Position numbers and translations under genes: made by a program. 36,208 bases of DNA from Planctomycetaceae bacterium (GTDB lineage Bacteria; Planctomycetota; Planctomycetia; Pirellulales; UBA1268). Under the pieces are notes generated by a model. It was not told the origin of the DNA, ran no database searches, and saw nothing but the letters and a program-made list of their open reading frames with translations. Shown piece after piece: positions 1 through 36,208 of this stretch. How positions within the stretch are numbered: the stretch's first letter is position 1; every line of letters starts with the position of its first letter. Location: the NCBI GenBank assembly GCA_027486095.1, contig JAIXPT010000351.1, positions 1 to 36,208 on the forward strand. Reading direction: 5' to 3'.

Positions 1-45
1 CCCAAGCGGCCCGACGGCGACGACGACGAGGCCGACACCGACTAG
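1..45 (+). CDS. C-terminal tail of an upstream gene (partial)
   Basis: Frame 1 reads PKRPDGDDDEADTD followed by TAG at 43-45. It is a short, very acidic tail of a protein whose body lies outside the window. A terminator-like inverted repeat starts one base after the stop, which supports a real gene end. Nothing can be said about function. Confidence 0.6.
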   Translation, partial: PKRPDGDDDEADTD

Positions 46-72
46 CAAAAAAGCTGCCTGGCCGCTTTTTTG
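46..72 (+). terminator. Rho-independent terminator
   Basis: CAAAAAAGC (46-54) pairs perfectly with GCTTTTTTG (64-72) around a 9-base loop, and the 3' arm supplies the T-run. It follows the stop codon at 43-45 directly. The stem is A/T-rich, so it could act in both directions, but no minus-strand gene ends here. It separates the upstream gene from the membrane protein at 119. Confidence 0.7.
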
Positions 73-118
73 CGTATACTCCCGCCCATTCGCAACCCGC
101 ACCTGCCCGGAGGGAAAG

Positions 119-1294
119 ATGTCGCACGCCGACACGCCGCCAGACGGCCACAGCCGCACGATACACGAGATCCTGTGGAGCGAGGCTCTGCCGTGGTGGC
201 TGTTGTTTCGCGCGGCGGGCGCGGCCTTCGCCCCGACGGTGATCCTGCTGGCCCTGCTTGGCGGCCTGGCCACGTGGGCCGGCTGGTCGATCGCCGACAG
301 CCTGCGGCTGGCCGGCAGCGATCCCGCGGCCGACGCCATCCTCGATGCATCGCTCGGCGGCGGCCTGGTGATCCCGGGCCCCGACGGATCGAACGCCGCG
401 GCGGTGCTCACACCGAGCCGGCAGGCCTTCCCGGCCCTGCGGGCGGCGTGGAACTGGCTGCCGCGGCCCGTGGCCGACGTCCTCGAGCTCGTCGGCATTC
501 CCTTTCGCCCCACAGCCACGCTCGCCCAGATGGGCGGAGCTCTCGCGCGGGTCGGGTGGTTCGTGCTCGTGTGGTCGATCTTCGGCACTGCGATCACGCG
601 CCACGTGGCGCTCAAGCTCGTGGGTGAGGAAGCCCCGGGCCTCATTGGCGCCGTGCTCTACGGCGCTCGCAAGTGGCTCGCTGCGTTCAACTCCGTCGGC
701 TTCGTGCTGCTCGGGATCGTGGCCCTTTCGATCCCCGGCGCCCTGCTCGGCCTCTTGATGCGCGTTGATTGGGGCCTGGCCGTGGCCGGCGTGATCTGGC
801 CGCTCGTGCTCGCAGGGGCCGTGGTGCTCGCGATTTTGGCGATCGGCATCGTGTTTGGGTGGCCGCTGATGGTGGCGGCCGTGGGCGTGGAACGGGGCGA
901 CAGCTTCCAGGCGATTTCGACGTCGTTCTCGTATCTCTACCAGCGGCCGCTGCACTATGCGTTTTACGCGCTCGTGGCGGGCATCGTGGCCCTGCCGGCT
1001 TGTGCCGCCGCGGGGCTCTTCGCCGACGCCACGAGCACGCTTGCGCTGTGGGCCGCGAGCTTCGGCATGGGCCACGACCGCACGCTCGCCGTGCTCGAGC
1101 AGCTGCGCAGTCAGGCCGAAGCCCCGTGGGGCATCCGCGCCCTCGGCTTCTGGACCCGAGGGCTCGGGTCGCTCTTGGGCTCATTCGGCTGGGGCTACTT
1201 CTGGGCGATCGCCACCGCCGCCTACATGCTGCTGCGGCAGGATGTGGATGGCACGGAGCTCGACGAAGTGGTGATCGACGAGCCAGGCCTGTAA
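119..1294 (+). CDS. Polytopic inner-membrane protein, function unknown
   Basis: This 391-residue protein starts at ATG 119 behind a GGAGGGAAAG ribosome site. About six hydrophobic segments are visible, near residues 30-57, 140-160, 195-220, 225-260, 280-305 and 345-370. A soluble stretch of about 80 residues follows the first helix and probably faces the periplasm. The C-terminus is acidic (DVDGTELDEVVIDEPGL). No catalytic motif is recognised. The pattern fits conserved membrane proteins often left unnamed in planctomycetes, but that is an impression from memory. The gene stands alone: a terminator lies upstream and the next gene is convergent, with only two bases between the stop codons. Confidence 0.85.
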   Translation: MSHADTPPDGHSRTIHEILWSEALPWWLLFRAAGAAFAPTVILLALLGGLATWAGWSIADSLRLAGSDPAADAILDASLGGGLVIPGPDGSNAAAVLTPSRQAFPALRAAWNWLPRPVADVLELVGIPFRPTATLAQMGGALARVGWFVLVWSIFGTAITRHVALKLVGEEAPGLIGAVLYGARKWLAAFNSVGFVLLGIVALSIPGALLGLLMRVDWGLAVAGVIWPLVLAGAVVLAILAIGIVFGWPLMVAAVGVERGDSFQAISTSFSYLYQRPLHYAFYALVAGIVALPACAAAGLFADATSTLALWAASFGMGHDRTLAVLEQLRSQAEAPWGIRALGFWTRGLGSLLGSFGWGYFWAIATAAYMLLRQDVDGTELDEVVIDEPGL

Positions 1295-1296
1295 TT

Positions 1297-1677
1297 TCAC
1301 CCGACCCACCGCTTCACGAGCCCCGGAAACGATCCCAGCAGCTCTCCGCGGCTCACGGCCTCGTCGGCTCCCGCGGCCACGGCGTCGGCGAGCCGCTCTT
1401 TCTGCACGTGCGGTCCGAAGGCCACGAGCTTCGGGGCCCGACCTGCGCCGGCAACCTGTTGCTCGACGAGTTTCACCGCCCGAGCCACGATCACGGCCGC
1501 GTCGCCGGCGAGCGCTTGCAGGTCGAGCAGGATCAAGTCGAACGGCCCTTCCCGCGGCTCGTCGTCGAGGCTGCGCAGCGTCTCCACCCGCGCGGGCAAC
1601 GGCCGCGCGAGTGCCGCGATCCGGCTCGTGGAAAGCAAGTCGGGCGAGACCAGCAGGATCCGCATCTCGTTGGTCAT
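1297..1677 (-). CDS. Degenerate response-regulator receiver-domain protein
   Basis: This 126-residue protein is a single CheY-like domain. It begins with strand MRILLVSPD and has FDLILLDLQ, where D52 matches the phospho-acceptor position. The acidic pair normally in strand 1 (DD) is reduced to S-P-D, and the conserved lysine near the end is not evident (ADEAVSRGEL). Phosphorylation may therefore be weak or lost. A GAGGGG stretch lies just upstream of ATG 1677, close to the start; a second ATG at codon 5 is possible. No output domain is attached. It is divergent from the APH-like kinase at 1759, with 81 bases between the two starts. Confidence 0.75.
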   Translation of the reverse strand: MTNEMRILLVSPDLLSTSRIAALARPLPARVETLRSLDDEPREGPFDLILLDLQALAGDAAVIVARAVKLVEQQVAGAGRAPKLVAFGPHVQKERLADAVAAGADEAVSRGELLGSFPGLVKRWVG

Positions 1678-1758
1678 GATCCCCTCGGGGCAGCCGCCCG
1701 TTTACGATGAACGGAGGCCCACAAGGTAGCAGGCTCGCCTGTCGGCGACCAAGCAGCA

Positions 1759-2823
1759 ATGCATCGCACCCATCCCGACCCCAGCCCGTGGCTTGGCAGC
1801 GAGCCGGTGGCGATCTCGCCGCTCGGCGGATCGGGCTTCAGCGGGGCGGGCGTGTTCGTGGTGCAGCCCGCCTCGGGAGCGCGTTTCGTGCTCAAAAACT
1901 TCGCTCCGACGACACCCCTCTCCCACGCCGCCTGGGTGCACGAGCTGATGCGGCACCTGCGTGCCTGCGGCGTCACGACCGTGCCGCGGGTGATGCCGCT
2001 CGAGGCCGAGGGCGGCCCCGCGCTCGATCGGGCCTCGGCCACTCTCGCCGCTGATCGAAGCGGCACACTCTGGGAGCTGATCGCGTGGATTCCCGGCGCG
2101 GCCCGCGCCACCCCCGGCCTTGTGGAAGTCGCCCGCGCTCTCGCCGAACTCGCGCGGCTGCATCAAGCAGCCGCCACGCTCCCCGGCGCGCCGCCGCGCG
2201 TCGAACCCTCGCCCGGCGTGGCCCGGCGGATCGACCAGGCGCGCCGGATGCAGGCTGCACCGTGGCGGCGGCTCGAGCACACGGCTTCCTGCCGCCCGGC
2301 CGCCGTGCTTCACGAACGCCTGTTGCGCGCGGTCGAGATCTTCGAAACCCATGGGGGCGATCGCGCCCTCGCGCGCCTCACCGCGACCGCTGCGATTCCC
2401 GTGGTCACGCAGCCGGTGCTCCGGGATGTGTGGAGCGACCACGTGCTGTTTGCCGACGACGGCTCGGTGGCAGGGTTCATCGACTTTCACGCCGCCGGCC
2501 GTGACACGCCGGCCACCGACCTCGCGCGGCTGCTGGGCAGCTGGCCGCCGGATGATCACCGCGGCCCGGGCCCCGAGCGGTGGCAAGAGGCGATCGCCGC
2601 CTACGAGGCTGTGCGGCCGCTCGCGCCCGAGGAACGAACACTGATTCCCTGGCTCCACGCCACGGGCGTGATCTGCGGCCTCGAAAACTGGTTTCGCTGG
2701 CTCTTCATCGAGGGCCGCACGTTTGCCGACATGCGACGCGTAGCCGAGCGGATCGACCGGCTCATCCAGCGCCTGCCAACCGCCCTCGACACCGCATGCA
2801 ACGCGTCGCCGGGGCGGAATTGA
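1759..2823 (+). CDS. APH-family phosphotransferase / kinase-like protein
   Basis: The 354-residue protein resembles the aminoglycoside phosphotransferase (APH/choline kinase) fold. The catalytic region reads RDVWSDHVLF, with D223 as the likely catalytic base. It is followed by GFIDFHAAGRDTPATDLARL, where D242 matches the metal-binding aspartate. The Asn usually found five residues after the catalytic Asp is His here, and the usual His two residues before it is Leu. The N-terminal part (GSGFSGAGVFVV, then FVLKNF) looks like a nucleotide-binding loop and an ATP-contacting lysine. The substrate is unknown; homologues phosphorylate small molecules such as sugars, homoserine or choline. No clear Shine-Dalgarno sequence precedes ATG 1759. 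Confidence 0.75.
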   Translation: MHRTHPDPSPWLGSEPVAISPLGGSGFSGAGVFVVQPASGARFVLKNFAPTTPLSHAAWVHELMRHLRACGVTTVPRVMPLEAEGGPALDRASATLAADRSGTLWELIAWIPGAARATPGLVEVARALAELARLHQAAATLPGAPPRVEPSPGVARRIDQARRMQAAPWRRLEHTASCRPAAVLHERLLRAVEIFETHGGDRALARLTATAAIPVVTQPVLRDVWSDHVLFADDGSVAGFIDFHAAGRDTPATDLARLLGSWPPDDHRGPGPERWQEAIAAYEAVRPLAPEERTLIPWLHATGVICGLENWFRWLFIEGRTFADMRRVAERIDRLIQRLPTALDTACNASPGRN

Positions 2824-2861
2824 CCTCAGGAAAACGGCCCCGGTAGGATCGGGTGGTAGTC

Positions 2862-5276
2862 ATGCCCCGCATCCCGCCCAGATTCTGCCGCCTTGCCATC
2901 GCGATCGTGGCGGCAGCGTGCGCGATCGGCCCGCCGGGGTGGGCCGCCGATGGCCCCGCTTTCGACCCGCTCGCCGGTGTCAACGCCGGCCTCGGGAGCC
3001 CCATTCGCGTGGAGGCGGCGGTGGAGACCGGCCCGGCAGGCAGCGTGCTGGCCATCACGGCCGTGCTCGAGGAGGGCTGGCATCTCTATTCACTCGCTCA
3101 GAAGCCGGGCGGGCCCAAGCCGACCACCATCACGATATTCGCTGATTCCCCGCAGCTGCCCGCCGCGGCTTTTCAGCCGGATGAGCCGCCGCACCGGCGG
3201 ACGGTCGATGAAGTGCCCGGCTGGAAAGGCCTCGTCGTCGAAGAGCACGCCGGCCGGGTGACGTGGCGGGCCCCGCTCGCGGCCAACCCGGGTAGCTCGG
3301 CTCCGGCAATCCACGGCACTGTGGCCGTGCAGTTGTGCCGCGACAACGCCTGCAGCCCACCCGAAAAGCTGGCGTTTACGGCCACCCAGGCCGCGCCTGC
3401 CGCGGCTGCGGGCCTGGCCACGCCGTTGCCGCCCGCGTTCACGCCCGAGCGGGCCCACGCCCGGATCGAGGCGGCGTTTGGCCCCTCGCGGCCAGGCCCC
3501 GGTGGAAACCGGCGCTGGCCGCTCGTGATCCGAATCACCCCGGACCCCGAGTGGCATCTTTACGCTCCGGCCTCCAGCGACACCTCGGCCGTGGGCCAGG
3601 GCAAGCCGACGATTCTCGCCCTCTCGCCCGGCGACGGAGTCGCCGCGGCGAAGGTGACGGCCCTGGGCGGGCCTGCTGCCACCGCGCCCGCCATGGCGGC
3701 GGTGGGCGCGGTCGAAGGCCCGGTGGCGATCGAGGTGGTGCTCGATCCGCAAGGCCCGGGGCGCACGGCCGAGGCCATCGTGGGCTTCCAAACCTGCACC
3801 GACTCGACATGCGACGCGCCGACAGCCGTGCGGCTCGAGGTGACACTGCCGCACGACGACGATCCGCTCAGCGGCACGGTCAAATTCGCCTCTGCCCGCT
3901 ACGCCGAGGCCGCGCGGGCACCAGCTGCCATCGATCTGCCGCGGTCCGCCCAGCCCGGGCCGAGCATCGCCCAGGCGCCGCTGCCGCTCACGAGTGCCGC
4001 GGCACCGGCGTCGCTCTCGCTGCCGATGGCGCTTTTGATGGGGCTCGCGGGCGGCCTGATCCTGAACCTCATGCCCTGCGTGCTGCCCGTGCTCGGGCTC
4101 AAGCTGATGTCGTTCGCGCAGCAGTCGGGCAAGGCCCGGCGCGACGTCTTCCAGATGAATCTCTGGTATTGCGCTGGCCTCTACGCCGTGTTCTTCGTGC
4201 TGGCCACGGCGAGCGTCGCGGCGAATCTCGGCCTCGGCAGTGAGAATCTCGCCTGGGGCGAGCAATTCACCTCCACGCGGTTCAACGTGGCGATGGCGGC
4301 GATCGTGTTTGCCTTCGCGCTGTCGTTTCTCGGCGTCTGGGAACTGCCGATCCCGGGCTTCATCGGCGAGAAGGCCGGCCACGTGCAGTCGCAGGAAGGC
4401 CCGCTCGGGGCCTTTCTCAAGGGCGTGCTCAGCACGGTGCTCGCCACCCCCTGCAGCGGCCCGTTCTTGGGCCCGGTATTCGGATTTACGCTCGCCCAGC
4501 CGACGCCCGTGACGTTCGCCGTGTTCGGCGCGATCGCCACCGGGATGGCCCTGCCCTACCTGCTCGTCGGCGTGTTTCCCGGGCTCGTGCGGTTCCTGCC
4601 GAAGCCGGGCGCCTGGATGGAGACGCTCAAGGAGGTGCTCGGGTTCGTGATGCTCGGCACCGTCGTGTTTCTGTTCACGTTTCTCGACCACGACTATTTT
4701 CTGCCGACCTTCGCCCTCCTCGTCGGCATCTGGGCCGCCTGCTGGTGGATCGGCAAGGCGCAGGAAGCCGGCCCGGGCTCGGTCAGCTTCGGCCGCTGGG
4801 TGCAGGCCGCCGCGATCGCCACCGTGATCGGCAGCCTCGCCTTCGCGTTCCTCGGGCCCGTGAAGTCGATCCTGCCGTGGGAGCCCTTCTCGCGAGCCCG
4901 GCTCGCCGAATTGCAGAAGAGCGGCGCCACCGTCCTCGTCGATTTCTCCGCCGACTGGTGCATGACGTGCAAGCTCAACCTCGCCACCGCGATCGAGACG
5001 ACGCGCGTCAAGGCGGCGATCGAGGCCAACCGCGTGGTGCCGCTCCTCGCCGACTGGACGGAGGAATCGCCCGAGATCAAGTCGATGCTCGAAACGCTGC
5101 AGAGCCGCTCGATCCCCGTGCTCGCGGTCTTCCCAGCGGGCAGCCCTGACAAGCCAACGCGCGACCCGATCATCCTCCGCGACCTGATCACCGAATCGCA
5201 GGTGCTCAAAGCCCTCGAGCAGGCCGGCCCCTCCCGCCCCACGATCGGCACCATCCGCGCCGCCGCGCTTCCGTAG
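2862..5276 (+). CDS. DsbD-type thiol:disulfide interchange protein with duplicated N-terminal domain
   Basis: This 804-residue protein should carry electrons from cytoplasmic thioredoxin across the inner membrane to periplasmic disulfides. A signal peptide (MPRIPPRFCRLAIAIVAAAC) precedes two DsbD-alpha-like domains at about 40-190 and 200-335. These hold the cysteine pairs C159/C164 (CRDNAC) and C312/C317 (CTDSTC). The membrane domain at about 385-680 has the CcdA/DsbD cysteines C406 (MPCVLPVLGLK) and C531 (TPCSGPFLGP). The C-terminal thioredoxin-like domain has WCMTCK, C700/C703. E. coli DsbD has one N-terminal domain, so the duplication is unusual. ATG 2862 is preferred; an in-frame GTG at 2853 is possible. 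The TAG stop abuts a palindromic repeat that starts at 5277. Confidence 0.9.
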   Translation: MPRIPPRFCRLAIAIVAAACAIGPPGWAADGPAFDPLAGVNAGLGSPIRVEAAVETGPAGSVLAITAVLEEGWHLYSLAQKPGGPKPTTITIFADSPQLPAAAFQPDEPPHRRTVDEVPGWKGLVVEEHAGRVTWRAPLAANPGSSAPAIHGTVAVQLCRDNACSPPEKLAFTATQAAPAAAAGLATPLPPAFTPERAHARIEAAFGPSRPGPGGNRRWPLVIRITPDPEWHLYAPASSDTSAVGQGKPTILALSPGDGVAAAKVTALGGPAATAPAMAAVGAVEGPVAIEVVLDPQGPGRTAEAIVGFQTCTDSTCDAPTAVRLEVTLPHDDDPLSGTVKFASARYAEAARAPAAIDLPRSAQPGPSIAQAPLPLTSAAAPASLSLPMALLMGLAGGLILNLMPCVLPVLGLKLMSFAQQSGKARRDVFQMNLWYCAGLYAVFFVLATASVAANLGLGSENLAWGEQFTSTRFNVAMAAIVFAFALSFLGVWELPIPGFIGEKAGHVQSQEGPLGAFLKGVLSTVLATPCSGPFLGPVFGFTLAQPTPVTFAVFGAIATGMALPYLLVGVFPGLVRFLPKPGAWMETLKEVLGFVMLGTVVFLFTFLDHDYFLPTFALLVGIWAACWWIGKAQEAGPGSVSFGRWVQAAAIATVIGSLAFAFLGPVKSILPWEPFSRARLAELQKSGATVLVDFSADWCMTCKLNLATAIETTRVKAAIEANRVVPLLADWTEESPEIKSMLETLQSRSIPVLAVFPAGSPDKPTRDPIILRDLITESQVLKALEQAGPSRPTIGTIRAAALP

Positions 5277-5294
5277 GACAGGCTTCAGCCTGTC
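5277..5294 (+). repeat. Hairpin repeat GACAGGCTTCAGCCTGTC
   Basis: A perfect 8-bp stem around TC. It begins directly after the TAG stop of the DsbD-like gene. The same 18 bases recur at 11169-11186, also directly after a TAG stop. With no T-run it is not a standard terminator, though it could stabilise the 3' end of the transcript. Confidence 0.85.
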
Positions 5295-5458
5295 ATGACT
5301 TTTCGTCGAGCTGAGCAGACGCGACTCGCCCAATCTGGCTCGGGGTCGCCCCTACCATCTCGCCGGACGCTCGCTGCGGGCCTCCAGCCCTCTGCTCGCT
5401 CGACTCCGGCTGCGCTGCGCCATCCATGGCTGCGCTTGCCTGCATACGCCGTCTCAAT

Positions 5459-5527
5459 GGTAGGGGACAACCCCAAGCCTCCCCCATGTATTTACGCCAG
5501 TTGAGGAGGCTCGGGGCTGCCCCTACC
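5459..5527. repeat. Inverted repeat pair, GTAGGGG family
   Basis: The left arm 5459-5482 begins GGTAGGGGACAACCCC and ends AAGCCTCC. The right arm 5505-5527 is its near reverse complement, GGAGGCTCGGGG then CTGCCCCTACC. The 22-base centre is A/T-richer than its surroundings. Each arm's outer part is itself partly self-complementary. Confidence 0.7.
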
Positions 5528-5535
5528 TCCTCAGA

Positions 5536-5619
5536 GGAAGCCCGAGGCGTGAGCCGAAGGGAATACGCATGGCTGTTCGCAATCCGGGCATCCTCTCGGC
5601 TTACGCCTCGGGCTTCCGG
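5536..5619. repeat. 84-bp palindromic element, copy 1 (GAAGCCCGAGGCGTGAGCCG arms)
   Basis: The left arm 5536-5557 and right arm 5598-5619 are inverted copies of a 22-base sequence with one mismatch, around a 40-base centre. A closely related complete element occurs at 28549-28632, with part of the centre also conserved (GGAAT, CGC, TGGCT, then CCTCTCGGC). Four tandem single arms occur at 30808-30981. The layout is like REP/BIME-type elements, but no transposase is in the window. Confidence 0.8.
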
Positions 5620-5704
5620 CGCAGGCGAACGTCCGGCGACGGGAGATGGGGAGTCCGGAGCCGGCTTGGGCGAGTTGGGTCTGTTCGACTCGAAAGGAAG
5701 CAGC

Positions 5705-5722
5705 GACAGGCTGCAGCCTGTC
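5705..5722 (-). repeat. Hairpin repeat GACAGGCTGCAGCCTGTC
   Basis: A perfect 18-base palindrome, followed on the plus strand by CTA. It lies 10 bases downstream of the purM stop. Read in the direction of purM, it has the same orientation (TAG-GACAGGCT) as the copies after the DsbD-like and lipoprotein genes. Confidence 0.85.
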
Positions 5723-5732
5723 CTACACGGCG

Positions 5733-6803
5733 TTACCGCAGCACGACGCGTTCTTCCGCTGGGGTGGCGGCGTGCACGTCGCCGATCTTCCAGCTCTCGA
5801 AGCCGAGGTCGGCGAGCTGGTGCCGGATGCTGTCGGCGAAGTGCGGCGACACCACGAGCACCATGCCGATGCCCATGTTGAACACACGCTCCATCTCGTC
5901 GGCCGCGATGCTCCCCAGCTTTTGCAGCCACGGGAATACTTCCGGCACGTTCCACGAGCCGCGGGCCAGCCGGATCTGCACCTGCTCCGGCACGATGCGG
6001 GCGAGATTCTCAACGAGGCCGCCACCCGTGATGTGAGCGATGCCGTGCACCACCTGCTTGCCGCCAGCGCGGCGCAGCACGGCCTTCACGGGCCGGGCGT
6101 AGAGCCGCGTCGGCTCGAGCAACAGCTCGTTGACGGTGCGATTCTCCAGCTTGGCAACGCGGTCGTGGCCGGCGAGGCCGCCGAGCTCGAACACGGCCTT
6201 GCGCACGAGGCTGTAGCCATTCGAGTGGAATCCGCTCGACGCGATGCCGAGGGCCACGTCACCCGGCTGGATGTGCCGGCCATCGACGAGCCGCTCGCGT
6301 TCGACCACGCCCACGCAGAAGCCTGCGAGGTCGTATTCACCCCGCTGATACATGTCGGGCAGGATCGCCGTCTCGCCACCCACGAGGGCACATTCGCACT
6401 CCACGCAGGCATCGGCGATCCCGCGCACGATCTGTTCGAGCAAGGCGGGGTCGTCGTGCGACATGCCGACGTAGTCGAGAAAGAAGAGCGGCTCGGCGCC
6501 GGTGCAGAGGGCGTCGTTGACGCTCATCGCCACGAGGTCGATGCCCACGGTGTGATGCACGCCCGCCGCCACCGCCACCTTGAGCTTCGTGCCCACGCCG
6601 TCGGTGCACGAGACGAGCAGCGGATCTTCGTAGCCCCGGCTGAAGAGCCCCTTGAGGTCGAGTTGAAAGAGAGCGGCGAAGCCCCCCTCGGCGCTCCGCA
6701 CACGCGGGCACTGCGTACGGCGCATGTGCGCAGGCAGCCGAGCCATCCCCTCGCGATAGAGGTCGAGGTTCACACCGGCGCTGGAATACGTGGCTCCGCT
6801 CAC
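5733..6803 (-). CDS. purM: Phosphoribosylformylglycinamidine cyclo-ligase (AIR synthetase)
   Basis: PurM catalyses the ATP-dependent ring closure of FGAM to AIR in de novo purine synthesis, in the cytoplasm. The 356-residue length fits the family (about 345). Visible family motifs are SCTDGVGTKLKVA, NDALCTGAEPLFFLDYVG, VGGETAILPDMY, ASSGFHSNGYSLVRK, HITGGGLVENLARI and MGIGMVLVV. The GTG at 6803 is chosen as start because the family N-terminal motif (TYSSAGV) follows at once. The open frame continues about 89 codons upstream, but that part overlaps the preceding gene and has no PurM-like sequence. No strong ribosome site is seen. It lies 70 bases behind the Gfo/Idh/MocA gene on the same strand, so co-transcription is possible. 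Confidence 0.95.
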   Translation of the reverse strand: MSGATYSSAGVNLDLYREGMARLPAHMRRTQCPRVRSAEGGFAALFQLDLKGLFSRGYEDPLLVSCTDGVGTKLKVAVAAGVHHTVGIDLVAMSVNDALCTGAEPLFFLDYVGMSHDDPALLEQIVRGIADACVECECALVGGETAILPDMYQRGEYDLAGFCVGVVERERLVDGRHIQPGDVALGIASSGFHSNGYSLVRKAVFELGGLAGHDRVAKLENRTVNELLLEPTRLYARPVKAVLRRAGGKQVVHGIAHITGGGLVENLARIVPEQVQIRLARGSWNVPEVFPWLQKLGSIAADEMERVFNMGIGMVLVVSPHFADSIRHQLADLGFESWKIGDVHAATPAEERVVLR

Positions 6804-6873
6804 GGGGCGTATCTTCGCAGCCCGGCGAAAGCCCGCAAGTGGGGCGAGCGTCCCGCCGGCCTCACGGCCCGCG

Positions 6874-8274
6874 CTACGACTGCGCCGGAGCGACCGCGTC
6901 GCGATACTCAAACTTGTATTTGCCGGGGTTCGGCACCGGGTAGGTGCCCTCCGGGCCGGCCACCAGCAAGCTCGCGCTGCCGTCGGCGAGCGCGTCCACC
7001 CCCGCCGTGAGGTCGTCGGGAGAGTTGAGATATTCGTCGTAGGTGATCGGCCGGCCCGTATGCGCGGCATAGCGGCCCATCGCCGTCACCAGGCTCGCCT
7101 CGGCCCCCCGCGCCGCCTCGTTGTAGGCGTCGCCGGCGATGATCGCCGCCACGAAGTGCTCCCACTCGCGCCGGTAGGGGTTGGGCTCGGGCTGCTCGGC
7201 AGCCCAGAGCACGTGCTCCTTGGCGGACTTCTGCCCGGTGTAGATCGTTGACTTGGCGGGGGAGTGGCCGCTACCCGAGATCGTAAACGCCCCCTTCGAG
7301 CCCTGGCCGAACACGCCGAACTTCTTGTCGCAACCCTTCATCACGCGGCTGGAATAGAAGAATTTCGCCCCGTCGGCAAACGTGTATTCAATCGCGTAGT
7401 TGTCGAAATTCTGATCGTCGATCTTGCCGCGGAAGTGGCGACCGCCCGTGGCGTCGGCCCGCACCGGCCACGAACCCTGCATCCACGCGACCTCGTCGAT
7501 GTGGTGCACGCAGTAGTCGCTGAAGATGCCGCCGCTGAGCCAGAGGAAGTTGTGGAATCGCTTCACCTGCCAGAGCAGCTCGTCGGTGTCGCCGCGGCCC
7601 GGGGCGAGATCGAGATTGTGCACGGGGTCGTGCTCGCGGTAGCCGCGAAACGCGATCAGCTCTCCCGCCTCACCCTCACGCAGCCGCTGGTAGAGCTCGC
7701 GGCGGCGGTCGCAATGGCGGCACATCAGCCCCACGGCCACCTTGATGCCCTTCTCGTCGGCTTTCTGCGCGAGCTCCAGCATCCGCCGCGTGCTCGGTCC
7801 ATCCACCGAGACTGGCTTTTCCATGAACACGTGCACGCCCTTCTCGATCGCAGCGGCGAACATCGGCGCCCGGAACGCCGGCGGCGTGGCGAAGAGCGCG
7901 ATGTCGCCCGGCCGCAGGCAATCGAGGGCCTGCTTGTAGGACTCGAAGCCGGTGAAGATGCGGTCGTCGGGCACGTCTACCCGCTCCTTGAATTGCTCGG
8001 CGATCGAGCGCTTGACGATCTGCGCGCGATCGGCGAACACGTCGGCCAGAGCCACCACGCGGGTCTCGCCCCCCGGCACCGAAAGGGCATCGACGGCCGC
8101 CCCGCCGCCGCGGCCACCGCAGCCCACCACCGCCACGCGAATCTCGTCGCTACCGGCCGCGTGCACTTTGGGGATGGCCAGGCCGGCGAGCGCGGCGGCT
8201 CCGGCGATCTGCCCGACACTGGTGCCGAGAAACTCGCGGCGCGAGGTGAACGTGGTCGTCGTGTCGCCAGGCAT
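6874..8274 (-). CDS. Tat-exported Gfo/Idh/MocA-family oxidoreductase
   Basis: A 466-residue NAD(P)-dependent sugar or inositol-type dehydrogenase. The N-terminus has a twin-arginine signal, SRREFLG with RR at 12-13, then a hydrophobic stretch ending near AIPKVHA. The Rossmann fold begins at EIRVAVVGCGGRGGG (about 44-58), and the conserved EKP motif is in HVFMEKPVSVDG near residue 150. The downstream half is the substrate-binding domain. Export by Tat with a bound cofactor is typical of the many planctomycete paralogues; the substrate cannot be read. A good ribosome site (GGAG) lies about eight bases before ATG 8274. It is divergent from glgX. Confidence 0.9.
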   Translation of the reverse strand: MPGDTTTTFTSRREFLGTSVGQIAGAAALAGLAIPKVHAAGSDEIRVAVVGCGGRGGGAAVDALSVPGGETRVVALADVFADRAQIVKRSIAEQFKERVDVPDDRIFTGFESYKQALDCLRPGDIALFATPPAFRAPMFAAAIEKGVHVFMEKPVSVDGPSTRRMLELAQKADEKGIKVAVGLMCRHCDRRRELYQRLREGEAGELIAFRGYREHDPVHNLDLAPGRGDTDELLWQVKRFHNFLWLSGGIFSDYCVHHIDEVAWMQGSWPVRADATGGRHFRGKIDDQNFDNYAIEYTFADGAKFFYSSRVMKGCDKKFGVFGQGSKGAFTISGSGHSPAKSTIYTGQKSAKEHVLWAAEQPEPNPYRREWEHFVAAIIAGDAYNEAARGAEASLVTAMGRYAAHTGRPITYDEYLNSPDDLTAGVDALADGSASLLVAGPEGTYPVPNPGKYKFEYRDAVAPAQS

Positions 8275-8380
8275 GTAAAGCTCCGTGATGCGGGCCGCTC
8301 TGTCCGAGCGGTTCGGTGAGATGGACTCGTCTGCCCCCAGAATACCGTCGGCCTGAGGGGGCGTGGATCACAAAATGCTG

Positions 8381-8409
8381 CTTATGAAAAGACATTTGAC
8401 TGTTATGAT
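8381..8409 (+). promoter_or_regulatory. Possible glgX promoter in an A/T-rich patch
   Basis: TATGAT at 8404-8409 resembles a -10 box and ends six bases before the glgX ATG, which would give a nearly leaderless transcript. The -35 position is poor (TTATGA, 8382-8387, 16-bp spacer). The stretch 8371-8413 is much richer in A/T than its surroundings, which is the main support. Confidence 0.3.
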
Positions 8410-8415
8410 TTCGGC

Positions 8416-10638
<2,223 letters not shown>

Positions 10639-10682
10639 GAGCAGACGAATCGCAATCCGCCCTGAGCCCTCGGAGCACGACC

Positions 10683-11168
10683 ATGTCTTGCCGGATCATC
10701 TGTGCCGCCATTGCCCTCCTGGCCCTCGCGACGGGGTGCGCGCCCTCGGCTCCGACCGCCCCCGCCGCCGCGAAAACACCGGCCACGAACGCCCACACCG
10801 ATCATGACCACGCTCACGATCATGGCGACCACGAGGAGCCGAAGACGGTGGCCGCGGGGCTCGCCCAGCTCGAAAAGCTCTGTGCCGACGTAAAAGCCCA
10901 CTTGGCTGCAGGCGACCACGAAAAGGCCGACGGCCCGGTGCACATGGTGGGCCACCTGCTCGAAGATCTCGGTGAGCTCGTGGCCAAGGAAAAGCCCGCC
11001 GTCGAGGCCGAGGCCAAGCAGGCGCTCGAGGCGGTCTTCGAGTCTTTCGACAAGCTCGACACCGTGATCCACGGCGCCGACGAAGAGGCCCGCAAAAAGC
11101 TCGACTACGCCGAGCACGCCCCGGCCATCGAAGCGGCCCTCGCGAAGCTCAAGGAACTGACCAAGTAG
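10683..11168 (+). CDS. Histidine-rich lipoprotein, function unknown
   Basis: A 161-residue protein with a lipoprotein signal (CRIICAAIALLALATGC, lipobox C19). An Ala/Pro linker follows, then a histidine/aspartate cluster at about 37-50 (HTDHDHAHDHGDHEE) that could bind Zn, Cu or Ni. The rest is predicted alpha-helical and rich in Ala, Glu and Lys, with further His residues (HMVGHLLEDLGE). ATG 10683 is chosen because a GGAG site lies eight bases upstream and the signal peptide starts there. The TAG stop directly abuts a hairpin repeat. A metal-binding or storage role is inference from composition only. Confidence 0.8.
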   Translation: MSCRIICAAIALLALATGCAPSAPTAPAAAKTPATNAHTDHDHAHDHGDHEEPKTVAAGLAQLEKLCADVKAHLAAGDHEKADGPVHMVGHLLEDLGELVAKEKPAVEAEAKQALEAVFESFDKLDTVIHGADEEARKKLDYAEHAPAIEAALAKLKELTK

Positions 11169-11230
11169 GACAGGCTTCAGCCTGTCGTTCTCTTTGCCCC
11201 CGCCGCCATGACAGGCTGAAGCCCGTCCTA
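11166..11230. repeat. Inverted pair of GACAGGCTTCAGCCTGTC hairpins
   Basis: The arm at 11166-11186 starts with the lipoprotein gene's TAG stop. The arm at 11210-11230 is its reverse complement with one mismatch. Each arm can form its own 8-bp hairpin, or the two can pair into one 21-bp stem. The spacer is 23 bases. The pair fills most of the 84-base gap before the next gene. Confidence 0.85.
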
Positions 11231-11252
11231 CTCGTTTCGTCACGGAGGATTC

Positions 11253-11774
11253 ATGTCTCACCCCACTCTCCGGCCATTCCTCCTGCTCCTCGCCCTCGCT
11301 CCCGCGTCCGCCCTGGCCCTCGATCTCGATCCTGCCGCGATCCGCCAGCAACTCATGCTGCCGGCCGAGCCCGCCGGTGCGATCACGCCCACGGCGGCCA
11401 AGCAGAAGCTCACCGCCGCTCCCCAGCCGATCGTCGTGGCGGGGCGGATCGGGGCCCGCGGCATGGAGCCCTTTCTCGATGGCAAGGCGTCATTCGTGCT
11501 CGTGGAGATTCCCGCCGATGACCACGCCAAGAAGCCCGGCCACGACGCCGACAACTGCCCTTTTTGCAAGAAGAAAAACGCCAACTCACCGATGGTGGCG
11601 GTACAGTTTCTGGGGGCCGACGGCAAGCCGCTGCCGATCGACGCCCGCAAGCTCTTCGGCCTCGCGAAGGGGGCCGACGTGGTCGTGCGCGGGGCGGGCG
11701 TGTTCGACGCCAAGCTCGCGATCCCGATCATCCAGCTGACGGCCGACGGCGTGCACGTGCGGCCCGCACCGTAA
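11253..11774 (+). CDS. Exported protein with CPFCKKK motif, function unknown
   Basis: A 173-residue protein with a Sec signal peptide (PFLLLLALAPASALA) behind a strong GGAGG site seven bases from ATG 11253. The mature part contains DDHAKKPGHDADNCPFCKKK (about 89-108), a short His/Asp/CxxC cluster that could hold a metal or be redox-active. The remainder looks like a small beta-rich fold resembling an OB-type domain (IVVAGRIGARG, FVLVEIP, VVVRGAGVFDAKLAIPIIQL), but that is a weak impression. It follows the His-rich lipoprotein on the same strand, separated by the hairpin pair. The two exported, metal-ligand-rich products may belong together. Confidence 0.8.
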   Translation: MSHPTLRPFLLLLALAPASALALDLDPAAIRQQLMLPAEPAGAITPTAAKQKLTAAPQPIVVAGRIGARGMEPFLDGKASFVLVEIPADDHAKKPGHDADNCPFCKKKNANSPMVAVQFLGADGKPLPIDARKLFGLAKGADVVVRGAGVFDAKLAIPIIQLTADGVHVRPAP

Positions 11775-11812
11775 GGCTCGTCTGTCGAGAACATGCCGGC
11801 CACGCTCGAGAC

Positions 11813-12238
11813 TCAATTCTTGGGGAAAAGTTGCTCGTAAAGCGACCGCGGCGAATGGATGCGGACACCGTGCACGAGTCGGCCGTAGAACTTTCCGAAA
11901 TGCGTACGGTCGCCCGTGACGAGCATCTCGCACGATAGGGCCGCGGCCGCAGCCACGACGGGCCGATCCTTTTCCGGGAGGCCATCGATGGATTTTCCGG
12001 GTGTCGCCGGCAAGCTGGCCGCCACGTTCACCTTTGAGAGAATTGCGTCGAGCACCGGCATCTGGGCGGAGGCCTTCACGCTGATGTTGCGACGCGCCTC
12101 GTCGATCACGTAGCCATCCACCCAGCATTCGTGCCCGGCATCGAGCAAGCGCACGACGAGGGCACGGACTGGCCCGTCGTTTTTTGCCGCCGAGAACAGG
12201 ACATTGGCGTCGAGGAAAATCCGAACCGCTCGGGTCAT
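11813..12238 (-). CDS. PIN-domain toxin (VapC-like ribonuclease)
   Basis: A 141-residue PIN domain, expected to be a Mg-dependent RNase. The four acidic active-site positions are all present: D10 (FLDANVLFSA), E47 (VIDEARRN), D91 (EKDRPVVAAA) and D110 (VTGDRTHFG). It overlaps the upstream AbrB-like gene by ATGA at 12235-12238, the usual translational coupling of toxin-antitoxin operons. Length and motifs suit a complete, active enzyme. The cellular RNA target cannot be deduced. It is convergent with the exported protein ending at 11774. Confidence 0.88.
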   Translation of the reverse strand: MTRAVRIFLDANVLFSAAKNDGPVRALVVRLLDAGHECWVDGYVIDEARRNISVKASAQMPVLDAILSKVNVAASLPATPGKSIDGLPEKDRPVVAAAAALSCEMLVTGDRTHFGKFYGRLVHGVRIHSPRSLYEQLFPKN

Positions 12239-12501
12239 GCCCGCCGCTTCCGGCGTATCGGTCCCCGCGCTGCACGGAGGGGGCGCATCGCTCGAGCCAG
12301 TTCTTTTTCAGATTCGTCGAACTCGCGGACACGTTCGGCGGTATAGATCTCCACGGGCAATGTCACGGCCGGCCTCAGAAGGAGCCCTTCGGGCGTGGTC
12401 TCCGCGATCAGGGTATCGTCGGCCTTGATGCCCAGGGCCTGCCGTAGTCCCGCCGGCAGCGTCACGACGCCGCGGGAAGTGACTGTGATAAGTGTTTTCA
12501 T
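12235..12501 (-). CDS. AbrB/MazE-family antitoxin
   Basis: An 88-residue protein with a SpoVT/AbrB swapped-hairpin DNA-binding domain at about 1-48 (TVTSRGVVTLPAGLRQALGI then ADDTLIAE). A charged C-terminal tail (about 55-88, ending IRRKRRA) is likely the part that binds and inhibits the PIN toxin. The stop overlaps the toxin start by ATGA. No Shine-Dalgarno sequence precedes ATG 12501. The palindrome at 12503-12513 just upstream is a likely operator for autoregulation. Confidence 0.88.
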   Translation of the reverse strand: MKTLITVTSRGVVTLPAGLRQALGIKADDTLIAETTPEGLLLRPAVTLPVEIYTAERVREFDESEKELARAMRPLRAARGPIRRKRRA

Positions 12502-12502
12502 G

Positions 12503-12536
12503 AATACAGTATTTCTGCATTCCTGCGTCTGGTCAA
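12503..12536 (-). promoter_or_regulatory. Promoter and palindromic operator of the toxin-antitoxin operon
   Basis: On the minus strand, TTGACC (12531-12536) and AATACT (12508-12513) are separated by 17 bases, a good sigma-70 match. The -10 box is part of the palindrome AATACTGTATT (12503-12513), a plausible AbrB-type operator. Transcription would start near the antitoxin ATG at 12501, so the mRNA is probably leaderless, consistent with the missing ribosome site. Confidence 0.65.
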
Positions 12537-12623
12537 GGCGGCATCACGCAGCCACCGCCCAGCAGGCGGCCGGCGTGAGTGCGGCCCACCACGAGCCGGC
12601 TGTCGCCGAATGACGACTTTCGC

Positions 12624-15600
12624 TCAGGAAAACCGCAGACCCTTGGCGGCTTTGGCGTTGACCGCGCCCATTCGGTTGCCGGTGACGGCGTTACCCTGCA
12701 CGAGCGAGTCATTCGAAACTCCGCTCGCCAGCAGCCCGAAGCCGCCATTGGTGTGAATCGTGTTGCCTGCGTAAGGCGTCGCGCCGCCTATCGTGATCCC
12801 CCTGGCGGCCACGAGAACCACGCCGTTTCCTGCATTGCCGCTGATCGTGTTGCCCTGCACACGCGTGCCGGCGAGGTTGCCGCTGGCCTGAATCCCCGTG
12901 GAGTAGGCTTTCCAGGCCGTCGAGTTGATGATGCGATTGCCCGCATTGACGGCCGTGCCTCCGAGGAGAAGGTTGGTCGCGCCGTCGAGTACGACGCCGT
13001 AACGGGCGTTGGCATCGAAGGTGTTGTTTTGCACCCGCGTGCCGGCGTAGCTGCCTGCGTCGAACGAAATTCCCGTACCGTTGCCGCGGCTGATGACGCC
13101 GGTAACGGTCGAGTTCGTCGAACCACCGGCAAACCGGATGCCACTGCCGGAGAAGTTTTGGATCGTGCGCGAGCCGATGCCCAAAGCCGAAAACATGAAG
13201 TTATTGACGCCCTTGCCGATCGTCAGGCCGTTCGTTCCGAGTGCTGTGCCCGTGCCGTTCAACTGGAAGGCTCCGTTCACCGCGACACTCGCCGCCCGCG
13301 ACACGGCGAGGCCTTTGAGTGCCGTCGTCGTGCCGACGGCGTCGGCAAACGTGATCGCGCCGCCGGCCGCCAGCGAGAGACTGGCGGCGCCGTTCACCGT
13401 TCCGTTGAAGCTGATCCCCGCACCGGCGGTGAGCGCCGAGTTTGCCAGCAGGGTCACGGGCCCAGCGTAGGCCTGTGAACCCCCACTGGTTGTGACTCCG
13501 GCCGCAAACCGCGTGCCGCGGGCGGGATCGGTGGCACTGGTCGTGATCGTGACACTCCCCGATCCCTTTGCAGTGATCGGCTTGCCGATCATGACGAGGT
13601 CCGTCGCCCCGGCATGAGTGTCGATCGTGAACGACTGGTTGGCGGAGCCCCTCGTGACGGCGGCCAGGTTGATACCGGCCCCACCGATCGTGATGCCATC
13701 CGCGCCACCGCTGCCGACGATGGAGATGCCGGCGAAGGCTGTGAACACGCCGAGGTTCACGGCGACGGTTTTCGCCGCTGAGTTGACCGTGACACCCGGC
13801 ATTCCTCCACCGACCGCCGCCATGCTGCCAGGCTGGACGGCGGTGATCGTCAGGACGTGATTCCTGGCGTCGTAGGCAGTGTGCAGGCTGCTGATGACAA
13901 CGCCCATCGGCGCGAGTGTCAGCACGACCCGGTTGGCAGAAGCGCTGACGGCGACGGCATCGGTCTGCGTGATCGTCAATGTGAAAACCTGGGTTGCCGC
14001 GGGATTGATCCCGTTGGCGGCGATAACGGTCACGGCATACGCGCCGGCTGTTCCGGCGGCAGGCGTGCCGGAAAGCAGGCCGCCGGTCGAGAGCGTCACG
14101 CCCGCCGGCAACGTGCCTGAAAAGCTGAACGTCGGCGCCGGATAGCCGGTGGCCACGAATTGGAAGCTGCCGGCGATGCCGGTGGCGAACGTGGCTGCCG
14201 CCAGAGATGTGATCGCAGGCGCGGTGAAGGGTGTTCCCTGCTGGATCACCTCCTGGCTCTCGGCCACTTCGGTGATGCTGGCCGCTGCATTCGCGGCCGT
14301 ATTGGCCAGCACGAGCCCAGTCACGAGTGCGGCTGGCGGCGGCGTCGTGGTGCTGCCGACCGTGACCGTGAGCACGCTTGTCAGCATGGCGCTGCTCTGC
14401 AAATCGACGGTCGCGGTGGGCGAAGCGGTGATCAAGGCTGCAAGGTTCCCGAGCGTTGCGCCGGTGTCGATCCCATTGTTCGTCGAGACGACGATCAGAT
14501 TGGCGACGGTGGCTGCGGCTTTTTGCACCTGGAGAGCCGTGGCGTCGCCGGCCGTCTGGGCCAGCGGATCGTAGGTGGTGAGATCGATCGCGGCCGGCAG
14601 CCCGAGCGCCATCCGCACGGCGGCCACGGCTGCGGCCGGCGCCAGGCTGGCCTGCTTGATCGTCGCCGCGACGAGCGTCGTGAGCGGATTGACGATCGTC
14701 GAGCCGGCAGGAGCGGACAGCGAGCCGGTGAAGGCCATGCCCGTCGAGATGTCGGTGCCGCCGATCGTGACGAGCGTCGCTGCCGGATCGCCGAAGTCGA
14801 ACGAGAAGTTGCCACCGGCGTCGGTCGTGGTCCAGGCCTCCCCTTCGCCCGCATCCCAGACGCCGTTCATCAAACCGGCATCGATCCAATCGCGAAGCGC
14901 GTTGGCATTGGAGTCGGCGAAGAGCGTGGCTCCGGCGAGATAGCCGTCTGCAACGGCGCCGGCGAGCGTGTCGGCGGCGCCCGTGATGCGAAACGACACG
15001 CTTCTGGCGGTGCCGTCGAGCGCACGAATGACGAACACGTCGGTCTGAATCGTGCCGGCCCGCAGTGCCTGCACCGCGTGTGCGCTGTTGAAAGCCTTGT
15101 AGACGTAGTTGCCGCTCGTATCGACCGAGAGCGAGCCGAGGTTCGTCTGGCCGTCTGGGGCGGTGACGGTTGTTCGGAACGCCGCTTCGCCCGCATCGGG
15201 ATCCACGACCGAAAACCGGCCGGTCGCGGACAGGAAGCCAGCTCCGTCCACCGCGACATCCTCGACGAACTCGTTGGCAAACGGCTCGGGCAGGCTGATG
15301 GCGGCGGCCTCGTTGACGTTGCTGACCGTGATCGCGAAGAACCTCTCGTGGGTGAGCCCACCGGCATCGGTCGCGCGGACGCGGACGGCATAGCTGCTCT
15401 TGGTCTCGAAGTCGAACGACGCGACTGTCTTGAGGGTGTTCCCGGCAATCGTGAAGGCGGCGTTGTCGGTGTCGCCCGTGCCCGCGACGAGCGTGTAGGT
15501 GAAGGTGTCGCCGGCATCATCGTCTATGGTGGAGAGTGTGCCGACGGCCGTGCCGCCGGGAAGATTCTCGGGCGTCGTCGCGGTCGAAAGCGCGATGGTG

Positions 15601-18600
15601 GTGGGTGCGTCGTTCACGCTCACGACCGTGATCGCCACCATGTCGGTGTCGGTGAGCACGCCGCCGGATCCAGAGCCTCCGAGGTCAGATGTGGCGAGCG
15701 TGAGGAGATCGCTGCCGTGGAAGTGGGCGGCGGGTCGGTAGACGAGGCCGGCGAGGGCGGCGTTCACGTCGCTCCGGGTGCCGCTGAAGACGAGCGTTGC
15801 GTCGGCGGTGCCGTCGCCGGTGGTAAAGGTCAGGCCCGTCGTGCCAGCGAGCGTGAGGGCGCCGTTCGTCACCGAGAGCGCGATCTCGATCGGCAGGCTC
15901 CCGACGTCCAGGTCGGCCACCGAGATCAGAGTACCGTTGCCGGCCGAGAAGACGAGATCGGTGTCTTCGTCGATCGTCTGGGACGCTGGCACCGTGTTGA
16001 CCGGCGCATCGTTCACCGCCGAAACAAGCACCGACAACGGCACGGCGACGGGGGAATCGAGGCCGCCGTCGTCGCGAGCGACGACGGTAAAGGCGGCAAG
16101 CGTACCCGAGGCATTTGCGGCCGGCGTCCAGTAGGCCTGCTGTCCGGCCCTGATCACGGCATTGGTGGTGGCGGCCCAGGGAGTGGCAGTGGCGGCGGAA
16201 GCCCCGATCGTGAGCGTGCCGCTCGTCACTGCCGTGACGACGAACGCCGTGACCGTGCCGTCGATGTCGGCCTGATCGCCGGCCGCCGCCAGCGCTGCGA
16301 ACGTGAGCTCCGCCTGCGTATCTTCGGCGGTCGTGCCGACCACCAGCGGGAATGAGGAGAGCGACGGCGCGTCGTTCGCAGAGGCGACCGACACGCGATA
16401 CGTGACCGGCGTCGTGGACTCATTGCCACCGTCGTCGCGGGCGACGACCGAGAAGGCTTCCAGCAAGCCGAACGCATTCGCGTCCGGCGTCCAGAAGGCC
16501 TTCAGGGTGTTGGTGATCAGGTGGTTGGTCGTGGCGTTCCACTCCGTGGCCATGGCGGCGGAACTGCCGATCACCAGCCGGCCGCTCTTCACCTGGGTGA
16601 CCACGAAGGCCGTGACGGTGCCGTCCACATCCGCCTCGTTGCCGGCCGCGAGCAGGTCGGCGAAGCTGACCTCGGTGGCCGAGTCCTCGGTGCCCGGGCT
16701 CGCGTGCGACTCGAGCGCCGAGAGCGTCGGGCGGTCGTCCGTCGCGGCGATCGAGATCGTGAGCAGGGCGGCGGTCGTGGCGGTGCCGTCGCTGACGACG
16801 ATCGGGAAGGTCTCGCTCACCGCGGCGGTGGTGGCATTGATCGCGGTGGCGTTTGGCGTAAACGTGTATGCGCCGGTGAGCCGATTGACGACCAGCGTGC
16901 CGTAGCTGCCGGTCTGCGTGAACACGTCACCGGCCGGCGTCACGCCGGTGACGCCAAAGGTGAGGCTGTCGGCATCGACGTCGCTGGCCGTGAATGAGCC
17001 GGAGACCGGTGCGAAACTATCGGCGCCGATCGTGTCGATGAACGTGATCTCGACGGGCGACAGCGCGGGGGCGTCGTTGACGGGCGTGACGGCGATCTGG
17101 ACGGTGACCGGCGTCGGCGAACTTGCGCCGCCGTCGTCGCGGACGACGACCGCGAACGCGGGCAGCGTGCCGTTGGCATCAGCGGCCGGTGTCCAGTAGG
17201 CGTTCTGGGTGGCATCGACGAGGCTGTTCGAGTCGGCGTCCCACGGCAGGGCCGAGGCGGAATCGGCACCGATTCGCAGCGTGCCGCCGGCGAGGCTCGT
17301 GACGACGAACGCTACCACCGTGCCGTCGAGATCCGTCTCGTTTCCGGCGGCCAGCAGCTCGGCCAACGTGATCGAGACCTCGGTGTCCTCGTTCACGGTC
17401 TTGAGCGGCCTGCTGCTGAGCGAGGAGAACGTGGGGGCGTCGTTGCCGCCGTACACCGTCACCCGCAGGGCGGCGGTGGCCGAGTCGGTGGCGCTGGCCA
17501 CGGTGTAGGAGAAGTCGTCCTGCAGCGTCGCGCCGAGCGGCAGTGCCTGGACGGTGGGATTCGTGTCGTTGACGACGTACACATAGCTGCCGTCGGCGCG
17601 AAGTGTCAGCGACCCGTAGCTGCCTGCCAGGGCCGAGCCGACCGTGCCGGCGCCGCCCGGGCCCGTGACGGCCGTGACGGCGATCGCCGTGCCGTCGTAG
17701 TTCGACTGCCCATCGATCACGTTGCCGACCGCGTCGAAGCCGACGGCCGCGTTCGCGACGCCACCCGCCTCGCCGGCGATATCGGTGACGTCACCCGGAT
17801 CGAAGGACCGCACCCGCACCGCGACGCCGAGCGTGACCGGGGCGTAGTTCGCAGAGTCGGTGGGCGTGAAGACGACGTCCTGGCTGGCCGTCCCGGAGCC
17901 CGGGGCAAGCGACGTGTCGGCAAAGGCAAAGGTGCCGGGCACGCTGCTCGTGCCGCCGGAGAGGATCGCGTTTGCGAGCGACTGGCCCGCGCGGATCGAC
18001 GTAGACGTGGGTGGAGCGGTCACACTCGGAGTGGCCCGGATCACGAGCACGTCCACACTGGCCGTGATGGGGGCGTAGTTGACCGTGTCGGTCGGCGTGA
18101 ACGTCACGCTCCGGGCCGCAGTGCCGGCCGTGGGGGCCGTGCCCGGGGCCATGAACGCGAACGTGCCGGGCACGCTGGCCAGGCCGCTCGCGAGCTCGGC
18201 CGAGGCGAGCGTCTGGCCGTAGGCGATCGTGGTGGCCGTGGGGAGCGTGACGAGCGTGGGCGTGGCCTGGGCCACCGCCACAGAGACGGGCAGCGTGACA
18301 GGCAGGTAACGGGCCGTGTCGGTCGGAGTGAACACGACCGTCTGCGACGCCGTGCCGGCGTTGGGGATCGTTGCCGGGGCGGCGAACGCGAACGAGCCAT
18401 CGACACTGGCCGCGCCGCCGCTCAAGGTCGCCGACACGAGCGACTGGCCATAGGTGATGCCGGCAGCTGTCGGGGCCGACGCGATCGCGGGCGAGGCCTT
18501 GGCAATCGTGAAGGCGAGCGTCTTCGTGGCGGCGAAGTCGGGATCGGTACCGGTCACCGTGACGGAATAGTCGCCCGGCTCAGTCGGGGGCGTGGCGCTG

Positions 18601-21600
18601 GCGGCGTAGGTCGTGCTCTCGCGGCCTGTGTAGGTCGTGGAGAAGGCGAAGCTGGCGGAGTCAGCGGCCAGCAGCGGCGTGATTTCGGGCACCGATACCC
18701 CGGCACCGGAAGGAGTGCGATAGATCTCGCCGTTGACCCGATGGGCACCGTAGCTGCTGCGCTGCCCCCACCATACCACCGAGCCATCCGCCCGGATCGC
18801 ATACGTCGCATCGCTGCTGGCATCGATCGCGACGACGTTCGCGAGGTTCCAGGGCACGAGATTTCCATTCCAGCCGGTGGGCGTGAAGCTCGTGCCGCCG
18901 CCCCAGGCCACGACCGTGCCATCGGCCTTGAGGGCGACCGTGTGGTTCTCACCCGCCGCGACGGCCACCACACCGGAGAGGCCCACAGGCACGGTCGCCT
19001 GGCCGCTGGTGTTCTTACCCCAGCACACGACCGTGCCATCCGCCTTGAGGGCCGCGATCGGGCCGTAGGAACTGGCGCTCAGGGCCACCACACCGGCGAG
19101 GCCGGCCGGAATGTCCATCTGGCCGTAGGCGTTCGTGCCCCAAGCCACGACGGTGCCATCCGACTTGAGCGCGAAGGAACTCGACACGGATCCGGCGATG
19201 GCGACCACGCCGGTGAGCCCTGTCGGCACGTTGCGTTGACCGGAGGAGTTGTCTCCCCAGGCCACGACGGTGCCGTCTGCCTTGAGCGCGAGCGAATGGC
19301 TGGTGCCACGGGCGATGGCGACCACGCCCGACAGCCCGGCCGGCGCGGTGCCCATCCACAACGAGCCCCACTCGACGACGGTGCCATCTGCCTTGAGGGC
19401 CATCGCGGAGCCCTCGCCGGCGGCCACGGCCACGACACCGCTGAGGCCGGCGGGCACATTGAGCTGGCCCATTGAATTGTCACCAAACGCCCCGACCGTG
19501 CCGTCGGACTTCACGACCAGGAAGTGACCGTAGTTGCCAGCCGACACGAGTGAGCCACGGGCCACGCGAAACGCCTTGGGCGAGCCGTCGTACGTGAGGC
19601 TGGGGGGCGGCACGAGCGCCACGTTCAGCGGGCTGGCGACGCCGTCGTAGACCGTGAGCGGCACGAGGATCGTGACCGCCGCGTAGCTGGCGATGTCGTC
19701 GGGCACGAACGTCACGCTCTGCCGCGCGGTGCCGGGGTTCGGCACGGTCAGCCGCGAGGAGTAGACGAACGTGCCCGGGACACTCGCCACACCGCTGGAA
19801 AGCGTGGAGGCCTGGAGCCGCTGGCCGAAATTGAGGGCCGCAGCCGTGGGCGGCGTCAGGATCGTAGGCACAGCAGCGGACACGCCCTGAGACCGCACCG
19901 TCACCGTCGCCGCCACGCTTGCGTAGTTGACCGAGTCGGTCGGTGTGAACGTGATCTCCTGGGTCGTCGAGCCGGCCGAGGGAATGAAGCCGGGCGACGT
20001 GAAGGCAAACGTGCCCGGCACGCTGCCGACGCCGCCATCGAGAACGGCCGCCGAGAGGGCCTGCCCCTCGGTGATGATCGCGGCCTGCGGCAGCGTCGTG
20101 ATCGCGGGCGTGGCCTTGGCGATCGTGAAGTCGGCCGTGCGGCTGGCCGAATAGTTGGGGTCGGTCGAGGTGACCGTGACGGCGTAATTGCCGGCGTTGG
20201 TCGGCGCGGTTGCACTCGCCGCGTAGGTGGTGCCAGCCCGTCCGGCATAGCTGACGCTATGCGCGGGGAAGCCGATGCCCGTGGCGAGGCTCGTGCCGTC
20301 CACGGTGGTCACCGTGCCGTCGGACTTGAGCAGCCGCAGGTTGCCGTTGGCATCGGATGACATGGCGACGACGCCGCTCCCCGGGGCCACAAGCTGCCTG
20401 CCGGCGGCGGGGCCGGTGGACTGCATGCCCCAGCCCACGATGGAGCCGTCGGCTTTGAGCGCGAACGACGAGCTATAGCCGGCCGTAAGGGCCACGACAC
20501 CGTTCAGGCCTGCGGGGACCGTCGCCTGGCCGACAGAGTTGTTGCCCCACGCCACGACGGTGCCATCCGCCTTGAGGGCCAGCGAGTGGGTGCCCCCGGC
20601 GGCGATCGCCATCACGCCGGTGAGGCCGGCTGGCACATCAGACTGGCCGTAGTTTTGAGAGCTACTGAAGCCCCAGGCAGCCACCGTGCCGTCCGACTTG
20701 AGCGCTACGGCATGCGACCAGCCCGCGGCGACGGCGGTGACGTTCGCGAGGCCTTCCGGCACGTTGGCCGCTGAGGTGATGCTGCTTTGGCCGAACACAG
20801 TGACCGTGCCGTCGGCACGAAGCACGACGGTGTGAACTCCGCCTGCGGCCACGGCGGTGGCATTGGTGATCTGGCTGATCGGAAACACGAGCGGGCTGAA
20901 GCTCACGGGATAGCCGGTCCGATGCCAGGAGCTGTTGGAGCCCCAGCCCACGAGCGTGCCGTCCGACTTCACGGCCACCGAGTGGTAGGCCCCTGCCGAC
21001 ACCTGCACGACGCCGGAGAGCCCGCCTGGCACGCTGGTCTGACCCTCGGAATTGCTGCCGAAGGCCGTGACCGTGCCATTCGTGTTGAGCGCGACCGAGT
21101 GATCCCAGCCGCTCGAGAGGTACGCCATCTGTGACACGACGAACTGCTTGGCTGTGCCGTTGTAGACGAGCGGCGGCGGCACGAGCGAGATCGGCAGCGA
21201 CGTCGTGGTCACCTGGAGGGGCCTGCTCGTCGTGACCGACGTGTAGTTCAGGGTGTCGGTCGGTGTGAACACGGCCTCGAGCGTGCGGGCCCCGGCGGCG
21301 AGCACGGTGCCGGAGGCCGGCGTATAGACGAAGCTGCCTGCCACGCTCGCGGTGGCGTTCTGCTGCGTGGCCGAGAGCGCCGTGCCGTAGGCGATGTTCG
21401 CCGGCGTGGCCCAAGTGACCGTCGGCACGGCCTGCGTGATCGTGAAGGTGCGGGTGGCGCTGCCGGCGAAGTTTGGGCCTTGGACCGTCGCAGTGACAGC
21501 ATATGACCCGACGTTGGTCGGCGCCGTGGCAGAAGGGCCGTAGGTCGTGCCGGCCACGCCCGAGTAGGTGCGGGTGGTGAAGAGCGATGATCCCGACGGG

Positions 21601-24600
21601 CTTTGTGCGTTGCTGCCAAAGAACTTCGGCGAACCGCTGTACACGAAGTTGGCGGGCGATGTGAACGTAAACGCACTGGCCGGAATCACCAGCGCATCGA
21701 CGGTCACGGAAACCGTGCTCGCTGCCGTCGCGTAGTTGACGGTGTCGGTCGGTGTGAACACGACGTCATACGACCACGTGCCGACGCCCGGGGAGGTGCC
21801 GCTGAACGCAAAGGCGAAACTCCCCGGTACGCTCGCGGTGCCGCCGGAGAGCGTCGAGGACGCGAGTGTCTGGCCGAACGTGAGCGCGGAGGCCGTCGGG
21901 GCCGCCGTGATCGCGGGCACGGCCTTGGCGACCGTGAAGTCGAGGCTCTTCGAGCCCTGGTAGTTCGGGTCGTTGATGGTCGCCGTGACGGTGTAGTCGC
22001 CGGCATAGGTCGGGGCGACGCTGCTCGGCCCATAGGCCGTGGTGCCGCGGCCGGAGTAGCTGAAGGTGAAGCCCGCGACGCCGGTCGCTGAGGCTGAATA
22101 GGCCTTGGCTGCGCCGGTGTAGGTGAGGCTCGCGGGCGGAGTCAGCGTGATGCTGCCAGCGGCGACCGTGGCCTTCTGCACCGTGATCGTGCTCGTGGCG
22201 ACGGCGGGATTAAAGTTGACGGAGTCGGTCGGGACGAACGTCAGTTGCAGCGTGTGGGTGCCGGCTGGCAGCACGGTGCCGATCGCCGGGGAAAAGGTCG
22301 TCGTGCCGGGGATCTGCGTGAGCGTGCCCTGGTTCCACCACCAAGAAGGCAGCGTATCGACCTGGTCCGACGTGAGCGCCGCGCCGTAGGTGATCGTGCT
22401 GGTCCGGGTGTAGTAGACGGGCGCCGGCGTCACCTTGGCGATCGTGAAGTCGCGGCTCACACCCACCGTGTTGCCCGACGCAGAGGCCGTGGCCGTGACG
22501 GTGTAGTCGCCCGCGTTGGTCGGCGGCGTGGCCGAGGCGGCGTACGCTGTCGCGCCGCGGCCCTGGTAGCTGTAGGTGTAGCTATTGAGCATTCCTGCAG
22601 CGGTCGGGCCGAACGTGGCGGGCGGCGTCTGCTGGCCGTAGCGAATCCAGCCAAACGTCACGACGGTGCCGTCGGATTTCAAAGCGATGGAGTGCTCGGC
22701 ACCGGCATCGATCGCCACCACGCCGGAGAGCCCGGCCGGGATCACCGTGGAGCCGTAGTTGTCGCGGTCGCCCCAGGCCACGATCGTGCCGTCGGCCTTG
22801 AGCGCGAGCGAAAAACTCGTGCCAGCCGACACCGCCACCACGCCCTTGAGGCCTGCGGGCACGCTGCTCTGGAAGGAGCCATTGTTGCCCCAGGCGACCA
22901 CGGTGCCGTCGCTCTTGAGGGCGAGGCTGTGCCACTCGCCGGCAGAGATGGCGACGACGTCGGTGAGCCCGGCGGGGGGCGTGGCGTAGTTGTAGAAGCC
23001 GTAGCCCCAGGCCACGACCGTGCCGTCGCTTTTGAGCGCCAGGCTGTGGGTCGAGCCGGCGGCGATCGCCACGACGCCCGTGAGGCCGGCCGGCACGTTC
23101 GTCTGGCCGCCGGAATTCGAGCCCCACGCCACGACGGTGCCATCGCTCCTGAGGGCCAGGCTGTGCACTCCGCCGGCCGCGATCGCGACGACGTTCGAAA
23201 GCCCGGCCGGCACGGTGGACTGCGACGCGAAGTTGTTGCCCCACGCCGCGACCGTGCCATCCGACTTGAGGGCCAGCGTGTGATAGCCGCCGGCCGACAC
23301 GGCCACGACGTTCGTGAGGCCCAAGGGCACGGTCGTCTGGCCGTCCTGATTGGTGCCGAAGGCCGCCACGGTGCCGTCTGCTTTGAGCACCGCCGAGTGG
23401 AGCGTGCCGCCCGAGATGAACGGGAGCGGGTTGGCGGCCGAGGCGTAGCCCTGGAAGGCTTTCGGCGTTGCGTCGTACGTGAGGGTCGATGGGGCGTAGA
23501 GGCCGATGGCCGGCACGACCTCACGGTTGGCCAGGCCATAGATGCTGAATGCCGCCGACGGCACGGCGAGCGTGATCGTCACCGACCCTGCGGCGTCGGC
23601 GAGGTACTGGTAGTCGATGCGAACGCCGTTGTCGGTGCCGAGCGTATTTTGATCGACCGTGAGCTGGCCCATCGCCGACGAGAGCGTGGCCAGCCGTGCG
23701 GTGGCGTCGCGGCCGACGGTGTAGAGCGAGAGCACGTAGCGGCCGCCCGGCGCAAGGCCGCGGAGCGTGACCGACGCGGAGGCCGCCGACGTGCTGACGG
23801 CGTCGCCTGCGAGGCTGCGCGACGCATCGGCGAGATTGTTGGCATCGCCCGTGACCACGGCGCCGAAGCCGGTCGTGGACAGTCGGCCCGTGACCGCCGG
23901 GTTCGCGCCGGCGAGTCCCGTGAAGGTCAGGCCGTTGACGGCGAAGCTGCCGACGGCGCCGAAGCTGTAGGCGTGCGTGTAGTTATAGAGCGTGGAGATG
24001 CCGCTCGACGCGGCGTCGGTCCAGGGCCGCACCCGCCAGCGGTCGCCGTCCACGCGAACCTGGATGGCCGTCGCAGAGGCGGCCTGGCCGTCCCAGGCCT
24101 TCACGGTAAACGCATTCCGCAGGCCGGAGGTTCCGGCGGCCGGCGTCCAGCGGAGTTTCTCGCCGGTGGCGATGAGCGTGGTGCCGGCGGTCACGGCCGT
24201 CCAGGACGAACCGTTCCATTTTTCGAGCGCGCCGGTGGAGACGGCCTCGATCCGGAAGGCGATTCCGTCGGATTCAAGGTCGGCGGCGTTGGCCGCGTTG
24301 GCGAGTGTCGCGTAGGTGATCTCAAAGGGGTCGCTGGCGGTGGCCCCCGAGATGACGGCCACGCTCGTGAGCGTGGGGCTGTCGTTGACCGCGGCGACGG
24401 AAACGACCGCCTGCGCCGGCGTGAGCGATTCCAGGCCGCCGTCGTCGCGGGCCACCGCCGTGAAGGCCGACTGAGCGCCGTTGGCATTGGCGGCGGGCGT
24501 CCAATAGGCGTTGAGGCTGGAGGTGATGGCGGCGTTGGTCGTCGCGTTCCAGGGGGTCGCGGTGGCGTCGCTCGTGCCAATCCGGAGCGTGCCCGTCGTC

Positions 24601-26315
24601 ACCGATTTGACGACGAACGCGGTCACGCTGCCGTCGATGTCGGCCTCGTCGGCGGCTCCAAGGAGCGCGGCCAGCGAGATCGGGACGACGGTGTCTTCGG
24701 TGCCCGAAGCCACCGGCCCCGAAAACTGTGAAAACGTTGGCCGATCATTGACCGCCCCGACGGAGACGCGAACCGTCTTCGCCGTCGCGGAGAGGAGCGC
24801 GCCGTCGGAGGCCTTCACGGTGAAGGCGTCGAGCGTGCCATTGACGGTGGGCGGCGGCGTCCACACGAGGCTCTCACCGGGGGCGAGCAGCGTGGAGCCT
24901 GTTGTGACAGGGGTGCCGTTCTTCGTGAGCGTGCCCCCGAGCAGCGACTCGATCCGAAAGGAGAGCGGGTCGTTGTTGGGGTCGGATTCATCGAGCGCGG
25001 CCGCGAGCGCGGCATGGGTGATCGTGAAGGGCGTGCCCTCCGTGGCCCCGGAGAGGGCCGCCGGGGTGGCGCTGGCGAAACTCGGCGCCTGATTCGTGAC
25101 CGTGACGGCGATCGTGTGCGTGGCAGTGGCAAAGCCGTTGGTGGCCTGCAGCACGACGTTGTAGTTCCCCGCCGTACCGGTCTCGGGGATGCCGAGGATC
25201 ACGCCGCGCGAGTCGATCGACACGCCCCGCGGGAGGTTCGTGGCCGAATACCGGATCGTGGGCGTGCCGAAGGCGTTGCTCACCACATACATCTGGTTCT
25301 GCCATTGGCCCACCGGCACCGTGAGCGTGGACGGCATGCCGAGGTAATAGGGAGCCGCAATCGGCAGATTGATCGGGTCTGGCTCCTGCCAGCTCGTGGG
25401 GAATCCCCGGCGGGCACTGACCGAAACCTCGTTGTTGCCGATCCTCAGCGGGACCGTGGCGGCGAGCGCCTTGCCGTTGCCGGCCTCCATGTATCGAGAG
25501 GCCACCTCCTGGCCATTGACATACATGTAAACCCAGCCGAAGTCCGACAGATGCCCGCCGGCGTAGTAGAACCGCCCGCGGAGATCGAACGACATCCGGA
25601 TGGTGGCCGTGCCATCCATGTTGTTGGTCCAGCTCGTGATCTGCTGGTTGATCGTGTAGGCCTCGAGCGACATGTCGGCCCGCTCGTAGTCGGCCGCCGC
25701 TGCCAGCAGGCCGCTCGTCACGTCACCGACGTGAAACTCGAGCATCTCGTCGCCACCGACGCCGGTGCGGTTGGAGCTTGCGGCTACATCGGCGGCTGTC
25801 AGCTCGGCGAGCGACTGCACGAATCGTCGCCCTGTGTCGGTGCTCGCGACCGAGCAGCCGTAGAGCAGGATGTCGCCGTCGGCCGAGAGCGACTGCCGCC
25901 AGCCGGCGACGTCTTCCGCGCGGGTGGCAAAAGTGGCCGAGTCGATCCGCTGATCTCCGAACCAGAGGCTGCCGTCGCTACCGTGGGAGATCACGCGGAC
26001 GACGTCGATATTTGACAGGCCGGCCAAGGCCGTCGAGATCTGGTCGATCGCGTCGCGGCTCGAGTCGATGGCCACGAGGAGCGAGCCGGAGAGTTCTTCC
26101 TGGGGAATGCTCGCGACGAGCGCAGAGTCGATGATCACCACACCCGCAGTCGCGGCGGGATTTTGGGCCGCAGCCAGGAGCTGGCGCAATTCGAGCGGCT
26201 CGAGACGCATCCCGGCCAGACGGCTGCCATGGCTGCGCCGTCTCCGACGCGCGGTGCGCCCGCCAAAGAGTCCGGCACCGCGATGTCTCTGTTTTTTACC
26301 GCCAGAGTTACGCAT
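12624..26315 (-). CDS. Giant multidomain surface protein (DUF4347, MBG, RCC1, cadherin-like, beta-helix)
   Basis: A 4563-residue protein, probably at the cell surface or secreted. Residues 1-35 are strongly basic, followed by LEPLELRQLLAA, resembling the planctomycete LEPR-XLL region; there is no ordinary signal peptide. DUF4347 spans about 58-195 (VVRVISHGSDG, ILLYGCSVAS). Then come Ig/cadherin-like repeats (about 330-750), an unassigned beta-sandwich (about 750-930), and three MBG domains each holding a seven-unit RCC1 block (about 940-1290, 1705-2070, 2230-2610). Eight copies of a FTPTD-type repeat lie between and after these. A VCBS-like part (about 2840-2970), more cadherin-like repeats (to about 3670), an SdrD-B-like segment (about 3785-3850), an Ig-like domain (about 4030-4120) and a parallel beta-helix (about 4370-4563) complete it. 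No PEP-CTERM, sortase or T9SS-type tail is seen. Adhesion is the likely role. Confidence 0.92.
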   Translation of the reverse strand: MRNSGGKKQRHRGAGLFGGRTARRRRRSHGSRLAGMRLEPLELRQLLAAAQNPAATAGVVIIDSALVASIPQEELSGSLLVAIDSSRDAIDQISTALAGLSNIDVVRVISHGSDGSLWFGDQRIDSATFATRAEDVAGWRQSLSADGDILLYGCSVASTDTGRRFVQSLAELTAADVAASSNRTGVGGDEMLEFHVGDVTSGLLAAAADYERADMSLEAYTINQQITSWTNNMDGTATIRMSFDLRGRFYYAGGHLSDFGWVYMYVNGQEVASRYMEAGNGKALAATVPLRIGNNEVSVSARRGFPTSWQEPDPINLPIAAPYYLGMPSTLTVPVGQWQNQMYVVSNAFGTPTIRYSATNLPRGVSIDSRGVILGIPETGTAGNYNVVLQATNGFATATHTIAVTVTNQAPSFASATPAALSGATEGTPFTITHAALAAALDESDPNNDPLSFRIESLLGGTLTKNGTPVTTGSTLLAPGESLVWTPPPTVNGTLDAFTVKASDGALLSATAKTVRVSVGAVNDRPTFSQFSGPVASGTEDTVVPISLAALLGAADEADIDGSVTAFVVKSVTTGTLRIGTSDATATPWNATTNAAITSSLNAYWTPAANANGAQSAFTAVARDDGGLESLTPAQAVVSVAAVNDSPTLTSVAVISGATASDPFEITYATLANAANAADLESDGIAFRIEAVSTGALEKWNGSSWTAVTAGTTLIATGEKLRWTPAAGTSGLRNAFTVKAWDGQAASATAIQVRVDGDRWRVRPWTDAASSGISTLYNYTHAYSFGAVGSFAVNGLTFTGLAGANPAVTGRLSTTGFGAVVTGDANNLADASRSLAGDAVSTSAASASVTLRGLAPGGRYVLSLYTVGRDATARLATLSSAMGQLTVDQNTLGTDNGVRIDYQYLADAAGSVTITLAVPSAAFSIYGLANREVVPAIGLYAPSTLTYDATPKAFQGYASAANPLPFISGGTLHSAVLKADGTVAAFGTNQDGQTTVPLGLTNVVAVSAGGYHTLALKSDGTVAAWGNNFASQSTVPAGLSNVVAIAAGGVHSLALRSDGTVVAWGSNSGGQTNVPAGLTGVVAIAAGSTHSLALKSDGTVVAWGYGFYNYATPPAGLTDVVAISAGEWHSLALKSDGTVVAWGNNGSFQSSVPAGLKGVVAVSAGTSFSLALKADGTIVAWGDRDNYGSTVIPAGLSGVVAIDAGAEHSIALKSDGTVVTFGWIRYGQQTPPATFGPTAAGMLNSYTYSYQGRGATAYAASATPPTNAGDYTVTATASASGNTVGVSRDFTIAKVTPAPVYYTRTSTITYGAALTSDQVDTLPSWWWNQGTLTQIPGTTTFSPAIGTVLPAGTHTLQLTFVPTDSVNFNPAVATSTITVQKATVAAGSITLTPPASLTYTGAAKAYSASATGVAGFTFSYSGRGTTAYGPSSVAPTYAGDYTVTATINDPNYQGSKSLDFTVAKAVPAITAAPTASALTFGQTLASSTLSGGTASVPGSFAFAFSGTSPGVGTWSYDVVFTPTDTVNYATAASTVSVTVDALVIPASAFTFTSPANFVYSGSPKFFGSNAQSPSGSSLFTTRTYSGVAGTTYGPSATAPTNVGSYAVTATVQGPNFAGSATRTFTITQAVPTVTWATPANIAYGTALSATQQNATASVAGSFVYTPASGTVLAAGARTLEAVFTPTDTLNYTSVTTSRPLQVTTTSLPISLVPPPLVYNGTAKQFVVSQMAYLSSGWDHSVALNTNGTVTAFGSNSEGQTSVPGGLSGVVQVSAGAYHSVAVKSDGTLVGWGSNSSWHRTGYPVSFSPLVFPISQITNATAVAAGGVHTVVLRADGTVTVFGQSSITSAANVPEGLANVTAVAAGWSHAVALKSDGTVAAWGFSSSQNYGQSDVPAGLTGVMAIAAGGTHSLALKADGTVVAWGNNSVGQATVPAGLNGVVALTAGYSSSFALKADGSIVGWGMQSTGPAAGRQLVAPGSGVVAMSSDANGNLRLLKSDGTVTTVDGTSLATGIGFPAHSVSYAGRAGTTYAASATAPTNAGNYAVTVTSTDPNYSASRTADFTIAKATPAITTLPQAAIITEGQALSAAVLDGGVGSVPGTFAFTSPGFIPSAGSTTQEITFTPTDSVNYASVAATVTVRSQGVSAAVPTILTPPTAAALNFGQRLQASTLSSGVASVPGTFVYSSRLTVPNPGTARQSVTFVPDDIASYAAVTILVPLTVYDGVASPLNVALVPPPSLTYDGSPKAFRVARGSLVSAGNYGHFLVVKSDGTVGAFGDNSMGQLNVPAGLSGVVAVAAGEGSAMALKADGTVVEWGSLWMGTAPAGLSGVVAIARGTSHSLALKADGTVVAWGDNSSGQRNVPTGLTGVVAIAGSVSSSFALKSDGTVVAWGTNAYGQMDIPAGLAGVVALSASSYGPIAALKADGTVVCWGKNTSGQATVPVGLSGVVAVAAGENHTVALKADGTVVAWGGGTSFTPTGWNGNLVPWNLANVVAIDASSDATYAIRADGSVVWWGQRSSYGAHRVNGEIYRTPSGAGVSVPEITPLLAADSASFAFSTTYTGRESTTYAASATPPTEPGDYSVTVTGTDPDFAATKTLAFTIAKASPAIASAPTAAGITYGQSLVSATLSGGAASVDGSFAFAAPATIPNAGTASQTVVFTPTDTARYLPVTLPVSVAVAQATPTLVTLPTATTIAYGQTLASAELASGLASVPGTFAFMAPGTAPTAGTAARSVTFTPTDTVNYAPITASVDVLVIRATPSVTAPPTSTSIRAGQSLANAILSGGTSSVPGTFAFADTSLAPGSGTASQDVVFTPTDSANYAPVTLGVAVRVRSFDPGDVTDIAGEAGGVANAAVGFDAVGNVIDGQSNYDGTAIAVTAVTGPGGAGTVGSALAGSYGSLTLRADGSYVYVVNDTNPTVQALPLGATLQDDFSYTVASATDSATAALRVTVYGGNDAPTFSSLSSRPLKTVNEDTEVSITLAELLAAGNETDLDGTVVAFVVTSLAGGTLRIGADSASALPWDADSNSLVDATQNAYWTPAADANGTLPAFAVVVRDDGGASSPTPVTVQIAVTPVNDAPALSPVEITFIDTIGADSFAPVSGSFTASDVDADSLTFGVTGVTPAGDVFTQTGSYGTLVVNRLTGAYTFTPNATAINATTAAVSETFPIVVSDGTATTAALLTISIAATDDRPTLSALESHASPGTEDSATEVSFADLLAAGNEADVDGTVTAFVVTQVKSGRLVIGSSAAMATEWNATTNHLITNTLKAFWTPDANAFGLLEAFSVVARDDGGNESTTPVTYRVSVASANDAPSLSSFPLVVGTTAEDTQAELTFAALAAAGDQADIDGTVTAFVVTAVTSGTLTIGASAATATPWAATTNAVIRAGQQAYWTPAANASGTLAAFTVVARDDGGLDSPVAVPLSVLVSAVNDAPVNTVPASQTIDEDTDLVFSAGNGTLISVADLDVGSLPIEIALSVTNGALTLAGTTGLTFTTGDGTADATLVFSGTRSDVNAALAGLVYRPAAHFHGSDLLTLATSDLGGSGSGGVLTDTDMVAITVVSVNDAPTTIALSTATTPENLPGGTAVGTLSTIDDDAGDTFTYTLVAGTGDTDNAAFTIAGNTLKTVASFDFETKSSYAVRVRATDAGGLTHERFFAITVSNVNEAAAISLPEPFANEFVEDVAVDGAGFLSATGRFSVVDPDAGEAAFRTTVTAPDGQTNLGSLSVDTSGNYVYKAFNSAHAVQALRAGTIQTDVFVIRALDGTARSVSFRITGAADTLAGAVADGYLAGATLFADSNANALRDWIDAGLMNGVWDAGEGEAWTTTDAGGNFSFDFGDPAATLVTIGGTDISTGMAFTGSLSAPAGSTIVNPLTTLVAATIKQASLAPAAAVAAVRMALGLPAAIDLTTYDPLAQTAGDATALQVQKAAATVANLIVVSTNNGIDTGATLGNLAALITASPTATVDLQSSAMLTSVLTVTVGSTTTPPPAALVTGLVLANTAANAAASITEVAESQEVIQQGTPFTAPAITSLAAATFATGIAGSFQFVATGYPAPTFSFSGTLPAGVTLSTGGLLSGTPAAGTAGAYAVTVIAANGINPAATQVFTLTITQTDAVAVSASANRVVLTLAPMGVVISSLHTAYDARNHVLTITAVQPGSMAAVGGGMPGVTVNSAAKTVAVNLGVFTAFAGISIVGSGGADGITIGGAGINLAAVTRGSANQSFTIDTHAGATDLVMIGKPITAKGSGSVTITTSATDPARGTRFAAGVTTSGGSQAYAGPVTLLANSALTAGAGISFNGTVNGAASLSLAAGGAITFADAVGTTTALKGLAVSRAASVAVNGAFQLNGTGTALGTNGLTIGKGVNNFMFSALGIGSRTIQNFSGSGIRFAGGSTNSTVTGVISRGNGTGISFDAGSYAGTRVQNNTFDANARYGVVLDGATNLLLGGTAVNAGNRIINSTAWKAYSTGIQASGNLAGTRVQGNTISGNAGNGVVLVAARGITIGGATPYAGNTIHTNGGFGLLASGVSNDSLVQGNAVTGNRMGAVNAKAAKGLRFS
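18490..19615 (-). repeat. MBG domain with inserted seven-unit RCC1 block, copy 3
   Basis: Within the giant gene. The MBG first strand (PPPSLTYDGSPKAF) is at the high-coordinate end. Seven units of about 37-45 residues follow (pattern VVAIA.G..HSLALKADGTVVAWG), at 18715-19550. The rest of the MBG domain (TYTGRESTTYAASATPPTEP to FTIAKASPAI) follows. Units 2, 4, 5 and 7 are the most divergent. Confidence 0.85.
20105..21195 (-). repeat. MBG domain with inserted seven-unit RCC1 block, copy 2
   Basis: Within the giant gene. The MBG start LVPPPLVYNGTAKQF is followed by seven RCC1 units (20280-21129). The first is MAYLSSGWDHSVALNTNG and the last ends near DGTSLATG. The MBG remainder (SYAGRAGTTYAASATAPTNA to FTIAKATPAI) then resumes. 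Units 2 and 7 are irregular. Confidence 0.85.
22440..23495 (-). repeat. MBG domain with inserted seven-unit RCC1 block, copy 1
   Basis: Within the giant gene. STLTYDATPKAF opens the MBG domain, seven regular RCC1 units follow (22600-23420), and the domain resumes at YSYQGRGATAYAASATPPTN to FTIAKVTPAP. This is the most regular of the three blocks. Confidence 0.87.
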
Positions 26316-26420
26316 TCAAGCTTTCTTCATCCCGGCTCGGCCGTCCGCTCTCCAGGGCCACCATACGTTACTTACGGGAACTCGGTGGTAGTTGCCAGAA
26401 ATCGGCGCCAAAAGCCGGCT

Positions 26421-26462
26421 AAAAACAGCCCGCGGCAGCCGGCGTTGGGGGCTCCCGGGCTG
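26421..26462 (-). terminator. Rho-independent terminator of the beta-barrel gene
   Basis: Read on the minus strand, CAGCCCG (26456-26462) pairs perfectly with CGGGCTG (26426-26432), followed by TTTTT (26421-26425). The 23-base loop is GC-rich and may fold further. It lies 38 bases after the stop of the outer-membrane protein gene and upstream of the giant gene, so the two are probably separate transcripts. Confidence 0.65.
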
Positions 26463-26500
26463 CGGTGACGACCATCGCGAGAGGGCTGGCAGGGCGGGTT

Positions 26501-27301
26501 TTAGCGACGAAACGCCCGAAATGGCTCGTAGATTCGCAGGGAAAGCAGGACCTCGCTCGCGGTGAAGGCCGATGTGTAGTCGCCAGCCGGGCTGCCGTCC
26601 CCCAAGACGAGCGGTGTCGAAGCCGTGCCGACCCCGACAAAACGGTAGCCCAGATCGAGCGTGATCTGCGGACTCAGGGTGTAGGTCGCGCCGGCCCCCG
26701 CCTGCCAGGCAAACTGCGAGACGTTGCCGGCCCCACTGACGATCGCCGACGGCTCCTCCACCGAGAGCCGATAGCCTGCGGCTCCGATACCGCCGCCGCC
26801 ATACACGCCAAACCGGGTGGTGAGGGAAAGGTCGCGCCAGAGATTCGCCATCGCCGACCAGCTGTCGGCCGCGGCCACGGCGAAGGGCTCAACGCTCTCG
26901 GTCTGCCCCAGAAGCCGCTCACGACCGCGTCCCTCCACCTCCGCCCGCAAAAGCCCGGAGGGACGGTCGAAGGCGACGCCGATCGCGCCGCCGGCGGAAA
27001 ACAGATCGTCCGATGCCGTGCCCGTATTTGGCGTGGGGACGCCGGCCGTATTCATTCCGCCGCTCGCAAGCGAGGCGAACGACGCGCCGACGATGCCGGA
27101 AACGTACAACCGCCGTACGGCGAAACTCTCCTCCACGGCTGCGAGGGCATCGACTGTTGCAGCGGCAGTGGCATCCACAAAAGACCCACCCGGCGGCTGG
27201 ATGAGGCCACCGGCGGAATCGTCATCGGCGAAGGCAATAGCGGCGCCAGCAGCGGCGAGCATCCCGAGCAAACCGCAGCGAAAAATGCGTCCGCCAGACA
27301 T
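26501..27301 (-). CDS. Outer-membrane beta-barrel protein
   Basis: A 266-residue protein with a Sec signal peptide (CGLLGMLAAAGAAIAFA) and alternating amphipathic strands typical of an eight-stranded OmpA/OMP_b-brl barrel. Examples are LYVSGIVGASFAS, FGVYGGGGIGAAGYRLS, QAGAGATYTLSPQITLDLGY and SEVLLSLRIYEPFRAF. The final strand ends in aromatic/arginine residues, as needed for BAM insertion, with a short basic tail. Role (structural or transport) is not readable. GGGGGAAGC precedes ATG 27301, and that ribosome site lies in a hairpin at 27308-27335. A terminator follows at 26421-26462. Confidence 0.85.
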   Translation of the reverse strand: MSGGRIFRCGLLGMLAAAGAAIAFADDDSAGGLIQPPGGSFVDATAAATVDALAAVEESFAVRRLYVSGIVGASFASLASGGMNTAGVPTPNTGTASDDLFSAGGAIGVAFDRPSGLLRAEVEGRGRERLLGQTESVEPFAVAAADSWSAMANLWRDLSLTTRFGVYGGGGIGAAGYRLSVEEPSAIVSGAGNVSQFAWQAGAGATYTLSPQITLDLGYRFVGVGTASTPLVLGDGSPAGDYTSAFTASEVLLSLRIYEPFRAFRR

Positions 27302-27307
27302 GCTTCC

Positions 27308-27335
27308 CCCAGCAGGAATATCGACTGTTGCTGGG
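27308..27335 (-). promoter_or_regulatory. Hairpin sequestering the ribosome site of the beta-barrel gene
   Basis: In the 5' leader, CCCAGCA (27329-27335) pairs with TGCTGGG (27308-27314) across a 14-base loop. The 3' arm runs into the GGGGG of the ribosome site, seven bases from ATG 27301. The fold could limit translation until opened; no known riboswitch class is recognised. Confidence 0.4.
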
Positions 27336-27388
27336 AGGGGCAGCGGCCAAAGCCCTACCGTCGGCGCGACCGTTTCGTTCGACTTTTC

Positions 27389-28486
27389 TTAACGCACCAC
27401 CCGTGCCCCGCCGCCCTTGATTTGTTTCTCGACCTCGGCCCGGGTGGCCATCGAGGTGTCGCCCGGGGTGGTGCTCGCGAGGGCGCCGTGGGCGGCGCCG
27501 TATTCAACCGCCTTCTGCGGGCAGTTGAACTCCAGAAACCCGAAGGCCAGGCCGCTGGCGAAGCTGTCGCCGCCGCCGACGCGGTCGAGGATCTCGAGCT
27601 CGGGATATTTGCGGCTGTCGTAAAACGTCCCCTCGTGCCAGCAGATCGCGCTCCAGTCGTTCTTCGTGGCCGTGATCACGCGGCGAAGCGTCGTGGCCGC
27701 CACCTTGAAATTGGGAAACTCCTTCACGGCCTTCTCGATCATCTTCTTGAAGGCGTCGGTCTCGATCTCGCTGATGGCATGATCGACTCCCTCGACCTCG
27801 AACCCGAGCGAGGCCGTGAAGTCTTCCTCGTTGCCGATCATCACATCGACGTACTTCGCGATCTCGCGATTGACCTCGCGGGCCTTCGCCTGGCCGCCGA
27901 TGCTCTTCCAGAGGCTCGGGCGGTAATTCAGGTCGTACGACACGACCGTGCCATGCTTCTTCGCCGCCTTCACAGCCTCGACCGTGAGCGCCGCCGTCGT
28001 CTCCGAGAGGGCCGCGAAGATGCCGCCGGTGTGAAACCAGCGCACGCCGAGCTTTCCAAAGAGATGCTCCCAATCCACGTCGCCCGGCTTGAGCTGGCTG
28101 GCCGCCGTGTTGCCCCGGTCGGGCACGCCGACGGCGCCACGGATACCGAAGCCCCGCTCGGTGAAGTTGAGCCCGTTGCGCACGCTCCGCCCGATGCCGT
28201 CATCCGCCCGCCACTGGATGAAATCGGTGCACACGCCCCCCTGCATGATGAAGTCTTCGATGAGGTGCCCCACCTCGTTGTCCACGAACGCCGTGACGAC
28301 GGCCGTCTTCAAACCAAAACACTTCCGCAGGCCGCGGGCCACGTTGTATTCGCCGCCCCCTTCCCAGGCGTCGAAGTGGCGGGCCGTGCGGATTCGCCCC
28401 TCGCCGGGATCGAGGCGGAGCATGATCTCGCCGAGCGAGACTTCGTCGAACGTGCAGGCTTCACGAGCTTTTAAGGGGAGGGCCAA
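27389..28486 (-). CDS. PfkB-family sugar kinase (2-keto-3-deoxygluconate kinase-like)
   Basis: A 365-residue ribokinase-fold enzyme that should phosphorylate a sugar or sugar acid with ATP. It opens with VSLGEIMLRLDPGEGRI, then GGGEYNVARGL (sugar binding), and near residue 300 DRVGGGDSFASGLAFGF, the PfkB anion-hole and catalytic-base motif. The KdgK-like assignment is from overall resemblance and the two dehydrogenases upstream; other PfkB substrates are possible. The start is TTG 28486: a GGAG site lies eight bases upstream, and the next in-frame ATG would remove the first conserved strand. A palindromic element lies between it and the Ldh gene. Confidence 0.85.
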   Translation of the reverse strand: MALPLKAREACTFDEVSLGEIMLRLDPGEGRIRTARHFDAWEGGGEYNVARGLRKCFGLKTAVVTAFVDNEVGHLIEDFIMQGGVCTDFIQWRADDGIGRSVRNGLNFTERGFGIRGAVGVPDRGNTAASQLKPGDVDWEHLFGKLGVRWFHTGGIFAALSETTAALTVEAVKAAKKHGTVVSYDLNYRPSLWKSIGGQAKAREVNREIAKYVDVMIGNEEDFTASLGFEVEGVDHAISEIETDAFKKMIEKAVKEFPNFKVAATTLRRVITATKNDWSAICWHEGTFYDSRKYPELEILDRVGGGDSFASGLAFGFLEFNCPQKAVEYGAAHGALASTTPGDTSMATRAEVEKQIKGGGARVVR

Positions 28487-28548
28487 CGGTGTGTCTCCGA
28501 CTTCAGATGTGGGTTTGATCGCAATTTGCGGTGGGCTCGCGCTTTCCT

Positions 28549-28632
28549 GGAAGCCCGAGGCGTGAGCCGAAGGGAATTCGCGTGGCTTTGTCGTGCGAGG
28601 CAGTCCTCTCGGCTTACGCCTCGGGCTTTCGG
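28549..28632. repeat. 84-bp palindromic element, copy 2
   Basis: The left arm starts at 28549 (GGAAGCCCGAGGCGTGAGCC) and the inverted arm ends at 28632, around a centre of about 35 bases. It is closely similar over its full length to 5536-5619. It lies between the Ldh-family and kinase genes of a likely operon, where it could affect mRNA processing. Confidence 0.82.
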
Positions 28633-28645
28633 ATAGCGGGATGCG

Positions 28646-29734
28646 TCAAGCGGTGGGAAGAGTGTCGATGTTGAATGCTGGCAGTCCTGCCTCGTGGGCG
28701 ATTTCGTTGAGGGCTTCGACTTCGGCCTTCGAGAAAAGCAGCCCCCCCGCCCTCTCGCTGCGGGCGGCGGCCTCGGCCTCGAGCTGGCCCGGGAGCATGC
28801 ACTGCTCGTTGCCATGGCCGAGGATATCGGCGAGCACGGCCTTCACGTTTTCGGCCTGCGAGCGGCCTTTTGCAAACACGCCGCTTGAAATCGCATCCGG
28901 ATGGATCACCTGGAAGAAGAACGCGCAGTTTTGCTTCTCCCCTGGAACGGCCGCGCGGCTGCGGAGCGTCGGGAGCGAGCCGCCGATGAACGCTGCCACG
29001 ATCTCGTTGATGAGCGAGAGCCCGTAGCCCTTGTGGTCGCCGAACGGGATCAGCGACACGGCCTTGTCGGGGTCGGTGGTCGGCTGGCCGTCCTTGTCTA
29101 CGGCGGCGTTCGGCGGCAGCGGCTTGCCCTCACGCCGAAACTGCTGCACGCGGCCCATCGCGATCACGCTCGTGGCCCAGTCGATCACGATCGGAAAGCC
29201 CACGGCCGCCGTCGTGGGAAAGCCCCACGAGTGCGGGTTGGTGCCGAGCGTGGGAAACTTGCCCTTGAACGGCACCACCTCGGCGAGCGACGCCGTGCAG
29301 TTCGTGTAGGCGATGTAGCCATTCTTCGCAGCCTCCATCACGTAGCCGCCGCCCCACAGATAGTGGAAGGCGTTGTCGATCGAGACCGTGCCCGTGCCGT
29401 AGGTGTCGGCGAGCTTCATGCAGGTGTCGAGCGCCTCCCAGGCGACGGCCTGGCCCAGCTTCTTGTTGCCGTCCCAGATCTCAGCCGCCTTGAACCGCGT
29501 GGGCACCTTCTTGATCGCCGCCTGGGGTGTGCAGCCGCCGGCCTTCGAGCCGAAGAGTTCGTCGAGGTGCAGGGCCTTGATCGCGTTGTGGGTGCGGATG
29601 CCGTGCTTCGTCGCGGCCGTCGCGAGCTTCGCGGCGTGCTCGGCCTCGGCGGCGTCGAAGCCCCGCTTCAGATAGGCCCCGCGCACGATCGCCTCGTGGG
29701 TGGCGACGGGGACGACATGAAATGTTTCAGGCAT
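28646..29734 (-). CDS. Ldh-family (malate/L-lactate type) NAD(P)-dependent dehydrogenase
   Basis: A 362-residue member of the L-sulfolactate/malate/ureidoglycolate dehydrogenase fold, which has its own NAD-binding architecture and no classical Rossmann motif. Visible family regions are ATKHGIRTHNAIKALHLDEL (the conserved H-G-x-x-x-H pattern near the N-terminus), GTNPHSWGFPT, IDWATSVIAMG and PFGDHKGYGLSLINEIV. The likely reaction is reversible oxidation of a 2-hydroxyacid to a 2-oxoacid; the substrate is unknown. ATG 29734 lies four bases after the stop of the D-2-hydroxyacid dehydrogenase gene, indicating co-transcription. The kinase follows 159 bases downstream, with a palindromic element between. 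Confidence 0.9.
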   Translation of the reverse strand: MPETFHVVPVATHEAIVRGAYLKRGFDAAEAEHAAKLATAATKHGIRTHNAIKALHLDELFGSKAGGCTPQAAIKKVPTRFKAAEIWDGNKKLGQAVAWEALDTCMKLADTYGTGTVSIDNAFHYLWGGGYVMEAAKNGYIAYTNCTASLAEVVPFKGKFPTLGTNPHSWGFPTTAAVGFPIVIDWATSVIAMGRVQQFRREGKPLPPNAAVDKDGQPTTDPDKAVSLIPFGDHKGYGLSLINEIVAAFIGGSLPTLRSRAAVPGEKQNCAFFFQVIHPDAISSGVFAKGRSQAENVKAVLADILGHGNEQCMLPGQLEAEAAARSERAGGLLFSKAEVEALNEIAHEAGLPAFNIDTLPTA

Positions 29735-29738
29735 GTTG

Positions 29739-30722
29739 TCAGACGACCTTCGTGACAGGGACTTCGGGATTCACCTGCGCGAGTGGCTTTTCGCCGCGCA
29801 TGGCGTTGATCAGGTTCGTGACGGCGGCAAGAGCCTGCCGCTGCACGCTTTCGTGCGTCCGCGAGCCGATGTGCGGCGTGACGACGCAGTTGGGCAGCTT
29901 CGTGAGCGGATGGTCGGGCCGCGGCGGCTCCTCGTCGAGCACGTCGGTGCCGTAGCCCCGCACCCGGCCGCTCTGCAGGGCCGCGGCGATGTCGGCCGTG
30001 TTCACGATCTCGCCGCGCGCGCAATTAAGAATGATCACGCCGGGCTTCATCTTTGCGATCGTCTCGCTTCGCACGAGATCGCGGGTCTCGGGCGTGAGGT
30101 TGGTATGCAGCGAGAGATAGTCGGCCTGCCGGAATACGTCGTCGATCGAGGCGGCCCGGGGAATGCCGTGCTCCTTGGCGAAGGCCTCGTCCCAGTAGAC
30201 GTCGTAACCGATCGGGTGCATGCCGAACGCCTTCGCGCGGATCGCCACCTCCTTGCCGATTCGCCCCATGCCGACGATGCCGATCGTCTTGTCGAGGAGC
30301 TCGTGGCCGGTCTGCCGCTTCCAGCCACCCGACCGTGTGGAATCAGTGTGGAAAAGAAAGTCCTTTTCGAGGGCGAGCAGGAGCAGAAACGTGTGCTCGG
30401 CCACGGTCGTGTGGTTCACGCCCGGGGTGAACAGGAGCGGGATGCCGAACTCCGTGCATGCCTTGACATCGATCTTGTCCACGCCGATGCCATACTTTGA
30501 AAGCACCCTGAGGCGGGGGCGTGCTTTTTCGAGCACCGCCCGCGTGATGCAATCATCGCCGCAGATGTAGCCGTCGAAATCGCCCACGAGCGCGAGCGTG
30601 TCGGCCTCCGAGAGCGGGCCCCGCGCGGTCACGAGCTCCCAGCCGGTGTCGGCAAGCTTCGTGTGGTGCTCGCCGGGAGTGTCTTGAAACGACGTGGTGG
30701 TGAGCAGGATACGGGGTGTCAT
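29739..30722 (-). CDS. D-isomer-specific 2-hydroxyacid dehydrogenase (SerA-like)
   Basis: A 327-residue NAD-dependent dehydrogenase. The nucleotide-binding motif is GIVGMGRIGKEVA. The catalytic triad is present: Arg in LNCARGEIV, Glu in LDEEPP and His in VTPHIGS. SKYGIGVDKID and NHTTVAEHTFLLLLAL are typical of phosphoglycerate-dehydrogenase relatives. There is no ACT or other regulatory C-terminal domain and the length is short, so a catabolic 2-hydroxyacid/2-ketoacid role is as likely as serine synthesis. It is first in a minus-strand cluster with the Ldh-type enzyme and the PfkB kinase. A GAGG lies nine bases before ATG 30722. Confidence 0.9.
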   Translation of the reverse strand: MTPRILLTTTSFQDTPGEHHTKLADTGWELVTARGPLSEADTLALVGDFDGYICGDDCITRAVLEKARPRLRVLSKYGIGVDKIDVKACTEFGIPLLFTPGVNHTTVAEHTFLLLLALEKDFLFHTDSTRSGGWKRQTGHELLDKTIGIVGMGRIGKEVAIRAKAFGMHPIGYDVYWDEAFAKEHGIPRAASIDDVFRQADYLSLHTNLTPETRDLVRSETIAKMKPGVIILNCARGEIVNTADIAAALQSGRVRGYGTDVLDEEPPRPDHPLTKLPNCVVTPHIGSRTHESVQRQALAAVTNLINAMRGEKPLAQVNPEVPVTKVV

Positions 30723-30807
30723 CGGTGGCCCTCGGACGCGTGAACAGCAGCAGAATACCTAATGATTCATGAGAATTTCGGCAATCGCACCCCAACCGCG
30801 GCCCGCC

Positions 30808-30981
30808 AGAAAGCCCGAGGCGTGAGCCGAGAGGATGCCCCTGCCGGATTCGACAGAGCTGGAGCTCCGTCGCTACAGAAAGCCCGAGGCGTGAGCCGAG
30901 AGGATGCCCGCCAGAAAGCCCGAGGCGTGAGCCGAGAGGATGCCCGCCAGAAAGCCCGAGGCGTGAGCCGAGAGGATGCCC
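30808..30981 (+). repeat. Array of four 33-bp direct repeats with an unrelated hairpin module
   Basis: Four identical 33-base units start at 30808, 30877, 30913 and 30949 (each AGAAAGCCCGAGGCGTGAGC then CGAGAGGATGCCC). The last three are spaced 36 bases apart with 3-base gaps. Between units 1 and 2 lies a 33-base module (30844-30876) of the other hairpin family. The units match one arm of the 84-bp element. The array sits between the 3' end of the gene at 30984 and the dehydrogenase at 30722. Confidence 0.9.
30852..30871 (-). repeat. Hairpin repeat, GAGCTC-stem variant
   Basis: GACAGAGCTGGAGCTCCGTC can fold into a 9-bp stem with one mismatch pair or wobble. Its reverse complement, with flanks GTAGC and GAATC, matches the unit at 34550-34652 except for coordinated changes in the stem. 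Confidence 0.75.
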
Positions 30982-30983
30982 CC

Positions 30984-31589
30984 CTACAGCCGCCGCACGT
31001 TCTCAGCCACGAATGGCTCGAGCAGCGTCGCCACAGTGCCGTTCCACTTCCAGAGGTGGCAATATCGCCTCTCTCCCCCGCACCCCGTGGTCCCCGTCCG
31101 GTGGAGCCAATACGACTCGCCATCCCCGAGCGGATGGGCCGCAAACTCGGCATGCCGGGCTTGCGGCACGCGCATCTTCACCCAGCTCCAGTGGTTCACA
31201 TGCCCCAGGTGGGCCGGGTCGGGATGGTCTCTCGTCCAGTCGCGATACTCCCGCTCCGTGACGGCCACGATCCGCTCTCGCAGGCTCGCGCGCAACGGCT
31301 CATCATGAGCGAGCGAGTCTTCGACGACGGCGATGCCACCAGCCGACGTCGTGATCACGATCGCCGGATCGGGATCGCTGCCGCTCAGAGCCTCGGCCCG
31401 CCGCTCGGCAAGCAACGGCAACAGATCGTGATCGATCCACAGCGCGAGATGGGCGGCGAGAATCATCCGCTCGGCGGCAGCCGCGGCCGGCGGGGGTGCC
31501 CCGGCGGGGCCCGCCGGGCCTGGGCCGCGTCGCATGGCTGCGATGCGTTGCCTCAGGCCGGCGAGCCACTCGCGGGAGGCTTGGCTCAT
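30984..31589 (-). CDS. Conserved-looking cytoplasmic protein, function unknown
   Basis: A 201-residue protein with no signal peptide or membrane segment. After a Pro/Ala linker near residues 25-42 it is helical (ERMILAAHLALWIDHDLLPL). Then come AIVITTSAGGIAVVEDSL and an aromatic/His-rich half (REYRDWTRDHPDPAHLGHVN, NHWSWVKMRV, SYWLHRTGTTGCGGERRYCH, LWKWNG). The CGGERRYCH segment could bind metal, but this is only suggestive. I do not recognise the family. ATG 31589 is chosen because it overlaps the stop of the small exported protein as ATGA, implying translational coupling. The TAG stop is two bases from the repeat array. Confidence 0.7.
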   Translation of the reverse strand: MSQASREWLAGLRQRIAAMRRGPGPAGPAGAPPPAAAAAERMILAAHLALWIDHDLLPLLAERRAEALSGSDPDPAIVITTSAGGIAVVEDSLAHDEPLRASLRERIVAVTEREYRDWTRDHPDPAHLGHVNHWSWVKMRVPQARHAEFAAHPLGDGESYWLHRTGTTGCGGERRYCHLWKWNGTVATLLEPFVAENVRRL

Positions 31590-31768
31590 CGACCAAACTG
31601 CTGGCGGAGCCATTCGTTCTTGCGGCGCTCGAGCTCGATCAGCTTCGACACCGGGCCCTTGCGGGCGGCGTCAACCGACTGCCGGGCGGCACGGTTCTGC
31701 GAGGCGTCGGCGACACCGACGAGGAACATGCTGGACACGATGGCGGCGAGAAGCGCGAGGCGAATCAT
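31586..31768 (-). CDS. Small exported protein, 60 residues, function unknown
   Basis: ATG 31768 is preceded by AGGAG seven bases upstream, one of the best ribosome sites in the window. The product starts with a signal peptide (MIRLALLAAIVSSMFLVGVA, likely cleaved after DA-S). The mature peptide of about 38 residues is basic and helical (KLIELERRKNEWLRQQFGR). Its TGA stop overlaps the ATG of the next gene. No family is recognised; the strong site, signal peptide and coupling support a real gene. Confidence 0.65.
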   Translation of the reverse strand: MIRLALLAAIVSSMFLVGVADASQNRAARQSVDAARKGPVSKLIELERRKNEWLRQQFGR

Positions 31769-31917
31769 GGGAAAACTCCTGTCGTTGCCGACGGTGAGGA
31801 AGGGATCGAAGTGAAGACCGAAAGGCGAGCCGTGTCGCGGTGACAGAACGCCACCGCGGGAAGGACGTTTTAGTGATCGACCTCGACGACCAGGCTTTTC
31901 AGGAAAGCTGGGCGAGT

Positions 31918-34509
31918 TCAGGTTGTGCGACGTTTTCCATCCGTGCGGGGCGATGCCGCCGCGAGCGGGTCGTCGGGCCAGGCGTGCTTGGGATAGCGGC
32001 GCCGGAGCTCTTTCTTGACCTGCGGATACGTGTTGGCCCAGAAGCTCGCCAGATCGTCGGTCACCTGCTGGGGCCGGTGGTTGGGCCCCAGAAGATGCAG
32101 GAGCACCGGCACCCGGCCGGCCGCCACGCGGGGCGTATCGCGCATGCCGAACAGTTCTTGAATGCGCACCGCCAGGATCGGTGGTTTGCCGGGCCCATAG
32201 GCGAGCCTGTGCCGCTTGCCGTGGGGGAGTTCGAGATCGACAGGCGCGAGCCGATCGATCTCCGCCAGCCGGTCGTAGCCGACCAGGGCCTGAATCGGCG
32301 CGAGCCAGTCCGCAGCCTGCACCTCGTCGAGCGACCGCAGCCCCGCGCAGAGATCGGGCAGACAGGCAGCAAGCGCCGCATCGTCGCAGCTCGGCAGGCC
32401 GAGATCGGGCAGCGAGGCGGCGAGCCACCGCACCCGGGCGAGGAATCTCCCGGCGGGCGAGTCGTCGCGCGGCTTGACGCGGTCGAAATCGGCCGCGGCC
32501 TCGCGCGCGAGCAGGCAGGCGGCCGCCGCCGCATCGGCAATCGGCACCGGCGTCTCGTCGAGCACGAGGTCGATCCATGCCGTGCGCCGCCGGGCCTCGA
32601 CCTGCCGCCGCCCCGGCTGATAGAGCAGCTCGTCGCCCGTCCGCAGGTTCGCCGCGGCCAGCGGCCCTTCCGTGAGCCAGTCGGCATCGATCGCCGAGGC
32701 CAGCCGCACGCGAGCCTCGCCACCGGCGTCGTCGATATCGATCGCGAGGAAGAGCGGCTCGTGCCGCACTCGAGAGCCGCCATCGAGCCGGATGCCCCGC
32801 CCGCCCACCATCGTGGCCCGGTCGGCCGCGCCCGGCCGCAGCCGCGCCACGCGATCCGGAAACGCCTCGAGGAGCGCCCGCAAGAGTGCCCTGGCGGGAT
32901 CGGCCGCCCGGGCCGCGTGCGGCGCGTCCACCAGCCGATACAGCTGCTCGGCCGCCCGCAGCACGGCCCCTGCCCCACCGGGATGAAGCTCGAAATCGGC
33001 GTCGTCGAACCGGATTCCCTCGTGGAAGGCCTGCAGGGCCACGACACGATCGACCACGTCGCTGCGCGTGCGCACATTGAGCCGATCGCGCGGCCCGCGC
33101 CGGGCATGGCCTGCCGCACGAAAGGGATCGCGCTCCGAGAGCAAAGCCGCCGCGATCGAGGCTTCACGCAGCACGCCATACGCGGCCCCGGCGAGCAAGA
33201 GCCGCGCGAGCCGTGGATGGGCCGGTAGCCGCACGATGGCCTGCCCGAGAGGCGAGAGCCGGGTCGGGGGCCGAGCGTCGTCGGGCTCGAGCGCGCCGAG
33301 CCGCACGAGCAGCGTGCGGGCGTGGCCCACGGTCTCAGGCGGCGGCTGATCGAGCCAGGGAAACTCGCCCCGCTCGCCGACCGCAAGCAGTTGCAGGAGC
33401 GACCCGGCAAAGTCACCGCGGGCGATTTCCGGCGTCTCGGCGGCGGGGCGGTGATGGTGCGCGGCCTCGTCCCAGAGCCGCCAGCAGACGCCCGGCGCCG
33501 TGCGGCCAGCGCGGCCCGCCCGCTGATCGGCCGCGGCCTTCGAGATCGGCACGCGCTCGAGACGCGGCAGGCTTGTGGCGGCACTCACGCGCAGCTGCCG
33601 GGCGAGCCCTGAATCGACGACGGCGGTCACGCCGGAGATCGTCAGCGATGTTTCGGCCACGTTCGTGGCGAGGATGATCTTGCGGCGGCCCAGGTCGGCG
33701 AGCACTCGATCCTGGGCTTCGGGTGGCAGGTCGCCGAACAGCGGCAAGAGGGCATGCCCCTCGCGGTCGGCGAGCGCTGTGAGGGCCTGCTCGCACCGCA
33801 TGATCTCGCCCACCCCCGGCAGAAACACGAGCAGATGGCCGTCAGTCGTCCGCAATGCGTCGCCCACGGCCGCCACCACGAGGTCCACGAGCTCGCGCTG
33901 CTCGCCCCTGCGGCCGTAGCGGATTTCGACGGGATACATCCGCCCCGTGGCCGACACGATCGGGCATGCACCGGCCTGCCCCGCGAGTAGCCGGGCGACG
34001 GGCTCCGCCGCGAGCGTGGCACTCATGACGACGATGCGCAGATCGGGCCGCACGGTCTCGCGCGCTCTCAGCAAGAGCCCGAGCACGAGATCCATCTCGA
34101 CGGTGCGTTCGTGAAACTCGTCGAGCACGACCGCCGCGATCCCCTCGAGCGCGGCGTCTGCGAGCAGCCGGCGCAGCATGATGCCGGTCGTCTCGACGAC
34201 GAGCCGCGTGCCGCGGCTCACCCGTGCGTCAAACCGCACCTGGTAGCCCACCTCGCCGCCGAGCGCCACGCCGCGCAGCCGCGCGATCTGGTGGGCCACG
34301 GCCCGCGCGGCCAGCCGCCGCGGCTGGAGGAGCACGACTTTCCCAGGTGCGGCGACATCATCAAGAATCGCAGCCGGCACGAGCATCGTCTTGCCCGAGC
34401 CCGGCGGCGCCGTCACGACCACCGCGCCGCCCCGCGATGCCGCGACGACCTCGTCGAGCACATCGGCGACAGGCAGATCACGGAGCGATGCGGCAGAGAA
34501 ATCAGGCAT
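31918..34509 (-). CDS. hrpB: ATP-dependent RNA helicase HrpB
   Basis: An 863-residue DEAH/RHA-type helicase, a little longer than typical HrpB (about 820). Walker A APPGSGKT has its lysine at residue 40. Motif II DEFHER lies near 126-131, motif III is VVMSATL, and motif VI contains QRAGRAGRTAPG near residue 328. The C-terminal HrpB domain is clear, with AYGPGKPPILAVRIQELFGM, GPNHRPQQVTDDLASFW and KKELRRRYPKHAWPDDP. The cellular substrate of bacterial HrpB is not settled. ATG 34509 is chosen because the family N-terminus (FSAASLRDLPV) follows. The open frame continues upstream only through intergenic repeats and into the divergent oxidase gene. Confidence 0.93.
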   Translation of the reverse strand: MPDFSAASLRDLPVADVLDEVVAASRGGAVVVTAPPGSGKTMLVPAAILDDVAAPGKVVLLQPRRLAARAVAHQIARLRGVALGGEVGYQVRFDARVSRGTRLVVETTGIMLRRLLADAALEGIAAVVLDEFHERTVEMDLVLGLLLRARETVRPDLRIVVMSATLAAEPVARLLAGQAGACPIVSATGRMYPVEIRYGRRGEQRELVDLVVAAVGDALRTTDGHLLVFLPGVGEIMRCEQALTALADREGHALLPLFGDLPPEAQDRVLADLGRRKIILATNVAETSLTISGVTAVVDSGLARQLRVSAATSLPRLERVPISKAAADQRAGRAGRTAPGVCWRLWDEAAHHHRPAAETPEIARGDFAGSLLQLLAVGERGEFPWLDQPPPETVGHARTLLVRLGALEPDDARPPTRLSPLGQAIVRLPAHPRLARLLLAGAAYGVLREASIAAALLSERDPFRAAGHARRGPRDRLNVRTRSDVVDRVVALQAFHEGIRFDDADFELHPGGAGAVLRAAEQLYRLVDAPHAARAADPARALLRALLEAFPDRVARLRPGAADRATMVGGRGIRLDGGSRVRHEPLFLAIDIDDAGGEARVRLASAIDADWLTEGPLAAANLRTGDELLYQPGRRQVEARRRTAWIDLVLDETPVPIADAAAAACLLAREAAADFDRVKPRDDSPAGRFLARVRWLAASLPDLGLPSCDDAALAACLPDLCAGLRSLDEVQAADWLAPIQALVGYDRLAEIDRLAPVDLELPHGKRHRLAYGPGKPPILAVRIQELFGMRDTPRVAAGRVPVLLHLLGPNHRPQQVTDDLASFWANTYPQVKKELRRRYPKHAWPDDPLAAASPRTDGKRRTT

Positions 34510-34549
34510 CCCGGCATCGTACCGCCGCGCCGGCCCTGCGGGCTCCCCC

Positions 34550-34652
34550 GTAGCGACGGGCCTCCAGGCCTGTCGAATGGGCCGTGTAGCGACGGGCCTC
34601 CAGGCCTGTCGAATGGTCGGCGTAGCGACGGGCCTCCAGGCCTGTCGAATGG
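34550..34652 (+). repeat. Three tandem 31-bp hairpin repeats with 36-bp period
   Basis: Near-identical units start at 34550, 34586 and 34622, each GTAGC followed by GACGGGCCTCCAGGCCTGTC and GAATGG. The 20-base core forms a 9-bp stem with one G-T pair. The spacers are 5 bases. The array lies between divergently transcribed hrpB and the oxidase gene. Confidence 0.9.
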
Positions 34653-34705
34653 ACAGAGCTGGAGCTCTGTCCCTACGTTCCGACTCGACAGCGCTGGCGC
34701 TCCGG
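34651..34705. repeat. Two further hairpins of the same family
   Basis: At 34651-34672 is a perfect 22-base palindrome (10-bp stem, GG loop; core GACAGAGCTGGAGCTCTGTC), followed by CCTACG. At 34686-34705 is CGACAGCGCTGGCGCTCCGG, with a 5-bp AGCGC/GCGCT stem and decayed outer part. Both lie 15-70 bases before the oxidase ATG. Confidence 0.8.
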
Positions 34706-34719
34706 TAAGATCCGTCTCC

Positions 34720-35853
34720 ATGCAACGCTTCGACGTGATCGTCGTGGGGCTCGGCGGCATCGGCAGTGCCGCCGCCTTTCATCTCGCATCGCGGGGCGCC
34801 CGCGTGCTCGGCCTCGATCGCTTCCCGATCGCCCACGATCGCGGGAGCTCGCACGGGCAGACGCGGCTCATACGGCTCGCCTACTTCGAGCACCCCGACT
34901 ACGTGCCCTTGCTGCGGCGGGCCTACGCCCTGTGGCATGACCTCGAAGCCCGCACGGGCGAGCCACTGCTCGTGGAATCGGGCCTGCTCATGGCGGGTCC
35001 GGGAGACGGTCCGGTGATCACCGGGGCGCTCGCGTCCGCCGCCGCGCACGGCCTCGACGTCGAGCGGCTCACGGCGAGGGAGGCATGCAACCGCTGGCCG
35101 GTGTTCGCGCTACCGGGCTCGTGGGAGGCGGTGCACGAGCGGCAGGCCGGCTATCTCTTCGTGGAGCGGTGTGTCGCGGCCCATGCGGCCGCGGCCGAGC
35201 GGGCCGGAGCCACGCTCGAGACGGCCGTGCAGGTGCATGGCTGGCGCACTGACGGCGATGGAGTCATCGTGACGACCGACCGTGGCGAGTGGGCCGCCGA
35301 TCGGCTCGTGCTCGCCCCCGGGCCGTGGGCCGCGGGGCTCCTGCAGCTTCCCGCCCTTGGCCTCAGCGTGCTGCGCAAGTCGCTCTTCTGGTATCGGCCC
35401 GCCGCAGCAGCGTCGCCGTCGCTTGCCGCCGGGGCCTGCCCGTGCTTCGCCTTCGATGCCCCGGCCGGTTTCTTCTACGGCTTCCCGAGCATCGACGCCC
35501 GGGGCGTGAAGATCGCCGAGCACTCAGGCGGTCGCCCCGTCGCAGATCCGCTCAACGTCGATCGCACTGTGGACGCCGCTGAAGAACACGCCATCGAGTC
35601 GGTTATTGCCTCCCATCTGCCGACGCTCGGGTCCTCACGGGCCGATCACGCCGTGTGTCTCTACACGATGTCGCCCGACCACCACTTCGTCGTCGGCCTC
35701 CATCCAGACCACGATCGCGTGGCCATCGCCGCCGGTTTCTCGGGCCACGGCTTCAAATTCGCCAGCGTGATGGGCGAAGCCCTTGCGGATCTCGCACTCA
35801 CCGCCTCCACCCCGCTCCCACTCGGCTTCCTCTCGCCAAGACGGTTCTGCTAA
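34720..35853 (+). CDS. FAD-dependent sarcosine oxidase / N-methyl amino acid oxidase
   Basis: A 377-residue amine oxidase of the monomeric sarcosine oxidase (MSOX/MTOX) type, which oxidises an N-methyl amino acid and produces H2O2. The FAD-binding motif is VVGLGGIGSAAAFHLASRG (residues 7-25), followed by GSSHGQTRLIRLAY as in MSOX. C313 in VCLYTMSPDHHFVVGLHPDH matches the cysteine that carries covalent FAD (C315 in Bacillus MSOX). IAAGFSGHGFKFASVMGE is the C-terminal family signature. The substrate within the family cannot be fixed. It is divergent from hrpB, and the 210-base gap is filled mostly by hairpin repeats. No clear ribosome site is seen. Confidence 0.9.
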   Translation: MQRFDVIVVGLGGIGSAAAFHLASRGARVLGLDRFPIAHDRGSSHGQTRLIRLAYFEHPDYVPLLRRAYALWHDLEARTGEPLLVESGLLMAGPGDGPVITGALASAAAHGLDVERLTAREACNRWPVFALPGSWEAVHERQAGYLFVERCVAAHAAAAERAGATLETAVQVHGWRTDGDGVIVTTDRGEWAADRLVLAPGPWAAGLLQLPALGLSVLRKSLFWYRPAAAASPSLAAGACPCFAFDAPAGFFYGFPSIDARGVKIAEHSGGRPVADPLNVDRTVDAAEEHAIESVIASHLPTLGSSRADHAVCLYTMSPDHHFVVGLHPDHDRVAIAAGFSGHGFKFASVMGEALADLALTASTPLPLGFLSPRRFC

Positions 35854-36003
35854 CGTCTCTCAGCGAACGGGACGAAGCCGTTGCGAACCAACCAACGAGG
35901 GCGAGGGGATCGGCGAACGCTCGAGGAGCATTGGGCCGCCGCGGCCCACGCGACGAGACTTTTGCCGTCCCCGAGCCCGGACCACTCCAGTCGAGGCTTG
36001 CGC

Positions 36004-36208
36004 ATGTCACTTTTTCACACCGCATGTGTTTTTCTGGCCGCCTCAGCGCTCGCGGCCTCAGCCCGCGCCGACTGGCCGCAGTTTCGCGGCGGGCCGGCGC
36101 TGAGCCACGCCCCGGCGACCACCGTCCCGCTCCAGTGGAACAACGACACCCGCATCGCCTGGCGCACGCCCCTGCCGGGCGCCGGCTGGTCGCAGCCGAT
36201 CGTGGCCG
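36004..36208 (+). CDS. Exported PQQ/BamB-like beta-propeller protein (5' part)
   Basis: The first 68 codons are present. A signal peptide (MSLFHTACVFLAASALAASA, cleaved near RA-D) is followed by DWPQFRGGPALSHAP and then RIAWRTPLPGAGWSQPIV. The WPQFRG...W(R/K)TPLPG.GWS.P pattern is characteristic of the large planctomycete family of exported PQQ-repeat (BamB-like) proteins. GAGG lies about eight bases upstream of ATG 36004. The gene runs off the window, so repeat number and extra domains are unknown. Confidence 0.85.
   Translation, partial: MSLFHTACVFLAASALAASARADWPQFRGGPALSHAPATTVPLQWNNDTRIAWRTPLPGAGWSQPIVA

Follow-up and report, generated by a model that had tools for sequence, protein, structure and literature searches.

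Seven-unit RCC1-type propellers predicted to be nested inside MBG domains of a giant planctomycete protein

Can a small beta domain of a giant bacterial protein be interrupted by a complete beta-propeller and still form one domain? This question is raised by a stretch of 36,208 nucleotides (here called the window) from a Planctomycetaceae bacterium (GCA_027486095.1, contig JAIXPT010000351.1), whose source is a fragmented planctomycete MAG of 3.77 Mb in 456 contigs. A reading based on the sequence only had proposed that three seven-unit RCC1 propellers are nested inside MBG domains of one chain. Our analysis showed that the nesting of propellers inside MBG domains is well supported. We put the probability at roughly two in three that the protein is secreted and forms an adhesin-like stalk, with binding propellers mounted as side heads on its Ig-like domains.

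Split and uninterrupted MBG domains of the giant protein

The giant gene is a single open frame of 4563 codons (Table 1). Pfam analysis of its product identified an LEP-type planctomycete leader, a DUF4347 domain, He_PIG, cadherin-like and MBG domains, and a right-handed beta-helix at the C-terminus. The outer-membrane barrel gene directly upstream is possibly an anchor or partner of the giant protein. This gene also adjoins the orthologue in G002 and, in part, that in G003.

Table 1. Coordinates of the giant gene, its MBG parts and propeller blocks, and the neighbouring barrel gene in the window.
Feature	Position	Strand	Evidence
Giant gene, 4563 aa	12624..26315	-	ORF, Pfam
OMP_b-brl outer-membrane beta-barrel gene, directly upstream of giant gene	26501..27301	-	Pfam
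DUF4347 domain, N terminus of giant protein	25695..26141	-	Pfam 5e-37
Block A, left MBG part, LTYDATPKAF strands, residues 941-957	23445..23495	-	motif, AlphaFold, own-profile score
Block A, seven-unit RCC1/BLIP-II-type propeller, residues ~961-1231	22623..23435	-	unit count, AlphaFold, Foldseek
Block A, right MBG part, residues 1243-1297	22425..22589	-	AlphaFold, MBG_3 profile
Uninterrupted MBG M1	21915..22151	-	MBG_3 profile 9-71, AlphaFold
Uninterrupted MBG M2	21423..21668	-	MBG_3 profile 22-71; left strand present
Block B, left MBG part, LVYNGTAKQF	21135..21194	-	own-profile score, joined-halves Pfam
Block B, seven-unit propeller, residues ~1728-2008, degenerate last unit	20292..21134	-	unit count, AlphaFold
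Block B, right MBG part	20106..20276	-	MBG_3 profile 32-72
Block C, left MBG part, SLTYDGSPKAF	19560..19625	-	own-profile score, joined-halves Pfam
Block C, seven-unit propeller, residues ~2253-2520	18756..19559	-	unit count, AlphaFold, Foldseek
Block C, right MBG part	18489..18659	-	MBG_3 profile 26-72

Five MBG domains were found in the giant protein, two of them uninterrupted and three each split by seven RCC1 units. Repeat counting gave exactly seven units in each of blocks A, B and C, as had been read from the sequence, and zero elsewhere in the protein. The blocks scored above the curated cut-off for RCC1-type repeats. RCC1_2 reached a total of 427 bits, with 14 stretches passing the cut-off individually, and WD40_RLD reached 369 bits against a cut-off of 150. 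The same Pfam search found three MBG_3 (PF18887) stretches in the giant protein. The two uninterrupted copies, M1 and M2, lie where they had been placed, and their left and right parts are only 11–15 residues apart. In each of A, B and C, a left strand stands directly before the propeller block and a right MBG part directly after it. The three split MBGs had been recognised correctly, but the inserts measured about 290, 294 and 308 residues (A, B and C, respectively) rather than 260–290. The propeller of block C is followed by an exit linker of about 30 residues.

Against the MBG_3 profile, the bare copies scored 41–47 bits. The right halves of the split MBGs matched it from profile position 26–32 onward only, with scores of 42.1 bits in B and 27.6 in C, both above the cut-off, and 20.1 in A, below it. 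We also built our own profile from the uninterrupted MBGs of relatives, leaving out the copies of the window. On this profile, prefixing the left strand to the right half added 8 bits in A, 11 in B and 18 in C, while background segments of the giant protein scored as well in 11 of 3810, 0 of 3828 and 0 of 3810 cases, respectively. The joined halves matched the Pfam profile over positions 11–72 in B and 10–72 in C, but over 31–70 only in A; the match does not reach the left strand of A, LTYDATPK, which is the weakest of the three. As far as sequence goes, block A is the weakest case of nesting, because the coverage of the joined halves reaches the left end in B and C but not in A.

The first AlphaFold model (residues 930–1470; 16 rows) covered block A, the next Ig-like domain and the bare MBG M1. 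Its pLDDT was 85, and the blades of block A were mostly at about 90–95. Seven three-stranded blades were predicted in this block (construct residues 38–58, 74–97, 113–136, 152–175, 191–214, 230–253 and 270–293). In construct numbering, the strands of the nested MBG are 8–11, 17, 26–29, then 317–323, 332, 340–350 and 353–364, and those of M1 are 461–463, 469, 478–480, then 487–494, 502, 510–518 and 526–534. The model thus has equivalent strand elements at matching motif positions in the split and the bare copy, and a single bridge residue standing alone in either half. Most simply, the MBG halves of block A would be paired across the insertion, because the isolated bridges of the nested domain, T17 and S332, mirror T469 and S502 of the bare one.

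The second model (residues 1700–2615, blocks B and C) was built on a shallow set of 9 rows, and its mean pLDDT was 67. It shows, at lower confidence, seven times three strands in both blocks together with MBG strands arranged as in the bare copy, the MBG part being poorly modelled. The best PDB matches of both models in Foldseek were BLIP-II, with an rmsd of 1.5–1.8 Å, a TM score of 0.82–0.85 (normalised to target) and 42–46% identity over about 250 residues; Foldseek gives one best alignment per target, and the B and C propellers share one model's match. A solved relative of the MBG domain was looked for by sequence, and none was found. The sequence-only reading had proposed that each block could be a closed seven-bladed propeller presented on a loop of a small beta domain. 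The predictions agree with it on both points, with seven three-stranded blades in A, B and C and the BLIP-II match on the one hand, and a predicted strand pattern of the halves equal to that of the bare MBG on the other. Neither halves lying apart nor blades failing to close were seen in the models.

Orthologues, whole-propeller changes and origin of the copies

Orthologues of the giant protein were found in three genomes of the same genus and in two others of the same family (G049 and G496); carriers make up 6 of the 72 family genomes, the window's own included. Further orthologues were present in three MAGs, of which L029 and L030 are labelled Verrucomicrobiota and L032 Planctomycetota. SSU rRNA was sought in these three MAGs to settle their phylum, and none was present. 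Among 392 genomes of the planctomycete phylum, RCC1-type matches occurred in 86 and MBG_3 in 8, and an RCC1-MBG junction was found in the window's own genome only. Elsewhere, MBG_3 in these genomes was tandem and near full profile, except for one partial match (G226). A phage collection gave a single weak RCC1-region match and no more.

Block 1 contains 14 units within one MBG in G049, G001, L030 and G002 (whose contig is identical to that of L028), and seven in the window and L029. It has ten clear units and a degenerate stretch in L032, which is compatible with 14, and the contig of G003 shows part of it only. Blocks 2 and 3 contain seven units in every orthologue where they are intact. The 14 units represent two propellers within a single MBG, the first. 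With 7 or 14 units in block 1 and 7 in the others wherever intact, the blocks change by whole propellers. An assembly collapse from 14 to 7 units in the window was considered and is unlikely, as the block-1 propellers are about 57% identical and L029 independently has seven. Unit identity of the second block-1 propeller between L028 and L030 was 71% when matched and about 53% when mismatched, which points to orthology of this propeller. Since it is orthologous in these two, 14 units look ancestral in block 1, with two later losses of one whole propeller.

Between the window and G049, the propeller units were 83–92% identical and conserved block by block. The dN/dS values for this pair were 0.14–0.24 for the propellers and 0.12–0.28 for the nested MBG right halves, and both are under purifying selection. 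At the conserved locus, the neighbouring genes of the window share 93–97% identity with those of G002, but the giant protein shares only 65%; the window's copy is nearer to that of G049, which belongs to another genus (77%). This pattern points to rapid change or an exchange of alleles in the giant protein, as in surface recognition proteins.

These data bear on whether the propellers might be structural filler, that is, amplified repeats acting as spacers without a specific ligand. RCC1/BLIP-II propellers have been amplified, and re-amplify, from single blades (PMC9218822), and the paralogous propellers of the giant protein retain weak unit register only. However, the purifying selection, the block-by-block conservation and the fixed number of seven or 14 units speak against filler, and we consider this explanation unlikely.

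In a tree of the MBG right halves (57 columns), nested and bare copies were separated with support of 92/85; two of its rows, L029_1449 and L030_3249, are bare MBGs despite their labels. Because the nested right halves group apart from the bare ones, the tree favours a single ancestral insertion, with the module then duplicated as a whole. The unit register between paralogous propellers gave signal in the terminal units only, so the propellers themselves add no proof of module duplication.

Nesting in other Ig-like domains

The complete genome of the verrucomicrobium IMCC26134 (CP011265.1) encodes 13 near full-length copies of PF16403 (Bact_surface_Ig-like) and nine further copies that start at profile position 29–36. 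These nine copies belong to four giant proteins, in which nine seven-unit RCC1 arrays each lie between a left and a right PF16403 half. Joining the halves raised the Pfam score from 39.9 bits for the right half (36–71) to 48.5 bits (2–71). In the two cases tested, the left half alone scored about 26 bits (25.7) and the joined halves 44–45, a score reached by 0 of 2093 background segments. PF16403 is likewise split by a propeller in L057 and L067, where the halves also rejoin. L090 was rejected as a PF16403 host, its right half matching but its left half not being confirmed.

He_PIG (PF05345) is split by a seven-unit propeller in two cases in L060 and one in L076. Our own He_PIG profile came from a single bare copy and was uninformative, so the joined halves were scored with Pfam instead. 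The score rose from 37.9 bits for the right half (42–95) to 45.4 bits (9–93) in L060, and from 29.6 bits (45–95) to 35.7 bits (9–94) in L076. The joined halves span 8–93 or 9–94 of the 96 positions, against 41–95 or 45–95 for the right half alone. The split copies of both PF16403 and He_PIG rejoin to near full profile, and nesting is not specific to MBG. By eye, 10 of 78 fetched loci were nested and most others were tandem or after a leader, which is no frequency estimate, the loci having been chosen by similarity to the query. The three repeats in one chain had been noticed in the initial reading, but its scope was too narrow, since some orthologues have two propellers per MBG and two other host families exist.

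The same comparisons speak against a purely tandem arrangement, in which propellers and Ig-like domains would take turns along the chain and the MBG-like strand before each block would be either a chance resemblance or a degenerate remnant. The other RCC1 arrays of the sampled loci do mostly stand between whole Ig domains or behind a leader, and in one planctomycete protein (G374, L215) an intact MBG follows RCC1. In the nested cases, however, the right halves begin mid-profile, the left strand adds significant score, the joined halves cover the profile in MBG B and C, PF16403 and He_PIG, and the orthologues examined share the arrangement, so that a tandem arrangement without nesting is very improbable. 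It is fairly probable that closed propellers are modular cargo, inserted repeatedly into permissive loops of at least three Ig-like stalk families (MBG_3, Bact_surface_Ig-like and He_PIG) of PVC bacteria in whole-propeller steps of 7 or 14 units, with the head beside the stalk rather than in series with it.

Proposed function and comparison with known systems

The giant protein is probably a secreted, surface-anchored fibre made of Ig-like modules, as suggested by its leader, its Ig-like and cadherin-like domains, its beta-helix and the outer-membrane barrel encoded next to it. Three MBG modules are each predicted to hold a complete propeller of BLIP-II/RCC1 type, a binding fold, in one inter-strand loop. 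Because the ends of a closed propeller neighbour each other, it could occupy such a loop and leave the host fold intact. The stalk would then be continuous through the MBG fold, and the propeller would be a side head on two linkers, free to bind a putative ligand and taken by nesting out of the load path. Surface location, ligand binding and load-bearing are inferred. That the propellers are instead BLIP-II-like secreted inhibitors or binders of a beta-lactamase or other enzyme, with the stalk as delivery vehicle, has little probability, for although the BLIP-II identity and TM score given above favour it, this identity is mostly repeat consensus common to hundreds of RCC1 arrays and nothing points to beta-lactamase.

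A stalk with side heads would be a natural architecture, found in three host families, in which a putative globular binding head is displayed laterally from a long Ig-like fibre. Standard domain annotation misses the nesting, because it does not detect the left half and lists the right half as a truncated domain. Bare and split copies in one protein, and orthologues with one or two propellers per host, are ready-made pairs for testing how a small beta domain tolerates an insertion of 270 to 550 residues and whether a side-mounted head is protected against pulling force. Display scaffolds are a further possible use of closed propellers whose ends are adjacent.

In a literature of partial coverage, where absence is weak evidence, we found neither an account of Ig-like domains with RCC1/BLIP-II propellers nested in them nor a paper mentioning the MBG domain together with RCC1; nor was a description of the IMCC26134 giant proteins located. 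It is known already that RCC1 propellers occur in tandem, that they are amplified from single blades and that a propeller can be inserted into another domain. What we describe joins two known kinds, domain insertion and the RCC1/BLIP-II propeller, and is not a new fold.

BLIP-II (1jtd, 3qhy, 3qi0) resembles the present propellers in its seven three-stranded blades and matching repeat, as well as in the identity and TM score reported above, but it is a free-standing small secreted protein, whereas here the propeller sits inside an Ig-like domain of a giant protein. MBG_3 agrees in strands and motifs with the domains of the giant protein, where two copies are uninterrupted but three are split by a propeller. 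In prolyl oligopeptidase, a seven-bladed propeller is inserted in the alpha/beta-hydrolase chain. The two domains of that enzyme are described in PMC12325989. It shares with our case a complete propeller nested within another domain, but its propeller is of another lineage and gates the active site of an enzyme, whereas here an RCC1-type propeller lies in a non-catalytic stalk domain and is repeated along the chain. The giant proteins of IMCC26134 are similar in that a seven-unit RCC1 propeller splits an Ig-like domain several times per chain, but their host is PF16403 and the neighbouring domains are Flg_new_2 repeats. Since propellers are also nested in two further kinds of Ig-like domain among related bacteria, side-mounting a globular head on a protein stalk in this way seems to be a recurrent solution.

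Possible exchange and divergence at the giant gene

Between the window and genome G002, the pfkB, Ldh_2 and amylase neighbours of the giant gene share 93–97% identity, whereas the giant protein shares only 65% and the outer-membrane beta-barrel protein beside it 61%. The giant protein is nearer to that of G049, a genome of another genus (77%). This pattern suggests that alleles have been exchanged at a fixed locus. Against 77% overall, the C-terminal part of the window protein shows only 30% identity to G049 (433 aligned residues of 4000–4560), with a dN/dS of 0.74. The C-terminal tail appears to be replaced or fast-changing.

The orthologues in L029 and L030, loci from MAGs labelled Verrucomicrobiota, have an N-terminal leader different from the LEP-type leader of the planctomycete orthologues. 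They are nearer to G002 than is the planctomycete-labelled locus L032, and inter-phylum transfer of the giant gene is possible from this unrooted comparison. In G001 and L032 the gene is split into two overlapping frames, which is a frameshift or an assembly error.

Coordinates of the features discussed
Feature	Position	Strand	Remark
DUF4347 domain	window 25695-26141	(-)	SHG and YGC motifs
C-terminal part	window 12624-14318	(-)	
Neighbouring genes, compared with L216	window 26501-30722	(-)	
Split giant gene, G001	L106:4187-5009		
Split giant gene, L032	L032:7883-8004		
Stand-alone propeller protein	L002:1-1773		contig C226, own genome

Other propeller proteins

A Kiritimatiellales protein (L090) has two RCC1 arrays of seven units, with the right half of a PF16403 domain after each of them; no recognisable left half was found before either array. 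Either the nest is degenerate or the domain is truncated.

An RCC1 propeller protein also stands alone in the window's own genome. Read by eye, its C-terminal region, with the motif SDRRIKTEIESI, resembles the tail-fibre chaperone domain of phages.

The DUF4347 domain

The giant protein has only two cysteines, one of them within the YGC motif of DUF4347. This motif and SHG presumably resemble the way His and Cys are arranged in caspase-like (clan CD) peptidases.
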